Shown in pieces: positions 1 through 64,000 of a DNA stretch of 64,000 bases (position 1 is its first letter; each line of letters opens with the position of its first letter). Source of the DNA: Clostridiales bacterium (lineage in GTDB: Bacteria; Bacillota; Clostridia; Christensenellales; Borkfalkiaceae); assembly GCA_023667345.1 (NCBI GenBank), contig JAMPAF010000003.1, forward strand, positions 60,189 through 124,188, read 5' to 3'. The notes beneath the pieces were generated by a model. It made no database searches, was not told the DNA's origin, and saw nothing but the letters and a program-made list of their open reading frames with translations. The position numbers were made by a program, and so were the translations under genes.

Positions 1-37
1 TTGATTATTTCGACCTTATTTTACATTCTGCATTAAG

Positions 38-116
38 ATTACCTTCCGTCGCCTGACGGCGCCACCTTCCTCTTTAAAAATTTTTTGCAAAATTTTGAAA
101 GAAGATGGCAAGATTA
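38..116. repeat. Family E hairpin repeat, copy 1
   Basis: An imperfect inverted repeat whose arms read ACCTTCCGTCGCC and CACCTTCCTCTTTAAA, followed by a TTGCAAAATTTTGAAAGAAGA segment. The same elements recur at about 25.7, 26.5, 38.7 and 59.7 kb. It lies downstream of the nrdD terminator and is non-coding in all frames. Confidence 0.75.
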
Positions 117-140
117 AGTTGTAATCATTTTAAAAATATT

Positions 141-170
141 GCCGCTTTGCGGGTTTTTCCGCAAAGCGGC
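141..170 (-). terminator. Intrinsic terminator of nrdD
   Basis: A 12-bp perfect stem (GCCGCTTTGCGG with its complement) around a 6-nt loop sits 14 bp past the nrdD stop. On the minus strand it is followed by AATATTTTTAAAA, a weak U-rich tail. Confidence 0.7.
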
Positions 171-183
171 TTGTAAATTCATT

Positions 184-2307
184 TTACAAATGCAAAACGC
201 GCGCTTTAATCTCCTTCGTCTTGCCGACGTTCCAGAAATTCTCGCCTAAATATCCGCACGTGCGGCGGGTTACGTTCATTCTGCGGTGGTCTTTGTTGTG
301 GCAGTTGGGGCACTCCCACTCGTTGTCGGCGTTAATCTGAATTTCGCCGCTGAAACCGCACACCTGACAATAATCCGATTTGGTATTGAACTCGGCGTAC
401 TGGATATTGTCGTAAATAAACTTTATGACGTCCTCCATCGCCGTTAAATTCATATTCATATTGGGCACTTCGACGTAGGATATCGCGCCGCCCGAAGATA
501 TCTTCTGGAATTGGCTCTCGAACGAGAACTTCGAGAACGCGTCGATATTTTCGCGCACGTCTACGTGATAGCTGTTGGTGTAGTAGCCCTTGTCGGTAAC
601 GTCCTTTATCGTGCCGAAACGCTCCTTGTCGATACGCGCAAAGCGGTAGCAAAGGCTCTCCGCGGGCGTGCCGTAGAGCGCGAACCCGATGTTGGTTTCC
701 TTCTTCCACTTGTCGCAGTGGTCGCGGAGCGACTGCATAACTTTGAGCGCGAATTCCTGCCCTTCGGGGGTGGTGTGCGAGACGCCCTTTACAAGCTTTG
801 TGACCTCGTAGAGCCCTATATATCCCAGAGATATTGAAGAATAACCGCCGAAAAGGAACTTGTCAATCTTCTCGCCTTTATCGAGCCTTGCGATTGCGCC
901 GTACTGCCAGTGAACGGGGGAAGTATCCGAAACGGTGCCCAAAAGCGCGTTGTGGCGGCACATTAAAGCGTCGAAACAGAGCTGTAATCTCTCTTCCAAA
1001 ATATCCCAGAATTTCTTCTCGTCGCCCTTAGCCAAAATGCCGCACTGCGGTAAATTTATCGAAACGACGCCCTGATTGAATCTGCCCTCGAACTTGTAGT
1101 TGCCGTTTTCGTCCTTCCACGGGGATAAAAAGCTGCGGCAGCCCATGGGCGAGAACACGTTACCCTCGTAATTTTCGCGCATCTTCTTTGCGGAGATGTA
1201 GTCGGGGTAGAACCTCTTCGCCGAGCACTTTGCGGCAAGCTTAGTAAGATAGTCGTACTTACCGCCCGTAAGATTGTTGTTTTCGTCCAAAACGTAGACG
1301 AGCTTGGGGAACGCGGGGGTGATGTACACGCCCACCTCGTTCTTTATACCCTTTAAACGCTGTTTTAAAATTTCCTCTATTATCATTGCGTTCTCTTCGA
1401 TATACTCGTCTTTCTCGTCGAGATAGAGGAAAAGGGTGACGAACGGCGACTGTCCGTTTGTCGTCATTAACGTGTTAATCTGATACTGTATAGTCTGCAC
1501 GCCCGCTTTAAGCTCGTCTTTCAAGCGCATCTCAACTATCTTTTTCTTCTCTTCGGCGTTTTCGTCGCCGAAAAGCTCGTCGCACTGCTTTTCGTACTTC
1601 TCCCTCGTGCGCCTTAAATACTTGCCGAGGTGCGCGATATTGACCGACTGCCCGCCGTACTGAGACGAAGCGACCGACGCTATTATCTGCGTAACTATGG
1701 TGCAAGCCGTCTGGAAGGACTTGGGGCTTTCGATAAGTTTGCCGTTCATGACCGTGCCGTTGTCGAGCATGTCCTCGATATTCACAAGACAGCAGTTGAA
1801 GATGGGCTGCACGAAATAGTCGGAGTCGTGGAAATGAATCGCGCCCTCGTCGTGAGCCTTGGAAATATATTCGGGAAGAAGGAGACGGCGGGTCAAATCG
1901 CGCGAAACCTCGCCCGCAATCAAGTCGCGCTGGGTGGACGCCGTGCGGGCGTTCTTGTTGGAATTTTCTTCCATAACGTCCTTGTTGGCGTTCTTTATGA
2001 GCGACAAAATGCTGTCGTCCGTGGTGTTGGCTTTTCTGACCAGTGCGCGCTCGTAACGGTAGAGGATATACGCCTTCATAAGGCGGTACTTCTGCTGTTC
2101 CATCAGCTTTTCCTCGACCATATCCTGAATATCCTCGACCAAAAGGCGCGTTCTGTGACGGCGCGAAATTTCGTCGACGATATCCTCAATCTGCCTGTCG
2201 GTAACCCTGTCCTCGGGGTCTACCGCCTCGTTGGCTTTTTTAATCGCCTTCAAAATTTTGCTTCTGTCGAAATCAACCGTCGAGCCGTCTCTTTTAATAA
2301 CTTTCAT
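184..2307 (-). CDS. nrdD: Anaerobic (class III) ribonucleoside-triphosphate reductase
   Basis: Reduces ribonucleoside triphosphates to deoxy forms by a glycyl radical, so it supplies DNA precursors without oxygen. The 707-aa product has an N-terminal ATP-cone (residues 1-90, starting MKVIKRDGSTVDFDRSK), the large barrel domain, a C-terminal four-cysteine zinc site (CQVC and CPNC) and the radical motif RTCGYLG, with Gly685 as the expected radical site. Length is normal for the family. The ATG is preceded by a GGAAGGTGAAAG site. The activase gene nrdG is not next to it; the downstream side ends in a terminator and repeat, so nrdG must lie outside the window. Transcription is probably controlled by NrdR (see upstream sites). 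Confidence 0.97.
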   Translation of the reverse strand: MKVIKRDGSTVDFDRSKILKAIKKANEAVDPEDRVTDRQIEDIVDEISRRHRTRLLVEDIQDMVEEKLMEQQKYRLMKAYILYRYERALVRKANTTDDSILSLIKNANKDVMEENSNKNARTASTQRDLIAGEVSRDLTRRLLLPEYISKAHDEGAIHFHDSDYFVQPIFNCCLVNIEDMLDNGTVMNGKLIESPKSFQTACTIVTQIIASVASSQYGGQSVNIAHLGKYLRRTREKYEKQCDELFGDENAEEKKKIVEMRLKDELKAGVQTIQYQINTLMTTNGQSPFVTLFLYLDEKDEYIEENAMIIEEILKQRLKGIKNEVGVYITPAFPKLVYVLDENNNLTGGKYDYLTKLAAKCSAKRFYPDYISAKKMRENYEGNVFSPMGCRSFLSPWKDENGNYKFEGRFNQGVVSINLPQCGILAKGDEKKFWDILEERLQLCFDALMCRHNALLGTVSDTSPVHWQYGAIARLDKGEKIDKFLFGGYSSISLGYIGLYEVTKLVKGVSHTTPEGQEFALKVMQSLRDHCDKWKKETNIGFALYGTPAESLCYRFARIDKERFGTIKDVTDKGYYTNSYHVDVRENIDAFSKFSFESQFQKISSGGAISYVEVPNMNMNLTAMEDVIKFIYDNIQYAEFNTKSDYCQVCGFSGEIQINADNEWECPNCHNKDHRRMNVTRRTCGYLGENFWNVGKTKEIKARVLHL

Positions 2308-2370
2308 AGCCTTTCACCTTCCCCTTAATCTTTTGATGTAAAATTTTGTAATAAACTGTCGAACGCTTTC

Positions 2371-2399
2371 ACTATAACACATATATTGTTACTTGTCAA
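2371..2399 (-). promoter_or_regulatory. nrdD promoter P1
   Basis: Minus-strand TTGACA (2394-2399), 17-bp spacer and TATAGT (2371-2376), about 64 bp upstream of the nrdD start. An NrdR-like box lies within the spacer. Confidence 0.8.
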
Positions 2400-2420
2400 T
2401 AGAGTAAACACAATATATTG
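2379..2420. promoter_or_regulatory. Pair of NrdR boxes at P1
   Basis: ACATATATTG (2379-2388) and CAATATATTG (2411-2420) match the NrdR core CwATATATwG at 8 and 10 of 10 positions. Their centres are 32 bp apart, about three helical turns, the usual NrdR pair spacing. One box overlaps the promoter spacer and the other lies 12 bp upstream of the -35. Confidence 0.8.
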
Positions 2421-2494
2421 TAATTTTCTCGCGGGTCTGTTATTCCGTGATTTATAAAAAAACAAATCTGCGTTTTTCGGCGCGAACGTTTAAC

Positions 2495-2523
2495 ATTATA
2501 TTCCCGCCCGTCTTTTAAGTCAA
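2495..2523 (-). promoter_or_regulatory. Second nrdD promoter P2
   Basis: Minus-strand TTGACT (2518-2523), 17-bp spacer and TATAAT (2495-2500). It would add about 120 nt of leader compared with P1. Confidence 0.6.
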
Positions 2524-2534
2524 CCTTTTAAACA

Positions 2535-2576
2535 CAATATCTTGTATGAAAGTTTTTAACACGTTTCCAAATATAG
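2535..2576. promoter_or_regulatory. Second pair of NrdR-like boxes at P2
   Basis: CAATATCTTG (2535-2544, 9 of 10 matches) and CCAAATATAG (2567-2576, 8 of 10) again have centres 32 bp apart. The nearer box is 12 bp above the P2 -35, the same offset as the upstream box at P1. Confidence 0.55.
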
Positions 2577-2722
2577 TGTGCGCTTATTTGAAAAAATTTA
2601 ACAAACGGCAAAAAAAGCGCAAATTAACTTTATTTTTATAAATACCGCGCGAAAGTTTGCTTAAAATATGCTCAATTCAACCTATTTTATACAAAATTCA
2701 ACTTTTGGTTGAGCGGAAAAAT

Positions 2723-2751
2723 TATACAACAGCAAGTTTAAATGTTATAAT
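2723..2751 (+). promoter_or_regulatory. Promoter of the XRE/zinc-ribbon membrane gene
   Basis: TATAAT at 2746-2751 with TATACA 17 bp upstream (2723-2728). The -35 is weak; the position 55 bp before the ATG is sensible. Confidence 0.5.
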
Positions 2752-2767
2752 AATTTACGAAAAGCGC

Positions 2768-2782
2768 GAACAGGCGTTGTTC
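2768..2782. promoter_or_regulatory. Candidate operator (inverted repeat)
   Basis: GAACA-GGCGT-TGTTC is a perfect 5-bp inverted repeat with a 5-bp spacer, just downstream of the predicted start of transcription. It is a plausible autoregulatory site for the XRE protein encoded next; this is inference. Confidence 0.4.
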
Positions 2783-2806
2783 CTTTAATATAAATTGGAG
2801 AAGAAA

Positions 2807-3709
2807 ATGGAAAACTTAGGACAGACTATCACCGATTACCGAAAAAAATTAAATCTGACCCAGAAAGATTTGGGCGAAAAGTTGAACGTTTCGCCGCAAG
2901 CCGTATCCAAATGGGAAAACGGTCAGGCGGAACCCGACGCCTCCACCATTAAAAAGCTGTGCGAAATTTTTAAAATTTCCACAGACGAGCTTTTGGGCAA
3001 CACCCCGCCCGAAAGCGAGATTGCGGCAACCGCCGCGCAAGTCCCCGAGCCCGTACAGCCCGCCGCGCCCGCGCCTCAGCCGCAGATTGTGCGCGAAACG
3101 GTCGTCGAGCAAAAGATTATAAACGGCTACTGCGAAAAGTGCAAAAAGCCCGTGGGACCTGACGAATACGTCGTCACGCACTCGGGGCGCGGCACGGGCA
3201 CACAGCACATATATTGCAACAAATGCAAGGCGGAGATGGACGCCGCGCACAGGCACGCCGAATACTACAACCACAAGCGCGCCACGGTAAAATCGGTTAT
3301 CTGGGGCGCGGTCGGGGGCGTTATAGCGCTCGTTGCCGTGCTGGTCGCCTTTCTTGTAGGCGTGCCCGACTTCCCCAAAGCGGCGGCTGTTATAATCTCG
3401 GTAATCGCGGGCGTAGCCTTCTTCTCGTTCGTTATGCAGATGTTCTGGGACGGCGTAGTCAACGATATGTTTTTCTTCTTCTTAAAATCGTTTAAAATGC
3501 CGGGGGTAATTTTTACGCTCGATTTGGACGGCATTATATTTTTATTATTAGTAAAGATAGGCGGCGCGATTCTGGGCGCGATATTATCCGTAATATTTTT
3601 CCTTATAGGAATGATTATAACGCCGCTCGGCTCGATTCTGATTTTGCCGTTCGCATCCATTGCGCGCGCCGTCGAAGCAAAAAAGCTCAAAACCGCCGCA
3701 GAAAAGTAA
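2807..3709 (+). CDS. XRE-family HTH / zinc-ribbon / membrane protein
   Basis: A 300-aa protein of unknown role with three parts. Residues 3-60 form a Cro/C1-type helix-turn-helix (TQKDLGEKLNVSPQAVSKWE). A Pro/Ala-rich linker follows. Next is a zinc-ribbon-like segment with two CxxC knuckles (CEKC, CNKC), then three to four hydrophobic segments in the C-terminal half. DNA-binding proteins with a membrane C-terminus are common in Clostridia and usually act as membrane-responsive regulators. I chose the ATG at 2807, with GGAG six bases upstream, over the TTG at 2795. No partner gene is adjacent, so the target is likely its own promoter. Confidence 0.8.
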   Translation: MENLGQTITDYRKKLNLTQKDLGEKLNVSPQAVSKWENGQAEPDASTIKKLCEIFKISTDELLGNTPPESEIAATAAQVPEPVQPAAPAPQPQIVRETVVEQKIINGYCEKCKKPVGPDEYVVTHSGRGTGTQHIYCNKCKAEMDAAHRHAEYYNHKRATVKSVIWGAVGGVIALVAVLVAFLVGVPDFPKAAAVIISVIAGVAFFSFVMQMFWDGVVNDMFFFFLKSFKMPGVIFTLDLDGIIFLLLVKIGGAILGAILSVIFFLIGMIITPLGSILILPFASIARAVEAKKLKTAAEK

Positions 3710-3743
3710 AGGTTATCAGCGCAAAAGCGATGCTCCGCCGTAC

Positions 3744-3870
3744 CGTCATTCTGAGGTTTTTGCAGCAATGCGGACTTGTTTGAAACGTGACAAAAATTAG
3801 CCGCAAAAACCGTGAGAATCTTTTTGCACGCGCCTATTCTTGCGGGCAAAACATTTTCACCGCAGAAAAA
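3744..3870. repeat. Family H repeat, copy 1
   Basis: Contains GAGGTTTTTGCAGCA, GGACTTGTTTGAAAC and TAGCCGCAAAAACCGTG in order; the same order of blocks recurs at 6.9-7.06 kb. The TTTTTGC and GCAAAAA blocks can pair. Confidence 0.65.
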
Positions 3871-3892
3871 TAAATTAAGGAGAAAAATTAAT

Positions 3893-4210
3893 ATGTCTAA
3901 ATTCACAGTCAAAGAACTTTGGGAAGAACGCTACGGCACAAAGGAAACCGTCACCGACTATGCCGGCAGGCAGATGAAAAAGTCGGCTTGCGGCGACCCG
4001 AACAGCGCATACCACCCCACTCTCGACCATATCCGTCCGCTTTCGAAAGGCGGCGAAGATATCAAGGACAACATCGAAATTTGCCACCGCACCACAAACG
4101 CAGAGAAAGGCGACACCTTTTCGACCTGGAAAACGAACGACAGAACCTTTCAGGCAAAACACGTTAAGGGCAAAAAAGGCGCATATAAAATAGTGGAAAT
4201 TAAGCAATAA
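3893..4210 (+). CDS. Small HNH-family nuclease-like protein
   Basis: A 105-aa protein with the core order of an HNH/beta-beta-alpha-Me site: LDHIRPLSKGG, then DNIEICHRTTNAEKGD about a dozen residues later (D-H, N, H, N-K). This arrangement is typical of small HNH nucleases; there is no separate DNA-recognition domain, and the cysteines of zinc-stabilised HNH proteins are absent. The ATG at 3893 has AAGGAG nine bases upstream, so the longer upstream-extended frame is not used. It is preceded by a family H repeat. Function as a nicking or homing-type enzyme is inference; no intron or phage genes are nearby. Confidence 0.7.
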   Translation: MSKFTVKELWEERYGTKETVTDYAGRQMKKSACGDPNSAYHPTLDHIRPLSKGGEDIKDNIEICHRTTNAEKGDTFSTWKTNDRTFQAKHVKGKKGAYKIVEIKQ

Positions 4211-4250
4211 GCGGCGTGTCGCATTTGATATTTGATGAAAATTTGCAAAT

Positions 4251-4272
4251 AAAAAAGCCCCTGCAAGGGGTT
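4251..4272 (-). terminator. Minus-strand terminator
   Basis: CCCC-TGCAA-GGGG with flanking A/T pairing, followed on the minus strand by CTTTTTTATTTG. It would stop transcription reading leftward from the 34-aa ORF if the first hairpin is passed. Confidence 0.5.
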
Positions 4273-4299
4273 GACAAATGCCCGCAGCGAGCGTATAAT
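4271..4299 (+). promoter_or_regulatory. Consensus promoter of a small RNA
   Basis: TTGACA (4271-4276), exactly 17 bp, TATAAT (4294-4299): a perfect sigma-A consensus with no ORF of meaningful length downstream before the terminator. Confidence 0.85.
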
Positions 4300-4305
4300 A
4301 AAAGT

Positions 4306-4404
4306 ACGAACAAAGGGCGAAACCGATATGGGTTACAGCGGCGGTCAGCCTCAGCGTTCAGTTAAAATAACTGCTCACCTTAGCACGAGGGCAGTTATTT
4401 TTTT
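4306..4404 (+). ncRNA. Predicted ~100-nt small RNA, antitoxin-like
   Basis: Bounded by a perfect promoter and a 10-bp-stem terminator with seven T residues, so a transcript of about 100 nt is expected. It overlaps the 3' end of the convergent 34-aa ORF, giving about 40 nt of perfect antisense complementarity. The block GGCGGTCAGCCTC (from 4341) is nearly identical to the 5' leader of the opposing mRNA (GGCGGTTAGCCTCC on the minus strand, about 4543-4556). Layout resembles type I toxin-antitoxin loci that share a bidirectional terminator. An ATG at 4329 opens a 36-codon frame that runs through the terminator; I judge it non-coding because it has no good ribosome site. Confidence 0.6.
4365..4404. 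terminator. Bidirectional intrinsic terminator
   Basis: AAATAACTGC (4365-4374) pairs perfectly with GCAGTTATTT (4391-4400) around a 16-nt loop, then TTTT. The stop codon of the opposing 34-aa ORF lies inside the stem (4395-4397). Confidence 0.85.
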
Positions 4405-4499
4405 ATGCGTATCGTTACGTAATGTTCGGATACAGTGACAGAAGAAACGTTTTCGCGCCCTATTACGAGCAATAAGAAAAGTATGTACTTTACGTCCAT
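4395..4499 (-). CDS. 34-aa hydrophobic small protein, type I toxin candidate
   Basis: A tiny ORF not resembling any family I can name. Support for translation is strong: GGAGG eight bases before the ATG, and its own promoter upstream. The protein begins MDVKYILFLLLVIGREN: a short hydrophobic stretch (residues 5-13) followed by a polar, basic tail ending IRIKK. It lacks the longer membrane helix of Fst or TxpA, so a classical pore-forming toxin is not certain. It is transcribed toward the small RNA and shares its terminator. Confidence 0.55.
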   Translation of the reverse strand: MDVKYILFLLLVIGRENVSSVTVSEHYVTIRIKK

Positions 4500-4597
4500 A
4501 AATTTTACCTCCGTAGTTGATAATAAAAGTTGAATCAATTTTTGGAGGCTAACCGCCACAGGTCGCCCTGTCGTACTCCCGCCGAAGCGGGAATTAC

Positions 4598-4626
4598 ATA
4601 TTACAACAAAAACCGCCCAAAGTCAA
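4598..4626 (-). promoter_or_regulatory. Promoter of the 34-aa ORF mRNA
   Basis: Minus-strand TTGACT (4621-4626), 17 bp, TAATAT (4598-4603). It gives an approximately 90-nt leader containing two hairpins (CCCGCTTCGGCGGG and ACAGGGCGACCTGT). Confidence 0.6.
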
Positions 4627-4735
4627 GTAAAAGCCCGCACAACCGTGCGCGGACTTTTTTGCGCGGCGTTTTATTGATTACTCCCACCGCAATAGAACCT
4701 TCCCTTTTGAGGGAAGGTCACAATAAGGTCGAAAT

Positions 4736-4980
4736 AATCAACCTCTATCCCCTCTTCGAGGTACTTTCCCCTTTGAAAGGGGAAAGCAAGTGTTCCACAC
4801 TTTCCCTCGCCTTCCACTTTGAAGGGACAAGCAACGCATTACTCAAAACAGCACTGTGCGCTGTTTTGGCGTTGCGAGAGCAGTGAGCGCATACGTCCCG
4901 CGCGAACGCGACCAAACACGCCGTTTCCCTTACGGCGTGTGCGAAGGGTGGCTGCGTAAGCAGACGAAAGAGGTTGGTTC
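4736..4980 (+). repeat. Family A MITE-like repeat, copy 1 (interrupted by F1)
   Basis: Terminal inverted repeats are CAACCTCT and AGAGGTTG. Inside are GAGGTACTTTCCCC, GGGGAAAGCAAG and CGCCTTCCACTTTGAAGGG. About 120 bp of family F separates the GAAGGGA and GGTGGC blocks that are contiguous in copies A3 and A4. The rest of the 4211-5044 gap holds the RNA/ORF locus above and AATTCTTAATTCC-type units. Confidence 0.8.
4828..4945 (+). mobile_element. Family F nested element, copy 1 (inside A1)
   Basis: Three hairpins in series: CTCAAAACAGC with GCTGTTTTGGCG; ACGTCCCGCGCGAACGCG (degenerate here); ACACGCCG with CGGCGTGT. It is inserted after GAAGGGA and before AGGGTGGC. It has no coding capacity. 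Confidence 0.7.
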
Positions 4981-5044
4981 TATTAATTATTCCTTAGCTT
5001 AATTCTTAATTCCGAATTACGCATTCCTAATTCCGCATTATTTT

Positions 5045-5470
5045 CTACATAAACTTAGGCAAGTCCGAAACGTCTAACTGCCACTCGCGGCGACTGCGGG
5101 CGCGGTGAAGTTCGTTCGCCTCGCCCAAAGCCTTGCGGTAGTCGGCGTATGAGCAACCGTTGACCTTCATAAAGTGTTCGCTCGCCTCGCGCTCCCGCCC
5201 CATAAGCTGGGTTCTGCCGATATGAATCACCTCGTGGCACGCCCTGCACACCGCGACAACGTTTTTTAGCTTCTGCACGCCGCTCTCGTCGTCGTACTCC
5301 CACTGCTCGTGCGCTTCAAGCCGCGTTGTCGGCGCGCCGCAAATCATACACTTTCCGCCCGCCCGCGCGTACGCCTTTTTCCTTATTTTGTCCCATACCT
5401 CTTTGGGAAGTTCGCTCCGCAAATTAGAATACCAACAACTGTCGGGCACAAGCTCGAAATCAAGTTTCAA
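5045..5470 (-). CDS. HNH endonuclease-like protein
   Basis: A 141-aa protein with a zinc-ribbon-type HNH fold: CMIC, then LEAHEQWEY, then NVVAVCRACHEVIHIGRT. The two CxxC pairs would hold a structural zinc and the LEAHEQ/ACHEVIH histidines fit the catalytic metal site. The start overlaps the last 11 bp of the PdxR gene, so translation is probably coupled. A nuclease cotranscribed with an aminotransferase-like regulator has no obvious functional logic; it may simply have been captured. It lies about 0.8 kb from the smaller HNH gene but is not closely similar to it. Confidence 0.75.
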   Translation of the reverse strand: MKLDFELVPDSCWYSNLRSELPKEVWDKIRKKAYARAGGKCMICGAPTTRLEAHEQWEYDDESGVQKLKNVVAVCRACHEVIHIGRTQLMGREREASEHFMKVNGCSYADYRKALGEANELHRARSRREWQLDVSDLPKFM

Positions 5471-6818
5471 ACCAATTCACCTCTCTTATCCTTTCCTTTT
5501 CCACGCTTGAATAGTTTATGACCGCGACTTTACCGTAGCGCTCATCGGGCGAAAAGAGATAGTCGGAAACGCACTTCAATTTAATCCCCCGCTCCTTCGC
5601 CGCCCGCTTTATCTCGCTATCGCTTGCAAACGAGGGCAGGCGCACGGTTAAGTGCAAGCCCCCGCCCGTTTCGATAATTTCCTTTTCGACGGACAGATTT
5701 TCTATTATTTCCAATATCAGCGAGCGCACCCCGCGGTAGTAATTTTTGAGCCTTCCCACGTGCCTTTCGAAATAGCCGCCGTCCAACATTTTGGCAAGCG
5801 TTTTCTGCTCGAAGAGCGGCACGACGTTGGCGGAATTTGCAAATAATTCGCGGTAGCGGGCATATAGTCGGGGGGGTAGCACCATATAACCCATTCTCAG
5901 CGACGGCGCGAGCGTCTTTGAAAAGGTGTTCAGATATATCACCCTCTCGCCGTTCATACCCGCCATCGTCTGCAACGGTTTGCCGAAAAGACGGAACTCC
6001 GAATCGTAGTCGTCCTCTATGATATACGCGCCCGTCCTTTCCGCCCAGCCTAAAAGGCGTGAGCGGTTTGCCGCGGGCATAATCGCGCCCGTGGGGTACT
6101 GGTGCGAGGGCGAAACGTGCAGTGCGCATGCGCCGCTTATTTCCACCTCGTCGGGCTTGACACCACTGTCGTCCACGGGGATATATAGGCACTTTGCGCC
6201 GTTTAAGGCGTAGGTCTGCGGCACCCGCGCGTAGGCGGGATTTTCCACCGCGTACGGCTTTTCCCGCCCCAAAAGCTGCACTATTACGCCGTACAGATAT
6301 TCCGCGCCCGCGCCTATGACGATATGCCGCGCGTCCACCTTAAAGCCGCGGAAACGGTATAAATACGCCGCGATTGCTTCCTTTAACGCGGGGTCGCCGT
6401 CGCACGGAACGCGTTCCAAAAGGTGCCCGCCCTCTTCGGAAAGGGTCTGCCGCATAAGCTTTGCCCACCCCGAAAAGGGGAAAAGCTTTACGGGCGCACG
6501 ACCCGAGCACAGGTCGAGAGCATAAGCCTTTTCCGTCGGTTCGGGCGGGGCGGCGGTTTTCGGAATACTCACCGGTTTGAAAGCGTTGACCTCGGCGACG
6601 AAGTACCCCCGCCGCTGTTCGCTTTCCACGTAGCCCTCGGCGAGGAGTTGCTCGTACGCCGTCTGCACGGTGATAACGCTTACGCCGAGGTGTTCGGCTA
6701 AGCCGCGCTTCGAGGGCAGTTTGTCGCCGTGCTTTAAATTGCCGCTTAAAATGTCGTCGCGGATTGCGCGGTACAGCGCGTAGTATTTGTTTTTTTCGGA
6801 TAGGGTGTAGGTTAGCAT
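5460..6818 (-). CDS. pdxR: MocR/PdxR-family regulator (GntR HTH fused to aminotransferase domain)
   Basis: A 452-aa PLP-dependent transcription factor. Residues 1-70 are a GntR winged helix (LPSKRGLAEHLGVSVITVQ). The rest is a class I aminotransferase fold with the PLP-lysine motif NTFSKTLAPSLRMGY and an IEDDYDSEF motif. I used the ATG at 6818; the frame is open to 6914 but that extension runs into repeat sequence. It is divergent from pyridoxal kinase, which supports a role as a vitamin B6 sensor controlling pdxK. It is cotranscribed with the HNH gene downstream. The pdxR symbol follows context; the exact ligand cannot be told from sequence. Confidence 0.85.
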   Translation of the reverse strand: MLTYTLSEKNKYYALYRAIRDDILSGNLKHGDKLPSKRGLAEHLGVSVITVQTAYEQLLAEGYVESEQRRGYFVAEVNAFKPVSIPKTAAPPEPTEKAYALDLCSGRAPVKLFPFSGWAKLMRQTLSEEGGHLLERVPCDGDPALKEAIAAYLYRFRGFKVDARHIVIGAGAEYLYGVIVQLLGREKPYAVENPAYARVPQTYALNGAKCLYIPVDDSGVKPDEVEISGACALHVSPSHQYPTGAIMPAANRSRLLGWAERTGAYIIEDDYDSEFRLFGKPLQTMAGMNGERVIYLNTFSKTLAPSLRMGYMVLPPRLYARYRELFANSANVVPLFEQKTLAKMLDGGYFERHVGRLKNYYRGVRSLILEIIENLSVEKEIIETGGGLHLTVRLPSFASDSEIKRAAKERGIKLKCVSDYLFSPDERYGKVAVINYSSVEKERIREVNWFET

Positions 6819-6904
6819 AAGTTTAATTATGAATGCGGTGCTCCGCCTCACTGTTATTCTGTCCCGCGCGTGCGCGGCACGTAGTAGCGGAAAGCAGCAC
6901 CGCC

Positions 6905-7062
6905 GTCCCGTCATTATGAGGTTTTTACGGCACTACGGACTTGTCTGAAACATTAAGGAATTTAGCCGCAAAAACCGTGCCCGACCGCGTAGCGGTCGCA
7001 CGAAGTATAATCTTTTTGCGCGCCCTTTCTCGCGCAAAACTAACCTTGCCGCATTACAACGC
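6905..7062. repeat. Family H repeat, copy 2
   Basis: Repeats the GAGGTTTTTACGGCA, GGACTTGTCTGAAAC and TAGCCGCAAAAACCGTG blocks of the 3.7 kb copy. It carries an extra hairpin, GACCGCGTAGCGGTC, between the CCGTG and AATCTTTTTGC blocks. Confidence 0.65.
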
Positions 7063-7075
7063 AATTTAAGGCGAA

Positions 7076-7190
7076 CGCCCGCAAACTCCGTAATTCTGGA
7101 TTGCCGCGGCGTGCAAGCGCGCCTCGCAATGACGGTATTCGGGCAACGGATACGCGGTCGGGCGAAACGACACACTCCTATGAGCTCGTT
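7076..7190. repeat. Family I repeat, partial copy 1
   Basis: Contains AATTCTGGATTGCCGCGGC, CGCAATGACGG and CGAAACGACACACTCCTATG, blocks shared with the longer copies at 11.0 and 58.1 kb. It fills the pdxR-pdxK gap together with the family H copy. Confidence 0.55.
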
Positions 7191-7251
7191 AATCCCCGCC
7201 TTCACGCCGCTGGTATTATAAAATTTATTTAATTTGGATATTTTAATAATA

Positions 7252-7277
7252 TCAACCGCGGAGTATAATGTCAACCG
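7252..7277 (+). promoter_or_regulatory. pdxK -10 region with direct repeats
   Basis: TATAAT at 7264-7269 lies between two TCAACCG direct repeats (7252-7258 and 7271-7277, 19 bp apart). No convincing -35 lies 16-18 bp upstream. MocR-type regulators bind direct repeats and activate promoters with weak -35 boxes, so PdxR control is a reasonable inference. Confidence 0.45.
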
Positions 7278-7296
7278 TAAAAAGAGGAAACGAAAA

Positions 7297-8121
7297 ATGA
7301 AAACCAAAAGAATTTTGACAATGCAGGACTTATCGTGCGTGGGGCAGTGCTCGCTGACCGTGGCTCTCCCCATACTCTCGCGCTACGGCGTGGAGGCGTG
7401 CGTGCTGCCCACGGCGGTGCTCTCTAACCACACAATGTTCAAGGGGTGGAGTTACCTCGATTTGACGCCCGAAATTCCCGCAATCTTTGAGAACTGGAAA
7501 AACAACGGCATCAAATTCGACGCGTTTTTGCTCGGTTATTTGGGCAAAAAGGAGCTTATGGCGCTTGCCGAAAAGTGCTTCGACGGGTTTGCAAACGAGG
7601 GCGCGCCGATAATCATCGACCCCGTGTTCGCCGACAACGGCAAACTGTACGGCGGGTTCGATTTGGAGTACGTTGCCGAAATGAAAAAGCTTATCCGCCG
7701 CGCGGATATTATTCTTCCCAACGTGACCGAAGCGTGCTTTCTGACTGGCACAGAGTATAGAGAAGAGCATAGCGACGAATATATAAAAGAGCTTGCAGGC
7801 AAGCTCTTCGAAATAACCGGCAAAACGGTTGTGATTACGGGCGTAGAATGGAGCAATTTGATAGGCGAATACGTTTTAACCGAAATTATGCGCGCCAAAA
7901 AGCCCACTTTGCGCGGAGAGTACATCATGCTTGAAAAACTGCCTGAAAAGCGGCACGGCACGGGCGACATTTTCGCCTCGGTTTTCACGGCAAATTATTT
8001 GAACGGCAAGTCGCTTTCGAACTGTTGCTCTGCGGCAAGCCGATTTGTTATCGACTGCCTGAAAGAGACCGACCGCGCCCATTTTTACGGCGTGAACTTC
8101 GAAAAAGTGCTGAACGGATAA
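7297..8121 (+). CDS. pdxK: Pyridoxal/pyridoxamine kinase
   Basis: Phosphorylates the B6 vitamers to make PLP for salvage. The 274-aa ribokinase-fold protein begins with MQDLSCVGQCSLTVALP, the usual PdxK/PdxY start, includes VLSNHT and IIDPVFADNG, and ends with the anion-hole motif HGTGDIFAS. Length is normal. AGAGG lies about 10 bases before the ATG. It is divergent from the PdxR-type regulator, and the two together look like a self-contained B6 salvage module; no pdxST synthesis genes are present in the window. Confidence 0.9.
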   Translation: MKTKRILTMQDLSCVGQCSLTVALPILSRYGVEACVLPTAVLSNHTMFKGWSYLDLTPEIPAIFENWKNNGIKFDAFLLGYLGKKELMALAEKCFDGFANEGAPIIIDPVFADNGKLYGGFDLEYVAEMKKLIRRADIILPNVTEACFLTGTEYREEHSDEYIKELAGKLFEITGKTVVITGVEWSNLIGEYVLTEIMRAKKPTLRGEYIMLEKLPEKRHGTGDIFASVFTANYLNGKSLSNCCSAASRFVIDCLKETDRAHFYGVNFEKVLNG

Positions 8122-8197
8122 GAATTTAATGCAATAAGAACGGGAAATTTAATGCAGAATTAAGAATTAAGAATTATGCTAAGGAATAATTATTTAA

Positions 8198-8320
8198 ACC
8201 AACCTCTTTCGTCTGCTACGCAGCCGCCTTCCCCTTCAAAGTGGAAGGCGAGGGGTTGCGCGATAATCTTGCTTTCCCCTTTGAAGGGGAAAGTACCTCG
8301 AAGAGGGGATAGAGGTTGAT
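8198..8320 (-). repeat. Family A repeat, copy 2 (inverted)
   Basis: CAACCTCTTTCGTCTGC to GGGGATAGAGGTTG: the reverse complement of copies A3 and A4, without a family F insert. It fills the gap between the convergent pdxK and rtcB genes. Confidence 0.8.
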
Positions 8321-8377
8321 AAACCCAACCAAAATTCTGCATTCTACATTCTTAATTCTGAATTTAACTATTGCGCC

Positions 8378-9562
8378 TCACTCATTGCCCGCCTTGAAAT
8401 TGTAGACGGGCTTTATTATTTTTTCAATCTCCACGGTGGGCGAAATGAGCTCGATTATCTCCTGCATGGGCTTATACGCCATGGGCGATTCGTCGATTGT
8501 CGCTTCGGTAGCCGTGGTGGTGTAAACACCGCGCATTTCGTCCTGAAATTCCCGAACGGAGAAGAGCTGTTTCGCCTCGCTTCGCTTTAACAGCCTGCCC
8601 GCGCCGTGAGGTGCGGAATTGTTCCAGTCATCGTTGCCCTTGCCGCGCGCAATAACGCAGCCGTCGCGCATATTCATGGGGATAATCACCCTCTGCCCCT
8701 CGTGCGCGGGAATAGAGCCCTTGCGGATAATATTGTCGTCGTCGATAAAATTGTGCACCGTTTCGAAGCTTTCGGAGCGGTAAATTTTTAAAAATTTAAG
8801 TATGTCGTCCGCCATCTTTCTGCGGCTTAGCGAGGCGAATTTCTGGCAGAGACGCAAGTCGTGCAGATAGTCCTGCATGTGCCCGCCGTCGAGATAGCAA
8901 AGGTCGGCGGGAATTTTGGTTTTGTGCGCGTATTTTGCGTTCACTTCGGCGATTGCCGCGGGGATATCCCCCTGCCTTCCCGCCGCTTTCAGCTTTTCGG
9001 TGACCGCCGCCCGCTCATCTTCGGCACAGAATTTGCAGTCGTTTACGGCAAGTTTTTGATAGATTTTGGCGACCTGCAACCCGAGATTGCGCGAGCCGCT
9101 GTGGATAACCAAATAGCCGTTGCCCTCGCCGTCGCGGTCGACCTCGATAAAGTGATTACCGCCTCCGAGCGTGCCCAAAGAGCCGTAAAGTCTGTCGAAA
9201 TCGCGCAACTCTTTAAAGCAATTAAGCTGTTTTATCAGCTCCACGCCGCCGTATTCCTTGCGGCAAGCCGTGCCGCTGGGTATTTTCGCCTTTATGAATT
9301 TATCGAGTTCTTCGAGCGAAAAGTCCGCCTTGCCGAGCTCCACGGTAAGCATGCCGCAGCCCAAATCCACGCCCAAAACGTTGGGTATAATCTTGTCCGT
9401 AAGCTGTGCGGTGAAGCCCACCACGCACCCCGTTCCCGCGTGAACGTCGGGCATAATTCTTACGCGTGCAAGCGAAAAAGGGGGCTGTGCAATCAGCGTG
9501 TAAATCTGATTGACCGCCTCCGGTTCTATATTTTCCGTAAATATTTTCAAATCGTAACTCAT
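8378..9562 (-). CDS. rtcB: RNA-splicing ligase RtcB
   Basis: Joins RNA 2',3'-cyclic-phosphate (or 3'-phosphate) ends to 5'-OH ends using GTP and manganese. The 394-aa protein has the family signatures MPDVHAG, GVDLGCGM (metal-binding Cys69), GGGNHFIE, HSGSRNLG and APHGAGR, whose histidine becomes guanylylated. The chosen ATG (MSYDLKIF) has AAGGAAACT directly upstream; the frame extends 23 codons further but without a start signal. No rtcA or rtcR is adjacent, as is usual in Clostridia. Role in RNA repair is inferred from the family. Confidence 0.95.
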   Translation of the reverse strand: MSYDLKIFTENIEPEAVNQIYTLIAQPPFSLARVRIMPDVHAGTGCVVGFTAQLTDKIIPNVLGVDLGCGMLTVELGKADFSLEELDKFIKAKIPSGTACRKEYGGVELIKQLNCFKELRDFDRLYGSLGTLGGGNHFIEVDRDGEGNGYLVIHSGSRNLGLQVAKIYQKLAVNDCKFCAEDERAAVTEKLKAAGRQGDIPAAIAEVNAKYAHKTKIPADLCYLDGGHMQDYLHDLRLCQKFASLSRRKMADDILKFLKIYRSESFETVHNFIDDDNIIRKGSIPAHEGQRVIIPMNMRDGCVIARGKGNDDWNNSAPHGAGRLLKRSEAKQLFSVREFQDEMRGVYTTTATEATIDESPMAYKPMQEIIELISPTVEIEKIIKPVYNFKAGNE

Positions 9563-9676
9563 AGTTTCCTTAAAGTAAGACTTGGCTACACAAACTTCGT
9601 AATTCTGGATTGCCGCGGCTACGCCTCGCAATGACGCTTACGCGGGGCGCGACGAGTATTGCTAGCGAAGTTTATC

Positions 9677-10882
9677 TTACAGCCTTTCCGCGATTTTGCG
9701 CAAAAATTCCTCGCTGTCGAGCTTGACGGGGACAATCCCCTCGCGCTTAAACAATGGTATCAAATCGCCCGTCATATAGCCGCTTTCGATTGTGGCAACC
9801 GTCGCCGCTTCCAACCTCTTTGCAAACTCGACGAGCTCGGGAATATTGTCCAACTCCCCCCTCTTTGCCAAAGCGCCCGTCCACGCCCAAATGGTTGCAA
9901 CCGAGTTTGTAGACGTGCTCTCGCCCGCTCTCCACTTGTAGTAGTGGCGGGTAACCGTGCCGTGCGCCGCCTCGAACTCGTACTTTTTATCGGGCGAAAC
10001 CAACACGCTGCTCATCATACCCAAAGACCCGTACGCCGTGGCAACCATATCGCTCATAACGTCGCCGTCGTAGTTTTTGCACACCCACAAAACGCCGCCT
10101 TCCGAGCGCATGATACGCGCGACGATATCGTCTATCAGCGTGTACATATAGTAAATGCCCGCCCGCTCGAATTTCTCCTTGTACTCACCCTCATAAATTT
10201 CGGCAAAAATATCCTTAAAACGGTGGTCGTAGGTCTTGGAAATGGTGTCCTTCGCGCCCAGCCACATGGGAATTTTGTTTTCTAACGCAAAGTTAAAACA
10301 GCTCCGCGCGAACGCCGCAATGGACTTGTCGAGGTTGTGCACACCCTGCACTATGCCGTCGCCCTTGAACCCGTGTATGAGCTTGCGCTCCACCTCGTTT
10401 CCGTCTTTGTCGCATATGACTATGTGCGCGCTCTGCCCCGCTTCAACGCGGCTTTCGACCGCATTGTAGATATCCCCGTACGCGTGGCGGGCAAGCACTA
10501 TGGGTTTAGTCCACCCGGGCACGTATGGCGTAATACCCTTAACCAAAATGGGCGCGCGGAAAACCGTGCCGTCCAAAATGCGGCGGATAGTGCCGTTGGG
10601 GCTCTTCCACATTTTTTTGAGGTTGTATTCCTGCACGCGCTGGGCGTTGGGGGTAATCGTCGCGCACTTGACCGCAACGCCGTATTTAAGCGTTGCGAGC
10701 GCGCTCTCTTCCGTCACCTTGTCGTCCGTGCGGTCACGCTCGGGCAGACCCAAATCGTAGTATTCCGTCTTTAAATCGACGAAAGGTTCGATTAAAATTT
10801 CCTTTATCCATTTCCACAGAACGCGGGTCATTTCGTCGCCGTCCATCTCGACGAGCGGCGTTTTCATAACGATTTTTGCCAT
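9677..10882 (-). CDS. icd: NADP-dependent isocitrate dehydrogenase (eukaryote-like type)
   Basis: Oxidative decarboxylation of isocitrate to 2-oxoglutarate, giving NADPH and the precursor of glutamate. The 401-aa sequence belongs to the homodimeric type II subfamily related to mitochondrial enzymes: PLVEMDGDEMTR, KSPNGTIRRILDGTVFR, YDGDVMSD and AAHGTVTRHYY. AGAGGAAT precedes the ATG. It lies 114 bp upstream of rtcB on the same strand but the gap carries repeat material, so cotranscription is uncertain. No other TCA-cycle gene is present, consistent with a biosynthetic role. Confidence 0.95.
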   Translation of the reverse strand: MAKIVMKTPLVEMDGDEMTRVLWKWIKEILIEPFVDLKTEYYDLGLPERDRTDDKVTEESALATLKYGVAVKCATITPNAQRVQEYNLKKMWKSPNGTIRRILDGTVFRAPILVKGITPYVPGWTKPIVLARHAYGDIYNAVESRVEAGQSAHIVICDKDGNEVERKLIHGFKGDGIVQGVHNLDKSIAAFARSCFNFALENKIPMWLGAKDTISKTYDHRFKDIFAEIYEGEYKEKFERAGIYYMYTLIDDIVARIMRSEGGVLWVCKNYDGDVMSDMVATAYGSLGMMSSVLVSPDKKYEFEAAHGTVTRHYYKWRAGESTSTNSVATIWAWTGALAKRGELDNIPELVEFAKRLEAATVATIESGYMTGDLIPLFKREGIVPVKLDSEEFLRKIAERL

Positions 10883-10989
10883 AGCTTATTCCTCTTCGCT
10901 TTTTTACATTTTACTATAATTAAAGATAGCTTGGCAAGCGAATTGCAAAGCCGTTTGAGAATACGGCGTCAACCATGCGCAACTACTTG

Positions 10990-11245
10990 TCGCCGTTTGA
11001 GTTATGCCGTCATTGCGTCCGTCTGCCGCAGGCAGCCGCACGGAGCGAAGCGCAGTAGGAGCGTTAGCGACGCGGCAATCCAAAATTACGTAGTCTGCGG
11101 AACGTCGCTTCCTACTTGTCGCCGTATTACCACGAGGGGATTCTCTCAACTCGGTCGCCCGCTATTGCGGGTCTTCCTTCGCTCGAAATGACACGCTCCT
11201 ATGTGCTTGTATGATTATGCCCCGCCTTGCGGCGGGGCGAAATAA
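10990..11245. repeat. Family I repeat, copy 2
   Basis: About 250 bp containing ATGCCGTCATTGCG, AATTACGTAGTCTGCGGAA, TATTACCACGAGGGGATTCTC, CGAAATGACACGC and the hairpin GCCCCGCCTTGCGGCGGGGC. The copy near 58.2 kb has all these blocks in the same order. It occupies most of the icd-ddl gap. Confidence 0.75.
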
Positions 11246-11296
11246 AATACCTTAATGCGCTCGCAAATTATTTAAAATAATTACCGCAATTCAGCA

Positions 11297-12397
11297 TTAC
11301 TTTTTAATATTCGTATTCGGCTTGATGCCGTTCAAAATGCCCGTTGATATAACGCGGCGAGCCTTTCTGACTAAAAAGTCTGCCTTCGCCTGCTCTATGC
11401 ACGATAAAAGTACGCCGTAAAAACCTTTATAACTATCCGACAAAAGGTACTGCGACAGCGAGCCGGGCACCGTATTTATCTCGCTGAGATAGCGTTGCCC
11501 CCCGCATATTATGTAATCAAAGCGCACTATCCCCCGCATATTCAGCGCCGAATATATGCGCGCCGCCTCCTCTTTTATGCCTTCGGCGACCACCTCTTCA
11601 AGCTCGGCGGGGAACTTTCTTTTGCCGCCGCCGCAATACTTATCGTCGTAGGATAACAGGTCGCCGTCGGACGAAACCTCTTCGCATTCCGAGGTTATTG
11701 TCGCACCGTTCGGGCAATAAACCGCGCAATTTATCTCTTTTATAGGCGATAAATACTCCTCGATAAGCACGCCGCCGTCCAACTCGAACGCGGTATAAAG
11801 CGCCTCTTTAAGCTCGTTTTCATCGTCGCATTTGGCTATACCTATGCTCGAACCTAAGGTTGCGGGCTTTACGATTACGGGGTAGCCGACCGCCCTTGCA
11901 CCCTCGATTGCCCCCGTAATATCCCGCGAATAAGCGTATTTTGCGAGCTTTACCCCCAAACTTTGCAGCACGAGTTTGGTGTAGTATTTATCCATAAACG
12001 CCGCACTTTCGAACAGCCCCGCCGAAGCCAAAGGGATATTTAAAATATCGCACAGCCCAGCAACCGCGCCGCCCTCGCCCGCGCCGCCGTGACAGCAATT
12101 TACAACGCACCCGATTTGCGCAACCGCTTTGGGCCTGCCGCGCCCGTTAAAGATTATTACCCCGCCGTTTGAAAAACCGCATGTTGCGCACCCTTCATAC
12201 CCGCCGTTTTTGTAGACGGTAACGTCGGCAAGTTTTTCGTCCGCGTAAAATTTCCCGCCGTGGTCGATATAGACTGGCAGCACGGTTTTGCCGCCCTTTT
12301 TTAATACGTTGCACACCATCGTGCCCGTGATTACCGAGACCTCGTTTTCGGACGAAATGCCGCCGAAAAATACTAAGATATCATAATTTTTTTGCAT
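11297..12397 (-). CDS. D-alanine-D-alanine ligase-like ATP-grasp enzyme
   Basis: Expected to join D-alanine (or a related D-amino or hydroxy acid) to D-alanine for peptidoglycan. The 366-aa protein has the Ddl layout: FFGGISSENEVSVITG, CCHGGAGEGGAVAGL, FMDKYYTK, VKPATLGSSIGI and EINTVPGSLSQYL. It is divergent from standard DdlA/B: the usual HGxxGEDG box reads GGAGEGG, and the segment after EEYL reads SPIKEINCAVYC. These changes touch substrate-binding regions, so specificity may differ. It follows a MurF-like gene on the same strand, which supports a cell-wall role; a family G repeat separates them. Confidence 0.8.
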   Translation of the reverse strand: MQKNYDILVFFGGISSENEVSVITGTMVCNVLKKGGKTVLPVYIDHGGKFYADEKLADVTVYKNGGYEGCATCGFSNGGVIIFNGRGRPKAVAQIGCVVNCCHGGAGEGGAVAGLCDILNIPLASAGLFESAAFMDKYYTKLVLQSLGVKLAKYAYSRDITGAIEGARAVGYPVIVKPATLGSSIGIAKCDDENELKEALYTAFELDGGVLIEEYLSPIKEINCAVYCPNGATITSECEEVSSDGDLLSYDDKYCGGGKRKFPAELEEVVAEGIKEEAARIYSALNMRGIVRFDYIICGGQRYLSEINTVPGSLSQYLLSDSYKGFYGVLLSCIEQAKADFLVRKARRVISTGILNGIKPNTNIKK

Positions 12398-12465
12398 AAA
12401 AAAATCACCTCCGCAAAATATTTTTTCGCTTTGGTGAAATGGTTAAATTGTTATATTTTAAATAA

Positions 12466-12644
12466 ATAACGTAGCAAGCAAAACCGCGCTTTTGCGCAGC
12501 GCGCCCCAATTTGCGCATACCTGCGCCTCAGCGGGTGTGCGGCTGCAATTTTATTATATGAGTGCCCCTAAGATTGCAGCCGCGAGGGCAGCGCCCTTAA
12601 ATTCGTAGCGTTTTCTCGTCGGCGCCAGACGAGAAAACCGAGAG
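12466..12644 (+). repeat. Family G structured repeat, copy 1
   Basis: Contains GTAGCAAGCAAAACCGCGC, the stem GCGGCTGCAAT/ATTGCAGCCGC around a TATTATATGAGTGCCCC loop, a short stem AGGGC-AGC-GCCCT, and GTTTTCTCGTC/GACGAGAAAAC. It ends at the stop codon of the MurF-like gene. Copies G2 and G3 keep the stems with different bases. Confidence 0.8.
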
Positions 12645-14255
12645 CTAATTATAAATCTCCGGCAAGTCGTTTAAAAACAGCACGCAGTCGCCTTTTTCCA
12701 ACACGTCTTTCAGCTTATCCTGCGCCGCCGCAAGCGAGGGAACGACGGTCAGTTTTTCGGGGTCGCCGCCCGCTTCCAGATATCCGTTTTTGACGGCGGT
12801 GACAAGCGTTTCGCCCACCAAAATCACAAAGTCGAGCCCGACGAGTTCGCCGCCAAGAGCCGTATTTTCGCTCTCTTCCAAAATGCCGAGCTCCACCAAA
12901 CCGGGGGTTACGGCAATTTTTTTGCCGCCGAAATATTTTAAAACGGTTATCGCCGCCCGTGCCCCTACGACGTTGGAATTGTAGCCGTCGTCTAAAATGT
13001 TCACACCGCCGCTCTCGATAAGTTGCAGACGGTGTTCGGTGAACCCGAGCTCTTCAACCGCCGCGCAAATTTCGTCTATGCCCACGCCCATCCGATAGGC
13101 AGCCTGTGCGCACAGCCCGATATTGTTCGCGCTGTGCCCGCCAAGAAGCTTGGTTTTAACCCGCCTTTCCTCTCCGCCCAAGGTGAGCGTAAACTCGGTG
13201 CCCGTGCAGTCGGCTTTAATATCCGACACGCAGGTTACGGCAACCTTTTCGCCGTCGATATCCTTAAAGAGGTCGAAGCAGTCCGCCGCGATAAAACAAC
13301 TGTCTTTCGTGCCCGCAATGATTTCGCCCTTGGCGGCGACGATATTTTCGGGCGTTTTGAAGCTTTCGAGGTGTTGCGGGCAGATACCCGTAATGAGCGA
13401 ATAGTCGGGCGGGCAGATAGCGCAGAGCTCGGCAATATCGCCTTTATGCCGCGCGCCCATTTCGGCGATAAGCACGTCGAAATCTTTTAAGTCGCTACCG
13501 TTTACCGTGCGGGCGATGCCCAAAGGCGTGTTGAACGACGACGGCGTTTTAAGCACGCGAAACTTTTTTCCGAGCATCGCGGCAAGAATATTCTTCGCGC
13601 CAGTCTTGCCGTAACTGCCAGTTATGCCCACTATCATTATGTCCGCCGCCGCAACCGCGCGCTTCGCCTTTTTGACGTACGAGCAGTTTATGGGCGCTTC
13701 CCAGATAAGCGTAATTAAATTTGCAAGGCAGACGAGGGGGATAATTAAAAGGGGCAGAATTGCAAGCGCGCTGTATTTGAGCGTGGCAAACAGCCGCACG
13801 CCCCACACGCTTTCGCCGAAGTTTAAAAGCGTTGCGGCAAGGTATGAAAGCACCGCGAAAACCAACCATACGGTTACAAACAGCCGCTTGAAACGCGGGG
13901 TTAGCGTTGCACTGTTTTTTACCGCGCGGCGGCTGTCCGCAACCGCGTACAGCACGAAGAATATGAGGTACGCGCTTAGACCTATGACCGCCGCCCAGTG
14001 TGCCCCCGCAAAGCCGAAGCACAGCGAAATTACCGCCGAGGCGAGAGCCGAGGCGAGAGCAAGCAGTGAAAAACGCGCCTGCGTTAAGTTGTTTTTGCGC
14101 CCCGCCCAGCCGAAGAGCTTTGCGCCCTTATAGCCGAAGCCTTGCAAAATACCCAGCGTTTTGAATGAGGTAACGCTTAAAAAACACGCGAACACAACCG
14201 CGATAAGCGCGCACTCCAATGTAGTTTGCCAGTTTATGAAAATACCCATCGTCAA
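12645..14255 (-). CDS. Membrane-anchored Mur ligase family protein (MurF-like)
   Basis: Probably an ATP-dependent amide ligase acting on a UDP-MurNAc-peptide or a related wall precursor. The 536-aa protein starts with about 200 residues carrying several hydrophobic helices in place of the cytosolic MurF N-domain. It continues with the Mur ligase core: GITGSYGKTGAKN (P-loop), SSFNTPLGIA, IAEMGARHKGDI, and HRLQLIESGGVNILDDGYNSN, a MurF-type signature. The hydrolase upstream overlaps by 4 bp and the Ddl-like gene follows, so the three probably work together on cell-wall precursors. Whether it replaces or supplements a soluble MurF cannot be decided here. Confidence 0.8.
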   Translation of the reverse strand: MTMGIFINWQTTLECALIAVVFACFLSVTSFKTLGILQGFGYKGAKLFGWAGRKNNLTQARFSLLALASALASAVISLCFGFAGAHWAAVIGLSAYLIFFVLYAVADSRRAVKNSATLTPRFKRLFVTVWLVFAVLSYLAATLLNFGESVWGVRLFATLKYSALAILPLLIIPLVCLANLITLIWEAPINCSYVKKAKRAVAAADIMIVGITGSYGKTGAKNILAAMLGKKFRVLKTPSSFNTPLGIARTVNGSDLKDFDVLIAEMGARHKGDIAELCAICPPDYSLITGICPQHLESFKTPENIVAAKGEIIAGTKDSCFIAADCFDLFKDIDGEKVAVTCVSDIKADCTGTEFTLTLGGEERRVKTKLLGGHSANNIGLCAQAAYRMGVGIDEICAAVEELGFTEHRLQLIESGGVNILDDGYNSNVVGARAAITVLKYFGGKKIAVTPGLVELGILEESENTALGGELVGLDFVILVGETLVTAVKNGYLEAGGDPEKLTVVPSLAAAQDKLKDVLEKGDCVLFLNDLPEIYN

Positions 14256-14926
14256 CCTTTGCCGTTAAAAAAATCCGCTAAGAACGAATTGAAAACTTCG
14301 CTGTTTTCGCTGAAACAGAAGTGCCCGCCGTCGATTATTTTCAGCCTGCTTCCGTCTATCAGTGAGTGAAAAATTTCGCCCTCTTCCGCGGGCGGCGTAA
14401 CCGTGTCGCTCTGCCCGTAAACAAGCAAAGTCGGCACGCTTATTTTCTGTGCGCAAGCCCTCAAATCCTCGTTTACAATCAGCTTGTAACTCTCGCGCAT
14501 GAGGGGCGAAAGCGAGCGGTATTCCGCGCTCCCGAAGTGCCTTTCGGCAAATCTTGGGAACAGCTTTTTTACCCGCCTGTACCGCTTTACCCGCCGCATA
14601 TATTGGGGGGAACGGGGTTTTACCACCCCCGCGCCGCCCGTTATGACAAGTTTTTTTACAAGATTTTGCTCTCTTGCAAGCAGTTTGAAAATCACCCTTG
14701 CGCCGAAGGAATGGGCGACGGCGAAACAGCCGCCGAGCCCGCATTTATAAATGAATTCTTTCAGCCAGTCCGCATAATCGCCCACCGACCACGCCCTGTC
14801 CGTCGGCGAGCTTTGCCCGAACGCAGGCATATCCGGCGCAACCGCGCGGTAGCCGTTTTTCGCCAAAAAATCAATCTGATAATAAAAACTCTCTTTACTC
14901 GAAAGATAGCCGTGCAAAAGTAGCAC
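14252..14926 (-). CDS. Alpha/beta hydrolase, 5' end split by an apparent frameshift
   Basis: A 224-aa hydrolase starting at GTG 14926 (LLLHGYLSS). The nucleophile elbow is AHSFGARV and the acid/histidine motifs are YGQSDTV and DGGHFCF. The expected first strands are missing from this start, but they are encoded just upstream in the same frame (NGGYVSVAERGAGQS) without a start codon. They connect by a -1 shift to a TTG start at 14997. The shift falls on TTTTTTTTA at 14971-14979, which contains the slippery heptamer T TTT TTA. Either frameshifting, transcript slippage or a missing T in the assembly explains this. The stop overlaps the next gene by 4 bp. Confidence 0.75.
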   Translation of the reverse strand: MLLLHGYLSSKESFYYQIDFLAKNGYRAVAPDMPAFGQSSPTDRAWSVGDYADWLKEFIYKCGLGGCFAVAHSFGARVIFKLLAREQNLVKKLVITGGAGVVKPRSPQYMRRVKRYRRVKKLFPRFAERHFGSAEYRSLSPLMRESYKLIVNEDLRACAQKISVPTLLVYGQSDTVTPPAEEGEIFHSLIDGSRLKIIDGGHFCFSENSEVFNSFLADFFNGKG

Positions 14927-14970
14927 GCTTTGCCCCGCGCCCCTTTCGGCGACGCTGACGTAACCGCCGT

Positions 14971-14997
14971 TAAAAAAAATGGCTCTTCACCCCGCAA
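14971..14997 (-). other. Out-of-frame 5' exon-like segment and slippery site of the hydrolase
   Basis: TTG at 14997 opens M-R-G-E-E-P-F-F, then reaches the 8-T run. In the zero frame codons are TTT TTT TTA; slipping back one base gives AAC GGC GGT TAC, which leads straight into the hydrolase. The heptamer is at 14971-14977. The rimI stop lies 12 bp upstream. Confidence 0.55.
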
Positions 14998-15009
14998 AAA
15001 TATTCGCGG

Positions 15010-15444
15010 TTAAAACTCCTTTACCATAACGAGGCAGTCCTCGCCGTCGGAATAGTAGCGCGTGCGCGCGTGCACACCTTTAAACCCGCACGAAAGATAG
15101 AGCCCGAGAGCCGCGGAATTGGATACGCGCACCTCTAAAAACACCTTTGCCGCGCCCCGCTCATTCGCGTTATCGAGTAAGGCGTTTAAGATAGCCCTGC
15201 CGACGCCGCCCCGCCTGTACTCCTCGGCGACCAGCACGTTTTCCAAATCGCACGAATCGAGCGCGGTGCACGTGCAGCCGTAGCCGATAACCTCGCCGCC
15301 CTCTTCGGCGACGACCATTTCGTAAGCGGGATTTTCGAACGCAGAGGCAATCGTGCCGAAGCTCCAGCTCTCGCCCTTAAAGCATTCCTTTTCGAGTTCG
15401 GAAACGGCTAAAATGTCCTCGTATTTGCACTTGCGGATTTTCAT
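15010..15444 (-). CDS. rimI: Ribosomal protein S18 alanine N-acetyltransferase family (GNAT)
   Basis: Acetyl-CoA-dependent N-acetyltransferase; RimI modifies the S18 N-terminus in Escherichia coli. The 144-aa sequence has the GNAT core: ENVLVAEEYRRGGVGRAIL (acetyl-CoA pyrophosphate loop) and LEVRVSNSAALGLYLSCGF. It overlaps tsaB by 4 bp (ATGA). The tsaE-tsaB-rimI order is a standard Firmicutes operon. The substrate in this organism is not shown by sequence. Confidence 0.92.
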   Translation of the reverse strand: MKIRKCKYEDILAVSELEKECFKGESWSFGTIASAFENPAYEMVVAEEGGEVIGYGCTCTALDSCDLENVLVAEEYRRGGVGRAILNALLDNANERGAAKVFLEVRVSNSAALGLYLSCGFKGVHARTRYYSDGEDCLVMVKEF

Positions 15445-16064
15445 AAGCCGTGTATGCGCTTTTCGCGCTCCTCCTCCGCCTGCGACTTTTTAACGTACAG
15501 CGCCGTGGGCTCTCCGCCCCCCTTCATTTTCGCCGCCAAAACGGCGGGCACAAGGCACTTTTCGGGCGAGAACTTGGTGTAGAGGGGCAAATCAAGCTCC
15601 TCCGTGCCGTAAACCGGTCTGCCGAGCGCAATCAATTCCTCTGCCGAAACATAGCGCGGCGGCAAATCGCAAGAGCCGTCCGCGGCGTACCCGCAGACGT
15701 AGTAGTTGCCGTGCAGCGCGTCGATAGCGACAAGGTAATCACAACCGCTGTTGACATTATATGAGAGCATATCGAAGGTTGTTACGCCCGCCGCCCTTTT
15801 GCCGAGTGCAACCGCATACCCCTTTATGCACGATATACCTATGCGTATGCCCGTAAACGACCCCGGTCCCGTTACCGCCGCGAAAAAGTCGCACTCCGCG
15901 GGGGTCAAACCCGCCTCGGTCAGCGCGCTTTCAATCTCGTCCATAAGCACGACTGAGTGTTGCATAGCGCAGTCCTCAACGTACTTTACGACCCTCTTTT
16001 CGCCCTTGCACGCCGCCACGGTGAGATAGCGCGAGGACGTGTCTACCGCCAAAAAATTACTCAC
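15441..16064 (-). CDS. tsaB: tRNA threonylcarbamoyladenosine synthesis protein TsaB
   Basis: ASKHA-fold partner that scaffolds TsaD in making t6A at position 37 of ANN-decoding tRNAs. The 207-aa protein begins LAVDTSSRYLTVAAC and carries the family motif AVTGPGSFTGIRIG. It overlaps tsaE by 8 bp upstream and rimI by 4 bp downstream, so all three are one translation-coupled unit. The catalytic partner TsaD and the carboxylating TsaC are not in this window. Confidence 0.95.
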   Translation of the reverse strand: MSNFLAVDTSSRYLTVAACKGEKRVVKYVEDCAMQHSVVLMDEIESALTEAGLTPAECDFFAAVTGPGSFTGIRIGISCIKGYAVALGKRAAGVTTFDMLSYNVNSGCDYLVAIDALHGNYYVCGYAADGSCDLPPRYVSAEELIALGRPVYGTEELDLPLYTKFSPEKCLVPAVLAAKMKGGGEPTALYVKKSQAEEEREKRIHGL

Positions 16065-16461
16065 AGATAATCTCCCTGTTCGACGCGCTTATTTTCTTGA
16101 TAGTGACCGATTTGCAGTTTTCGGGCAGAGCGTCGGCAATATTTTCCGCCCATTCTATAAGGCACACGCCGTCGCCGTGAAAATAGTCGGTCAAGCCCAA
16201 GCCTTCGGCTTGCGCACCGCTTGTCAAGCGGTAGCAGTCGTAGTGGTACAACTTGCCGTCGTAGTCGTTCATGTACGCGTAGGTGGGGCTTAAAATTTCG
16301 TCCTTGATACCCAAACCTTTCGCGACGCCCTTTACAAAGACCGTCTTGCCCGCGCCCATATCGCCGTAAAGCAACACGACGTCGCCCGCGCGGAGGGTCT
16401 TTGCATATTCCTTTGCAAATGAAACCGTAGCCTTTTCGCTACCCGATAAAAAAATTGCCAT
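16057..16461 (-). CDS. tsaE: tRNA threonylcarbamoyladenosine synthesis ATPase TsaE
   Basis: P-loop ATPase that drives turnover of the TsaB-TsaD complex. The 134-aa protein has the Walker A GDMGAGKTVFVKG, the family's SPTYAYMNDY and the LYHYDCYRL strand, then LIEWAENI. Length is typical. It is the first gene of the tsaE-tsaB-rimI-hydrolase-MurF-like run. No clear promoter is visible in the 77 bp to the AT-rich island upstream. Confidence 0.95.
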   Translation of the reverse strand: MAIFLSGSEKATVSFAKEYAKTLRAGDVVLLYGDMGAGKTVFVKGVAKGLGIKDEILSPTYAYMNDYDGKLYHYDCYRLTSGAQAEGLGLTDYFHGDGVCLIEWAENIADALPENCKSVTIKKISASNREIICE

Positions 16462-16538
16462 TGCAATCGGTATAACCGAAACGTATTTGTCTCGGTTAAC
16501 TCCTTTTTTTATTTTTAATATCAGAATCTTAAAAATTT

Positions 16539-16886
16539 TTATAAAATGGTATTTCTGTTTGAAATTGCAACCTTTATTTCATTTATCCGTTTCACTATTT
16601 CTACTTTCCCGAAGTTTTCTGTTTCCAATACGTTGCCGCTATTTCTTTCGAGAAATGCTTGCAAAGTACATAATTTAGCTTTGATAAGTTCGTCATATTC
16701 AATAACATCCGCATTTTCCGAAGGAATAAGATATTTAAGTTTTTCCTGCAGAATCTTAAGTTCGTTGCATAAGCCGAATTTACCTTCCGCAAGCACGAGT
16801 AAGGCGTTTACCGATTTGCTGTTTTCAGCGATAAGCTCTCTGTCGTTTAAACGCTGTTCTGTTTTCTTTTTCGAAAATAAACTCAT
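16539..16886 (-). CDS. Unassigned 115-aa soluble protein (island gene 3)
   Basis: I do not recognise this family. The sequence begins MSLFSKKKTEQRLNDREL, is charged, has no membrane segment, and is predicted mainly helical, with heptad-like stretches (ELKILQEKLKYLI, VEIVKRINEIK). The start MSLFSKKK closely resembles the start MFSKKKSQII of the SPFH gene in the same operon. It follows the surface protein gene by 14 bp and is the last gene before tsaE. Its low GC, like its two partners, sets it off from the house-keeping genes on both sides. A cytosolic adaptor for the other two products is a guess. Confidence 0.65.
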   Translation of the reverse strand: MSLFSKKKTEQRLNDRELIAENSKSVNALLVLAEGKFGLCNELKILQEKLKYLIPSENADVIEYDELIKAKLCTLQAFLERNSGNVLETENFGKVEIVKRINEIKVAISNRNTIL

Positions 16887-16900
16887 AACTAATTATCTCC

Positions 16901-19123
16901 CTAATTATTCTGTTCGGCAAATAACAGAGCTATTGCCCCTTCATTATCCGTCCAATACCATTTATCAAAGCTCACATCTGTACTCACCAGTAGAGTAAAA
17001 GAGTTTTCCGCAATGTTTTTAAAATTCTGATACGAAGCATTTGAACCACTGCAATTTATAGTCGTTTTTACTCCTATTAAATTACTTGGAACAGTCGAAT
17101 TGGTAAGTCCCATCATACACCCGTGATATGTAAAGCCTTGACCGTTGCTGTAGTCTCCCACTTCCCTGTTAGGTGTTAGGGTATTATTTATTACAATATC
17201 TCTCGTTATCGTCGTACTTACTGCATGTCCGATTATGCCACCTACGACTGGAAAGGGTTGTCCGGCATGGTTACCCCACGCTGAATTCAATGTTTTACTT
17301 GTCGCTGTAATTATGTTGTTTTCGGTAAGACAGTCTATAATGTTGGATTTGTCGGAATAACCGCTTATACCCGCGCAACGTGCCGTATTACTTATATTAT
17401 TGTATCGCGACCATGTATCACTGTTTAAATTGCAGTTTGTAACATAACAACGCTGTATGGCACCTTCCCTTACTACTCCGCAGATTCCGCCAACATTACT
17501 TGCAAATTCCGAATCTTTATAAATATCCTGTTGCGCGCTCACACTTATCGAAATACTGCAACTTACAGCTCTGCAATTTATAATATTGCCGTTACTATAT
17601 CCGGCTATCGCCCCCGCATGCACATTCCGTTGCCAAGGCGCATAATCGAATTTTGTTACCGAGCCTTCCTTGCCTATCTGTAAGTTTTTAACAGTTGCGC
17701 CTGTAAGAAGTTGCCCGATAAATCCGGTGGCACTGTCTATGCTCCAAAAATCGGCCGCTGTATTTACTTTGAAATTATAAATAGCGTGACAGCCGCCGTC
17801 AATAGTTCCCTGAAACGAATTAATTACTTTCCAATACGCTCCGCCCAAATCAATATCGTTTAATATGAGATACTTCCCGTTTGTATTGGAAGAGATTATT
17901 CTCAATTCTTCTGCATTTTTTATATATGTAAACCCGTCATACTTTGAGTCGCGTATCCAATGAGCTGATAAATATAAATCATGCGCAACTGCCAAAGAGA
18001 AATTATACTCATTGCCCTCGCTGTACCAACCATCGAAAACGTACCCGAATCTTTCTTTCGGCTCTTCCGGTTGACTTACGCACTCTCCCCATTTTACCGT
18101 ACGAATGTCGCTCGACTGACTGATACCGTCAGAGAAAGTCACCCTCAATTTTCTCTCGGCAATAGCAATCAAACTTAAATTATCGGTACTGAATTCAATG
18201 CTTTCAAGCGATACGGAGATATCGGATATTTCTTCATAAGCCCCAGAATTATCTATCAAATAAATACCTATACACTCTTTATTGTAACCATTAGGTACAG
18301 GTATAGTAACCGCAACTTTAGAGTGGGGGTTAGCAATCGCACCGCTTTTATACAAATTAATCTCGTAGACTTCGAATTTCACTGCTATATCGTCTAATGC
18401 GGTGCCAACGACATTGTATTTCGGAGTATTTTTCTCAACATCTTGTACAGATAACGTTACGGAAAATTTATCAAAAATCCCGTACGCGGAATTATTTATC
18501 CGTACGCTTACACCTGTTTTATCGTCCCTTATTACGGGACAGTAGAAAAAGAAAACGAGAAAGACAGTTAGCAATATCGCTATAACACTCGTAAAAATGA
18601 GTGATATGACGAGTTTTTTCTTCTTTTTATTTTTGCTTTTCAGATTATTTTGCCGTTTTTCATATTCGTTGCAATAATCTTTATAAAGCTTTTCATATCC
18701 ATCCGTACGAGTTTTATCTGTGGAATCTACAGCATATGATTCCGAAACTTTTTTATATTCCCTTTCCGCTTCTTCATATTGATTAAAATCTTTAAAATTG
18801 TTAGTTAGAAATATAATTTTATACCAATGGTAAACAGGGTCAATATCAGCTATCGACGAATATGAATTTACAAGCAATTTTAATCCGTCACGCGCCTCGC
18901 TTAACGAACCTTCACCAAGAGAAGCTGTTTCCATTACGGCAGTTACCTTACTACGGTCGGCAACATATCTGTCAACTATATCTGAGCCCTCGCCTTGCGC
19001 TAAAAATTTTGCACCGCACACTTTACATGTGCATCTGGTAAAGCCGCTTAAAATATGTTCTTTTTCAAGCTCTTTTCCGCCGCATCCGAAACATTTTATG
19101 TCTTCTACGTATTTAAAAGCCAT
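16901..19123 (-). CDS. Zinc-ribbon / single-TM / InlB-repeat / beta-helix surface protein (island gene 2)
   Basis: A 740-aa protein, apparently spanning the membrane once. Residues 11-36 form a zinc ribbon (CFGC and CKVC). Residues 60-165 are a helical, tetratricopeptide-like region ending in a lysine cluster. The single helix is at about 171-195 (VISLIFTSVIAILLTVFLV). Outside are an Ig-like region (about 200-340), one InlB B-repeat (about 347-392, GYVFDGWYSEG) and a GLUG-type right-handed beta-helix of several turns (GAIAGYSNG, GGICGVV, GISGYSD, GGIIGHA). No signal peptide or LPXTG anchor is present. The cytosolic zinc ribbon plus TM recalls Bacillus YdjG/YdjH. It probably links an outside sensor to the SPFH partner; this is inference. 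Confidence 0.75.
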   Translation of the reverse strand: MAFKYVEDIKCFGCGGKELEKEHILSGFTRCTCKVCGAKFLAQGEGSDIVDRYVADRSKVTAVMETASLGEGSLSEARDGLKLLVNSYSSIADIDPVYHWYKIIFLTNNFKDFNQYEEAEREYKKVSESYAVDSTDKTRTDGYEKLYKDYCNEYEKRQNNLKSKNKKKKKLVISLIFTSVIAILLTVFLVFFFYCPVIRDDKTGVSVRINNSAYGIFDKFSVTLSVQDVEKNTPKYNVVGTALDDIAVKFEVYEINLYKSGAIANPHSKVAVTIPVPNGYNKECIGIYLIDNSGAYEEISDISVSLESIEFSTDNLSLIAIAERKLRVTFSDGISQSSDIRTVKWGECVSQPEEPKERFGYVFDGWYSEGNEYNFSLAVAHDLYLSAHWIRDSKYDGFTYIKNAEELRIISSNTNGKYLILNDIDLGGAYWKVINSFQGTIDGGCHAIYNFKVNTAADFWSIDSATGFIGQLLTGATVKNLQIGKEGSVTKFDYAPWQRNVHAGAIAGYSNGNIINCRAVSCSISISVSAQQDIYKDSEFASNVGGICGVVREGAIQRCYVTNCNLNSDTWSRYNNISNTARCAGISGYSDKSNIIDCLTENNIITATSKTLNSAWGNHAGQPFPVVGGIIGHAVSTTITRDIVINNTLTPNREVGDYSNGQGFTYHGCMMGLTNSTVPSNLIGVKTTINCSGSNASYQNFKNIAENSFTLLVSTDVSFDKWYWTDNEGAIALLFAEQNN

Positions 19124-19144
19124 ATTGCCTCACTTTTGTTAATT

Positions 19145-20182
19145 TTATAGTTTCTTTCCGCAATTTGCACAAAACAAAGCAGTATAATTGTTAGCTTTAC
19201 CGCAATTCGGACAAACAATCGGTTCTTTACTGACACGTTTACCGCAATTAGGGCAAAATTTGTCGGCAGGTTTATACTCGGTTCCGCAATCCGGACATTT
19301 GCAAATTTTAATCTCGGATTTTGCCTCGGTTGGTTTTTTATGACTACCTACAACCTTTAACACCTCATAATAGGCGGCTCTGTCTTGTAATTCGAGTTGA
19401 CGAAGATATTTCTCACGTTCCCATTGTTTATCGTCGAGCCTTTCCAATTCCGCAAGATATTCTTTTAATTTATCTTGCCTTTGTTTATCAGCTGCGGCGG
19501 ATTCGATTTTATTCATATCTTCGGCGAGCATATTGATTTCAGCTATTTTAAAGTTATGTAGACTCAACCCCCAATCACGCTCAAACATCGGACTAAGTAG
19601 TTCGCCCATACATTCGCCGATTAATTTTTTATTCGCCGTAAAACGGTCATATGTAAGATTCTTTTGTTCTACGATTCTAAAAAACGAGTCGGTAAATTCA
19701 GTTGCTACCGTTTCACTGAATCTCTTTTTAAACTCGTCTAAATTAAATTCCTTCTTAAAACCTACGACTTTACGAAAAAATTGTTCGGGATTAGAAACGG
19801 AAACGTCGAATTCTCCGTTTGCACCTACCGTCACAACTTTATTACTTACCGCATCCCGATACATTAATCTGTTCGGAGTACCCCATTTAATTAAAACCTG
19901 TGTATCCTTAGGAATATATATGACCTCGACGGACATACCTTGCTTCCAGTTTTTAATTTCTTTTTTATCGTCGAAAACATCATATGTACCGCTTTTATAA
20001 TAACGAACGTCTCCGCCACCCTTAATGACTATAGCACTATGTGTAATAGGAACCTCGATACGCGCTTCGGCGGAAGTTACTATATCGTTTACACGGACAA
20101 ATAAAATTTCGTTATCATCAATTTTTGCGTTACATAAATTTTGTTCGAATTTAATTATTTGGCTTTTCTTTTTCGAGAACAT
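19145..20182 (-). CDS. SPFH/band-7 protein with two C-terminal zinc ribbons, YdjI-like (island gene 1)
   Basis: A 345-aa protein of the virion-core/YdjI class. The SPFH domain spans about residues 25-235, then come a helical linker, then two zinc ribbons: CPDC...CPNCGKR and CPNC...CANCGKK. It lacks a membrane helix, like YdjI, which is recruited to the membrane in the Bacillus PspA (ydjFGHI) stress system. Here no pspA-like gene is next to it. It is the first gene of the three-gene operon and has its own promoter. GGGGGGTGT precedes the ATG. A role in membrane stress or membrane-domain assembly is inferred from the family. Confidence 0.8.
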   Translation of the reverse strand: MFSKKKSQIIKFEQNLCNAKIDDNEILFVRVNDIVTSAEARIEVPITHSAIVIKGGGDVRYYKSGTYDVFDDKKEIKNWKQGMSVEVIYIPKDTQVLIKWGTPNRLMYRDAVSNKVVTVGANGEFDVSVSNPEQFFRKVVGFKKEFNLDEFKKRFSETVATEFTDSFFRIVEQKNLTYDRFTANKKLIGECMGELLSPMFERDWGLSLHNFKIAEINMLAEDMNKIESAAADKQRQDKLKEYLAELERLDDKQWEREKYLRQLELQDRAAYYEVLKVVGSHKKPTEAKSEIKICKCPDCGTEYKPADKFCPNCGKRVSKEPIVCPNCGKANNYTALFCANCGKKL

Positions 20183-20223
20183 TGTTCACACCCCCCATTT
20201 TCGTTAGTTTAATAATTTTTGCT

Positions 20224-20252
20224 ATTATAACACCAAATGATAAAATTATCAA
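20224..20252 (-). promoter_or_regulatory. Promoter of the SPFH island
   Basis: Minus-strand TTGATA (20247-20252), 17 bp, TATAAT (20224-20229), 42 bp upstream of the SPFH start. Confidence 0.65.
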
Positions 20253-20278
20253 CTATATTTATACCGCCGTAAAAGTTA

Positions 20279-20311
20279 AAGCCCGTAGCGTTACAAGCTC
20301 GGGCTTTTTCG
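20279..20311. terminator. Terminator after trxA
   Basis: AAAGCCCG-T-AGC and GCTCGGGCTTT form an 11-bp stem with one bulge, flanked by T-rich sequence on both strands. It closes the hisS-trxA unit and insulates the SPFH island promoter. Confidence 0.75.
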
Positions 20312-20330
20312 TCTTTATCAAATTGAATTT

Positions 20331-20642
20331 TTACAAAACGCCGTTTAAAAAGTCCTCGGTTTCGGACTGCGAGGTGTAGCCCACCGACTTGTCCGCAAGC
20401 TCGCCGCCCTTGAATACGCCCACCATGGGTATGCTCATAACGCCGTAGCGCGCCGCAAGCTCAAAGCTCTCGTCCACGTTCACCTTGACGAATTTGGCGT
20501 CCGTGAACTTTTCGCTGCACTTTTCGATGACGGGCGCAAGCATTTTGCAAGGTCCGCACCAGTCGGCATAAAAGTCGCACACAATGGGTTGTTCGCCCGC
20601 GATAAGTTCGTCGAATTTTTCCACATTTACTTTTTCTACCAT
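20331..20642 (-). CDS. trxA: Thioredoxin
   Basis: Small dithiol-disulfide oxidoreductase of the cytosol. The 103-aa sequence has the active site DWCGPCKML (Cys29, Cys32), the cis-proline loop SIPMVGVF and normal length. Start MVEKVNVEKF with AGGGTAAAATT upstream. It follows hisS by 13 bp, so the two are likely cotranscribed; that pairing is not a conserved operon I recognise. Confidence 0.95.
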   Translation of the reverse strand: MVEKVNVEKFDELIAGEQPIVCDFYADWCGPCKMLAPVIEKCSEKFTDAKFVKVNVDESFELAARYGVMSIPMVGVFKGGELADKSVGYTSQSETEDFLNGVL

Positions 20643-20655
20643 AATTTTACCCTCT

Positions 20656-21900
20656 TTACTTATTATCTGTCAAAAATTTGTAAATATCCGCGAACGCAAC
20701 CTCACAAGTCGTTCCGTCCGACATTTTCTTTATATTGCACTTGCCGCTTGCCATTTCGCTTTCGCCGATGACCGCAACGAAACGCGCGCTAATCTTATCC
20801 GCATATTTGAACTGCGCCTTTACGGAGCGTTCCATCAAGTCGCACTCCGCCGCAACGCCCTGCGTGCGCAGACAGTTTACTATTTCAAACGCCTTCTTGC
20901 GGGTCACTCCGTCCATACCCGCGATATAGATATCCGGCACGGGAGATTCGGGCGCGTTTATTCCCGCAAGCAGAAGCCGCTCTATCCCCGCGCCGAAGCC
21001 GACCGCGGGCACGTTGCCGCCGCCGAGCTGGGCGATAAGACCGTCGTATCTGCCTCCGCCGCAGATGGTGCCTTGCGTGCCCACCTCGGTGGAAACAAAC
21101 TCGAAAACGGTGCGCGAATAGTAGTCTAAACCCCGTACTATGCGCGAATTAACGACAAATTCAACGTTCAGCGCGGTCAGATATTCCTTGACCTTTTCGA
21201 AGTGCTCCCTACACTCGGGGCAAAGGTAATCGGTGATTTCGGGCGCGCCTTCGGTGTACTTTTTACAGCCCTCTTCCTTGCAATCGAGCATGCGCAATGG
21301 GTTCTTTTCGAAGCGGTCGTTGCACGTTGCGCACATCTCGGAAAGGTGCGGGCGGAAGTACTCTTTAAGCGCCCTGTTGTACTCTGCGCGGCAGGTTTTA
21401 CAGCCTATGGAATTAATTTCCAGCCGCGCGCCCTTTATGCCGAGCTTTTCCAAAAAGGTGTGCGCCGCGAAGATAACCTCCGCGTCCGCTTCGGGCTTGT
21501 CGCTCCCGAACATTTCGATACCGAACTGGTGGAACTCGCGAAGGCGACCCTTTTGCGGGCGTTCGTAGCGGTAACAGGGCGTTATGTAAAACGCCTTTAA
21601 GGGCAACGCGGAATTTTGCAAGCCGTTCTCGATAAACGACCGCGCAACCCCCGCCGTGCCCTCCGGCTTTAATGTTATCGACCTTCCGCCCTTGTCCTCG
21701 AAGGTGTACATTTCCTTATTTACGACGTCGGTCGTTTCGCCCACGCCGCGGAGAAAGAGCTCGGTGTGCTCGAACACGGGCGTGCGCATTTCCTTTAAGC
21801 CGAAGCACCGCGCAGTACCGCGCGCCGTCTCCTCGACGAACTGCCATACATAGCTTTGGTCGGGCAAAACGTCCTTTGTGCCCTTTGGAATGTTAATCAT
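20656..21900 (-). CDS. hisS: Histidyl-tRNA synthetase
   Basis: Charges tRNA-His. The 414-aa class II synthetase shows motif 2 (CYRYERPQKGRLREFHQFG), the histidine-A motif GLDYYSRTVFEF and motif 3 (GFGAGIERLLL), followed by the anticodon-binding domain. Length is standard. AAGGAGC lies upstream of the ATG. I looked for a T-box leader in the 190 bp upstream and saw none; the gap holds AATTCTTAATTC-type units only. Confidence 0.97.
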   Translation of the reverse strand: MINIPKGTKDVLPDQSYVWQFVEETARGTARCFGLKEMRTPVFEHTELFLRGVGETTDVVNKEMYTFEDKGGRSITLKPEGTAGVARSFIENGLQNSALPLKAFYITPCYRYERPQKGRLREFHQFGIEMFGSDKPEADAEVIFAAHTFLEKLGIKGARLEINSIGCKTCRAEYNRALKEYFRPHLSEMCATCNDRFEKNPLRMLDCKEEGCKKYTEGAPEITDYLCPECREHFEKVKEYLTALNVEFVVNSRIVRGLDYYSRTVFEFVSTEVGTQGTICGGGRYDGLIAQLGGGNVPAVGFGAGIERLLLAGINAPESPVPDIYIAGMDGVTRKKAFEIVNCLRTQGVAAECDLMERSVKAQFKYADKISARFVAVIGESEMASGKCNIKKMSDGTTCEVAFADIYKFLTDNK

Positions 21901-22091
21901 AAAAGCTCCTTTAATCAGGAATTCGGAATTAAGGTAATTTTAATGTAGAATGTAGAATGCAGAATGCAGAATTAAGAATAGCGGTCGTATTATTAAAAAA
22001 TTATTCCTTAGCTTAATTCTAAATTCTTAGTTCTGTCCCACGCTTGCGTGGCACGAAGCGTAGCGAAGTAATTCTTAATTGAATTAAGTTC

Positions 22092-23990
22092 TTATTTCCC
22101 GAAGTATTTTTCAAGCGCTTTTATCGCGTCGGGGTCGCCGTTTTTTGCCGCAAGAGACCAAAAATCACGCGCCTTTTCTTCATCCTTTTTTACGCCTATG
22201 CCGAAATAGTAGCACCGCGCAACCCGCTCGTCCGCGGCGGGGCAGTCGCTCGTGTACTTGCTCACGTCGTCGTAGAGGTGGAACGCATATTCTTCGTCCT
22301 TTTCAACGCCCAGCCCCAAGCGGTAGCAATCGCCGAGACCGACGTTTGAGAGATAGTTATACCCCTTGTCGCTTCCGTAATACAGTTGCTCGTCGTAGTC
22401 GAATATAGACTCCTCGTACCAATAAGCGGCTTTTTCATAATCCCGCTCCGTGCCGACGCCGTTAAAATACATATCGCCGACCTTTCTGCGCGCCCTCGCG
22501 TGGTCGCGTTCCGCCGCACTGTAAAACCAGTTAAACGCCCTTTTTTCGTCGCGCTCTACGCCGAAGCCGCCTTCCTCATAGATATCGCCGAGCATCGCAG
22601 CCGCACACGCGCCAGCAGAAGAGTGGTGCTCTAATCCGTGCGTGCATCGTGCAAGCGGCTCTAAAATTTCAACCGCTTTGGCATAATTTTTATCGACGGC
22701 TAAGCCCTCGAAATAAAACGTAGCAAGCTCCGCCCGCGCCTCTAACGACCCGTTTTTGACAAGCTCGTTATACCAATAGAAAGCTCTTTCGTAATTTTCC
22801 TTTTCTGCGGCGGTATTCTTTTCGACGTCCTCGCCGCGGTTTATCGCAAAACCGCACTTTCTCGCCGCCTCGAAATACTCGTCCGCAACGTGCTCCTGCG
22901 CTTTTACGTCGCCGTTTTCAGCCGCACGCAGAAACCAATAGCGCGACCTGTCCTCGTTGCGGCACGCGGAATTTTTAAAAAGGCCCGCAACCTTGCGCTT
23001 TACGTACCCGTCGCCCCACTCGCCTATCTTTTCGAAAATTTCGACGCAGAATTTAAGGTCCTTTTCGCGCCCCTGCCCGTACTCGTAGCACGAGGCAATG
23101 GCGAGCACCGCATCGGGATAGCCGCCGTGCGCCGCCTCGGTGACGAGCGCGTAGCCCTTTTCCTCATCCTTTTGCACGCCGTGCCCGTTGGCATAGCACT
23201 TGCCCAGCCAATACTTAGCGGCAAAATCGTTTTCGTCCGCCTCTGCACGCGCCTTGGCGCACGAAAAAGCGCGGCTGTAATATTCGGCGCTCTTTTCAGC
23301 GTCGCGCCCGACGCCCCAACCGATGCTGTACAGGCTCCCCAGCCGCAACAGAGCGTGCGTATTGCCGCTTTCGGCGGCGGACTTATACCACTTTTCCGCC
23401 AGCAAATAGGCGCTCATGCCGAGCCCGCGGTAATAGGCGTCCCAAGCTATATCGCCAAGAGCGCACTGCGCCTCTTCGTCGCCTTTTTGCGCGCGAACTA
23501 CAAGTTCGTGCTCGGGAAATTTCAAATCGCGGAGAGCTTCCTTGGAATTCAGAAATTCTTCCGAACGCTTAAAAAGCAAATACGCCTCGTGGTCGGATGG
23601 AAAAACGCCGTGCCCGTAGTAGTAGCAGCGCCCGAGGCAATATGCGGCGAACCCGTCGCCGCCGTCCGAAGCCTTTTTAAAGTACCTGAACGCCTCTTCG
23701 GAATCCTGCGGCAGAATAGCGCCGTCGTAATACAGCTTGCCGAGATTGCGCATAGCCCTCACACTGCCGCCGTCCGCCGCCTTCTTGTACCAGAAAGCCG
23801 CCTTGTCGCCGTCGCGTATGACGCCGTACCCGTTCGAAGAATAGATATCGCCGAGCACTATCGTCATCTCCTCGTCGCCGTTTAAAGCCGCGTTTAAACA
23901 GTAGCGGAAAGCAAGCTCGTCCTCTCTGCCGAAATAGTCCTCCTCTTCGGAGTAATCGTTTATAAAATCGTCTATATTATAATTTTTCAC
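22092..23990 (-). CDS. Sel1-repeat (SLR/TPR-like) protein
   Basis: A 632-aa soluble protein made almost entirely of Sel1-like repeats of about 36 residues, for example AMRNLGKLYYDGAILP, AAYCLGRCYYYGHGV, AKYWLGKCYANGHGV and CYRLGLGVEKDEEYA. There is no signal peptide, catalytic domain or membrane segment. Sel1 proteins act as scaffolds for protein complexes; which complex is unknown. About 14 repeats can be counted. It stands alone between repeats on both sides. AT-rich spacer and no recognisable promoter precede it. Confidence 0.85.
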   Translation of the reverse strand: MKNYNIDDFINDYSEEEDYFGREDELAFRYCLNAALNGDEEMTIVLGDIYSSNGYGVIRDGDKAAFWYKKAADGGSVRAMRNLGKLYYDGAILPQDSEEAFRYFKKASDGGDGFAAYCLGRCYYYGHGVFPSDHEAYLLFKRSEEFLNSKEALRDLKFPEHELVVRAQKGDEEAQCALGDIAWDAYYRGLGMSAYLLAEKWYKSAAESGNTHALLRLGSLYSIGWGVGRDAEKSAEYYSRAFSCAKARAEADENDFAAKYWLGKCYANGHGVQKDEEKGYALVTEAAHGGYPDAVLAIASCYEYGQGREKDLKFCVEIFEKIGEWGDGYVKRKVAGLFKNSACRNEDRSRYWFLRAAENGDVKAQEHVADEYFEAARKCGFAINRGEDVEKNTAAEKENYERAFYWYNELVKNGSLEARAELATFYFEGLAVDKNYAKAVEILEPLARCTHGLEHHSSAGACAAAMLGDIYEEGGFGVERDEKRAFNWFYSAAERDHARARRKVGDMYFNGVGTERDYEKAAYWYEESIFDYDEQLYYGSDKGYNYLSNVGLGDCYRLGLGVEKDEEYAFHLYDDVSKYTSDCPAADERVARCYYFGIGVKKDEEKARDFWSLAAKNGDPDAIKALEKYFGK

Positions 23991-24041
23991 CGTATTTTTG
24001 AAATATTTTGGTCGAATTAGTTAAATAATTTTTCCATACTG

Positions 24042-24180
24042 TAACCTTCCCCTTAGGGGGAAAGTGGCATTTTCGAGGTACGAGAAAATGTCGAATGAGG
24101 GGTTACTCCGTTATAACCAACCAACCCCTCATCCGCCGCAATCTTAACGGTTGCGGCACCTTCCCCCTAAGGGGAAGGTC
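24042..24180. repeat. Family B MITE-like repeat, copy 1
   Basis: Outer arms AACCTTCCCCTTAGGGGGAA and CACCTTCCCCCTAAGGGG; inner parts are a hairpin GCATTTTCGAGG/GAGAAAATG, TGAGGGGTTA and ACCCCTCATCCG, and a second hairpin GCCGCAA/TTGCGGC. Family B occurs seven times in the window. Between this copy and hslU are tandem AATTCTTAATTC units. Confidence 0.8.
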
Positions 24181-24255
24181 ACAATGCGGTCGTAGTAATT
24201 CTTAATTCTGAATTCTTAATTCTTAATTCTGCATTCTGAATTCTTAATTCTTAAT

Positions 24256-25566
24256 TTACAAAACGTATTTCTTCAAGTCGCGATTTTTAACAATGCTCGA
24301 CAGATGCTCTTCGACGTACTTTTCGTTGACTTCCACCGTGACCACGGGGTAGTCGTTGCCGCCCGCGTTAAACGAAATATCCTCTAAAAGATACTCCATA
24401 ACAGTGTGAAGGCGACGCGCGCCGATATCCTCGCTCGTCGCGTTGATATCCTCTGAAATTTCCGCAATCTTTTCAATCGCGTCGGGCTTGAACTGCAAGT
24501 CAATATTATCCACCGCGAGTAGCGCGGCATACTGCATCGTAATCGCGTTCTGCGGCTGGGTTAAAATGTTTACGAAGTCCTGCTTGGTCAAACTTTTCAG
24601 CTCGACCTGAATGGGGAACCTGCCTTGAAGCTCGGGGATTAAGTCCTCGACCTTTGAAACGTGGAACGCGCCCGCCGCGATAAATAAAATATAGTCCGTC
24701 TTGACCGGTCCGTACTTGGTCATAACCGTACAGCCCTCTACGATGGGCAATATGTCGCGCTGAACGCCCTCGCGGGAGACGTCCGCACCGTGATTGCCCT
24801 TGCCCGCAATCTTGTCTATCTCGTCGATAAAGATAATACCGTCGTTCTCGGCGCGGCGGATAGCCTCCGAATTGACCGCGTCGTTGTCGATAAGCTTGTC
24901 CGCTTCCTCGGCTATTAGCAGATTTTTCGCCTCTTTTACCGAAAGCTTGCGCTTCTTCCTCTTATCCATTCCGAGCCCCGAGAAAATAGAGCCCAAATCT
25001 ATTGCCGCGCCCTGCCCCGGGGAAAGTTCTAACGGCTTGGGGTTGTCGGCAACCTCAATCTCTATGACCGTGTTGTCGTACTTGCCCGCGTGTATGCCGT
25101 CGACGAGGTTCTGCTCGAACAGCTCTTTCGACGTATCGCCCCGCTCCTGCTTCATATTTTCCGCAAGTACCTTTGCGATTTTGCGCTCGGCAATGGCGGT
25201 CGCCTTGTAGCTGACCTCCTGCGTCTTTTCCTCTTTTACAAGGCGGATAGCGCACTCGGCTAAGTCACGGACCATGCTCTCGACGTCCCTGCCCACGTAG
25301 CCGACCTCGGTGTACTTAGTGGCTTCGACCTTTAAAAAGGGCGCCTTTACAAGCTTGGCAAGGCGGCGTGCGATTTCGGTTTTGCCAACGCCCGTGGGAC
25401 CTTTCATTATAATGTTTTTTGGCGTGACCTCGTCCTGCAACTCCTGTGAGAGCTGCGAGCGGCGGTAACGGTTTCTAAGGGCGATTGCGACGGCTTTTTT
25501 GGCTTCGTCCTGCCCTATGATATACTTATTTAACTCGTGTACGATTTGTTTGGGTGTTAAGTCCAC
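24256..25566 (-). CDS. hslU: ATP-dependent protease ATPase subunit HslU (ClpY)
   Basis: AAA+ unfoldase of the HslUV protease. The 436-aa protein begins [18 protein letters not shown], has Walker [15 protein letters not shown], the pore motif [14 protein letters not shown] and Walker B FIDEIDKI, and ends in the short C-terminal tail that docks into HslV. Length is slightly below the Escherichia coli protein because the I-domain is moderate. It follows hslV on the same strand, but 308 bp containing a family E repeat separate them, unlike the tight hslVU pairs elsewhere. Confidence 0.97.
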
Positions 25567-25649
25567 GGTGTTACTCCTTTATCAATTCGGAATTATGAAT
25601 GCGTAATGCGTAATTATGCTAAGGAATAATTATTAAAATAATTCGACCT

Positions 25650-25803
25650 TAGACTTGGTGTCTTCTTTCAGTGCCGTTAGGCACTTAAAGAGGAAACTCC
25701 CGCGTAGCGGGTAAAGGTAATATTATTCAAAAAATTACCTTCCGACGCCTACGGCGCCACCTTCCTCTTTAAAAATTTTTGCAAAATTTTGAAAGAAGAC
25801 GGC
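25650..25803. repeat. Family E repeat, copy 2 (between hslV and hslU)
   Basis: Contains TTGGTGTCTTCTTTCA, CTCCCGCGTAGCGGG, ATTACCTTCCGACGCC and CCACCTTCCTCTTTAAA. It interrupts what is normally a tight operon; read-through is needed for cotranscription. Confidence 0.75.
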
Positions 25804-25874
25804 AAGTGAATAGGGAAAATTTATTTAAATATTTACCTTAATTCCGAATTACGAATTCCTAATTCAGCATTATT

Positions 25875-26411
25875 TTAAATTGCTTCAACCTTAATATTAT
25901 CGTTGGTGTAAACGCATATCTCGCTAGCGATTTTAAGCGACTTTTGCGCAATCTCTTCGGCGGAAAAGTCGGTGTTCTGCACAAGGGCGCGCGCCGCTGC
26001 CAAAGCGTAGTTGCCGCCGCTGCCTATTGCCGCTATGCCGTCGTCGGGCTCTATAACCTCGCCCGTGCCCGAAACTATGAGCATTGTCTCCGCGTCGGCT
26101 ACAATCATAAGCGCCTCTAACTTTCTGCCCATCTTGTCGCCGCGCCAAAGTTCTGCCAGCTCCACAGCCGAACGCATTAAATTGCCCGAGAATTTATTTA
26201 ACATACCCTCGAACTTTTCGCTAAGCGAAAACGCGTCCGAAACAGACCCCGCAAAGCCCAAAACTACTTTGCCGCCGTAAATGCGCCTCACCTTAGTCGC
26301 ACTGTTTTTAAAGATAACGCTCTCGCCCATGGTGACCTGACCGTCGCCCGCGATAGCCGTTTTGCCGCCTCTTTTAACCCCGCAAATAGTGGTTGCGTGA
26401 AATTCTGTCAT
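25875..26411 (-). CDS. hslV: ATP-dependent protease peptidase subunit HslV (ClpQ)
   Basis: Threonine peptidase of the HslUV complex. The 178-aa sequence shows [19 protein letters not shown], then [10 protein letters not shown] and [17 protein letters not shown]. The N-terminus reads MTEFHATTI, five residues longer than proteobacterial HslV (MTTI). Bacillus subtilis CodW has the same extension (MSSFHATTI) and uses its N-terminal serine; here the residue exposed after Met removal would be Thr2. AAGGAG lies upstream. Part of the conserved topA-trmFO-hslV-hslU neighbourhood. Confidence 0.95.
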
Positions 26412-26465
26412 AATACTCCTTTCAGTCGTTATAAATTCGGAATTCGGAATTCATAATTAGGAATT

Positions 26466-26548
26466 AATTACCTTTACCCGCTTGCGCGGGAGTTTCCTCT
26501 TTGATAATTGCTAACGCAATTCTAAAAGAAGACACCGAGTTTGTGGTA
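26466..26548. repeat. Family E repeat, copy 3
   Basis: A short form: ATTACCTTTACCCGC, GCGGGAGTTTCCTCTTT, GCTAACGCAATTC and AAAAGAAGACACC. It lies 8 bp from a family A copy; the two together fill the trmFO-hslV gap. Confidence 0.65.
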
Positions 26549-26555
26549 GGAATAA

Positions 26556-26680
26556 TCAACCTCTATCCCCTCTTCGAGGTACTTTCCCCTTCAAAGGGGA
26601 AAGCAAGTGTTCCACGCAATCCCTCGCCTTCCACTTTGAAGGGGAAGGTGGCTGCGCAGCAGACGGAAGAGGTTGGTTCT
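26556..26680 (+). repeat. Family A repeat, copy 3
   Basis: Uninterrupted form, with GAAGGGGAAGGTGGC intact and the hairpin CTGCGCAGCAG next to it. It is the reference for placing the family F inserts in A1 and A5. Confidence 0.8.
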
Positions 26681-26764
26681 AATAAATATTTACCACAATT
26701 CCGCATTAAGAACTTATATTATTCATAAACGCTGCGCGCCGCATTTCAAACGGCGCGGAACGTT

Positions 26765-28063
26765 TTACTCACATATTTTTTTAACAAATTCTTCGATATT
26801 TTTCAAAGCGCGGTCGGCTAATAAGGCGTACCTCTGCTTTTTGTCGCGCACGGTTTTTTCGAGCGGTTTTAATATACCGAAATTGGCGTTCATAGGCTGA
26901 AAATTATCGGTTACCCCCGATATATGTGCCGACAAAGCCCCCAAAACGGTGGTTTGGTCGGGAATTATAACGGGCTTATTTTCCGCCTTTCTCGCCATAT
27001 GTACGGCGGCTAAAAGTCCGCTCGCCGCGCTCTCTACGTACCCCTCTACGCCCGTGAGTTGCCCCGTGAAAAATAAGAGCGGCTCGCCCTTAACCGAAAA
27101 GTCGGCGTTTAAAATTTTCGGCGAATTTAAGTACGTGTTGCGGTGCATAACACCGTAACGCAGAAATTCCGCTTCTTTTAATGCGGGTATAAGCGAAAAG
27201 ACCCTCTTCTGTTCCGAAAACTTTAAATTGGTCTGACAGCCCACCAAATTGTACGCGCCGCCGTCCGCCGTTTCCTTGCGAAGTTGCAACACGGCGTAGA
27301 ACTTGTTGCCGTCCTTATCGCGCAAGCCGACGGGCTTGAAAGGACCGAACCGAAGCGTTTCCGCGCCCCTTGCCGCCATGACCTCGACGGGCATACAGCC
27401 CTCGAAAATCTCCCGCTTTTCGAACTCGTGCAAAACCGCCCTTTCGGCGTTTACAAGCTCGTAGACGAACCTTTCGTACTCCTCTTTACTGAGCGGGCAG
27501 TTTAAATAATCGTCGCCGCCCTTGCCGTATCTGTCGCCGAAAAACGCGCGGGATAAATCCACGCTCTCGCGTGAGATGATGGGCGCGGACGCATCGTAAA
27601 AATGCAGTGCGCCGCCGAATTTTTTTCTGATATCCTCGGCTAAATTATCGCACGTTAAAGGTCCCGTCGCGATTATGCAAGGGGGCTTTGGGACAGCCTT
27701 TATCTCTTCGCACTTAACCTCGATATTCGGGTGCGATATCAATTTCTGCGTGATAAAGCTTGCAAACTTTTCCCTGTCGACCGCAAGCGCGCCGCCCGCT
27801 GGGATTTCGGCGTATGCCGCCGCGTCCATTGTAAGCGAGCCCAAAATCCGCATTTCCTGCTTTAAAAGCCCGCACGCGTTGGAGTACGCGTCCCGCCCCT
27901 TTAACGAGTTGGAACACACAAGCTCCCCGAAATTTCCGCTCTTATGCGCGGGCGTGAACGAGCGGGGCTTTATGTCGTACAGCTCAACCTTAAACCCGCG
28001 TTCGGCAAGATAATACGCCGCTTCCGCACCGGCAAGCCCCGCGCCGACAACCTTAATTGTCAT
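26765..28063 (-). CDS. trmFO: Folate-dependent tRNA m5U54 methyltransferase TrmFO
   Basis: Flavoenzyme that methylates U54 in the T-loop of tRNA using methylenetetrahydrofolate. The 432-aa protein begins with the FAD motif VVGAGLAGAEAAYYLAERG and carries FGELVCSNSLKGRDAYSNA, GPLTCDNLAEDI and GQLTGVEGYVESAASGLLA. It overlaps the end of topA by 11 bp. The topA-trmFO pairing matches Bacillus subtilis. Length and motifs are complete. Confidence 0.97.
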   Translation of the reverse strand: MTIKVVGAGLAGAEAAYYLAERGFKVELYDIKPRSFTPAHKSGNFGELVCSNSLKGRDAYSNACGLLKQEMRILGSLTMDAAAYAEIPAGGALAVDREKFASFITQKLISHPNIEVKCEEIKAVPKPPCIIATGPLTCDNLAEDIRKKFGGALHFYDASAPIISRESVDLSRAFFGDRYGKGGDDYLNCPLSKEEYERFVYELVNAERAVLHEFEKREIFEGCMPVEVMAARGAETLRFGPFKPVGLRDKDGNKFYAVLQLRKETADGGAYNLVGCQTNLKFSEQKRVFSLIPALKEAEFLRYGVMHRNTYLNSPKILNADFSVKGEPLLFFTGQLTGVEGYVESAASGLLAAVHMARKAENKPVIIPDQTTVLGALSAHISGVTDNFQPMNANFGILKPLEKTVRDKKQRYALLADRALKNIEEFVKKICE

Positions 28064-30386
28064 CGTCTTGCTTGGGGGCGGGCGCGGAGTAGTCGCAGTC
28101 CTTTTCGGAACACCTTAAAAAGTTGCCGCGCTTTACCACAAAGCCCTTGCCGCACTTGGGGCACTTGTCGCCCGTGGGGATATCCCAGCTTAAAAATTTG
28201 CACTCGGGATAGCCCGTGCAGCCGTAGTAAATTTTGCCGTTTTTAGAGCGCATGCGCCGCATGGGCTTGCCGCAAGTCGGGCACTTGCCGTCGGTGTGCT
28301 CGCCCTTTTTTGGCGTGCCGTCGGGCTTGTTTACGGGCTGTTTCGCCCCGCACGACGAGCACTCGAAGTAGTCGCCGTACTTGCCCTTTTTTATGAACAT
28401 AAAGCTTCCGCACTCGTGGCACTTTTCTTCGGTGACTTTTACGTCTATGGGCAGTATCTGCGAGCACTCGGGGTAGTTGGGGCAAGCCAAAAATTTGCCG
28501 AACTTGCCGCTTTTTACCACCATGTTCGCGCCACACTTGGGGCAGCGCACGTCGGAAATTTCCACCTCGCTCTCGGAAACTATATTAGAGCACTTGGGGT
28601 AATTCGAGCACGCGAGGTACTTGCCGTACTTTCCTAAGCGCCTTATCATAACCGAGCCGCACTTTTCGCACTTTATGTCCGTCTTTTCGTCGCCGTCGCA
28701 CGCCGCCGTTCTCAGCTTTTCGGCGAACGAGGGGTAAAAATCGGATATAATTTTGTGCCAGTCAACGCCGCCTTCCTCTATCTTGTCCAAATCCTCTTCC
28801 ATTTTCGCCGTAAAATCGACGTCCATAATGTCGGAGAAATAGTGCACCAAAATGTCGGTAATTTTGTACGCGACCTCGGTGGGCACCATATATTTGCCGT
28901 CCTTTTCGACGTACTTGCGCTTTGTCAGCACCGAAATTATCGAAGCGTAGGTCGAAGGTCTGCCTATGCCGCGCTCGTCCATAGCCTTTACGAGTGACGC
29001 GTCGGTGTAGCGAAGAGGCGGGCGGGTGAATTTCTGTTCCTTTGAAAGCGATACGAGATTGAGCCCGTCGCCCTCGTTTAAGGGGGGCAGAAGCTTTCCG
29101 CTCTCTTCCTCGTCGCTATCCACGCTCTGAGCTACGCTGTACGCCGCGGTAAAGCCCGCAAATATGAGCGCCTTGCCGCTCGCCTTGAACACGTAGCCGT
29201 TGCTCGTCGCCTCAATCTGCATGGAATTGTATTGCGCTTCCGCCATCTGCGACGCAACGAAGCGGTCGTAAATGAGCTTGTATATGTTGTAGTGTTTTTT
29301 GTCGAGATACTGTTTAACGCTCGCGGGGGTGACCTCTAAATTTATGGGTCTTATCGCCTCGTGCGCGTCCTGCGCGCCCTTCTTCGTCGCGTAATAGTTA
29401 GGCTTTGCGGGCACATATTCCTTGCCGTAGTTGCGCTCTATGAAGGAAAGCGCCGCCTGCTGTGCCTCGACCGCTATTCGCACCGAGTCGGTTCTTATAT
29501 AGGTTATGAGCGCGATATGGTCGCCGCCCACGTCCATGCCCTCGTAGAGGTGCTGGGCAACGAGCATTGTTTCGGGCGAGGACATGCCGAATTTGTTCGA
29601 AGCGTCCTGTTGAAGCGACGAGGTCGTAAAGGGTGCGGGGGCGTGCTGTTTCGACACGCCGTTTTTGACTTTGGTTACGACGAAAGAGCCGCTTTTAATT
29701 TCCTTTTCCGCCTCTTCCGCGGTGGCAACGTCAATCGACGCGCCGTTCTTTTTTAACTGATAAACCGCCTTGAACGGGGCATACTTGGCGTCCAAATCGC
29801 AAAGTTGAGCGTTGAACGAGTAGTATTCCTCGGGCACGAACGCCGAAATCTCGCGCTCTCTGTCGACTATCAGGCGCAGAGCAACCGACTGCACGCGCCC
29901 CGCCGAAAGTCCGTCCTGTATGCGGTTGTTCAGAAAGGGCGAGAGCTTGTAGCCGACGAGCCTGTCGAGTACGCGCCTTGCCTGCTGTGCGTCGACTAAA
30001 TTATAGTCTATCTTGCGCGGGCTCTTCAAAGCGTTCTGCACCGCGCGGGGGGAGATTTCGTTGAACTCCACCCTGTTCGCGCAGTCGGGGTCCATGCCCA
30101 AAACGGTCTGTAAATGCCAGCTTATCGCCTCGCCCTCGCGGTCGGGGTCGGTTGCGAGGTAAACGCGGTCGGCTCTTTTCGCCTCTTCGGTAAGCCGCTT
30201 TATAACGTCCTTTTTGTTGGGCGTTATCTCGTAATGCGGCTCGAAATTTTCTGTGATTTTTACGCCGAGCGTCTTTTCGGGCAAATCCCTTACGTGCCCG
30301 CCCGACGCGTCGACGCGGAATTTACCCTTTAAATATTTCGAAATGGTCTTTGCCTTCGAAGGCGATTCTACTATTATTAAATCCAT
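28053..30386 (-). CDS. topA: DNA topoisomerase I
   Basis: Type IA topoisomerase that relaxes negative supercoils. The 777-aa protein has the TOPRIM domain (LIIVESPSKAKTISKYL, DPDREGEAISWHL), the catalytic tyrosine in ALITYIRTDSVR and the GIGRPSTYASII motif. Five C-terminal four-cysteine zinc modules follow, for example CEKCGS, CPKCGA, CHECGS, CPTCGK and CPKCGK. AAGGAGATATTT precedes the ATG. It is translationally coupled to trmFO. A family G repeat separates it from dprA. Confidence 0.97.
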   Translation of the reverse strand: MDLIIVESPSKAKTISKYLKGKFRVDASGGHVRDLPEKTLGVKITENFEPHYEITPNKKDVIKRLTEEAKRADRVYLATDPDREGEAISWHLQTVLGMDPDCANRVEFNEISPRAVQNALKSPRKIDYNLVDAQQARRVLDRLVGYKLSPFLNNRIQDGLSAGRVQSVALRLIVDREREISAFVPEEYYSFNAQLCDLDAKYAPFKAVYQLKKNGASIDVATAEEAEKEIKSGSFVVTKVKNGVSKQHAPAPFTTSSLQQDASNKFGMSSPETMLVAQHLYEGMDVGGDHIALITYIRTDSVRIAVEAQQAALSFIERNYGKEYVPAKPNYYATKKGAQDAHEAIRPINLEVTPASVKQYLDKKHYNIYKLIYDRFVASQMAEAQYNSMQIEATSNGYVFKASGKALIFAGFTAAYSVAQSVDSDEEESGKLLPPLNEGDGLNLVSLSKEQKFTRPPLRYTDASLVKAMDERGIGRPSTYASIISVLTKRKYVEKDGKYMVPTEVAYKITDILVHYFSDIMDVDFTAKMEEDLDKIEEGGVDWHKIISDFYPSFAEKLRTAACDGDEKTDIKCEKCGSVMIRRLGKYGKYLACSNYPKCSNIVSESEVEISDVRCPKCGANMVVKSGKFGKFLACPNYPECSQILPIDVKVTEEKCHECGSFMFIKKGKYGDYFECSSCGAKQPVNKPDGTPKKGEHTDGKCPTCGKPMRRMRSKNGKIYYGCTGYPECKFLSWDIPTGDKCPKCGKGFVVKRGNFLRCSEKDCDYSAPAPKQDDDN

Positions 30387-30439
30387 AAATATCTCCTTTC
30401 TCGCAAAAATCTCGTTCTTGGGGCGAACGATATTTTCTG

Positions 30440-30652
30440 CGAATTTTGGGAGGCTCTGCCTCCCTGCCCGCGATAGTCAGGTGCCCTCGTGATTATCAAA
30501 TCGCGGGCATTCCCACCGCTGCCCGCCCGCGTAGCGGTCGCACGAAGCGAAGCGCAGTAGGCGAAAGTTTTACTGCGTGCCGTTGCCGAGGCAACGGGGC
30601 GCAAATTGGGTCGCGCTGCGCAAAAGCGCGGTTTTGCTTGCTACGTTTATTA
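30440..30652 (-). repeat. Family G structured repeat, copy 3 (inverted, variant)
   Basis: On the minus strand: AAACCGCGCTTTTGCGCAGC, GCCCGCGAT/ATCGCGGGC around TTGATAATCACGAGGGCACC, GGAGGC-AGA-GCCTCC, and a diverged end stem ATCGTTC/GAACGAGAT. An extra block with GTTGCCTCGGCAAC and ACCGCTACGCGGGCGGGCAGCGGT is present. It occupies the topA-dprA gap. Confidence 0.7.
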
Positions 30653-30738
30653 TTTTAAAAAATTTTAATGCAGTATGAAGGACGAATTATTTAAAATAAT
30701 TTTCATTCTTAATTCTTAATTCTTAATTCCGCATTTAA

Positions 30739-31815
30739 TTAAATACTCGCGAACGAGTTGCCGCCCGTTCTTACTATCAGTCCTTTTATCTCGAGCATCG
30801 AACACACGGTTATAACGTCCGTAAGCTTTAACCCAGTTTTGCCCGCAAGCTGTTCGGCGTGCATTTCGCCCTGCTCTTTTAAACACGCGAGCACCGCCGC
30901 CTCGTCGCCGTCCAAATCATCCGCAGGCTTTGCGTCCTCTTTTTTGCATTCGATTTTCAGAAACGCGAGCACGTCGCTCACTTCGTCGCAGAGAAGCGCG
31001 CCCGTCTTTATCAAACTGTTGCACCCCTTGCCCGCGGGAACGCCGACGCCGTAGGGGAAGGCAAACAATTCTTTGGAATAGCTGTTCGCATATTCCACGG
31101 TGGAAAATGTGCCGCTCTTTTCGCCCGCCGACACCACCAAAACGCCCTCGGAAAGCCCCGCTATTATGCGGTTACGCAGCGTGAAAGTGTGCTTTTGAAC
31201 GGGAGTTTCGGGCACAAACTCGGATACCGTCAGCCCCTCTTTTTCAACCTTTTTGAAGAGGTTTACGTTGGGATAGCAGTCGGAATCGTGACCGCCGGGC
31301 AGCACGCAGACAACGTTGCCCGTGGAAAGCGCACCCGCCGCGGCGGCGCTGTCGCCGCCGTCCGCAACGCCCGTGACCACCGTAACGTAGCCCGAGAGCT
31401 CGGCGCAAAAACGCTTGCACTCCTCAATGACGTTTGCGGGCGTTCTGCGCGAGCCCACCACGCCGAACATTCGGGTGGACAGAAGCTCCCTTCTGCCGCG
31501 CAAGTAAAGTACGAGCGGCGGCGCGGGCGTCCGCTTTAATTGAGGCGGAAAGTCCGCGCTCTTGAAAGTCACGCACTCTATGCCCCGTTTTGTTAGCTCC
31601 GCAAGCACGCTTTCGCGGTATTCCGCGTCCGAAAATAAAGCCTTTACTTTATTATATACTCCGCCGCCAAGCGTTTTAATCAATTCGTTTTCATATTTTT
31701 GTCTGTCGCCGACCGCCTCGTTGTGCGCGGCAAGCAACAGCTTTTTCTGTTTGTAGGTCAAAAGCTTTATGCTGTCGGCGGCTATAAGGTCGGTCTCGCT
31801 CTTTGTGTAACTCAT
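30739..31815 (-). CDS. dprA: DNA processing protein DprA
   Basis: Binds incoming single-stranded DNA and loads RecA during natural transformation. The 358-aa protein has the Rossmann core VVGSRRTPANVIEECKRF, VTGVADGGDSAAAAGAL, VLPGGHDSDCYP, LRNRIIAGLSEGVLVV and a C-terminal winged-helix segment. It overlaps comM by 4 bp. Whether the organism is competent is not shown; no com pilus genes are present here. Confidence 0.93.
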   Translation of the reverse strand: MSYTKSETDLIAADSIKLLTYKQKKLLLAAHNEAVGDRQKYENELIKTLGGGVYNKVKALFSDAEYRESVLAELTKRGIECVTFKSADFPPQLKRTPAPPLVLYLRGRRELLSTRMFGVVGSRRTPANVIEECKRFCAELSGYVTVVTGVADGGDSAAAAGALSTGNVVCVLPGGHDSDCYPNVNLFKKVEKEGLTVSEFVPETPVQKHTFTLRNRIIAGLSEGVLVVSAGEKSGTFSTVEYANSYSKELFAFPYGVGVPAGKGCNSLIKTGALLCDEVSDVLAFLKIECKKEDAKPADDLDGDEAAVLACLKEQGEMHAEQLAGKTGLKLTDVITVCSMLEIKGLIVRTGGNSFASI

Positions 31816-33341
31816 AACTGTGCCGTGCTGTCGAAGTTGCGGTACGAGGTAGCTTCCAATATATGTTTGGGCTTGATTTCAACGGAAGCATCCAAATCGG
31901 CTATCGTGCGCGCCACCTTGATTATGCGCGAGCGCGCCCTTGCCGACAGGTTCAGTCTCTCGAACGCGGTGCGCAATATTTTTTCGCAGTCGGGCGTTAA
32001 GGCGCAATATTTTTTAAGCTGAGCCTCGCCCATATCCGCGTTTACCGTAACGCCCTCTTCGTCGAAGAAGCGTTCGCGCTGAATTGCGCGGGCACGCTCC
32101 ACGCGCGATTTAACGTCGCGGCTCTTTTCTCCGTCGGCATCGCCCGCAAGCTCTTCATACTTTATGTTGTCCACTTCCACCTGCAAATCTATTCTGTCCA
32201 ACAAAGGGCCGGAGATTTTACTGCGGTACTTTCTTATCTGCGCGGGGGTGCAGGTGCACTGCTTTTCTTTGGAACCGAGATTGCCGCAAGGGCAGGGGTT
32301 CATACTCGCGCACAGAATAAAGTCGGCGGGAAAAGTGATTGCGCCGCCCGCGCGGGTAACCGTGATTTTGCCGTCCTCCAACGGTTGGCGCAGAGATTCG
32401 AGCGCGCTTCTCGTGTACTCGGGCAGCTCGTCCAAAAACAGCACGCCGCGGTGCGCCTTCGAAATTTCGCCCGCGCGTATTTTGGTGTTGCCGCCGCCGC
32501 AGAGGGATACAACTGTCGCCGTATGGTGGGGCGTACGGAAGGGGCGCAGAGAAACTATCCCCTCTTCGCCAAGCTCGCCCGAAACGGAGAGAATTTTGGT
32601 AACCTCCAACGCCTCTTCGAAGGTCATATCGGGCATAATCGTGGGGATACACCGCGCGAGCATGGTTTTGCCCGTGCCGGGGGGACCGGATAAAAGTATG
32701 TTGTGCCCGCCCGCGACCGCGATTTCGAGCGCGCGCTTTGCCATTGCCTGCCCGCGCACGTAGCTTAAATCGCAGTTGTACGATGCTCGGCTCTTCGCCG
32801 CCTCGAAACTGCGCACCTTTACGGGCGCCATCGGCATACCCGACAAAAACTCGAAAGTCTGGCGGAGCGATTTGAGCGCGTACACCTCTATGCCCTCGAT
32901 ATAGCTCGCCTCGCCCGCGTTGCCCGCGGGGACGATAAACTTCTTGTACCCCCGCGTCTTTGCGGAAATGAGCACGGGCAGAATTCCGTTTACCGCGCGA
33001 AGTGACCCGTCCAAAGCAAGCTCGCCGAGAATGACTATGCCGTCCGTGTCGGCGTTGAGCTGTCCGCTTGCCGCCAGGAGCGATACGGCTATCGGCAGGT
33101 CGTACTGACCGCCCTCTTTTTTGATATCGGCGGGCGCGAGGTTCACCGTAACCTTGTTTACGGGGAAGTGCAAAAGGCTGTTGCGTATAGCCGAGTACAC
33201 CCTCTCCTTGCTCTCTTTTACCGCCGTATCGGGCAAGCCGACCAGCTCGTACGAGACCATGCCCTTGTTGATATCCGTTTCGACGTCGACGGGCACTCCC
33301 TCGAGCCCCACCAACGCGTAACTTGTAATTTTAGATAACAT
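31812..33341 (-). CDS. comM: YifB/ComM-family Mg-chelatase-like AAA+ protein
   Basis: Hexameric AAA+ helicase-like protein; ComM promotes branch migration during transformation in Vibrio. The 509-aa protein has the N-terminal Lon-protease-like fold (YALVGLEGVPVDVETDI, GLPDTAVKESKERV), Walker A LLSGPPGTGKTMLARC, Walker B GVLFLDELPEY and the C-terminal CPCGNLGSKEKQCTC zinc-like segment. I used ATG 33341 (MLSKIT) with a GGAGGAGG site. It is translationally coupled to dprA, which supports a joint role in DNA uptake. Confidence 0.93.
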   Translation of the reverse strand: MLSKITSYALVGLEGVPVDVETDINKGMVSYELVGLPDTAVKESKERVYSAIRNSLLHFPVNKVTVNLAPADIKKEGGQYDLPIAVSLLAASGQLNADTDGIVILGELALDGSLRAVNGILPVLISAKTRGYKKFIVPAGNAGEASYIEGIEVYALKSLRQTFEFLSGMPMAPVKVRSFEAAKSRASYNCDLSYVRGQAMAKRALEIAVAGGHNILLSGPPGTGKTMLARCIPTIMPDMTFEEALEVTKILSVSGELGEEGIVSLRPFRTPHHTATVVSLCGGGNTKIRAGEISKAHRGVLFLDELPEYTRSALESLRQPLEDGKITVTRAGGAITFPADFILCASMNPCPCGNLGSKEKQCTCTPAQIRKYRSKISGPLLDRIDLQVEVDNIKYEELAGDADGEKSRDVKSRVERARAIQRERFFDEEGVTVNADMGEAQLKKYCALTPDCEKILRTAFERLNLSARARSRIIKVARTIADLDASVEIKPKHILEATSYRNFDSTAQL

Positions 33342-33524
33342 AAGGCGTGTCGCCTCCTCCAAGTCCTTTAATTGCCGCAATATATGCCAACACCGTCACG
33401 GCAAAACTTATCAGTCAATTCGCAATTAGGAATGCGGAATTAAACCTTAGCTTAACCTTCCCCTTTGGGGGAAGGTTACAATAAGGTCAAATTTTTTAAA
33501 AATCTTTCCCGCGATTGCAAATTT

Positions 33525-33553
33525 AAAAAAGCTCCCGCGCGTAGCGGGAGCTT
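33525..33553 (-). terminator. Intrinsic terminator of rplS
   Basis: GCTCCCGC/GCGGGAGC stem with a GCGTA loop region; on the minus strand it is followed by TTTTTTAAA. It lies 7 bp past the rplS stop. Confidence 0.85.
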
Positions 33554-33559
33554 ATTTAA

Positions 33560-33904
33560 TTATCTTATTTCCTGTATCTTAGCAGCCTTACCGGTCAAGC
33601 CCCTCAGGTAGTAGAGCTTAGCCCTTCTTACCTTGCCTTTCTTGACGACCGTAATCGACGCGATTTTCGGGGAATGAACGGGGAAGGTTCTCTCTACGCC
33701 CACGCCGAAAGATAAGCGGCGAACGGTAAAGCTTTCCCTTATGCCGCCGTGCTTTTTGGCGATTACGACGCCCTCGAAGTTCTGAATTCTTTCCTTCGTA
33801 CCCTCGATAACCTTAAAGCCGACCCTTACGGTGTCACCTACATTAAACGCGGGAACGCTCTCCTTCATGCCCTCTTTTTCGATGGCTTCAACTAACTTAC
33901 TCAT
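33560..33904 (-). CDS. rplS: 50S ribosomal protein L19
   Basis: Large-subunit protein at the 30S/50S interface. The 114-aa sequence is complete: [50 protein letters not shown] and [13 protein letters not shown]. It has its own promoter and terminator, so it is a one-gene unit sitting between yraN and comM instead of directly after trmD as in Bacillus subtilis. The leader (about 90-100 nt) can form a hairpin GTATTC/GAATAC, possibly an L19 autoregulatory leader; I am not sure of this. Confidence 0.97.
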
Positions 33905-34006
33905 ACGACTTGTCCTCCATAAACCAAGTATTCATGCCCGAATTTTTTCAGCAGAGGAATACCCGAAGTCTTGATATTTTTTTGATTATTTTGCGATTGC
34001 CTTACT

Positions 34007-34035
34007 ATCTTAGCAAACCGAAAATAAAAATGCAA
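34007..34035 (-). promoter_or_regulatory. rplS promoter
   Basis: Minus-strand TTGCAT (34030-34035), 17 bp, TAAGAT (34007-34012), about 100 bp upstream of the rplS start. Confidence 0.6.
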
Positions 34036-34101
34036 CTTATTTTCAGGGGTGTATCGCAATTTTCACAATTAAATTTTCAACGCGGAATTGTGGCGGAATA
34101 A

Positions 34102-34227
34102 TCAACCTCTATCCCCTCTTCGAGGTACTTTCCCCTTCAAAGGGGAAAGCAAGACGCTTTTCACCTTAATCTCGCCTTCCACTTTGAAGGGGAAGGTGGC
34201 GCCGAAGGCGACGGAAGAGGTTGGTTC
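34102..34227 (+). repeat. Family A repeat, copy 4
   Basis: Uninterrupted copy with GGCGCCGAAGGCGAC in place of the CTGCGCAGCAG hairpin of copy A3. It lies upstream of the rplS promoter; tandem AATTCTTAATTC units follow to about 34310. Confidence 0.8.
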
Positions 34228-34345
34228 TTTTAATTATTCCTTAGCATAATTCTTAATTCTGCATTCTTAATTCTTAATTCCGAATTCTTAATTCCGCATT
34301 CTATATATAATATGTATATATAGAGCGCCGTTTTTTAAATAATAA

Positions 34346-34524
34346 ACGTAGCAAGCAAAACCGCGCTTTTGCGCAGCGCGACCCAATTTGCGCATACCTG
34401 CGCCTCAGCGGTTTGAATGCCCGCGATTTGATTATATGAGTGCCCCGAACTATCGCGGGCAGAAAGGCAGCGCCTTTCATTTCGTAGCGTTTTCTCGTCG
34501 TCGCCAGACGAGAAAACCGAGAGT
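34346..34524 (+). repeat. Family G structured repeat, copy 2
   Basis: AAACCGC pairs with GCGGTTT around two inner GC hairpins. Then come TGCCCGCGAT/ATCGCGGGCA around GATTATATGAGTGCCCC, AAAGGC-AGC-GCCTTT, and GTTTTCTCGTC/GACGAGAAAAC. It ends at the stop codon of yraN, as copy 1 ends at the MurF-like stop. Confidence 0.8.
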
Positions 34525-34875
34525 TTAATAGAACGCGTTTTCTATATGGTTTATGCCCTTTTTCGTGACCTCGATAATATCGAAGCGCACGGTGAAATCG
34601 ACCGCCTTGTGCGCATAGTAAAACCGCGCGCTGTTAATATATCTCTTTTGCCTTTCCCGCCCAACGGCTTGATTTGGCTCGCCGAAATAGTCGCTCGTGC
34701 GCGTTTTGACCTCGATAAACGCCGTAACGCCGTCCTTTCGGGCAATGATGTCCACCTCGCCGAACGGGCACTTGAAATTGCGTTCGATTATCTTGTAGCC
34801 CTGCTTTTTTAAGTAGCGCGCCGCCTTGTGCTCGCCGAAAAAGCCCAGCCGCCGCTTTTCGCCGTTTATTGCCAT
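34525..34875 (-). CDS. yraN: YraN family protein (UPF0102, nuclease-like fold)
   Basis: A 116-aa protein of the restriction-endonuclease-like superfamily: RRLGFFGEHKAARYLKKQG, NFKCPFGEVDIIARK, then FIEVKTRTS. The E-VDII and EVK residues are the expected metal-binding set. No activity is firmly established for the family; a role in DNA or RNA processing is suggested by its steady link with rnhB. It overlaps rnhB by 10 bp. Confidence 0.9.
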   Translation of the reverse strand: MAINGEKRRLGFFGEHKAARYLKKQGYKIIERNFKCPFGEVDIIARKDGVTAFIEVKTRTSDYFGEPNQAVGRERQKRYINSARFYYAHKAVDFTVRFDIIEVTKKGINHIENAFY

Positions 34876-35462
34876 TTTGTTGTAAAACTCCTGCGGTGCA
34901 CGGGCGTCAACCCGAATTTTTTAATCGCCTCGATATGCTTTGCCGAGCCGTAGCCAACGTTGCTTTCGAACCCGTACTGCGGATAGGTTTCCGCCAGATT
35001 TTTCATTAAATTATCCCTGTACACCTTTGCGACAATTGAAGCCGCGCCGATGGAATAACTGAGCGCGTCGCCCTTTATTACCGAGCGTTGGGACACGGCG
35101 ATATCGAGCGTCATATTGCCGTCGGTCAGCACAAAGTCGGGCGCGATATTCAAGCCCTCGACAGCGTTTTTCATACACAGCCGCGTCGCCTGCAAAATAT
35201 TAATTTCGTCGATAATCTGCGGTTCAACGCGGCATATGTGGCAGGCAATCGCATTTTTTAAGATTTCTTCGCTCAGTTTTTCACGCTTTTTCGCGCTGAC
35301 TTTTTTGCTGTCGTCAACGCCCTCTATAAGCCTGTCGAGCGGCATAATTACCGCCGCACAAACCACCGGACCTGCAAGCGGACCTCTGCCAACCTCGTCC
35401 ACCCCGCAGATATATTTATAGCCCTTCCCGAGCAATTCTTTTTCGTATTGTAGTTTGTCCAT
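34866..35462 (-). CDS. rnhB: Ribonuclease HII
   Basis: Removes ribonucleotides from DNA and RNA from RNA-DNA hybrids. The 198-aa sequence has GVDEVGRGPLAGPV with the catalytic Asp-Glu, VDDSKKVSAKKRE, LTDGNM and SIVAKVYRDNLM. I used ATG 35462 (MDKLQYEK): the frame is open to 35573 but that part reads through repeat sequence. No strong Shine-Dalgarno site is visible. Translationally coupled to yraN. Confidence 0.95.
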   Translation of the reverse strand: MDKLQYEKELLGKGYKYICGVDEVGRGPLAGPVVCAAVIMPLDRLIEGVDDSKKVSAKKREKLSEEILKNAIACHICRVEPQIIDEINILQATRLCMKNAVEGLNIAPDFVLTDGNMTLDIAVSQRSVIKGDALSYSIGAASIVAKVYRDNLMKNLAETYPQYGFESNVGYGSAKHIEAIKKFGLTPVHRRSFTTKWQ

Positions 35463-35506
35463 AGTGCACCAATTCGGAATTCGTAATGCGGAATTCGTAA
35501 TTATAT

Positions 35507-35632
35507 ACCCCCCCTCTGTCACTTGCGTGACAGCTCCCCCCTCTGAAAGAAGGGTGAGCCTTGTCTGCCGCAACCCAAGGCATACCCCTTTTCAAGGGGG
35601 AGGCTCCGCGTTAGCGGTGGTGGGGGTTCAAT
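35507..35632. repeat. Family D repeat, copy 1
   Basis: ACCCCCCCTCTGTCACTTGC, GTGACAGCTCCCCCCTCT, GAAGGGTGAGCCTTG, AACCCAAGGCATACCCC and GGTGGTGGGGGTT. The ends are near-inverted (ACCCCCC versus GGGGGTT). It is repeated near 48.4 and 53.7 kb. Confidence 0.75.
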
Positions 35633-35637
35633 CTGCA

Positions 35638-36513
35638 TTAAAACTTAAAGTCTTTGCAATCGGTAATTGCGTCCAGCGTAACCTTGCCTAAACGCCCCTT
35701 GCGGAAGTCGTCGATAACCGCTTTTTCGCCCCGCTCGTAGTCAAAATCGTTGCCGCACAAGACAAAGCCGCGCCGCGCGCAAACCTTGTCGAGCATCTCT
35801 AAGGGCGTTATCTCTTCGCCGTCCTGTGCCCCCTCGCCTATGCCGTACCTCTCGCATAAAGCCTGCGGATATTTTTCGTGCATTTCGGCAAGCAGCGAAA
35901 GAGCGATATCGTCCAAATCGAGGATATCGTCGTTTAAACTGCCCGCATACGCAAGGCGCACGGCAAGTTTTTGATTGACAAACGAGGGCGGCGTCGTGCC
36001 CGGAGTATCCAAAAGCTCGTAGCCCTCTAACCTTATCCACTGTTTGCCGCGGGTTACGCCCGCCTTGTTGCCCGTCTGCGCCCGCGCGTTGCCCGCAAGC
36101 AGATTTATAACCGTGCTCTTCCCCGTGTTCGGCACGCCGCACACCATAAAGCGGAAGGTCTGCGTATAGCCCTTTTGCGCGTTCTTTTCGCGCTTTTCCT
36201 TGACGAGGACGGCAACCGCTTCGCTCAAAGCGCGGCGGGAACGGCTGTCCACGGCGTTTATGCGCACGCAAAAATTGCCGCTTTCGCGTATGAGTTTTAC
36301 AAACGCGTCCGCCCTTTGGTCGGCTAAATCGCCCTTATTGAGAACGTATAAAACGGGCTTTAAGCCAAACATTTTTTTGAGCGCGGGGTTAAAAGACGAT
36401 GCGGGACAACGCGCGTCGAGCACATAGATAATGCCGTCGCAGACCGCTACATTGTCCTCCATCATTCGCATCGCCTTGGTCATATGCCCGGGGAACCATT
36501 GTAAGTTACGCAT
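35638..36513 (-). CDS. rbgA: Ribosome biogenesis GTPase RbgA (YlqF)
   Basis: Circularly permuted GTPase needed for late assembly of the 50S subunit. The 291-aa protein begins LQWFPGHMTKAMR and has the permuted order: G4 LNKGDL, then G1 GVPNTGKSTVINLL, then G3 DTPGTTPP. I used ATG 36513, with GGAG eight bases upstream, over an upstream ATG in repeat DNA. Position between trmD and rnhB matches Bacillus subtilis. Confidence 0.95.
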   Translation of the reverse strand: MRNLQWFPGHMTKAMRMMEDNVAVCDGIIYVLDARCPASSFNPALKKMFGLKPVLYVLNKGDLADQRADAFVKLIRESGNFCVRINAVDSRSRRALSEAVAVLVKEKREKNAQKGYTQTFRFMVCGVPNTGKSTVINLLAGNARAQTGNKAGVTRGKQWIRLEGYELLDTPGTTPPSFVNQKLAVRLAYAGSLNDDILDLDDIALSLLAEMHEKYPQALCERYGIGEGAQDGEEITPLEMLDKVCARRGFVLCGNDFDYERGEKAVIDDFRKGRLGKVTLDAITDCKDFKF

Positions 36514-36594
36514 AAAAACTCCGTTTGCGTTAGTTAATGCAGAATGCAGAATGTAGAATTCAGAATTAAGGTTAATATTTAAATTCCTCAATAT

Positions 36595-36731
36595 GACCTT
36601 CCCCTTAGGGGGAAGGTGGCATTTTCGAGGAACGAGAAAATGGCGAATGAGGGGTTGGTCGGTTTATATGTGTAACCCCTCATCCGTCACCGCATTAAGT
36701 GCGGCGACACCTCCCCCCAAAGGGGAAGGTT
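36595..36731. repeat. Family B repeat, copy 2
   Basis: Same arms as copy 1, with the second hairpin changed to CACCGCA-TTAAG-TGCGGCG. It lies between rbgA and trmD. Confidence 0.8.
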
Positions 36732-36773
36732 AAACTAAGGTTAAATTCTTAATTCTTAATTCTCAATTCTTAA

Positions 36774-37439
36774 TTATCCTAAAAGGTCGGGGCGGCGCGA
36801 TTTCGTCAGCTTTTCGCTCTGCTCTCTCCGCCACTTGTCAATTTCGGCGTGGTTGCCCGAAAGCAAAACCTCGGGCACGGCAACGCCCTCGTATACGGCT
36901 GGGCGGGTGTACTGCGGGTACTCCAACAGCCCGTCCGAAAAGCTTTCGTCCACGAGCGAGCCCGCCGCGATAACGCCGTCAACGTAGCGCGCAACGCAGT
37001 CGCAAATGACCATCGCGGGCAGTTCGCCGCCCGTTAAAACGTAGTCGCCGATAGAAATTTCGCCGTCGAAATACATATCCAACACGCGTTGGTCCACCCC
37101 CTCGTAGTGCCCGCACAGTATGACGATATGTTCGCATTCTGCGAGCTCGCACGCCTTTTGCTGGGTGAACGTTTCGCCCTTCGGCGAGGTGTAAATTCTT
37201 AAAGCCTTGTGCTCGGGGTCGACCGCCTTTACCGCACTGCCGACGGGCTGGGGCATCATCACCATACCCGCGCCGCCGCCGAAAGGATAGTCGTCGCACT
37301 TCAAGTGCTTATCCGCGGAATAGTCGCGGATATTGATAATTTCTATCTCTATTTTGCCGCTCTTTTCGGCGCGCCCTATTATGCTCTCTTTGAGCGGCGC
37401 GAACATCTCGGGGAAGAGCGTTAGTATACTCATTTTCAT
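36774..37439 (-). CDS. trmD: tRNA (guanine37-N1)-methyltransferase
   Basis: Makes m1G37 next to the anticodon, which prevents +1 frameshifting. The 221-aa SPOUT-fold protein begins MSILTLFPEMFAPLKESIIGR and has DYPFGGGAGMVM, ILCGHYEGVDQRV (knot) and SIGDYVLTGGELPAMV, plus YTRPAVYEG. It overlaps rimM by 4 bp. Length is slightly short of the usual 240 residues because the C-terminal tail ends at RRPDLLG. Confidence 0.97.
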   Translation of the reverse strand: MKMSILTLFPEMFAPLKESIIGRAEKSGKIEIEIINIRDYSADKHLKCDDYPFGGGAGMVMMPQPVGSAVKAVDPEHKALRIYTSPKGETFTQQKACELAECEHIVILCGHYEGVDQRVLDMYFDGEISIGDYVLTGGELPAMVICDCVARYVDGVIAAGSLVDESFSDGLLEYPQYTRPAVYEGVAVPEVLLSGNHAEIDKWRREQSEKLTKSRRPDLLG

Positions 37440-37939
37440 AGGGCGACTTCCTTCATTCTCGCGCCGACGACAGTCACTCTGCGGGCGGCGACGTCGATAT
37501 CCGTAATCAGCCCCTGCACCGCGGGAAAGGTCAGCGCTTTGCCGTTCGGCGTTTCAAGCTCGTAAATATCGGTGCGGGCGGGCGTTATGCTCGTCACCTC
37601 GCCGTAAATTCTGCCCTTTTCGTCAACTACCGTACAGCCGATTATGTCGGCTATGTAGTAGGTATCCTCGGGCAGAGCGGGCGCGTCCTCTCTTAATGCG
37701 GTGATGTCCAGCCCGCGCAGGGTCTCGGCGGCGTTTCTGTCGGCAATTCCGCTTAAAGTTACAAAGGCACAGTTGCCGCCTGCGGGGCGCACTTTGAGTA
37801 TTTTATACGCGTTACCCCCCACATATACCCTGACGAACGACTGTAAATCTTCGGGAAAGTCGGTCATAGCAAGCACTTTCAACTCGCCGCGGATACCCTG
37901 CGGCTTGACTATTTGAGCTATTGTCAGATAATTTTCCAT
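37436..37939 (-). CDS. rimM: 16S rRNA processing protein RimM
   Basis: Assists maturation of the 30S head around protein S19. The 167-aa protein has the N-terminal beta-barrel (IAQIVKPQGIRGELKVLA), a middle linker (YYIADIIGCTVVDEKGRIYG) and the PRC-type C-terminal domain (LTFPAVQGLITDIDVAARRV). It is coupled to trmD by a 4-bp overlap, and preceded by khpA and rpsP as in most Bacillota. Confidence 0.95.
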   Translation of the reverse strand: MENYLTIAQIVKPQGIRGELKVLAMTDFPEDLQSFVRVYVGGNAYKILKVRPAGGNCAFVTLSGIADRNAAETLRGLDITALREDAPALPEDTYYIADIIGCTVVDEKGRIYGEVTSITPARTDIYELETPNGKALTFPAVQGLITDIDVAARRVTVVGARMKEVAL

Positions 37940-38014
37940 AAATATAATTTCCCGTTTATTTCCCGAACGGTCGGGGAATAAAAATGCGGAAGAATTAGAA
38001 AAAAGGAAGAGGCG

Positions 38015-38257
38015 TTACGCCTTTTCCTTTATCTCTATAAAATATTTCTTCTCTTCCCTCGGCGTGTACGCATTTACAAGCGTGCGAAGCGCCTTGGCGA
38101 TTTTGCCTTGCTTGCCGATAACCTTGCCCATATCGGAAGGGTCCAACATAACGGTTACTTCAACCGCCGTTTCCTTTTCTTCGACCTTGTACTCAATCTC
38201 GTCGGTCTTGTCGGCAAAACGTTCAACAATATACTTGATTAAAGCTAACGTATCCAT
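38015..38257 (-). CDS. khpA: KH-domain RNA-binding protein KhpA
   Basis: An 80-aa single KH domain with the GKQG loop (DMGKVIGKQGKIAKALRTL). KhpA partners with KhpB/EloR in Gram-positive bacteria and affects cell elongation and small-RNA function. The gene lies 3 bp after rpsP, the standard position (ylqC in Bacillus subtilis). The partner khpB is not in the window. Confidence 0.93.
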   Translation of the reverse strand: MDTLALIKYIVERFADKTDEIEYKVEEKETAVEVTVMLDPSDMGKVIGKQGKIAKALRTLVNAYTPREEKKYFIEIKEKA

Positions 38258-38260
38258 AAA

Positions 38261-38557
38261 TTACTTCTTCTTTTTCTTATCGTTGGTCTTGGGTGCGGAA
38301 AGCTTCTTCGAGGGCTCCATTGCGCCCGCCTTAACAAGATAGCTCTTTACCGTCTCGGTGGGCTGAACGCCCTTTGCAAGCCATGCCTTAGCCTTTTCGA
38401 CATCGATGTTGATTTCGGCGGGATTCTTTAAGGGGTCAACGTAACCGATTTTGTCGATGTACTCGCCCGACTGCGCCTTTCTCGAATCGATAACGACTAC
38501 TCTGTAAAAGGGGGATTTTTTGTCGCCCATTCTCGTAAGTCTCATTTTAACTGCCAT
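38261..38557 (-). CDS. rpsP: 30S ribosomal protein S16
   Basis: Small-subunit assembly protein. The 98-aa sequence begins MAVKMRLTRMGDKKSPFYRV and includes IDKIGYVDPLKNP and WLAKGVQPTETV. A lysine-rich C-terminal tail is present. GGAG precedes the ATG. It follows ffh by a 320-bp gap filled with nested repeats E4/F2, so separate transcription from ffh is likely. Confidence 0.97.
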   Translation of the reverse strand: MAVKMRLTRMGDKKSPFYRVVVIDSRKAQSGEYIDKIGYVDPLKNPAEINIDVEKAKAWLAKGVQPTETVKSYLVKAGAMEPSKKLSAPKTNDKKKKK

Positions 38558-38621
38558 TGTATATATTCTCCTCTGCCTTTCGGCTAAAAATTATTTGAAT
38601 TTAATGCGGATTTAGAATTGA

Positions 38622-38813
38622 TTACCTTTACCCGCGTTCCGCGGGAGGTCTCCGCAACGGTAAGGGCAACCGTTGCTACTGTCACCGCAAACGCGGGACG
38701 TATGCGTTTGCTCATCTCGCAACACCAAAACAACCAGAGCAATGGTTGTTTTGAGAAGCGTGTTGCTCGTCCTCTTTGAACGCTTACGCGTTAAAAGAAG
38801 ACACCAAGTATAA
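38622..38813 (-). repeat. Family E repeat, copy 4 (interrupted by F2)
   Basis: ATTACCTTTACCCGCG at one end and AAAAGAAGACACC at the other match copy E3, but about 120 bp of inverted family F lie between. The outer hairpins are CCGCGTTCCGCGG and GCGTAAGCG-type. Confidence 0.75.
38649..38770 (-). mobile_element. Family F nested element, copy 2 (inverted, inside E4)
   Basis: Shares GCAAACGCGGGACGTATGCG, TTTGCTCATCTCGCAA and GAGAAGCGTGTTGCTCGTCC with F3. The large hairpin has changed both arms together: AAAACAACCA/TGGTTGTTTT here versus CAAAACAGC/GCTGTTTTG in the others. The third hairpin is GCAACGG/CCGTTGC instead of ACACGCCG/CGGCGTGT. Confidence 0.7.
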
Positions 38814-38877
38814 GGGCGTATTATTTTAAATAATTATTCATTAGCATAATTCTGCATTCTGAATTCTTAATTCTGAA

Positions 38878-40188
38878 TTAGAACGGTAATCTTCTCTTGC
38901 CGCTTCTTAACTGCTTCATTAAAACCTTCGTCTGCTCGAACTGCTTTAAAAGCTGGTTAATCTCCTGCACGCTGGTGCCGCTTCCCGCCGCAATGCGCTT
39001 CTTCCTCGACGAGTTTATTATCGACGGCTCCGTCCTCTCTTTGGGCGTCATAGAAAGTATAATCGCCTTTGTGCGCTCTATTCGGCTTTCGTCGATATCG
39101 CCGTCCTTGACCTTGCCGCTAAGCCCGGGCATCATAGAAACGAGCGCCTGCGCGCCGCCCATCTTTTTCATACTCTCGAACTGCGTTAAATAGTCCTCTA
39201 ACGTAAAAGAGTTTTCGAGCATCTTTTTCTGCATTTTTTTGGCTTCCTCGGCGGAAACCGCTTCCTGCGCCTTTTCGATAAGCGATAAAACGTCGCCCAT
39301 GCCCAAAATGCGCGAAGCCATTCTGTCGGGATAGAAATATTCCAAATCGGTCGGCTTTTCGCCCACGCCGATAAACTTGATGGGCTTACCCGTAACCGCC
39401 TTGATAGAGAGGCACGCGCCGCCGCGGGTGTCGCCGTCGAGCTTGGTTAAAACTATGCCGGTAACCTCCAACCGCTCGTTGAAAGTCTTTGCAACGTTCA
39501 CTGCAACCTGACCCATCATGGAGTCTACGGTCAAAAGTATCTCGTCCACTCGCACCGCTTGCTTTATCTTTTCGAGCTCCTGCATCAACGCTTCGTCAAT
39601 CTCCAAGCGACCCGCAGTGTCGATAATCACCGTGTCGTAGCCCATAGATTTGGCGTAGTCTATCGCCTGCGGCGCGGTCTTTACGGGGTTCTGCGTGCCC
39701 TTTTCGAACACCTCCACCCCCACGTTTTTGCCGACCACTTTAAGCTGTTCGATAGCCGCTGGACGGTACACGTCGCACCCGACCAAAAGGGGCTTTTTGC
39801 CGCCCTTTTTAAGCAAAAGCGCAAGCTTGCCGCAAAGGGTGGTTTTGCCCGCGCCTTGCAGACCGCACATCATAATGACCGTGGGCGGGTTGGACGCAAC
39901 GGTAAGTTTTGCGTTGGAAGGACCCATCAACGCGATAAGTTCTTCGTTGACTATCTTAATAACCTGCTGTGCGGGGTTTAAGCTCTCTAAAATTTTCTGC
40001 CCCACCGCTTTTTCGGAAACCTCGGCGCAGAACTGCTTTGCAACCTTAATGTTTACGTCCGCTTCCAAAAGCGCTACGCGCACCTCGCGCATTGCCGTCT
40101 TTATCTCGAGCTCGGTGAGCCTGCCCCTCTTCGTGAGTTTGGAAAATATGTGATTTAATCTTTCGGATAACGATGCAAACAGTGCCAT
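38878..40188 (-). CDS. ffh: Signal recognition particle protein Ffh
   Basis: SRP54 GTPase that targets nascent membrane proteins to FtsY. The 436-aa protein has the N-domain (MALFASLSERLNHIFSKL), G1 GLQGAGKTTLCGKL, G3 DTAGRLEID, TKLDGDTRGGA, and a methionine-bearing M-domain ending in SGKRRLPF. I used ATG 40188 with GGAGG upstream. FtsY is not adjacent. YlxM lies upstream as in Bacillus subtilis. Confidence 0.97.
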   Translation of the reverse strand: MALFASLSERLNHIFSKLTKRGRLTELEIKTAMREVRVALLEADVNIKVAKQFCAEVSEKAVGQKILESLNPAQQVIKIVNEELIALMGPSNAKLTVASNPPTVIMMCGLQGAGKTTLCGKLALLLKKGGKKPLLVGCDVYRPAAIEQLKVVGKNVGVEVFEKGTQNPVKTAPQAIDYAKSMGYDTVIIDTAGRLEIDEALMQELEKIKQAVRVDEILLTVDSMMGQVAVNVAKTFNERLEVTGIVLTKLDGDTRGGACLSIKAVTGKPIKFIGVGEKPTDLEYFYPDRMASRILGMGDVLSLIEKAQEAVSAEEAKKMQKKMLENSFTLEDYLTQFESMKKMGGAQALVSMMPGLSGKVKDGDIDESRIERTKAIILSMTPKERTEPSIINSSRKKRIAAGSGTSVQEINQLLKQFEQTKVLMKQLRSGKRRLPF

Positions 40189-40281
40189 ATTCAATTTTCC
40201 TCCTTCACAGGGTTTTTTATAATGCAGAATGTAGAATGCAGAATTCAGAATTAAGGTTAATATTTTAATATTCCTCAATAT

Positions 40282-40419
40282 GACCTTCCCCTTAGGGGGA
40301 AGGTGGCATTTTCGAAGAATGAGAAAATGTCGAATGAGGGGTTGGCTCTTTAAAACCGACTAACCCCTCATCCGTCACAACCTTAACGGTTGCGACACCT
40401 TCCCCCAAAGGGGAAGGTT
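40282..40419. repeat. Family B repeat, copy 3
   Basis: Almost identical to copy B4 at 43.0 kb, including TGGCTCTTTAAAACCGACTA in the centre. It separates ylxM from ffh. Confidence 0.8.
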
Positions 40420-40437
40420 AGACTAAGGTGATAATTC

Positions 40438-40833
40438 TTAATTCTTAATTCTTAATTTCTCTAAATCTTCGGCAATTTCTTCGGAATAGTCAGCTTCCAA
40501 AATTGCCTTTAATTTTGCGATATCTGCGGCATATTCGGGGTGCAATTTCAAAAATTCGTCCGCCCAACGGCTTGTCCGCGTTAAAATTATCGACGCAAAA
40601 GTGTCGCCCTCGGCAAGCAGTCTGTCGTGCTGTAATTTGCCGTCATACTCTTCAAGCTGCTTTTTGCAGAGCGCAAGGCACTCCGAAACGCCCTGCCGCG
40701 ATATGCCCTTCTGCTCGGCAATTTCCGTAACCGTCAAGTCGAGGTTGAAATACATATCGGTTATTTCCTGCTGGGTCGGCGTTAAAAGTTTTCCGTACAA
40801 ATCCCACAGGCGCATAAACTTTATTTTGTCCAT
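40438..40833 (-). CDS. ylxM: YlxM-family sigma-70-like HTH protein
   Basis: A 131-aa protein with a sigma region 4-like helix-turn-helix (LTPTQQEITDMYFNLDLTVTEIAEQKGISRQGV). YlxM binds SRP components in Streptococcus and is usually immediately upstream of ffh; here a family B repeat lies between them. The C-terminal third is charged and helical. Function as an SRP accessory protein is from the family. Confidence 0.9.
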   Translation of the reverse strand: MDKIKFMRLWDLYGKLLTPTQQEITDMYFNLDLTVTEIAEQKGISRQGVSECLALCKKQLEEYDGKLQHDRLLAEGDTFASIILTRTSRWADEFLKLHPEYAADIAKLKAILEADYSEEIAEDLEKLRIKN

Positions 40834-40974
40834 TGCTTAGCCATTATAACCGAGTTATAACCGCTTGTCAAGCAATTTCACTTGACAAATTTATAAACAA
40901 AAGAGTGATTATATTTCACAAAATGTTAGGCGCGTACCTTTTTTGCCGCGGCGGCGAAAATCGAACCCGCGGTA

Positions 40975-41003
40975 TTGACTATAATAAAATAAAGTGATAA
41001 AAT
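40975..41003 (+). promoter_or_regulatory. Promoter of the 76-aa gene
   Basis: TTGACT (40975-40980), 17 bp, TAAAAT (40998-41003), 18 bp before the ATG. Confidence 0.7.
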
Positions 41004-41021
41004 AGCTTTCAGAGGCTTGAA

Positions 41022-41252
41022 ATGACAAAACAAATTGACGGGGCGGTTTACGATACGCAGACCTCAACCATGGATAAAAAGTTTACATACGGCGCACCCG
41101 GCGACGCTACCGGCTACGAAGAGACGCTTTATATTACCTACGACGGCAGATATTTTATTTACACCAACGGCGGCGCGCGTTCCAAATACCCTTGCGAAAA
41201 CATTACCCCGATAGAGCGCGAACAGGTGCGCGACTGGATAATGTCGCACTGA
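41022..41252 (+). CDS. Unassigned 76-aa protein
   Basis: I do not recognise the family. It begins MTKQIDGAVYDTQTSTM and is rich in Tyr, Thr and Asp, with no membrane or signal segment; YEETLYITYDGRYFIYTNGG suggests a small beta sheet. A single cysteine lies near the C-terminus. Its own promoter and terminator make it a one-gene unit, which supports that it is real. AGAGG precedes the ATG. It is divergent from ylxM. Confidence 0.75.
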   Translation: MTKQIDGAVYDTQTSTMDKKFTYGAPGDATGYEETLYITYDGRYFIYTNGGARSKYPCENITPIEREQVRDWIMSH

Positions 41253-41263
41253 TATAAGCTTTT

Positions 41264-41292
41264 AAGGGCTTTCCTAACCGAAAGCCCCATTT
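41264..41292 (+). terminator. Terminator of the 76-aa gene
   Basis: GGGCTTTC-CTAACC-GAAAGCCC stem followed by CATTTTATT. Confidence 0.75.
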
Positions 41293-41329
41293 TATTGCAA
41301 GTTTCACAAAATATTCACAAATAACGCCG

Positions 41330-41358
41330 TTGCAATATATTTAAAGTGCTGGTATAAT
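41330..41358 (+). promoter_or_regulatory. mscS promoter
   Basis: TTGCAA (41330-41335), 17 bp, TATAAT (41353-41358). It is 226 bp before the mscS ATG, so the family C repeat lies in the leader. Confidence 0.65.
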
Positions 41359-41410
41359 ACCGCTGTAATTAGGAATTAGGAATTCGTAATTAAGAATTAA
41401 CCTTAATAAA

Positions 41411-41529
41411 GGCTTCCCCTTGGTGGGGAAGCTCCGCGAAGCGGTGATGAGGGGAATTCTTTTAATTACACCCCTCATCCGTCTTAACCTAAACGGTTAA
41501 GCCACCTTCCCCACGCAGGGGGAAGGCTT
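41411..41529 (-). repeat. Family C MITE-like repeat, copy 1 (in the mscS leader)
   Basis: GGCTTCCCCTTGGTGGGGAAG to CCTTCCCCACGCAGGGGGAAGG, with TGATGAGGGGAATTC and CACCCCTCATCCG inside. It is inverted relative to copies C2 and C3. Confidence 0.8.
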
Positions 41530-41584
41530 AATTGCGGAATAACTACACATTCCTAATTCCGAATTAAAAAAAAGGAGAGTGACT

Positions 41585-42433
41585 ATGTTATCTAACTTGA
41601 TGGTTACCTGGTCGGAAATCTGGGATACGGTCGTAAACTGGATGACGAGTTCGGGCATAAAAATAATTATCGCTATTTTACTGCTCATCGTTTCGTTCAT
41701 CATAATAAACGCCGTAACCAAGGGCATTTACAAACGCCTGCACAGAAAAGGCGCGGACGAAACTCTTTCGCGCGTGGGCACGCAGACGGTGAGAGTTATT
41801 TTAAAGGTTTTGGTGCTCGTCTGCCTTATCGGCTATCTCGGCATCGAAACGGCGTCGATATCCGCGGTTATCGCTTCAATCGGCGTGGGCATTTCGCTCG
41901 CCGTGCAGGGCACACTTTCCAACTTCGCGGGCGGCGTTATAATTATTGTTATGCGCCCCTTTAAGATAGGCGACTACATCACGAGCAACGGTCAGGAAGG
42001 CACGGTCGAGGATATAAAGCTCTTTTACACGCACATCGTCACCAACGACAACAAGGCGGTGGTTATTCCCAACGGCTCACTTGCAAACAACGTTATAGTA
42101 AACGCTTCGGCAAAGGATACCCGCCGCGTGGATTTGGTTATGCAGGTGGCTTACGGCACTGACGTTACCCTCGTTAAAGAACTTATCAGAAAGGTTTGCG
42201 GCGAAAACGAGCTCGTATTCAAGGACCCCGCGCCATTCGTCGAGCTTTCGAATATGAACGAGAGCAGTTTGGACTTCACGGTGCGCGTATGGTGCAACAG
42301 ACCCGACTACTGGACGGTAAACTTCGCGCTTATCGAGAGCATTAAAAAGGCGTTCGACGAAAACGGCATCGAGGTACCTTTCAGACAACTTGACGTACAT
42401 GTTAAAAACGAAACGGCAAAGGAGAGTAAATAA
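41585..42433 (+). CDS. mscS: Small-conductance mechanosensitive channel MscS
   Basis: Opens under membrane tension to release solutes after osmotic downshock. The 282-aa protein has three transmembrane segments, the pore helix VIASIGVGISLAVQGTLSNFAGG, then the beta domain MRPFKIGDYI and VVIPNGSLANNVIVN, and an alpha-beta C-terminus. I used ATG 41585 with GGAG eight bases upstream over GTG 41579. It is 2 bp from the next gene, so they form an operon. Confidence 0.95.
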   Translation: MLSNLMVTWSEIWDTVVNWMTSSGIKIIIAILLLIVSFIIINAVTKGIYKRLHRKGADETLSRVGTQTVRVILKVLVLVCLIGYLGIETASISAVIASIGVGISLAVQGTLSNFAGGVIIIVMRPFKIGDYITSNGQEGTVEDIKLFYTHIVTNDNKAVVIPNGSLANNVIVNASAKDTRRVDLVMQVAYGTDVTLVKELIRKVCGENELVFKDPAPFVELSNMNESSLDFTVRVWCNRPDYWTVNFALIESIKKAFDENGIEVPFRQLDVHVKNETAKESK

Positions 42434-42435
42434 TT

Positions 42436-42891
42436 ATGGCTGACGAAGAAAAGGAACAGAACGGACAGAGCGAACAGCAGGAAGATAAAAAGGAAGGAAA
42501 GGTTTCGGGCTTTTTTAAAAAGCTCGGCAAAAAGCTCGACGACGCAACCTACGATATGCGTTTGCAGAGCGACTTTGACAAATCGCACAAAAAGTACACC
42601 GTCTATGCGGGTACGAGCGTTTTGTCCTCTTCCCCCGAGATTGCGGTTGAAGAGCATTTGGACGAAAACTACCTTTTAACGCTTGACGACGACGAGGCTA
42701 TTGCCGCGGGCAATCTTATAGAGGACAGCGACACGGGCGACGTTATGCACATTGCCGCGGTTGAAAAGACGACTTTTACCGTCGAGTTCGAGGGCAAGAG
42801 CAACGAAAAACCCGCGCTTAAAATCTTCCTCGGCGAGATGGCGCAGAAGGTTGACGTCATAAAGGTCGGCAACGATTTCTATTTGAAGTAA
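42436..42891 (+). CDS. Unassigned 151-aa acidic protein cotranscribed with mscS
   Basis: No family recognised. Residues 1-30 are highly charged and low-complexity (MADEEKEQNGQSEQQ). Residues 30-60 could be an amphipathic region (FFKKLGKKLDDA). The remainder looks like a compact beta domain ending VIKVGNDFYLK. There is no signal peptide, membrane helix or cysteine. It starts 2 bp after the mscS stop and is followed by a strong terminator, so the pair is a complete operon. A cytosolic partner of the channel is a reasonable guess only. Confidence 0.7.
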   Translation: MADEEKEQNGQSEQQEDKKEGKVSGFFKKLGKKLDDATYDMRLQSDFDKSHKKYTVYAGTSVLSSSPEIAVEEHLDENYLLTLDDDEAIAAGNLIEDSDTGDVMHIAAVEKTTFTVEFEGKSNEKPALKIFLGEMAQKVDVIKVGNDFYLK

Positions 42892-42958
42892 TGCGGCGGG
42901 TCGCCGCGGACGAACCCTTTAACTGCTTGTCTGAAATTTAACAAATCGCAACAAAACG

Positions 42959-42996
42959 TAAAGCCGCGCGGCATTTTCTGCCGCGCGGCTTTATTT
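42959..42996 (+). terminator. Terminator of the mscS operon
   Basis: AAGCCGCGCGGC and GCCGCGCGGCTT form a 12-bp perfect stem with a 7-nt loop, then TATTTTC. Confidence 0.9.
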
Positions 42997-43008
42997 TCAC
43001 CTAATTGT

Positions 43009-43148
43009 AACCTTCCCCTTAGGGGGAAGGTGGCATTTTCGAAAGTAGTGAGAAAATGTCGAATGAGGGGTTGGCTCTTTAAAACCGACTAACCCCTCAT
43101 CCGTCACAACCTTAACGGTTGCGACACCTTCCCCCTAAGGGGAAGGTT
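43009..43148. repeat. Family B repeat, copy 4
   Basis: Differs from copy B3 mainly by GAAAGTAGTGAG in place of GAAGAATGAG in the first hairpin loop. Confidence 0.8.
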
Positions 43149-43225
43149 AGACTAAGGTTAAATTCTGAATTCTTAATTCTTAATTCTGCATTCCGCGGCT
43201 CACCGCTTTGCTGTGCGGGAGGCCG

Positions 43226-43271
43226 TGTTTTTTACAAGCACTTAAAGGACTTGGCTGCGGCGACACGCCGC
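43226..43271. repeat. Family J unit, single copy
   Basis: AAGCACTTAAAGGACTTGGCTGCGGCGACACGCCGC-type unit (CTGCGGCGACACGCCGC core), ending 7 bp from the antiporter stop codon. Confidence 0.55.
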
Positions 43272-43278
43272 TCGCCGC

Positions 43279-44613
43279 TCAGTCGTCGGGGTCGATGACA
43301 GGCAACGCCTTTTCCGGCTCTTGCGGCACACCCTTGTAGAACACCTTTAAAAGTATGGGCGTTAAAATAGACGAAACCAAAATCAACAGCACGGTCATAA
43401 TCATAAACTCGCCGCCCAAAGCGTTGGCGCCCAGCGTTTGGGAGGTAACCGCCTGCGTTACAATCAATGCGACTTCCCCCCTTGCCATCATTCCGACGCC
43501 GCCTACCGCGCTCTCCCGCCAGCTATACTTAAACGCCTTGCACACCGCACCGCACCCGAGTATTTTGCCCGCGAGCCCCGCAATCACCGCAACCAGAGCG
43601 AAGAGCAGAATCGCGGGGTCCATATTCGCAAACGATATGTAGCTAATGCCGATATTTGCAAAGAACACGGGCGCAAACAGCGTGTACGAGTCCACCTCGA
43701 TTTGCTGGTCGATATACACGCTTGCGCGGTGGTCGGTGGAAAGCACTATGCCCGCAAGGAACGCGCCCGTAATATCCGCCACGCCGAACACCTTTTCCGC
43801 AAGCCAGCTATAAAAGAACAGCACCACGAGCGAATACATAGAGAGCCTGTGCTTACGCGGCCAGCGCTTGTCGAGCCACTTGAACGCTTTGGACACAAGC
43901 CACCCGAGCGCGATTGCCACGGCGAAGAACGCGATTATCATAATAACCGTGCCGTACGGCGTTGCCTTGAACGCCTCGAAGCCGTTCGCCGCCGCGCCCG
44001 CGCCGCCCTTGGCAAAGCCCGTAACCACCGATAAAAGCACTATGCCGATAACGTCGTCGATTATCGCCGCCGAAACTATCGTCGTGCCGAGTTTGGTGTT
44101 TATCTTGCCGAGCTCCTTTAAAACCGACACGGTTATCGCCACCGACGTCGCCGTTAAAATGGTGCCGACGAACAGACATTTATACAGATTGTGCACGCCC
44201 AGCCCGAGGTTGGAGAAGGGCAACGAAATCAAAAAGCCGAAAAGCAGCGGCACAGCAACGCCCGCGATTGCAATCAGCGCGCTGGCAAGCCCCGTCCTTT
44301 TAAGGTCTTTAAGGTTGGTTTCGAGCCCCGCGCCGAACATGAGTAAAAGCACGCCGATTTTCGAAAAAATTTCAAGTCCGCCGTTGCCTTCGGAAATGGC
44401 GAACAGCGCTTTATAGCTCTTGCCCTCGAACCCGATTAGCGTCACGCCGCAAAAGTCCCCGAAGATTGCGGGTCCTATCAGAACGCCCGCTATTATAAAG
44501 CCCAAAACCTGCGGCAACCCGAGCTTGCGGAATACAAGCCCGAAAGTTTTGGTAAAAAATATTATAATTGCAAGAACCGCAACAAAGCCCAAGCCGTCGT
44601 CAACGTAAAACAT
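43279..44613 (-). CDS. Cation:proton antiporter, CPA2 family (Na+/H+ or K+/H+)
   Basis: A 444-aa membrane protein with 12-13 hydrophobic segments and the NapA/KefB fold signs: GLPQVLGFIIAGVLIGPAIF, LLLMFGAGLETNLKDLKRTG, TSVAITVSVLKELGKINTKLG, AIIDDVIGIVLL (the paired ion-binding aspartates) and GVGMMARGEVALI. No TrkA-C/RCK domain is attached. I used ATG 44613 with GGAGGGG upstream. Expected role is pH and cation balance; the transported ion cannot be told. Confidence 0.9.
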   Translation of the reverse strand: MFYVDDGLGFVAVLAIIIFFTKTFGLVFRKLGLPQVLGFIIAGVLIGPAIFGDFCGVTLIGFEGKSYKALFAISEGNGGLEIFSKIGVLLLMFGAGLETNLKDLKRTGLASALIAIAGVAVPLLFGFLISLPFSNLGLGVHNLYKCLFVGTILTATSVAITVSVLKELGKINTKLGTTIVSAAIIDDVIGIVLLSVVTGFAKGGAGAAANGFEAFKATPYGTVIMIIAFFAVAIALGWLVSKAFKWLDKRWPRKHRLSMYSLVVLFFYSWLAEKVFGVADITGAFLAGIVLSTDHRASVYIDQQIEVDSYTLFAPVFFANIGISYISFANMDPAILLFALVAVIAGLAGKILGCGAVCKAFKYSWRESAVGGVGMMARGEVALIVTQAVTSQTLGANALGGEFMIMTVLLILVSSILTPILLKVFYKGVPQEPEKALPVIDPDD

Positions 44614-44772
44614 TTTTGCCCCTCCGCCCAATTTAGCGAAATTAAGTGCGAATTTTATAAACCGCTATATTATATCAAAAAATTTTCAAAATGGTTAGCG
44701 TTTCACTATTATATAATAAAAAAATTTTGCGCCGCGTGGAAAAATTTTCACAAAAAAATTTTAAAAAACCTA

Positions 44773-44800
44773 TTGACAACCCCGAAAATAATGTTATACT
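44773..44800 (+). promoter_or_regulatory. Promoter of the unassigned structured transcript
   Basis: TTGACA (44773-44778), 16 bp, TATACT (44795-44800) in an AT-rich context. No protein gene of normal size lies downstream before the terminator. Confidence 0.75.
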
Positions 44801-44806
44801 TAAAGT

Positions 44807-45213
44807 ACAAAAAGAAAATAACTTACAAAAAATGTTAACGCGTAACATAAATCTGTGGAGTAAGCTATTATGAAAGATAAGTAGCGGCGAAAGCCGGACA
44901 AGGACTAATCGAAATTTTAACGTAAAAACTTAAACCCCGAGCGGGTAGCTTACGGCGACCGCCCGATACCGAATTGTAGTATTGCAAAGGAGTGAAGTTA
45001 TGAGAAAACTGTTTTGCAAAGTCAACGAAGATAAGGTAAGGTAAACTCCAATGTACTATTTAAGGACCGGAATTTAAAGTCGAAATCGGTTTTAATTGAA
45101 GCAAACGTGATTGCGCGGGTTGTAACCCAACGAGCTATAAGCACCGTACGACGACAATTCCTCAATTAAAATTTAATAAAAACATTCACCCCGCTCGACG
45201 CATTGAGCGGGGT
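44807..45213 (+). ncRNA. Unassigned ~400-nt structured transcript with tiny ORFs
   Basis: Promoter and terminator bound about 400 nt. Structure is suggested by CGGC-GAAA-GCCG (44885-44896), GGGTT-GT-AACCC (45117-45128) and a 10-bp long-range stem TTTTAATTGA (45090-45099) with TCAATTAAAA (45162-45171). It contains at least five very short ORFs: 13 codons at 44832, overlapping ATGA into a 4-codon ORF at 44870 (GGAG upstream), 14 codons at 45000 with an optimal AAAGGAG site, 8 codons at 45051 and 20 codons from GTG 45107. It does not match RNase P, tmRNA, SRP or 6S RNA, or any riboswitch I know. It may be a regulatory RNA, a small-peptide operon, or a remnant. Confidence 0.55.
45000..45044 (+). 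CDS. 14-aa leader-like peptide ORF
   Basis: ATG with AAAGGAG seven bases upstream, encoding MRKLFCKVNEDKVR. It is the best-initiated of the tiny ORFs in the structured transcript. No amino-acid run that would suggest attenuation is present; four of its residues are lysine or arginine apart from Met. Confidence 0.4.
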   Translation: MRKLFCKVNEDKVR

Positions 45214-45216
45214 TTA
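45186..45216. terminator. Terminator shared by the structured transcript and the 101-aa gene
   Basis: ACCCCGCTC/GAGCGGGGT stem, 8-nt loop. On the plus strand TTT follows; on the minus strand GAATGTTTTTATT follows, so it can act on both convergent transcripts. Confidence 0.75.
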
Positions 45217-45221
45217 GTAAT

Positions 45222-45527
45222 TTATTTAACCGTTTTTTCTGCCGCCCATTCCCCCGCCTCTAAACCGATAACAAGCCCCGTTTTAAAACCCTCGGTAAAA
45301 TATAAATCCTGCGCGACGCCGTCGGCAACCGCGTTGCACTCGATTAATTTTTCAAGCAGAGCGCAAAGTTCGACGTCGTCTTTTATTCTGTCGCGCAAAG
45401 CCTTTTCGGCATCCAACTCTTCCCTGTATAATTTTTCACAATTTTCATCGCGCGCAATTCTCTCGTCATATGTAAATTTTTTGCCGTATAATAAACTGAG
45501 TATTTTAGAGTTTTTTTGTATTTCCAT
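45222..45527 (-). CDS. DUF6809-like 101-aa protein
   Basis: Resembles the small clostridial DUF6809 family: a start with SLLYGKKFTYDERI and a C-terminus with FTEGFKTGLVIGLEA. The protein is helical, acidic and soluble; the function of the family is unknown. It is divergent from a 66-aa HTH gene, and their promoters share -35 bases, so the HTH protein probably controls it. The family assignment is from memory of the pattern and should be treated as tentative. Confidence 0.6.
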   Translation of the reverse strand: MEIQKNSKILSLLYGKKFTYDERIARDENCEKLYREELDAEKALRDRIKDDVELCALLEKLIECNAVADGVAQDLYFTEGFKTGLVIGLEAGEWAAEKTVK

Positions 45528-45555
45528 ATCGCACTCCCGTTACGTATTTTTCTGA

Positions 45556-45584
45556 ATTATACACTAAAAATAGAGCATTGTCAA
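45556..45584 (-). promoter_or_regulatory. Promoter of the DUF6809-like gene
   Basis: Minus-strand TTGACA (45579-45584), 17 bp, TATAAT (45556-45561): perfect consensus. Confidence 0.85.
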
Positions 45585-45606
45585 TATTTAGACTATAATT
45601 TATAAT
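45578..45606 (+). promoter_or_regulatory. Promoter of the 66-aa HTH gene (leaderless)
   Basis: TTGTCA (45578-45583), 17 bp, TATAAT (45601-45606). The predicted start of transcription, 7 bp downstream, coincides with the ATG at 45613. The -35 overlaps that of the divergent promoter. Confidence 0.65.
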
Positions 45607-45612
45607 AAATAT

Positions 45613-45813
45613 ATGATAAGCTATGAACCGTTTTGGAAAACTTTAAAAGAGCGCGGTGAAACTACATATTCTCTTATAACGGAATATAATCAAAGCAGAA
45701 GTCTGATTGACCGATTACGCCATAATAAGGGAATAAGCACCGCAAAAATCAATGATTTATGCAGAATACTCGATTGCAAAGTTGAAGATATACTCGAATA
45801 TATAAAAGATTAG
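45613..45813 (+). CDS. Cro/C1-type HTH regulator (66 aa)
   Basis: A single helix-turn-helix of the YozG/Cro type: SLITEYNQSRSLIDRLRHNK then STAKINDLCRILDCKVEDIL. No other domain. The mRNA seems leaderless: no Shine-Dalgarno site, and the -10 box ends 6 bp before the ATG. It is divergent from the DUF6809-like gene and the shared promoter region is short, so it likely represses one or both promoters. Lower GC than the house-keeping genes. Confidence 0.8.
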   Translation: MISYEPFWKTLKERGETTYSLITEYNQSRSLIDRLRHNKGISTAKINDLCRILDCKVEDILEYIKD

Positions 45814-45852
45814 CCCCCGCGGATAAGCAGGGGCTTAGTTTTTTAACTTATA

Positions 45853-46170
45853 TTATTCTTCATTCAAACCCAACACCGTTATATAGTCCTGCTCGCCGCG
45901 AAGTACTCTTACAACGTCGACGCGGTCGTCGCAAATTTTATAAAACGCCAAATACAACTTGTTTATTATAAGAAATTTGTAGTCGGTAGACTGACTTATA
46001 TAATTGTTCAGACTTTTACCCATATTGGGGAAATTTACAAGATTAGACAGTGCGCCGTAAATGTCGGCAACCTGCTTTTTGGCAATGCTTTCGCCGTCCT
46101 TTAAAATATAATCGTAAATCGCGGCTATATCGCGGTGGGCTTGCGGGGATATCCTCAGTAGATTTGCCAT
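45853..46170 (-). CDS. RelE/ParE-family toxin
   Basis: A 105-aa type II toxin: LLRISPQAHRDIAAIYDYI at the start, NFPNMGKSL, DYKFLIINKLYLAFYKI and VVRVLRGEQDY near the end, the ParE/RelE strand order. It begins right after the stop of the antitoxin gene (0-bp gap). Whether it cuts mRNA on the ribosome or acts on gyrase cannot be decided from sequence alone; the RYLAFY-like strand and the DinJ-type antitoxin favour an mRNA interferase. Confidence 0.88.
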   Translation of the reverse strand: MANLLRISPQAHRDIAAIYDYILKDGESIAKKQVADIYGALSNLVNFPNMGKSLNNYISQSTDYKFLIINKLYLAFYKICDDRVDVVRVLRGEQDYITVLGLNEE

Positions 46171-46446
46171 TTAAACACCTAACTTTTTTCTGCTCTCTTC
46201 CAAGGTCAGCCAACCGCCCTCTTCCGCCGAACGCTCTCCGTCGGCAAGCTCTTTTAACAGCCTTTTTTCCGCAATAACTTTTTGCGGCACCTTTACCTCG
46301 AACGGCAACCCGCCGTTCAATTCAACCTGCTTGTAAAACAGCTTGATAGCGTCCGAAGAAGTCAACCCGAGCTGAGATAAAATTTCCTCGGCGTTCTCCT
46401 TTAATTCGCAGTCCATTCTCGCATGTACCGTTGTAGTCCTTGCCAT
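46171..46446 (-). CDS. RelB/DinJ-family antitoxin
   Basis: A 91-aa ribbon-helix-helix antitoxin: ARTTTVHARMDCELKENAEEIL, then LGLTSSDAIKLFYKQVELNGGLPFEV, the DinJ/RelB signature. The C-terminal half (LTLEESRKKLGV) is the toxin-binding tail. I used ATG 46446, with GAGGTG upstream, over an ATG in AT-rich sequence at 46524 because the promoter lies at 46474-46502. It is expected to repress its own promoter. Confidence 0.9.
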   Translation of the reverse strand: MARTTTVHARMDCELKENAEEILSQLGLTSSDAIKLFYKQVELNGGLPFEVKVPQKVIAEKRLLKELADGERSAEEGGWLTLEESRKKLGV

Positions 46447-46473
46447 AGCGCACCTCACATTAATATTGTTATT

Positions 46474-46502
46474 ATTGTAATACAAAATATGCAAAAAGTC
46501 AA
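46474..46502 (-). promoter_or_regulatory. Toxin-antitoxin promoter
   Basis: Minus-strand TTGACT (46497-46502), 17 bp, TACAAT (46474-46479). ATTATTGTAAT and AATATTGTTATT nearby give a loose inverted pattern for antitoxin binding. Confidence 0.65.
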
Positions 46503-46536
46503 TATTTTTATTAAAATGTATCACAAAATAGCAATC

Positions 46537-47130
46537 TCAATCCGTAATGCCGCCTTCGAGTTCGTCCAAAGTTAAATTAAACGCCGCGATAAACGTTTTG
46601 AAAAAATACTCCACCTCGGGTAATTTCCGCGAGTGCAAATCCGCCTCTATGCTCTTTTTCGCCTTTTCGAACTCGGTGTTGCCGCAGCGGTGCTCTTCTA
46701 AACACTTTATATACGCCGCGAGCCTGTCCGCCGCCTTGACGAGCCTGTATTCCGGACTGTCCGTATCGGGCTTGACGTAAACGGCAATCTCCCCCCGCAT
46801 TTCGTCGGGCAGCATATCCAAAAGCTTGTCACACGCCTTGTCCTCCAAGCTCTTATACGCGCCGTGAATGGAATTGTTGAAGTACTTTATGGGCGTGGGC
46901 AAATCGCCCGTCATAACCTCGCCGCACTCGTGATAGACGGCGTACATGACGCACTTTTCGGCATTGACGGCGCCGCCGTACACCTTATTATTTATAATCG
47001 CGAGCGCGTGCGCGAGCATTGCCACTTGCTGTGAGTGCTCCATTATGTTCTCTTCGCGCACCGAGCGCATGAGCGACCAGCGCTTGATGTACTTCATTCT
47101 ATCCATAAAAGCGTAAAAATTGTAAGACAT
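46537..47130 (-). CDS. YfbR-like 5'-deoxynucleotidase (HD-domain, Asp to Glu variant)
   Basis: Dephosphorylates deoxynucleoside 5'-monophosphates. The 197-aa protein aligns by eye with Escherichia coli YfbR across its length: RWSLMRSVREENIMEHSQQV, MTGDLPTPIKYF, LVKAADRLAAYIKCLEEH and EVEYFFKTF. The metal-binding HD pair, normally in the context MYHDASE, reads VYHECGE here (His67-Glu68). Glu could still bind a metal, but the change is notable. It is the only gene of its unit. Confidence 0.85.
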   Translation of the reverse strand: MSYNFYAFMDRMKYIKRWSLMRSVREENIMEHSQQVAMLAHALAIINNKVYGGAVNAEKCVMYAVYHECGEVMTGDLPTPIKYFNNSIHGAYKSLEDKACDKLLDMLPDEMRGEIAVYVKPDTDSPEYRLVKAADRLAAYIKCLEEHRCGNTEFEKAKKSIEADLHSRKLPEVEYFFKTFIAAFNLTLDELEGGITD

Positions 47131-47214
47131 ATAAAAACCTCGTTTTTAATTCGGAATTAGGAATGCATAATTACGGTGGAGTATTATTATATAACATATT
47201 TTTGTATTTTTCAA

Positions 47215-47243
47215 TTGACTTTGAGAAAAATAGATAATATAAT
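47215..47243 (+). promoter_or_regulatory. thiT promoter
   Basis: TTGACT (47215-47220), 17 bp, TATAAT (47238-47243), about 50 bp before the TPP riboswitch. Confidence 0.8.
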
Positions 47244-47296
47244 TTAAACGGTAAGCGGAATTAATTCTTAATTCTAAATTCTAAATTAAATAATAA

Positions 47297-47396
47297 CCGT
47301 CGGGGGTGTTGCGGAAAAACTTTAATCCGCGGCTGAGATTATACCCTTTGAATCGGCAACGTAATGGTTGAGCGATAGTACGAAAGTACCAAAGAA
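47297..47396 (+). promoter_or_regulatory. TPP (THI-box) riboswitch
   Basis: Carries GGGGGTG, the conserved GGCTGAGAT, ACCCTTTGAA and a CAAC-GTAATG-GTTG helix followed by AGCG, which correspond to the pyrimidine- and pyrophosphate-sensing arms. The usual AUAAUG reads GTAATG here. It lies between the thiT promoter and a terminator, so thiamin pyrophosphate should end transcription early. Confidence 0.88.
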
Positions 47397-47406
47397 GAGT
47401 TTTCTT

Positions 47407-47437
47407 GCACCCCGAAAATCTATATTCGGGGTGCTTT
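47407..47437 (+). terminator. Riboswitch-controlled terminator
   Basis: GCACCCCGAA pairs with TTCGGGGTGC, then TTT. The GCACCCC arm can also pair with GGGGGTG in the riboswitch 5' arm, giving alternative folds. Confidence 0.85.
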
Positions 47438-47465
47438 AAATTTACACGGCGGTTAAGGAGGTTTT

Positions 47466-48248
47466 ATGTTTCACTTTTCACTGCTTGCCGCCGTTTCACA
47501 AAAAACGACGGACATTGTAACCTGGGTGTCGATAGGCTGCATAGCCGCACTCGCAATCGCGCTTACGCTTATTTGCATTTTCGGCAAAAAGTACTCCACG
47601 CGCGAGATTGCCTTTGCGGGCATCTGCCTTGCGCTGTCGTTCGCGCTTTCGTTTATAAAAGTTGCGCCCGTACAGTTCGGCGGTTCGATAACGCTTGCAA
47701 GCTTTGTGCCGCTCCTCATCTACGCGTACAAGTTCGGTCCCATAAAGGGAACTCTTGCCGGCATAATGTTAGGGCTGTTTAATTTTATATCCGGTCCCTA
47801 TATCCTCACGCCGCTCACGTTCGTACTCGACTATGTTCTCGCTTTTGCAAGCATAGGGCTTATGGGGTTCGCACCTAAATTCGGCAAGCTTTCGCTTACG
47901 GCAAAAGTTACGATAGGCACTGTTTTGGTCTATGTTGCAAGGTTTATTTTCCATCTGCTTTCGGGCTTTATCTACTTTGCCGAAAACTCGATTTGGGTCG
48001 ATTTACCCACGCCGAACATGTTCGTTTACTCTTTCGTGTACCAGTGCGTATATCTGCCCGCAGACTGCATTATCTGCATTGTTGTACTGTTTACGACGGC
48101 AAAGACGAAAGCGCTCGATAAACTGCTTGCAATGATGGACGTAACCCGCGGTAAAAAGGCGACGGCAACAGTTACGCCCGAAACAACGACCGCGCAACCC
48201 GAACCCGCAAATGAAATTTCGGCAACCGACGGCACGGAAAATTCTTAA
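47466..48248 (+). CDS. thiT: Thiamine transporter ThiT (ECF S-component)
   Basis: Substrate-binding membrane subunit that takes up thiamine with the shared ECF energizing module, which is not in the window. The 260-aa protein has the ThiT core with six helices (REIAFAGICLALSFALSFIK, YKFGPIKGTLAGIMLGLF, FVLDYVLAFASIGLMG, ENSIWVDLP). It is longer than usual: an extra N-terminal helix (about 17-40) and a 45-residue Thr/Glu-rich C-terminal tail. AAGGAGG precedes the ATG. The TPP riboswitch upstream confirms the substrate class. Confidence 0.93.
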   Translation: MFHFSLLAAVSQKTTDIVTWVSIGCIAALAIALTLICIFGKKYSTREIAFAGICLALSFALSFIKVAPVQFGGSITLASFVPLLIYAYKFGPIKGTLAGIMLGLFNFISGPYILTPLTFVLDYVLAFASIGLMGFAPKFGKLSLTAKVTIGTVLVYVARFIFHLLSGFIYFAENSIWVDLPTPNMFVYSFVYQCVYLPADCIICIVVLFTTAKTKALDKLLAMMDVTRGKKATATVTPETTTAQPEPANEISATDGTENS

Positions 48249-48267
48249 ATATTTTGATAAAACTGCT

Positions 48268-48302
48268 TGCGCCCGCGCTTTTTGTAAAAAAGCGCGGGCG
48301 CA
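48268..48302 (+). terminator. thiT terminator
   Basis: TGCGCCCGCGCTTTTT and AAAAAGCGCGGGCGCA form a 16-bp perfect stem with a tiny loop. The U-rich part is inside the stem rather than after it, so efficiency is uncertain. Confidence 0.65.
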
Positions 48303-48330
48303 TTGCTATATAATGCCAATTTAGAATTAA

Positions 48331-48507
48331 ACCCCCACCACCCGCGAAGCGGGAGGCAGCGTGTCGCTGCACCCAAATCTTCTTATTAACTTAAACTTAC
48401 TTTCGTAAAGAATGAAAAGGGGTATGCCTTGGGTTGTGCGAAGGCAAGGCTCACCCTTCTTTAAAGAGGGGGGAGCTGACACCAACGGTGACAGAGGGGG
48501 GGTATAT
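48331..48507 (-). repeat. Family D repeat, copy 2 (inverted)
   Basis: AACCCCCACCACCCGC to GACAGAGGGGGGGTAT, the reverse of copy D1, with about 50 extra bases around CTTAAACTTACTTTCG in the middle. It fills the thiT-rseP gap. Confidence 0.75.
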
Positions 48508-48549
48508 AATTCTACATTCTTAATTCTTAATTCTTAATTCTACATTCAC

Positions 48550-49665
48550 TCAGCACCTTGCGAACTGCATTATATCCACCAGCACCGCAAAGCCCAAAAT
48601 CAGAACAAACCCTATTGCGTGAATTATCGCCTCCACCTTCCGCGGGACGGGCTTTTTGAAAACCCACTCGATAAGGCAGAAAACAACCTTGCTTCCGTCG
48701 AGCGCGGGTATGGGCAAAAGGTTGAATACCGCTAAATTGACCCCGATATATGCCGCAACCTGCAAAAAACTCTGCACGCCCTGCACGGCAATCGCGCCCG
48801 TCTGGCGAATGGTGGTGACCGGTCCGCCCATCGCGCTTAAACCCATATTGCCCGTTAAAAGTTCGCCTAAAACCCTGAAAATCGTGCCCATGGTTTTAAA
48901 CGAGTACGCAAACGACCGCCCGAGCGTTTGAAAAAAGGAAAAACGGCAATTTTCGGCGGTAACGCACCAATAGAGATTGCCGTCGTCGCCCTCGTACGTA
49001 TCCGACCCCAAAGCCCGCCACAGCTTGCTTATTTCGGACGAGTTTTTAAAATTACAATCTGCGCGAAGGACAACCTGCGCACTCGACTTTTCGCCGCCGC
49101 GCACGATATCGAAAGTGACCGCGTCGCCCTCGCTTTTGCCCTTTAAGGCGACTATCAAATCGGTTGCAAAGTAAACGTTTTTGCCCTGCACGCCCAAAAT
49201 GACGTCGCCCTCTTGCAAGCTGTATTCCGCGGCGTAACTTTCGTTTTCGACCATTGCGCCCATTTTATAGCACGGCTGACCGAACGAAAAGAAGCCGACA
49301 ATAATCAATAGAAGGGCTAAAAGGTAGTTGAAAAGCGCGCCGCTTACAAGCACGATTATCCTTTGCCACGGCTTTTTGTTGTTGAAAGAATTAGGGTCCG
49401 CCTCCTCTCCGTCCTCGCCCTGAAAGGCGCAGAACCCGCCCAACGGAAAGGCACGCACCGAAAAGAGCGTGCCATGTTTTTTACCTCTGTATTTAAATAT
49501 TTTCGGGCCGAAGCCTATCGCAAACTCGTTGATTCTGAACCCCAATATTCTGCCCGATATGAAGTGCCCGAACTCGTGCACGCATATCATGGCAAGAAGT
49601 ATTAAGATTGCGAGAAGCACGGACAGCACCGTACCGCCGACGCTTGATATCAACAAATTTGTCAT
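48550..49665 (-). CDS. rseP: Site-2 intramembrane metalloprotease RseP (RasP)
   Basis: Cuts transmembrane helices of anti-sigma factors and leftover signal peptides. The 371-aa protein has the zinc motif VHEFGHFISGR in the first helix, a PDZ domain (LQEGDVILGVQGKNVYFATD) and the second metal motif NLLPIPALDGSK in a later helix. Length is standard for Bacillota. It is the last gene of the rpsB-to-rseP run and follows dxr after 112 bp of AT-rich units. Confidence 0.95.
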   Translation of the reverse strand: MTNLLISSVGGTVLSVLLAILILLAMICVHEFGHFISGRILGFRINEFAIGFGPKIFKYRGKKHGTLFSVRAFPLGGFCAFQGEDGEEADPNSFNNKKPWQRIIVLVSGALFNYLLALLLIIVGFFSFGQPCYKMGAMVENESYAAEYSLQEGDVILGVQGKNVYFATDLIVALKGKSEGDAVTFDIVRGGEKSSAQVVLRADCNFKNSSEISKLWRALGSDTYEGDDGNLYWCVTAENCRFSFFQTLGRSFAYSFKTMGTIFRVLGELLTGNMGLSAMGGPVTTIRQTGAIAVQGVQSFLQVAAYIGVNLAVFNLLPIPALDGSKVVFCLIEWVFKKPVPRKVEAIIHAIGFVLILGFAVLVDIMQFARC

Positions 49666-49777
49666 TATACCTCTTTTTCCAATTCAGAATTCAGAATTAA
49701 GAATTAAGAATTATGCTATGGGATAATTATTTAAATAATCCGACATACATTCTACATTCTTAATTCTACATTCTACA

Positions 49778-50905
49778 TTAAATCAACTTTGCCGCTTTCG
49801 TGCGGGCAAGGGCGTCGGCTTCCGCGAGCTGTTCATAACTTTCCACGGGCATATTTACCGTGCCGCAAACAACCTTATCCGCCACCTTGTAAATATCCGT
49901 AAACCGCAGTTCGCTCTTTAAAAACGCGTTCACCGCCACCTCGCTCGCCGCGTTCAGCGCAGTAGGCAGTATGCCGCCCGCCCTTCCGCAGTCCAAAGCC
50001 AAGCCGTACAGCGGGTAGTTCTCCCTTTCCAAAGGCAGAAATTCAAGCGAAAAAGCTTTCGTAAAATCGAGTTGCTTTAACCCGCAGTCCAGCCTTTCGG
50101 GATAGGTCAACGCAAGCTGTATGGGCAATTCCATCGTGGGGTACGAGAGTTGCGCGAGCGTCGCGCCGTCTTGAAGCCGCACCATCGAGTGCACAATGCT
50201 CTGCGGGTGAATTACCGCCGAAAGTTTTTCGTAAGGCGCGCCGTAAAGGTGGTGCGCCTCGATAATCTCGTAGCCCTTGTTGAGTAGCGTCGCGCAGTCT
50301 ACGGTAATCTTCGCGCCCATTTCCCAGGTGGGGTGACAGAGCGCCTCCGCGGGCGTGACGGTTGAAAGGCTATCCCACTTTCTGCCGCGGAACGCGCCGC
50401 CGCTCGCCGTTATTACAAGGCTGTCGAAGCTTGCGTTGCGGTCGAAATTCAGGCACTGCCAGATAGCCGAGTGCTCGCTGTCGACGGGCATAATCTCTTT
50501 AACCCTCGGCATTATAAGTTCGCCGCCGCACACGAGCGTTTCCTTGTTGGCAAGCGCGAGGGGCACGCCGAGTTCCACCGCCTTTAAGCTGTATTTAAGC
50601 CCCGCGAACCCGCCGCACGCAACGACGATTACGTCCGCGCCGCACTCTTTTAAAGCTTTAAGCGCGCCCTCTTCGCCCTTGAAAAATTTTACGCCCGCGG
50701 GCAAATCGCGCACTGAATTCGCCTTGGTCTCGTCGGTCAATGCGGCATATTCGGGGTGCAACGCTTGAATCTGGCGCAAAAACGCGTCCGTGGAACTGTT
50801 TGCGACGATGGCGCAGAGCGAAAACCTTTCGGGGTAGCGTTCAACTACGTTTATAACCTGTCTGCCAATCGAGCCCGTACTGCCGACAAGAGCAACCTTC
50901 TTCAT
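49778..50905 (-). CDS. dxr: 1-deoxy-D-xylulose 5-phosphate reductoisomerase
   Basis: Second step of the MEP isoprenoid pathway. The 375-aa protein has the NADPH motif ALVGSTGSIGRQVI, ALANKETLVCGG, MPVDSEHSAIWQCL (metal site) and ITASGGAFRG, HPTWEMGAKITVDCATLLNKG. Complete. AAAGGA precedes the ATG. A terminator separates it from cdsA, so it is transcribed from its own signals or by read-through. The pathway feeds UppS encoded upstream. Confidence 0.96.
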   Translation of the reverse strand: MKKVALVGSTGSIGRQVINVVERYPERFSLCAIVANSSTDAFLRQIQALHPEYAALTDETKANSVRDLPAGVKFFKGEEGALKALKECGADVIVVACGGFAGLKYSLKAVELGVPLALANKETLVCGGELIMPRVKEIMPVDSEHSAIWQCLNFDRNASFDSLVITASGGAFRGRKWDSLSTVTPAEALCHPTWEMGAKITVDCATLLNKGYEIIEAHHLYGAPYEKLSAVIHPQSIVHSMVRLQDGATLAQLSYPTMELPIQLALTYPERLDCGLKQLDFTKAFSLEFLPLERENYPLYGLALDCGRAGGILPTALNAASEVAVNAFLKSELRFTDIYKVADKVVCGTVNMPVESYEQLAEADALARTKAAKLI

Positions 50906-50948
50906 ATATATTATATCCTTTACAAATTATTTAATGTGTTAAAATTAT

Positions 50949-50976
50949 AAAAGCGGCGGCATAAGCCGCCGCTTTT
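50949..50976 (-). terminator. Terminator between cdsA and dxr
   Basis: AAAAGCGGCGGC-ATAA-GCCGCCGCTTTT: 12-bp perfect stem and tetraloop, followed on the minus strand by ATAATTTTAA. Confidence 0.85.
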
Positions 50977-50988
50977 ACGGCAAATTCT

Positions 50989-51942
50989 TTAAATCACCCA
51001 CACGACCATAAAGCAGACGACGATAGCCACGGAAGCAAACAGCATGCTGTCAAACCTGTCCAGAACGCCGCCGTGCCCGGGGAGCAGCTTGCCCATATCC
51101 TTAATGCCGCACCCGCGCTTTATCGCGCTTTCGAACAAGTCGCCGAGCTGCGCCATAACCGCCGTCGGTATCGAAATGAGTATCAAAGCAACGACGTCGG
51201 GAATGTCGCTGATATTGCTGAGTTGCAACGCCGAGGTGTACTTGCAGATAAGCCATACGACCACGCCCGCCAGCATGCCGCCTATAAGACCGCCTACGCC
51301 GCCCACAACCGTCTTGTTGGGACTTGTGTGCGGGGCGAGCTTTAAGGGCAACAGCTTGCCGAAAAGCTTGCCTATAAAGAACGCGCCCACGTCGACCATA
51401 GGCACCAACACAAAGAGAAGTACGATGGCCACGTCCGAATTGTCATTCATATGGTTGACGTTCGGTCCCACGCTCGCCAACGCGCCGCAGTAGAGGAGCA
51501 CTAATTCCGCGTATGCCGTGCTCTTAACATCGCTGCGCTCGTGGTCGAAAACGGTGAGCGAGGCGGCAACCATCGCGCCCACACTGCCCACTGCGAGAAG
51601 AAGCACAAGCCCTAAGCCGCCCGGACGCCCGCTTCTGTCCACCATTTTTCCGATAACGAAGGCGGGCACCATGAGGGCGCAGGTCACCAGAACAACCCAC
51701 CTTTGGGCGTTCGATATGCCCTCGGTGACCTTAGTTTCGCCGTTTTCGTCCACAACCCGCTTTCTTTCGCCGAGCGCGCGCGTAAACTCGAACGCGCCGC
51801 AGACCGAAATCGCCCAGAAAAGAACGTCCACGCCCAACGCGCCGTATTCAATCCCGTTTACGTCGGGTATCAGCAATTTCATAACCAGCAAGCCCGCCAT
51901 AACTATTACGTAGACGACGCCGGTTATAAATCTTTTTTTCAT
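50989..51942 (-). CDS. cdsA: Phosphatidate cytidylyltransferase
   Basis: Makes CDP-diacylglycerol for phospholipid synthesis. The 317-aa protein has eight or so hydrophobic segments and the family signature GHGGVLDRFDSMLFA at the C-terminus, with SPNKTVVGGVGGLIGG before it. It is somewhat longer than usual (about 270) because of a polar loop near residues 55-80. It follows uppS by 12 bp. Confidence 0.93.
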   Translation of the reverse strand: MKKRFITGVVYVIVMAGLLVMKLLIPDVNGIEYGALGVDVLFWAISVCGAFEFTRALGERKRVVDENGETKVTEGISNAQRWVVLVTCALMVPAFVIGKMVDRSGRPGGLGLVLLLAVGSVGAMVAASLTVFDHERSDVKSTAYAELVLLYCGALASVGPNVNHMNDNSDVAIVLLFVLVPMVDVGAFFIGKLFGKLLPLKLAPHTSPNKTVVGGVGGLIGGMLAGVVVWLICKYTSALQLSNISDIPDVVALILISIPTAVMAQLGDLFESAIKRGCGIKDMGKLLPGHGGVLDRFDSMLFASVAIVVCFMVVWVI

Positions 51943-51954
51943 GCCTTTTACTCC

Positions 51955-52650
51955 TTAAACCCTGCCGAAACGCCTTTCCCGCGACGAGTAGTCGGCTATA
52001 GCCTTGTCGAATTCTTCGTCGGTAAAATCGGGGAACAGAACGTCGGTAAAGTACAGCTCCGCATATGCGGACTGCCACAGCAGGAAGTTGGAAAGTCTTA
52101 ACTCGCCGCCCGTCCTTATTATAAGGTCGGGGTCGGGCGTACCGCCCGTATATAATAGGTGCGAAAACTCCTCTTCCGTCACCTCTTCGCCCCTTGCTAT
52201 TGCAAGATTAGCCGCGCGCGCAATCTCGCCGCGCGCACCGTACCCGAGAGCCATTATAAAGGTAAATTCCGCGCTTTCGGGCGATTTTTTTACGCCCTGT
52301 TCGATAAGTTCCCGCACGTCGCACGGCAACAGCGATAAATCGCCTATGACCTTTACGCTCGCGCCCGCTTTCAGCAATTTGTCGACGCAGGCGTTAAACT
52401 GCTTGCGAATGAGAGCCCACATTTTGTCGAGCTCTTCCTGCGGGCGGGCAAGGTTTTCGGTGGACAGCGCGTATACCGTGAGGTACTTAACCCCCGCCTC
52501 TTTCGCCCGTTCGGCGAGCGCAACCATGCGGTTTAACCCCGCACTATGCCCCGACGACGGCGACAAAAGCCGTTTTTTAGCCCAGCGGCGGTTGCCGTCC
52601 ATTATTATTCCCACGTGACGCGGAACGTTTAAAACTTCGTTTTTTGACAT
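51955..52650 (-). CDS. uppS: Undecaprenyl diphosphate synthase (cis-prenyltransferase)
   Basis: Builds the C55 lipid carrier for peptidoglycan. The 231-aa protein has HVGIIMDGNRRWAKKR, GHSAGLNRM, LTVYALSTENLARP and DLIIRTGGELRLSNFLLWQSAYAE (shown in parts), the five conserved cis-prenyltransferase regions. I used ATG 52650 (MSKNEVLN); the frame extends upstream only through repeat DNA. It pairs with cdsA. Confidence 0.96.
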   Translation of the reverse strand: MSKNEVLNVPRHVGIIMDGNRRWAKKRLLSPSSGHSAGLNRMVALAERAKEAGVKYLTVYALSTENLARPQEELDKMWALIRKQFNACVDKLLKAGASVKVIGDLSLLPCDVRELIEQGVKKSPESAEFTFIMALGYGARGEIARAANLAIARGEEVTEEEFSHLLYTGGTPDPDLIIRTGGELRLSNFLLWQSAYAELYFTDVLFPDFTDEEFDKAIADYSSRERRFGRV

Positions 52651-52756
52651 ACAAAATTTAATGCAGTACCACCCTACCCTTGCCTTCCACCTTAATAAAG
52701 GGGGAAGGTGGCGCGGAACGCGACGGATGAGGGATGTGTAAATTCGCCCGCAATTA

Positions 52757-52991
52757 AGCCTTCCCCCTGCGTGGGACGAACAACGCATTTCTCAAAACAG
52801 CCTAGTAGCGCTGTTTTGGCGTTGCGAGATGAGCAAACGCATACGTCCCGCGTTTGCGGTGACCGAACACGCCGTTTCCCTTGCGGCGTGTGAGAAGGGT
52901 GGCACTGCCATAAGGCAGTGACGGTTGAGGGGTGTTATTATAAGAATTCCCCTCACCACCGCTACGCGGAGCCTCCCCACCGAGGGGAAGC
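52757..52991 (+). repeat. Family C repeat, copy 2 (interrupted by F3)
   Basis: CCTTCCCCCTGCGTGGG at the left and CACCGAGGGGAAGCC at the right match C3, but about 120 bp of family F lie between GTGGGA and GGTGGCACTGCC. A half-repeat (CTTCCACCTTAATAAAGGGGGAAGGTGG) precedes it at about 52.68 kb. Confidence 0.8.
52777..52897 (+). mobile_element. Family F nested element, copy 3 (inside C2)
   Basis: CGAACAACGCATTTCTCAAA, the CAAAACAGC/GCTGTTTTGGCG hairpin, GCGAGATGAGCAAACGCATA, CGTCCCGCGTTTGCGG and ACACGCCG/CGGCGTGT. The AACGCATTTCTC and GAGA/GCGTTG parts allow a longer imperfect stem. Confidence 0.75.
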
Positions 52992-53059
52992 CAAGATTAA
53001 GGGCGGATTTAATTCTTAATTCTTAATTCTTAATTCTGAATTCTTAATTCTGAATTCTC

Positions 53060-53629
53060 TCACACCGTCATTATTTCCTTTTCTTTGGCGGAAACGGCGG
53101 CGTCCACCTTGGAAACGGCTTCGGAAACAAGCTTTTCAACTTCCTTTTCGCCCGCGGAAAATTCATCCTCGGATATCGACTTGTCGTTTTTAAGCTTCTT
53201 CAAGCCGTCCATAGCGTCGCGGCGCACATTGCGCTGTGCAATCTTCGCGTCCTCGCCCATCTTTTTAATCTGCTTTACAAGGTCGCGGCGGCGCTCTTCG
53301 GTAAGTTCGGGGAACACGAGCCTTATCACCTTGCCGTCGTTGGTGGGCGTCAAGCCTATGTTCGAAATCTGAATCGCCTTTTCGATGCCCTTTAACGCCG
53401 ACATATCCCACGGGGAAATTACGAGGCACCTGCCCTCCTGCACCGACACGTTAGCCATCTGCGTCACGGGCGTCATTGCGCCGTAGTAGTCCACCGTTAC
53501 CTTGTCTAAAATGTGCGGATTGGCGCGCCCCGCTCTTATTGCCGCGTAGTCCTCTTTGAGAACGGATATCGCCTTTTCGAGTTTGTCGTCCAAAATAAGC
53601 AAAATCTCTTCAATCAGCTCGTTTTCCAT
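53060..53629 (-). CDS. frr: Ribosome recycling factor
   Basis: Splits the post-termination ribosome with EF-G. The 189-aa protein has the three-helix bundle: VLKEDYAAIRAGRANPHILD, the inserted domain YYGAMTPVTQMANVSVQEGR and KKMGEDAKIAQRNVRRDAMDG. Complete and of standard length. AAGGAG precedes the ATG. It follows pyrH after a family D repeat and precedes uppS after a family C repeat. Confidence 0.97.
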   Translation of the reverse strand: MENELIEEILLILDDKLEKAISVLKEDYAAIRAGRANPHILDKVTVDYYGAMTPVTQMANVSVQEGRCLVISPWDMSALKGIEKAIQISNIGLTPTNDGKVIRLVFPELTEERRRDLVKQIKKMGEDAKIAQRNVRRDAMDGLKKLKNDKSISEDEFSAGEKEVEKLVSEAVSKVDAAVSAKEKEIMTV

Positions 53630-53680
53630 AAATTTTATCTCCTTTTTAATTAATTAGGAATTCATAATGCGGAATTAACC

Positions 53681-53800
53681 CCCATCACCCGCAAAGCGGG
53701 AGCTTCCCCCTTAAAAAGGGGTAAGCCTCGGGTTGCGCGAACAAGGCTCACCCTTCTTTAAAGAGGGGGGAGCTGTTGCGTAGCAACTGAGGGGGGTATA
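53681..53800 (-). repeat. Family D repeat, copy 3 (inverted)
   Basis: ACCCCCATCACCCGC, AAGCCTCGGGTTGCGCG, AAGGCTCACCCTTC and AGCTGTTGCGTAGCAACTGA. The hairpin at the right end (GTTGC-GTA-GCAAC) replaces the GTGAC/GTCAC hairpin of copy D1. Confidence 0.75.
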
Positions 53801-53819
53801 TAATTACGAATTACGAATT

Positions 53820-54530
53820 TTATTGGTTATCAATCACGGTTCCCAGCTTCTCGCCGCACACGACGCGCACAATTGAGTTGGGTTCGTCCAAACCGAAGGC
53901 GATTACGGGCACGTCGTTTTCCATACACATAGTCGCCGCCGTCGCGTCCATCGCCTTTATGCCGTTTTTAATTATATCTATATAATTTATGTGGTCGTAC
54001 TTCTTTGCATTCGGGTTTATCTTGGGGTCGGAATCGTAAATGCCGTCGATATTTTTAGCCATCATCAATAGGTCGGCTTGAATTTCGCACGCGCGCTGTG
54101 CCGCCGCCGTGTCCGTCGAACAGTACGGATTGCCCGTGCCGCACGCCATAATCACCACCCTGCCCTTTTCGAAATGGTTCAAAGCTTTACGCAAAATGTA
54201 GGGCTCGGCGAGCGAGGTCATAATGAGCGCCGTCTGCACGCGGGTTTGAATGCCGCGCTGTTCCAAAGCATCCATCATTGCAAGCGAGTTCATAACCGTG
54301 GCGAGCATACCCATATGGTCTGCGGTGGTTCTATCCATTTTCTTGCCCTGACGCCCCCGCCAGAAATTGCCGCCGCCGATAACGAGCGCAATCTGCACGC
54401 CCATTTTTTTGATAGCTTCTATCTGGTCGACAACGCCCGAAATGACGTTTTCGTTCAAGCCGTGCCCTTCCTTGCCGGCAAGAGCCTCGCCCGAAAGCTT
54501 TATAAGCACTCTCTTGTATTTAGGTGACAT
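53820..54530 (-). CDS. pyrH: Uridylate kinase
   Basis: Phosphorylates UMP to UDP; the bacterial enzyme is hexameric and GTP-activated. The 236-aa protein has KLSGEALAGKEGHGL, GGGNFWRGRQG, DRTTADHMGMLATVMNSLAM and ACGTGNPYCSTDTAAAQRA. Complete. GGAGTAGATAA precedes the ATG. In most Bacillota it follows tsf directly; here a fic gene and a terminator lie between. Confidence 0.96.
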   Translation of the reverse strand: MSPKYKRVLIKLSGEALAGKEGHGLNENVISGVVDQIEAIKKMGVQIALVIGGGNFWRGRQGKKMDRTTADHMGMLATVMNSLAMMDALEQRGIQTRVQTALIMTSLAEPYILRKALNHFEKGRVVIMACGTGNPYCSTDTAAAQRACEIQADLLMMAKNIDGIYDSDPKINPNAKKYDHINYIDIIKNGIKAMDATAATMCMENDVPVIAFGLDEPNSIVRVVCGEKLGTVIDNQ

Positions 54531-54612
54531 TTATCTACTCCTAATAAATGATTTACCGTTGCAAAGTCCGTTATTCGCCTAAGCGGTCAAAACTCGGCTG
54601 TGGCGACTCGCG

Positions 54613-54746
54613 ACGTTTTTCAGCACGCAGACCGTGTTATTGCATAAGCAATTAAGACCTCGGGTCAAGCGACACGCCGCGTTTTTCGGTGACGGGCAAG
54701 CGCCACAACCCAAGCAATTAAAACCTCGGCTGCGGCGACACGCCGC
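54613..54746. repeat. Family J tandem units (two copies)
   Basis: Two units of about 65 bp: GTTTTTCAGCACGCAG...CAAGCGACACGCCGC and GTTTTTCGGTGACGGGCAAG...GCTGCGGCGACACGCCGC. Each contains AAGCAATTAA(A/G)ACCTCGG. It lies between pyrH and fic. Confidence 0.65.
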
Positions 54747-54813
54747 CCGCTGTTAAATTATACCATACCGCAAAAGTTAAATCAACATTTAATTAAAATA
54801 AAATTGCAGCGGC

Positions 54814-55704
54814 TCAGTATTTCACCTTGAAATAGTCGAGATAGCGCTTGAATTTGTCCTGCGCGGAAAGACAAGTGTCGCGTAAATACCCCCGCTCGTT
54901 CGTCCACTCTTTTAATCCGCGGTAATAAAAAAGTTTTAACTCTTCGTCTATAATAAACGGTACCGTGTTATATTTTAAACAATCTCTGAATAAGAGCAGT
55001 CTGCCTACACGCCCGTTGCCGTCCTGAAAAGGATGGATACATTCGAAACGGTAATGAAAGTCCAAAAGGTCGTCAAATGTTTTTTCCTTTTTTGCATTGT
55101 AATAAAAGAGCAATTCTTTCATTTTGCCCGCTACTTCCTCTGGTTGCGCGGTAAACATATCGCCGACCGTATTTGGCAGTTTTTTATATTCACCCACTGC
55201 AAACCATTCCTGCCGCGCGTCGGTGGTGCCGCTCTTTAACGTGCGGTGCAATTCCTTGATAAACGCTTCGGTGAGCGGCTTGCCCGCGTTTTCGATAATT
55301 AAATCGACGCACTTAAAGTGGTTTGCCGTTTCGACAACATCGTCAACTTTAACTGCGCCGCCGTCTAAACCTATCGTATTGGTTTCGAAAATATAGCGGG
55401 TTTGGTCGTGCGTAAGTCTGCTGCCCTCTATATGGTTGGAGTTGTATGTGAGCTCAATTTGAATTTTGTGGTAAATTCCGCCCGTAATCTTGGCGCGCTT
55501 TTCGGCTTTTAAAATTTCGAGTAAAGTTTGCGGCGCATCAGTCTTTTTATTAATTCTGTCGGGCTTCTGCGCGTCTTCCGGAATATTCCAGGTTTTGCCC
55601 GTTAAAAACGCGCCGTAAATTTTCCCCGACGCACAATAATTGCGCACGCTCCTCTCCGAAATATTCCATTTTTCAGCCGTTTCGGCAACAGATAAATATT
55701 TCAT
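54814..55704 (-). CDS. Fic-domain protein (putative AMP/NMP-transferase) with N-terminal HTH
   Basis: Probably transfers AMP from ATP to a hydroxyl side chain of a target protein. Residues 1-45 look like an excisionase/MerR-type DNA-binding helix set (SVAETAEKWNISERSVRNYC). The Fic core has the complete motif HPFQDGNGRVGR (His224). An N-terminal inhibitory helix SNHIEGSR (Glu93) marks class II self-inhibition. It sits inside the normally unbroken tsf-pyrH segment, with a terminator on its upstream side and a weak promoter of its own. No antitoxin gene is adjacent. Likely a later insertion. Confidence 0.88.
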   Translation of the reverse strand: MKYLSVAETAEKWNISERSVRNYCASGKIYGAFLTGKTWNIPEDAQKPDRINKKTDAPQTLLEILKAEKRAKITGGIYHKIQIELTYNSNHIEGSRLTHDQTRYIFETNTIGLDGGAVKVDDVVETANHFKCVDLIIENAGKPLTEAFIKELHRTLKSGTTDARQEWFAVGEYKKLPNTVGDMFTAQPEEVAGKMKELLFYYNAKKEKTFDDLLDFHYRFECIHPFQDGNGRVGRLLLFRDCLKYNTVPFIIDEELKLFYYRGLKEWTNERGYLRDTCLSAQDKFKRYLDYFKVKY

Positions 55705-55722
55705 TACTAACCCTCTCTGATA

Positions 55723-55751
55723 AGTTTAACATATTATCGGCAAAAAAGCAA
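55723..55751 (-). promoter_or_regulatory. Possible fic promoter
   Basis: Minus-strand TTGCTT (55746-55751), 17 bp, TAAACT (55723-55728). Weak, but well placed 19 bp before the fic start. Confidence 0.4.
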
Positions 55752-55801
55752 TAGTTATAGTCGCCAAATATTCACGCATTTTGCCGATAGCGGCAAAATA
55801 T

Positions 55802-55830
55802 AAGCCCCGCGGCTTATCGCCGCGGGGCTT
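55802..55830 (-). terminator. Terminator of the rpsB-tsf unit
   Basis: AAGCCCCGCGGC/GCCGCGGGGCTT, 12-bp perfect stem with a 5-nt loop, then ATATTTT on the minus strand. Confidence 0.85.
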
Positions 55831-55846
55831 ATATAATTTATTAAAC

Positions 55847-56752
55847 TTAATTCTTCTTCATGGCTTCGACCTGCTTAGCCACTTCGTCCTGCAAGTTTTC
55901 CTGCTTCTTTTCGATGCCTTCGCCCATTTCCCAACGAACGAAACGCGCAACCTTAAACTTTTTGCCGATAACCTGTTCAACAGTCTGCGAGTCGTCCTTT
56001 ACAAACGGCTGTTTTACAAGGCAGTTTTCGGAATAGAATTTGCCGAGCTTGCCCATAACGATTTTTTCCAAAATCTCCTTGGGCTTGTTCTTGTTCTTTT
56101 CGTCGTTCTGCATCTGAACGAGCATAATCTCTTTTTCCTTTTCGATTACGCTTGCGGGAACCTCTTCCGCCGTAACGTAAGAGGGCTTGCTTGCCGCAAT
56201 CTGCAACGCAACGTCGTGCAACGTCTCTTCGCTGCCCGCGGTGAAATCGACCGCCTCGACCATAACGCCCACTTTGCCGCCCATATGGATATACGTTTCG
56301 ACCTTGCCCGCCGTTTCGTAAATCTCGAATCTGCGGATAGCAATTTTTTCGCCAATAACCGCGGTTGCGTTGGTGATATAGTCCTTAACGGTAGCGCCGT
56401 CTAAGGGGCACGCGTTCAAAGCCTCGATATCCGCGGGCTTATTTTCGGCGATTACCTTTGCAACCGCGTCGACTATGCCGTGGAATTTGTCGCCTTTGGA
56501 AACGAAGTCACTCTCGCAGTTAATTTCGAGCAATACGCCCACGCCGCACTTTGCGCAAACGTACGCGCCTACCGCGCCTTCCGCCGCAATACGGCTCTCC
56601 TTTTTAACGGCTTTTGCAATGCCGCGCTCTCTCAAAAGCTCCGCCGCCTTTTCCATATCGCCGTCGGCGTCGGTCAAAGCCTTTTTGCAGTCTAACATGC
56701 CCGCGCCGCTCTTATCTCTTAAAGTCATTACGTCCTTTGCCGTGAATGCCAT
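55847..56752 (-). CDS. tsf: Elongation factor Ts
   Basis: Nucleotide exchange factor for EF-Tu. The 301-aa protein has FTAKDVMTLRDKSGAGMLDC, then the core with GVLLEINCESDFVSKGDKF and the C-terminal domain ENCLVKQPFVKD. Complete. AAGGAGTAAAC precedes the ATG. It follows rpsB after a 219-bp gap holding a family C-like repeat. Confidence 0.97.
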   Translation of the reverse strand: MAFTAKDVMTLRDKSGAGMLDCKKALTDADGDMEKAAELLRERGIAKAVKKESRIAAEGAVGAYVCAKCGVGVLLEINCESDFVSKGDKFHGIVDAVAKVIAENKPADIEALNACPLDGATVKDYITNATAVIGEKIAIRRFEIYETAGKVETYIHMGGKVGVMVEAVDFTAGSEETLHDVALQIAASKPSYVTAEEVPASVIEKEKEIMLVQMQNDEKNKNKPKEILEKIVMGKLGKFYSENCLVKQPFVKDDSQTVEQVIGKKFKVARFVRWEMGEGIEKKQENLQDEVAKQVEAMKKN

Positions 56753-56796
56753 AATGTTTACTCCTTATTTATATTATAAAATTTGCTCCTTCGCTT

Positions 56797-56966
56797 GGCT
56801 TCCACCTTTTGTATAAGGGGGAAGCTCCGTGAAGCGTAGCGGAACGGTGATGAGGGATAAGGTTACTTTAACCTCATTAAAATAAGGTCAAAATTTGCAC
56901 AACCCTCATCCGTCTTGCTACGCAAGCCACCTTCCCCCTTTATTAAGGTGGAAGGCAAGACGAGGA
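56797..56966. repeat. Family C-like repeat between rpsB and tsf
   Basis: GGCTTCCACCTTTTGTATAA, AAGGGGGAAGCTCCGTGAAGC, GGTGATGAGGGAT and, at the other end, CAACCCTCATCCGTCTTGC, CCACCTTCCCCC, TTATTAAGGTGGAAGGC. Arms are GCCTTCCACCTTAATAAA-like, a variant of family C. Confidence 0.65.
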
Positions 56967-56971
56967 AGAAC

Positions 56972-57754
56972 TCAGTCTTTATTCTCTTCGCTTGCTTCTA
57001 CAACCTCTTCAATCGAGGTGGGTTCCGCCGCTTCCGCGCTCTCTTCAATCTCTTCCTCTACGGAATACGCTTCGCCCTGATTAGCCTCGATAACCGCGTT
57101 TGCGATAACGCTTGCAATCAGCTTGACCGCACGGATAGCGTCGTCGTTGCCGGGGATAACGTAGTCAATCAAATCGGGGTCGCAGTTGGTATCGGTAATA
57201 GCGACGATGGGAATATTGAGCTTTCTCGCTTCGGCTACCGCGATATCCTCGTTGTGAGGGTCTACCACGAACATAACGCCGGGCATTTTGGTCATATCCC
57301 TGATACCGCCGAGGTTAGTCTGCAACTTGCCCATTTCCTCTTTGAGTTTTGCAACTTCCTTTTTGGGAAGAAGGTCGAACTCGCCGTTCTCTTCCATTTT
57401 TTCGAGCTTAACCATTCTTTCGATACGCGAACGGATAGTCTTGAAGTTGGTAAGCGTGCCGCCCAGCCAGCGCGAATTGATGTAGTACTGACCGCATCTT
57501 TCCGCCTCTTCCTTGATAGCGTCCTGCGCCTGCTTTTTGGTGCCGACAAAGAGAACGGACTTGCCCTCTTTAACCGTTTCGCACACGAATTTGTACGCCT
57601 CTTCTACAAGACCTACGGTGAGTTGCAAGTCGATAATGTGAATATCATTTCTTGCCGCGTAGATGTACTTGCTCATTTTGGGGTTCCACTTTCTGGTCTG
57701 GTGACCGAAATGTACGCCCGCCTCCAAGAGCTGCTTCATAGTGATAACTGCCAT
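56972..57754 (-). CDS. rpsB: 30S ribosomal protein S2
   Basis: Small-subunit protein. The 260-aa sequence has [66 protein letters not shown] and [10 protein letters not shown]-type motif ([20 protein letters not shown]). An acidic C-terminal tail is present. GGAGG precedes the ATG. First gene of the rpsB-tsf unit, with a long leader of about 195 nt. Confidence 0.97.
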
Positions 57755-57955
57755 ATTAAACCTCCGTTAAACCTCCCCATCGGCGCGTCGGCAGGGTGTC
57801 CCTGCACCCAAGTCTTTTAATTGCGTGGCTCTTACACTGACCTATCGCAAAAAAACGAGGGCTTGCATACACAAAGGGCTGAATTAACGGAATTTGAAAA
57901 GATTTTTCCGTCACGGACAGCCCGCCATACGGGTGTGAATTTTTATAGCTTTGAT

Positions 57956-57984
57956 ATTTTAGCAGAATTTTCCGCGTTTGTAAA
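57956..57984 (-). promoter_or_regulatory. rpsB promoter
   Basis: Minus-strand TTTACA (57979-57984), 17 bp, TAAAAT (57956-57961). The leader downstream has hairpins TCCGTGACGGA and GGTGCAGGGACACC, which might serve S2 autoregulation; I cannot confirm this. Confidence 0.65.
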
Positions 57985-58093
57985 GCGCTTTTTATTGCCG
58001 AAAACAAAATACTTTTTAATTATTAAACAAAAAAACTGCGACAAGACATACCGTCAGTCCCGCGTTTGTAACGCTATTTAAGGGCTTACCGCC

Positions 58094-58345
58094 GTTTGGG
58101 GTATGCCGTCATTGCGAAGCGCGCCTGCGCGCTGTGGCAATCCAGAATTACGTAGTCTGCGGAATATCGCTTCCGTCATGGTGAGCCTGCCGAACCATCC
58201 CACCGCTTGAACGCTTCCTACTTGCCGCCGTATTACCACGAGGGGATTCTCTCAACTCAATCGAACCACTATGTGGTTCTCAATCGTTCGAAATGACACG
58301 GTTTAATGTGCTTATATGATAATGCCCCGCCTTGCGGCGGGGCGA
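58094..58345. repeat. Family I repeat, copy 3
   Basis: Same ordered blocks as copy I2, with an extra CCACCGCTTGAACG block. The hairpin GAACCACTATGTGGTTC replaces GCCCGCTATTGCGGGTC of I2: the stem is kept while both arms change. Confidence 0.75.
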
Positions 58346-58398
58346 TATGTTACGTTCCTATGTGCGCGCAAATTATAAAACGCCGCGCGGCTTACCGT

Positions 58399-58524
58399 TT
58401 TTCTGTGACAAGTCAGCACCAAAGCCAAGCGATTAAAACCTCGGCTGCGGCGACACGCCGCTTTTCTGTGACAAGCCAGTGCCAAAGCCAAAGCAATTAA
58501 AACCTCGGCTGCGGCGACACGCCG
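58399..58524. repeat. Family J tandem units (two copies)
   Basis: Two 63-64-bp units starting TTTTCTGTGACAAG and ending GCTGCGGCGACACGCCGC. The second unit ends exactly at the stop codon of the DUF1292 gene. Confidence 0.7.
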
Positions 58525-58809
58525 CTACTCTTCGTCCTCTTCGTTCTGATAAAATTCGAAAACTTCTTCCAAAAGGGCGTCGTCCTCGATGGGCTCCAAC
58601 AACTGCTCCTCTTCCTTGTAGCGGAAAATAGCTACCTCGTCGTCGGCAACCGCGTCGTTGGGCTCGGCGGCAAGCAGAAGCGCGTACTTTTCGCCCTTAT
58701 ACTCGCACACATCCAAAAGCCTGAACTTGATAACGTTGTCCTCGTCGTCGATAAGCTCGATTATGCCCTCTTCCTCAATCTCTTCGTCAGTTAAATTTTT
58801 ATCCGCCAT
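58525..58809 (-). CDS. DUF1292 family protein (YrzB-like)
   Basis: A 94-aa acidic protein with the DUF1292 pattern: IIELIDDEDNVIKFRLLDVC, KYALLLAAEP and DEVAIFRYKEEE. Function is unknown; it is nearly always next to ruvX in Bacillota (yrrK-yrzB in Bacillus subtilis), as here with a 2-bp gap. About one third of residues are Asp or Glu. Confidence 0.9.
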   Translation of the reverse strand: MADKNLTDEEIEEEGIIELIDDEDNVIKFRLLDVCEYKGEKYALLLAAEPNDAVADDEVAIFRYKEEEQLLEPIEDDALLEEVFEFYQNEEDEE

Positions 58810-58811
58810 GG

Positions 58812-59246
58812 TTAAACTCCTTTTTTGTTGATTTTCTGTAAATAGCCGTCCAGAATATTTGCGGCGGCGAGCGCGTCCACGTAAGATTTGCGCTTTTCCC
58901 TTCGCATACCCTCGGAAATGAGCGTTTCATGCGCCATCTGCGTTGTGAACCGCTCGTCTTCGCACACTACGGGAACAGTAGCCGCCTCTTTCAGAGCGTC
59001 GATAAACCGCCTCGTTTTCTGCGTTTGGAGAGCCTCGCTTCCGTCGAAATTTACGGGCAGACCGCACACGATGACCGTCGCGCCCTTTTCGGCTGCGATT
59101 GCGGCGATTGCGGCAACGTCCTCTTTAAAACCTTTGCGAAAGTATGTGTGCGAGGGCAGAGCGTAGGTATTGAAAGGGTCGGAAACGGCAACGCCTATGC
59201 GCTTATCACCGATATCGAAAGCAACGTATCTTTCCAATTCAAACAC
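58812..59246 (-). CDS. ruvX: Holliday-junction resolvase-like protein RuvX (YqgF)
   Basis: RNase H-fold nuclease implicated in 16S rRNA pre-processing and possibly Holliday junctions. The 144-aa protein has AFDIGDKRIGVAVSDP (catalytic Asp), VICGLPVNFDGSE and VVCEDERFTTQMA, then SYVDALAAANIL. Complete. No strong Shine-Dalgarno site; the first in-frame ATG after the AT-rich region is used. Operon with the DUF1292 gene. Confidence 0.94.
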   Translation of the reverse strand: MFELERYVAFDIGDKRIGVAVSDPFNTYALPSHTYFRKGFKEDVAAIAAIAAEKGATVIVCGLPVNFDGSEALQTQKTRRFIDALKEAATVPVVCEDERFTTQMAHETLISEGMRREKRKSYVDALAAANILDGYLQKINKKGV

Positions 59247-59419
59247 CCGCCGAAATTATTTACCCGTCTATTATATCATAACGATTTATTTTTTACAACG
59301 GTATAAGGAAGATATTTTTTACCTTATAAATATATTACAGTCAATTATTTACAGTAATATATTATGTAATTTCGCCGCATACTCCTATTAAGCGGGAAAA
59401 CGCTTAAAGAGGAAAAGAA

Positions 59420-59614
59420 ATGGAAAAATTTATTTTCGGACTCGCCATAGGTATGGCGGGCGGTGCGCTCCTTGTGGCAAACAACTGCAAGCTCCGCAAT
59501 CTCGTAAAGAAGAATCAGGAAGATTTGATGGAGAAAGCGGAACAGTATATCGACAAAAAACTCGAAGAATGCGGCTGCAAGCCCGAGGGACAGAGCGGCG
59601 AAGAGCAAGGCTAA
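59420..59614 (+). CDS. Small single-TM protein, YtxH-like
   Basis: A 64-aa protein with an N-terminal hydrophobic segment rich in glycine (FIFGLAIGMAGGALLVANN) followed by a charged helical tail (NQEDLMEKAEQYIDKKLEE). This is the layout of YtxH-like small membrane proteins, whose role is poorly known. AGAGGAAAAG precedes the ATG and a strong terminator follows, which supports a real single-gene unit. Divergent from ruvX. Confidence 0.75.
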   Translation: MEKFIFGLAIGMAGGALLVANNCKLRNLVKKNQEDLMEKAEQYIDKKLEECGCKPEGQSGEEQG

Positions 59615-59631
59615 TCGCCGGAACAAAAGCT

Positions 59632-59671
59632 GACCGCGGAACGAAATTAATTTTCGTTCCGCGGTCTTTTT
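59632..59671 (+). terminator. Terminator of the 64-aa gene
   Basis: GACCGCGGAACGAAA/TTTCGTTCCGCGGTC, 15-bp perfect stem, AT loop, then TTTTTATATTTT. Confidence 0.93.
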
Positions 59672-59712
59672 ATATTTTACCCTACGTGCCCTAATTCTCA
59701 ATTAAACCGCTT

Positions 59713-59790
59713 TCCCTTGCCGTCTTCTTTTAGAATTGCGTTAGCAATTATCAAAGAGGAAGGTGTCTGCGTTAGCAGACAGAAGGTAAT
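59713..59790 (-). repeat. Family E repeat, copy 5
   Basis: CTTGCCGTCTTCTTTTAG, AATTGCGTTAGCAATT (hairpin), AAAGAGGAAGGTG and TCTGCGTTAGCAGAC (hairpin). Orientation is opposite to copy E1. Confidence 0.7.
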
Positions 59791-59860
59791 TTTAATGCAG
59801 AATGTAGAATGCAGAATTAAGAATAGTGGTCGTATTATCTTAAATAATTATTCCGCAATT

Positions 59861-59979
59861 AAGCCTTCCCCCTGCGTGGGGAAGGTGGCACTGCCATAAG
59901 GCAGTGACGGATGAGGGGTGTTATTTTAAGAATTCCCCTCACCACCGCTACGCGGAGCCTCCCCACCAAGGGGAAGCCT
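59861..59979 (+). repeat. Family C repeat, copy 3 (uninterrupted)
   Basis: CCTTCCCCCTGCGTGGGGAA, GGTGGCACTGCC-ATAA-GGCAGTG, ACGGATGAGGGGTG and CCTCACCACCGCTACGCGG. It provides the intact sequence (GTGGGGAAGGTGG) for comparison with the interrupted C2. Confidence 0.8.
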
Positions 59980-60042
59980 ATATTAAGGTCGGATTTAATT
60001 CTTAATTCTTAATTCTAAATTCTGAATTGTACTTATTTCCCG

Positions 60043-60690
60043 TCACCACACAAACTTAAAATTGTTCGCCTCGCCGTTATCCACCAAAATATCCTGCGCG
60101 GTCATCGACTTGTTTACGACGGTCAAAAAGTACGCAAACTCCGCAATCTCCTCCTCGCTCGCCCATTTCTTTAACGGGGTGACTTCCATAATCTGCGCCC
60201 ACAGCGCGGGGTCGTCCATGACGCGGCTGTTCGAGGCGGTCACAACGCCCCCGGGCGAAAGACTGTTGCACGTCGCCCCGAATTGCGCAACGCGCATGGC
60301 GACGTTTTTCATATACGCCACCACCCCGCCTTTGCTTGCGGCGTACTCGGGGAATTCCGAGCCCGTCCTCGCGCTTGCCGAGGCAATAAACAAAACGCTC
60401 TTTACGCCGGCGCGCACGCCGTATTTTTCGGTCACGCGTATAGAGCCTTTCAAATTCACGTCGATATCTCCGCCCGAATTCTGACAGCCCGCGTTGTTTA
60501 TAACGACGTCCGCCCCGTCAATTTGCGGCAGGTCGCCCTTTGCGATATCCGCCATATAGTGCGTATAATTTTTGTGCGTAAAAGATTGCGGCAAAATATC
60601 GATTCCCGCCACAATATGCCCTTGCGAAAGGAATTTTGACGCTATCGCCCTGCCTATACCGCGGGCCGTTCCCGTTATCAGAATTTTCAT
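60043..60690 (-). CDS. Short-chain dehydrogenase/reductase in a preQ1-controlled operon
   Basis: A 215-aa NAD(P)-dependent oxidoreductase of the classical SDR type: ILITGTARGIGRAIA (cofactor loop), VVINNAGCQN, then catalytic Ser (IASASARTG) and YAASK. No acidic residue marks NAD preference at the end of strand 2 (VAGIDIL has one Asp). It overlaps the transporter gene by 4 bp and so is controlled by the same preQ1 riboswitch. The substrate is unknown; a role in handling a deazapurine precursor is an attractive inference only. Confidence 0.88.
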   Translation of the reverse strand: MKILITGTARGIGRAIASKFLSQGHIVAGIDILPQSFTHKNYTHYMADIAKGDLPQIDGADVVINNAGCQNSGGDIDVNLKGSIRVTEKYGVRAGVKSVLFIASASARTGSEFPEYAASKGGVVAYMKNVAMRVAQFGATCNSLSPGGVVTASNSRVMDDPALWAQIMEVTPLKKWASEEEIAEFAYFLTVVNKSMTAQDILVDNGEANNFKFVW

Positions 60691-61445
60691 ACTTTACCCT
60701 CTTTTCTTGCGTTTACGTAGTCGAAATATTCCTTGCCTACGCCGCGTTCCTTCCACTTTTTGCAGACGAAATACCCTAAATGTGCAAACACCGCCTCGCA
60801 CGCGAGCTCGACGAGCATACCCGTGACGGCGCACGTCACGCACTGCACCCAGGACCAGCCGAAAAATATGCGGCTGACAATGATTGCAAACACGAAATTA
60901 TCGACGAACTGCCCGACCGCCGTGGACACGTAGGTGCGCAATATGTAGGCGGCAATGCCGTCGGGACGCCTTTTAAACGCCTTGCCCACCGCAAAGTTGA
61001 CGGTGTTGTTTACGACTGCCGAAACTATGAACGCGGCGGTGCTTCCGAGGAGCACGTACCAAGTGCCGCCGAATGTGTTGTCGAGTGCGCCGTTGATTGC
61101 GTCCCCGCCGCCTTCGACAAAGCTTTCGCCCCAAAAACCGGGGATTTTGCTCGCCACGAAAAACATAAGGCACAGCGCCAGATTTACGGCAACGGCAAGC
61201 AGCGATATCTGCGTGGCGGCTTTGGGGCCGAAGTGCTTTGTGAGCATATCCATGGAAAGAAACGCGCCCCAGGAAACAATAATCCCGCAGTCAAGCGCGA
61301 GGTAATCCGTGTGCAAATCAATGCTCTTGTTTGCGAGCAAGTTCATCGAAACGACCGACAGCACGAACACCACTACGGTGAATGCGGGCACCGAAGAGAG
61401 CAAAAGTTTAAACTCTTTGACCTCTTCCTTAAAACTGAATTTCAT
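60687..61445 (-). CDS. Queuosine precursor transporter, YhhQ/VUT (ECF-type) family
   Basis: A 252-aa membrane protein with about six hydrophobic segments that should import preQ0/preQ1 or queuine. Family signs are VVSMNLLANKSIDL, LALDCGIIVSWGAFLSMDML, YILRTYVSTAVGQFVDNFVF and a C-terminal cytosolic tail. I used ATG 61445: its AAGGAG site lies in the riboswitch pseudoknot. The family also has short homologues near 220 aa; here a loop of about 30 residues (about 100-130) makes it longer. Confidence 0.9.
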   Translation of the reverse strand: MKFSFKEEVKEFKLLLSSVPAFTVVVFVLSVVSMNLLANKSIDLHTDYLALDCGIIVSWGAFLSMDMLTKHFGPKAATQISLLAVAVNLALCLMFFVASKIPGFWGESFVEGGGDAINGALDNTFGGTWYVLLGSTAAFIVSAVVNNTVNFAVGKAFKRRPDGIAAYILRTYVSTAVGQFVDNFVFAIIVSRIFFGWSWVQCVTCAVTGMLVELACEAVFAHLGYFVCKKWKERGVGKEYFDYVNARKEGKV

Positions 61446-61453
61446 ATTAAGTT

Positions 61454-61495
61454 CTCCTTGTTTTTTTATAGAGATGGTTTTCAAGGTGACATCTC
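61454..61495 (-). promoter_or_regulatory. PreQ1-I riboswitch over the ribosome binding site
   Basis: Stem GAGATG/CATCTC (61490-61495 with 61471-61476) with a 13-nt loop TCACCTTGAAAAC, then the A-rich tail TATAAAAAAA, then CAAGGAG. Loop CCTTG can pair with CAAGG to form the H-type pseudoknot that hides the Shine-Dalgarno site. Size (about 42 nt) and layout match class I preQ1 aptamers. PreQ1 would block translation. Confidence 0.88.
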
Positions 61496-61502
61496 GAAGG
61501 TG

Positions 61503-61531
61503 ATTATACTATTCCGCCGCCCGCATGTCAA
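61503..61531 (-). promoter_or_regulatory. Promoter of the preQ1 transporter operon
   Basis: Minus-strand TTGACA (61526-61531), 17 bp, TATAAT (61503-61508). The start of transcription falls at the first base of the aptamer stem. Confidence 0.88.
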
Positions 61532-61661
61532 ACGTTTTTGTCAATGCGGAATTAGGAATGCGGAATTAGGAATTATATCCCTCTCCTTGCCTTCCCCCTT
61601 TATTAAGGTGGAAGGCAAGAATAAGGTCAATGATTTTTTAAATACTCTCCGTCCACATTAC

Positions 61662-61818
61662 GACCTTCCCCTTAGAGGGAAGGTGGCATTTTCGAAAGTA
61701 GAGAGAAAATGACGAATGAGGGGTTGGTTGGTTCGATGAGCGCCATTACAATTACGAGCCAACCCCTCATCCGCCGTAACCTTAACGGTTGCGGCACCTT
61801 CCCCCTAAGGGGAAGGTT
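61662..61818. repeat. Family B repeat, copy 5
   Basis: Arms GACCTTCCCCTTAGAGGGAA and ACCTTCCCCCTAAGGGGAAGG, with a longer centre (GGTTGGTTCGATGAGCG). A part-repeat (GCCTTCCCCCTTTATTAAGG) precedes it at about 61.59 kb. Confidence 0.8.
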
Positions 61819-61832
61819 AAGTTAAAGTCAAA

Positions 61833-62432
61833 TCAATTCTGCAAATTCTTCACCTGCAATCTCAACAGAAAGTTTTCGTCCGTGAGCTTTTTTATCACCG
61901 CCGTAAGCCGCTTGTTTTCCTCTTTTAAACTCGCGTTCAGCTCGTCATATAAGCTGTTTATTTTGTCCTCGATAGCCTTCCTTCCGTCGTCCGTTACGGG
62001 ATATCCCGCGTCCTTCATAAGCTTTTTTATTCTTTCGGGCTGTTTTGCAAGCACGTTGCGGTACTTGTTCTGATAGCGCAGCATAAGTTTGTCGTCGCCG
62101 CCCGCAAGATTTAAAACCGCGCGGCGCACCGATACGCCCTTGCTCCGCTCCTTTAAAATCGCCTTTAAAATTTTGTCCGTTTCATCGTCGGTGAAGGGGC
62201 GGCTCTCCTCGGCTTTAAGCTTAGTATTCTGCAAAATTTTGCGCACCTCTTCGTTGTCGGTACTCCTTAACAGCGCGTAATAGTAGTTGCGCACGCTGCC
62301 CTTTGCTCTGCCCGAATTTTTGGCGTATTCCTCGAAAATTCTCGTGAGCGTCTTGCCCTGACCCTTGCCCTCGCATACGTATTTTACAAGGCTCTGCGCC
62401 TCGTCTTTCGTGTAGCCGTTAATCTTTTCCAT
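61833..62432 (-). CDS. Putative Myb/RsfA-like DNA-binding protein with coiled coil
   Basis: A 199-aa soluble protein I cannot firmly place. Residues 8-55 (DEAQSLVKYVCEGKGQGKTL, then GRAKGSVRNYYYALLR) look like the Myb/SANT-type domain of the sporulation regulator RsfA. A second helical block spans residues 77-130. The last 40 residues form a clear coiled coil (LKEENKRLTAVIKKLTDENF). GGAGG precedes the ATG. It is alone between family B repeats, so context gives no help. Confidence 0.6.
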   Translation of the reverse strand: MEKINGYTKDEAQSLVKYVCEGKGQGKTLTRIFEEYAKNSGRAKGSVRNYYYALLRSTDNEEVRKILQNTKLKAEESRPFTDDETDKILKAILKERSKGVSVRRAVLNLAGGDDKLMLRYQNKYRNVLAKQPERIKKLMKDAGYPVTDDGRKAIEDKINSLYDELNASLKEENKRLTAVIKKLTDENFLLRLQVKNLQN

Positions 62433-62572
62433 AACGCCTCCTTGAAATTTTTTCGTTTTATCACAAGGGTTATTGACATAAAATAATTGTTTAATACATT
62501 ATTTAATTATGAATTAAGAATTAGGAATTCGGAATTGCGGTGAAGTTATTTAAAATAATTATTCCGCAATAT

Positions 62573-62713
62573 GACCTTCCCCTTAGGGGGAAGGTGGCAT
62601 TTTCGTAAGCAACGCTGAGAAAATGACGGATGAGGGGTTGGTTGGTTTGAACGCGCTAACCCCTCATCCGCCGTAACCTTAACGGTTGCGGCACCTTCCC
62701 CCTAAGGGGAAGG
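62573..62713. repeat. Family B repeat, copy 6
   Basis: First hairpin is expanded (TTTTCGTAAGCAACGCTGAG). The second hairpin is GCCGTAA...TTGCGGC. It fills the gap between the divergent 199-aa and 309-aa genes, with AATTC-type units alongside. Confidence 0.8.
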
Positions 62714-62752
62714 TTAAATTAAGGCGATATTTTAAATTAAACGAGGCAACTT

Positions 62753-63682
62753 ATGCGACTTTATTTTTTATCCGAACGACCCGCCGCTTTAAAATTGAAC
62801 GGCGCATATATGGGACTTATCGACAGCTTCGAGCGGTTTGTCGATATGGACGGCGGCGATAAAATTCTCGCCGAAGTCGTGCCCGACGGCGACGCGTTGC
62901 CCGTAAGTTTCTTTATCGACGACGCACTGTTTTCTTCCCCGCCCGACTTTTTGGACGTGTACCTTTGCGGCAACGACGCGGTAATCTACGTATCGCGTTT
63001 CGAACGCCGCGCGCGCGAGTTCAGGGTGGTTGCGCAGACGCGGTTTTCGGACGGGCAATACACCCTCTTTTTAACCGACGGCAGGGTGTATTTAAACTGC
63101 GAGCGCGGGGACGGCTGCGCCCTGCACGAACTGCCGCGCTGTTTAGAAAACGCAAGCCTTAATGAGAGCGCAATCGGCGGCTTCCCCGTACTGCTTATAA
63201 GCGGCGCGGGGTACCTCGTCGTTATTTCCGCCGACGGCAGACGGGTATTTTTCAACCCCGCCGAAAGCTTCGACTGCGGCGACAAGCTGACGGTCAGCGT
63301 AAACTTTAACACATGCGCGGGGTGCAGAGCCGTGTGCACGTTCGTCTACGACGGCAACGAAATGAAGCTTGAAGGCAGTCGCACGGAAGAGCGCGTGCCG
63401 CCCGACGAAGCCGTGTTGCATTTCGCCTTTTTCGAGAGCGTTTTGACCCGTGGCGACTTTGCAAAATACCTCTGCGACGACTTAAAAAAAGACGCCGCCG
63501 CTCTGCCCGCATTTTTGGGCGGGTTCATCGACGTGAGTGTGCCGTATAAAAGGTTTTACGAAGAGCACGGCGATATCAAGGCGGCGGGACTTGTGTACCC
63601 GCAGTCGAAAAATCTGTTCACCGTAAAATATTTCACCGTCGATATGTCGGACGGAAAAATAACGAACATTTACGAAGTCTAA
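62753..63682 (+). CDS. Unassigned 309-aa protein
   Basis: No family recognised. The sequence is mostly short alternating hydrophobic strands (LPVSFFIDDALF, DAVIYVSRFER, FPVLLISGAGYLVVISADG), which suggests an all-beta soluble protein with two similar sheets. There is no signal peptide and no clear catalytic motif. Cysteines at CGNDA, CERGDGC and CAGCRAVC are not in a zinc pattern. GAGGCAACTT precedes the ATG. Base composition and codon use match the house-keeping genes, so it is probably a native gene. Confidence 0.65.
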   Translation: MRLYFLSERPAALKLNGAYMGLIDSFERFVDMDGGDKILAEVVPDGDALPVSFFIDDALFSSPPDFLDVYLCGNDAVIYVSRFERRAREFRVVAQTRFSDGQYTLFLTDGRVYLNCERGDGCALHELPRCLENASLNESAIGGFPVLLISGAGYLVVISADGRRVFFNPAESFDCGDKLTVSVNFNTCAGCRAVCTFVYDGNEMKLEGSRTEERVPPDEAVLHFAFFESVLTRGDFAKYLCDDLKKDAAALPAFLGGFIDVSVPYKRFYEEHGDIKAAGLVYPQSKNLFTVKYFTVDMSDGKITNIYEV

Positions 63683-63737
63683 TGCGGAATTAGGAATGCG
63701 CAATTATGGTCGGATTTTAAATTATTATTCCGCAATA

Positions 63738-63830
63738 TGACCTTCCCCTTAGGGGGAAGGTGGCGCAACCGTAAGGTTGTGCCCGCCCGCGAAGCGGTCG
63801 CACGTAGTACGGATGAGGGGTGTGTAAATT
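63738..63830. repeat. Family B repeat, partial copy 7
   Basis: Left half only (GACCTTCCCCTTAGGGGGAA), then GCGCAACC-GTAA-GGTTGTGC and a GACCGC-type insert (CCCGCCCGCGAAGCGGTCGC) also found in copies H2 and G3. TGAGGGGTGTG follows. Confidence 0.6.
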
Positions 63831-63859
63831 ACAACCTTATTATAATGCGGTCTGATTAA

Positions 63860-64000
63860 TCAACCTCTATCCCCTCTTCGAGGTACTTTCCCCTTCAAAG
63901 GGGAAAGCAAGAATTCCGCGCAACCCCTCGCCTTCCACTTTGAAGGGACGAGCAACGCATTTCTCAAAACAGCACTGTGCGCTGTTTTGGCGTTGCGAGA
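63860..64000 (+). repeat. Family A repeat, copy 5 (cut by the window end, interrupted by F4)
   Basis: CAACCTCTATCCCC to CTTCCACTTTGAAGGGA, after which family F begins at the same point as in copy A1. The right arm lies beyond the window. Confidence 0.75.
63949..64000 (+). mobile_element. Family F nested element, copy 4 (partial)
   Basis: CGAGCAACGCATTTCTCAAA and the CAAAACAGC-ACTGTGC-GCTGTTTTG hairpin are present; the rest is beyond the window. Confidence 0.7.

Follow-up and report, generated by a model that had tools for sequence, protein, structure and literature searches.

The question raised by this locus is what a compact, AT-rich group of three genes lodged between tsaE and trxA represents, and what it might do. 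The window, i.e. the whole stretch of 64,000 nucleotides that was analysed, belongs to a genome of 1.59 Mb that is 83% complete. The reading preferred here, with a probability of roughly 0.6, is that the island derives from a bacterial ESCRT-like membrane operon, was acquired by horizontal transfer and has been reduced to a part of the gene set.

The island and its insertion site

Three contiguous open reading frames, all on the minus strand, span positions 16539-20182, exactly as in the original prediction. The features of the island are as follows.

19145..20182, minus strand: P0001, SPFH (Band_7_1) protein of 345 amino acids with C-terminal zinc ribbons (open reading frame and Pfam)
16901..19123, minus strand: P0002, 740 amino acids, with a zinc-ribbon-like/helical N-terminal part, one putative transmembrane stretch, and an ectodomain with an InlB-type repeat and GLUG-like sequence (open reading frame, Pfam and blastp)
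16539..16886, minus strand: P0003, 115 amino acids, of a family that has no Pfam name (open reading frame and homologue counts)
20224..20252, minus strand: promoter-like site ahead of P0001, TTGATA-17-TATAAT with extended TG (consensus match only)
20279..20300, minus strand: terminator-like hairpin between trxA and P0001 (consensus match only)

Promoter-like sites in the region number 18 against 11.9 expected, and terminator-like hairpins 7 against 3.3 expected. The intergenic gaps within the island are 21 and 14 nt, and P0001, P0002 and P0003 are therefore likely to form one predicted transcription unit. A lower GC content had been claimed for the island, and this is borne out both by overall GC (0.380 vs 0.523 in about 20 kb of flank) and by GC3, which is 0.335-0.356 in the three island genes and 0.657-0.707 in six nearby genes. 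By these two measures the island is compositionally foreign. A further AT-rich stretch, with a GC of 0.38-0.39, is found at window positions 44501-46500.

The tsaE neighbourhood was compared in 12 genomes of the same genus, and eight of these stretches also reach trxA. No match to P0001, P0002 or P0003 was found in these 12 (tblastn, E ≤ 1e-6). In the three nearest relatives by TsaE identity the flanks are the same; trxA and tsaE are 78 nt apart in one (G012), and are separated by one 127-amino-acid open reading frame in another (G007) and by two open reading frames in the third (G063). The other five stretches that reach trxA carry kilobases of ordinary-looking genes between the two. The absence of the island at this site in near relatives, together with its foreign composition, suggests a fairly recent insertion.

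The three proteins and their co-occurrence

The SPFH/zinc-ribbon nature proposed for the first protein is confirmed by Pfam. P0001 matches SPFH family PF13421 at 5.7e-18 (65.8 bits vs a cut-off of 24), and its C-terminus matches zinc ribbons PF13240/PF12773. No transmembrane helix is seen in P0001. The protein aligns over its full length with a 65%-identical relative in genome G077, and shares 56-65% identity with the SPFH proteins encoded in the operons of G077, G018, G087, G120 and G006.

The composite architecture proposed for P0002 stands in part. The InlB-type repeat PF09479 is just above the cut-off (2.4e-6, 28.0 bits vs 27) and the GLUG match is below it (Pfam, E 0.18). A CxxC pair in the N-terminal part and, at approximately residues 170-195, a single hydrophobic stretch were recognized by eye, so that the zinc ribbon and the transmembrane segment are putative; the best zinc-binding model reaches an E-value of just 0.053 (NCBIfam). 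Residues 287-524 match a protein of one operon in the relatives, at locus L123 (blastp, 1.7e-12), which combines matches to TIR, LRR, InlB repeat and, both below cut-off, GLUG and zinc ribbon. Given this resemblance in the ectodomain, P0002 may be viewed as belonging to the TIR/LRR/InlB/GLUG set of operon proteins but lacking the TIR part. InlB/GLUG-type repeats are common in these genomes, and the resemblance therefore counts for less.

P0003 has no Pfam family above cut-off and no transmembrane helix. It starts with MSLFSKKK and P0001 with MFSKKK, and the shared SKKK start reported for the first and third proteins is thus present. Searches of the three proteins with NCBIfam and PADLOC added nothing solid; there is no match to the PspA family (Pfam, NCBIfam), or to Snf7 (ESCRT-III) or the TIR domain (Pfam).

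Co-occurrence of the three families had been named as a check, and two of them do travel together. Homologues of P0003 are found in 20 of 150 genomes, the window genome included, and in 18 of the 20 an SPFH homologue directly adjoins P0003; in the window the two are separated by P0002. The P0003-family profile A5 matches 21 of 93 genus genomes, some of these matches being weak or partial. P0003 occurs without SPFH in G015, and lone P0003-family genes are located at 7687-8124 of locus L100 (G015) and at 6969-7394 of L247 (G030). P0002 matches 69 of 150 genomes, by far most of the matches lying within the InlB/GLUG repeats. Its N-terminal part (residues 18-176) matches only one of the 149 other genomes, G077, where the match adjoins tsaE and is on a different contig from the SPFH operon. 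The predicted link of P0002 to the operon is thus weaker than that of P0001 and P0003.

The operon in relatives

In relatives, the SPFH and P0003-family genes are followed by two families termed cl3 (about 200 amino acids) and cl5 (about 190 amino acids), often by zinc-ribbon/TIR or zinc-ribbon/GLUG proteins, and by an AAA ATPase. Sixteen of the 18 SPFH-P0003 loci continue with cl3, cl5 and the AAA ATPase; in G044 the contig ends within cl3, and in G146 the locus has cl3 without cl5 and AAA, a full set being present elsewhere on the same contig (L177). A cl5 scan of a collection of 84,980 species gave 96 relatives, the best 80 of which were analysed as loci. They are mostly from uncultured Clostridia, with a few labelled "uncultured bacterium" and one from Bacilli. 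As cl5 served as bait, it is present in these loci by construction, and the other genes are not. The order SPFH-P0003-cl3-cl5-AAA is displayed by 72 of the 80. Loci L121, L132, L142, L152 and L179 start at a contig edge, and in L152 a TIR-type open reading frame, not cl3, precedes cl5; L110 has cl3 in two pieces, and no SPFH/P0003 was found ahead of cl3 in L115 and L116. Of the 80 loci, 53 have a single AAA gene and 25 have two; in the remaining two loci the AAA match is weaker than E 1e-30.

A zinc-ribbon trypsin-like protease and TIR-type proteins are variably present. The protease is found in 24 of the 80 loci, and a protein of about 400 amino acids or more from a mixed zinc-ribbon/TPR/TIR/LRR cluster in 70. 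The mixed-cluster profile includes LRR, so that a few of its open reading frames are LRR-only. Among 84 such open reading frames, 42 carry a W..E motif such as catalytic TIRs have, and 34 carry at least one GLUG-like motif. In many loci (e.g. L143, 8931-9326) a protein of ~120-160 amino acids that matches the same profile lies between P0003 and cl3; the one member scanned has no Pfam family. At L117 (12904-16647), an operon TIR protein carries a C-terminal domain like that of ribosomal L7/L12 (PF00542, 1.2e-15).

The cl5 proteins look ESCRT-III-like, on the basis of sub-cut-off matches and a predicted fold. Of the Pfam families they match Snf7 (PF03357) most often, in 24 of 62 cases at E ≤ 1 (the best at 5.4e-5) and always below the Pfam cut-off, and Foldseek ranks 1-17 for the predicted fold all belong to the ESCRT-III superfamily, with E-values that are all non-significant. 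The operon AAA is nearest Cdc48 in its core, and Vps4_C is matched in 28 of 28 proteins at E ≤ 1 (best 3.7e-8), above cut-off in the single member whose score was inspected. The best PDB match of its N-terminal profile, a weak one (0.022), is 2mpk, which we take to be an MIT domain.

Snf7 matches occur in four of 121 genomes; two are cl5, and the other two are a gene that immediately precedes a different AAA gene, in an operon of divergent type. This second ESCRT-like operon (L245 in G107, 7453-15522; L246 in G027, 1962-7194) contains helical protein(s), the Snf7-like protein, the AAA, a trypsin-like protease and, by eye, a RuvB-like AAA. Close to its end the Snf7-like protein carries a DIDYxGL/I-type motif that, by eye, is also present in the protease and is perhaps a shared MIT-binding tail.

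No ESCRT-III-like cl5 gene was detected in the window genome, within its 83%, with P0005, Snf7 or A4, the P0005 and A4 searches having had no positive. No match to cl3 was found, G077 being positive in the same search, and none to the TIR part of P0007, a TIR protein of a relative, whose nine matches in the window genome all fall within its LRR part (residues 494-636). A 4.9-kb contig (C27) encodes a 391-amino-acid AAA that is 32-37% identical to four operon AAAs. On this contig (L107, 594-4845) the AAA is followed downstream by a 626-amino-acid zinc-ribbon protein, which resembles by eye the 820-amino-acid zinc-ribbon protein upstream of the SPFH gene of G068 (L248). The ESCRT-III superfamily includes PspA. 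The absence of PspA that had been pointed out holds for the three window proteins, but the operon of relatives has an ESCRT-III-like protein and an AAA whose C terminus is of Vps4 type.

Origin and possible function

In Bacillus subtilis, the soluble SPFH protein YdjI is needed, with YdjG and YdjH, to bring the ESCRT-III-family protein PspA to the membrane (PMC8581546). The pspA-ydjGHI (Psp) system resembles the genes described here in having an SPFH protein without a transmembrane helix, with a zinc ribbon (PMC11237479), a zinc-ribbon/transmembrane partner (putative in P0002, by eye) and an ESCRT-III superfamily protein, here a putative one in relatives only. It differs in that no PspA and no TPM-domain YdjH are seen here, where there are instead the small unnamed P0003 family and cl3; relatives further have a protease, TIR proteins and a Vps4_C-bearing AAA. 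In the archaeal Meth_adaptin loci, too, ESCRT genes lie beside a coiled-coil/zinc-ribbon SPFH gene (Makarova et al., 2024, PMC10936438); the system described here is bacterial and has TIR and protease genes. In bacteria, PspA/Snf7-family genes near AAA ATPases, Vps4-like AAA genes and an association of PspA with band-7 proteins have been reported (Ravi et al., 2024, PMC11237479), but the available part of that paper does not describe SPFH, P0003, cl3, Snf7-like protein, AAA/Vps4_C, TIR and zinc-ribbon protease as one operon. A full-text literature search, largely of open-access journal papers, yielded no description of this operon in the titles and abstract beginnings of the matches listed. 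The suggestion of an undescribed SPFH/zinc-ribbon module, of a kind linked to membrane work, agrees with these matches.

Could the island be a decaying remnant, i.e. an operon acquired by or moved to this site from which the genes for polymer, ATPase and effectors have disappeared, leaving three genes without selected function? The lone P0003-family genes in G015 and G030 lie in neighbourhoods like that flanking a whole operon (e.g. in G057), and operons therefore seem to decay, leaving P0003. Here, however, all three reading frames are open and spaced by 14-21 nt, there is a promoter-like site just ahead of P0001, and P0001 can be aligned over its whole length to its relative in G077; decay is considered unlikely. 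It is also rather improbable that the island is an independent envelope-stress module that was never ESCRT-like here, a pair of YdjG/YdjI type with an SPFH scaffold and a zinc-ribbon/transmembrane sensor. The requirement of YdjI for YdjG and YdjH in membrane placement (PMC8581546) and the zinc ribbons and transmembrane segment of YdjG (PMC11237479) are consistent with such a pair, as is G068, where a 7.8-kb contig has SPFH, a weak P0003-family match and a large zinc-ribbon protein upstream, in a genome without cl3. P0001, on the other hand, has only 24% identity to the G068 SPFH over the aligned part, and its closer likeness is to the operon-borne SPFH proteins.

An anti-phage module of TIR type, the other function that had been suggested, seems very improbable for the island itself. 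No TIR was found in the three window proteins; the best PADLOC match of P0001 is LmuB (15.7 bits, partial, E 0.0016), and P0002 and P0003 have none at E ≤ 1. In GC, relatives' operons match the DNA on either side (over 64 rows, including an artefact row from L115, where SPFH comes after AAA, the median difference is +0.011), and no cl5 or P0001 relative was confirmed in pattern scans of viral contigs. The foreign composition of the island would fit such a role, and the TIR proteins of relatives keep the idea alive, as a mixed-cluster protein with the W..E motif is present in 34 of the best 80 of 96 loci.

If the island is a cut-down ESCRT-like operon, a mechanism can be outlined. In the full operon, SPFH/zinc-ribbon and P0003-family proteins would form a scaffold on the membrane side. 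The scaffold would recruit an ESCRT-III-like polymer, the Vps4-like AAA ATPase would remodel it, and zinc-ribbon TIR or surface-ectodomain proteins, together with the zinc-ribbon protease, might sense or execute. What remains in the window would be P0001 as the scaffold, P0003 as the small protein that partners it, and the putative zinc-ribbon/transmembrane/GLUG surface protein P0002, which would most likely sense the envelope and anchor P0001. P0003 may be held at the membrane via its hydrophobic-basic start, and P0001 may be placed there by P0002 and/or P0003, by analogy with YdjI. As it lacks genes for the polymer and the ATPase, the version in the window would act as no more than a sensor/scaffold, or else be a remnant.

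By a crude test, a hydrophobic N-terminal stretch is present in 47 of 74 P0003-family open reading frames. An M-x-hydrophobic-basic start, shared by P0001 and (by eye) P0003 of the window, occurs in 5 of 15 P0003s (those lacking a transmembrane helix, by eye), 9 of 14 cl3, 6 of 14 cl5 and 5 of 18 SPFH proteins, a tally that leaves out the window P0003, and in just 9 of 194 other open reading frames. The spread of such starts over four families suggests interchangeable membrane anchoring.

More tentatively, gut Clostridia of the Christensenella/Coproplasma group may possess a genuine bacterial ESCRT machine, consisting of an SPFH scaffold, an ESCRT-III-like polymer and an MIT-AAA-Vps4_C ATPase, that acts with TIR and protease effectors in response to membrane damage or infection; the window would then hold its minimal, transferable scaffold-plus-surface-sensor part. 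If the operon is as it appears, a group of gut bacteria has a conserved device in which a polymer and an ATPase are linked to an SPFH scaffold and, at many loci, also to TIR proteins. This would bear on the origin of ESCRT and on the ways in which bacteria mend or sacrifice membranes that are damaged, and the operon supplies concrete, testable genes.
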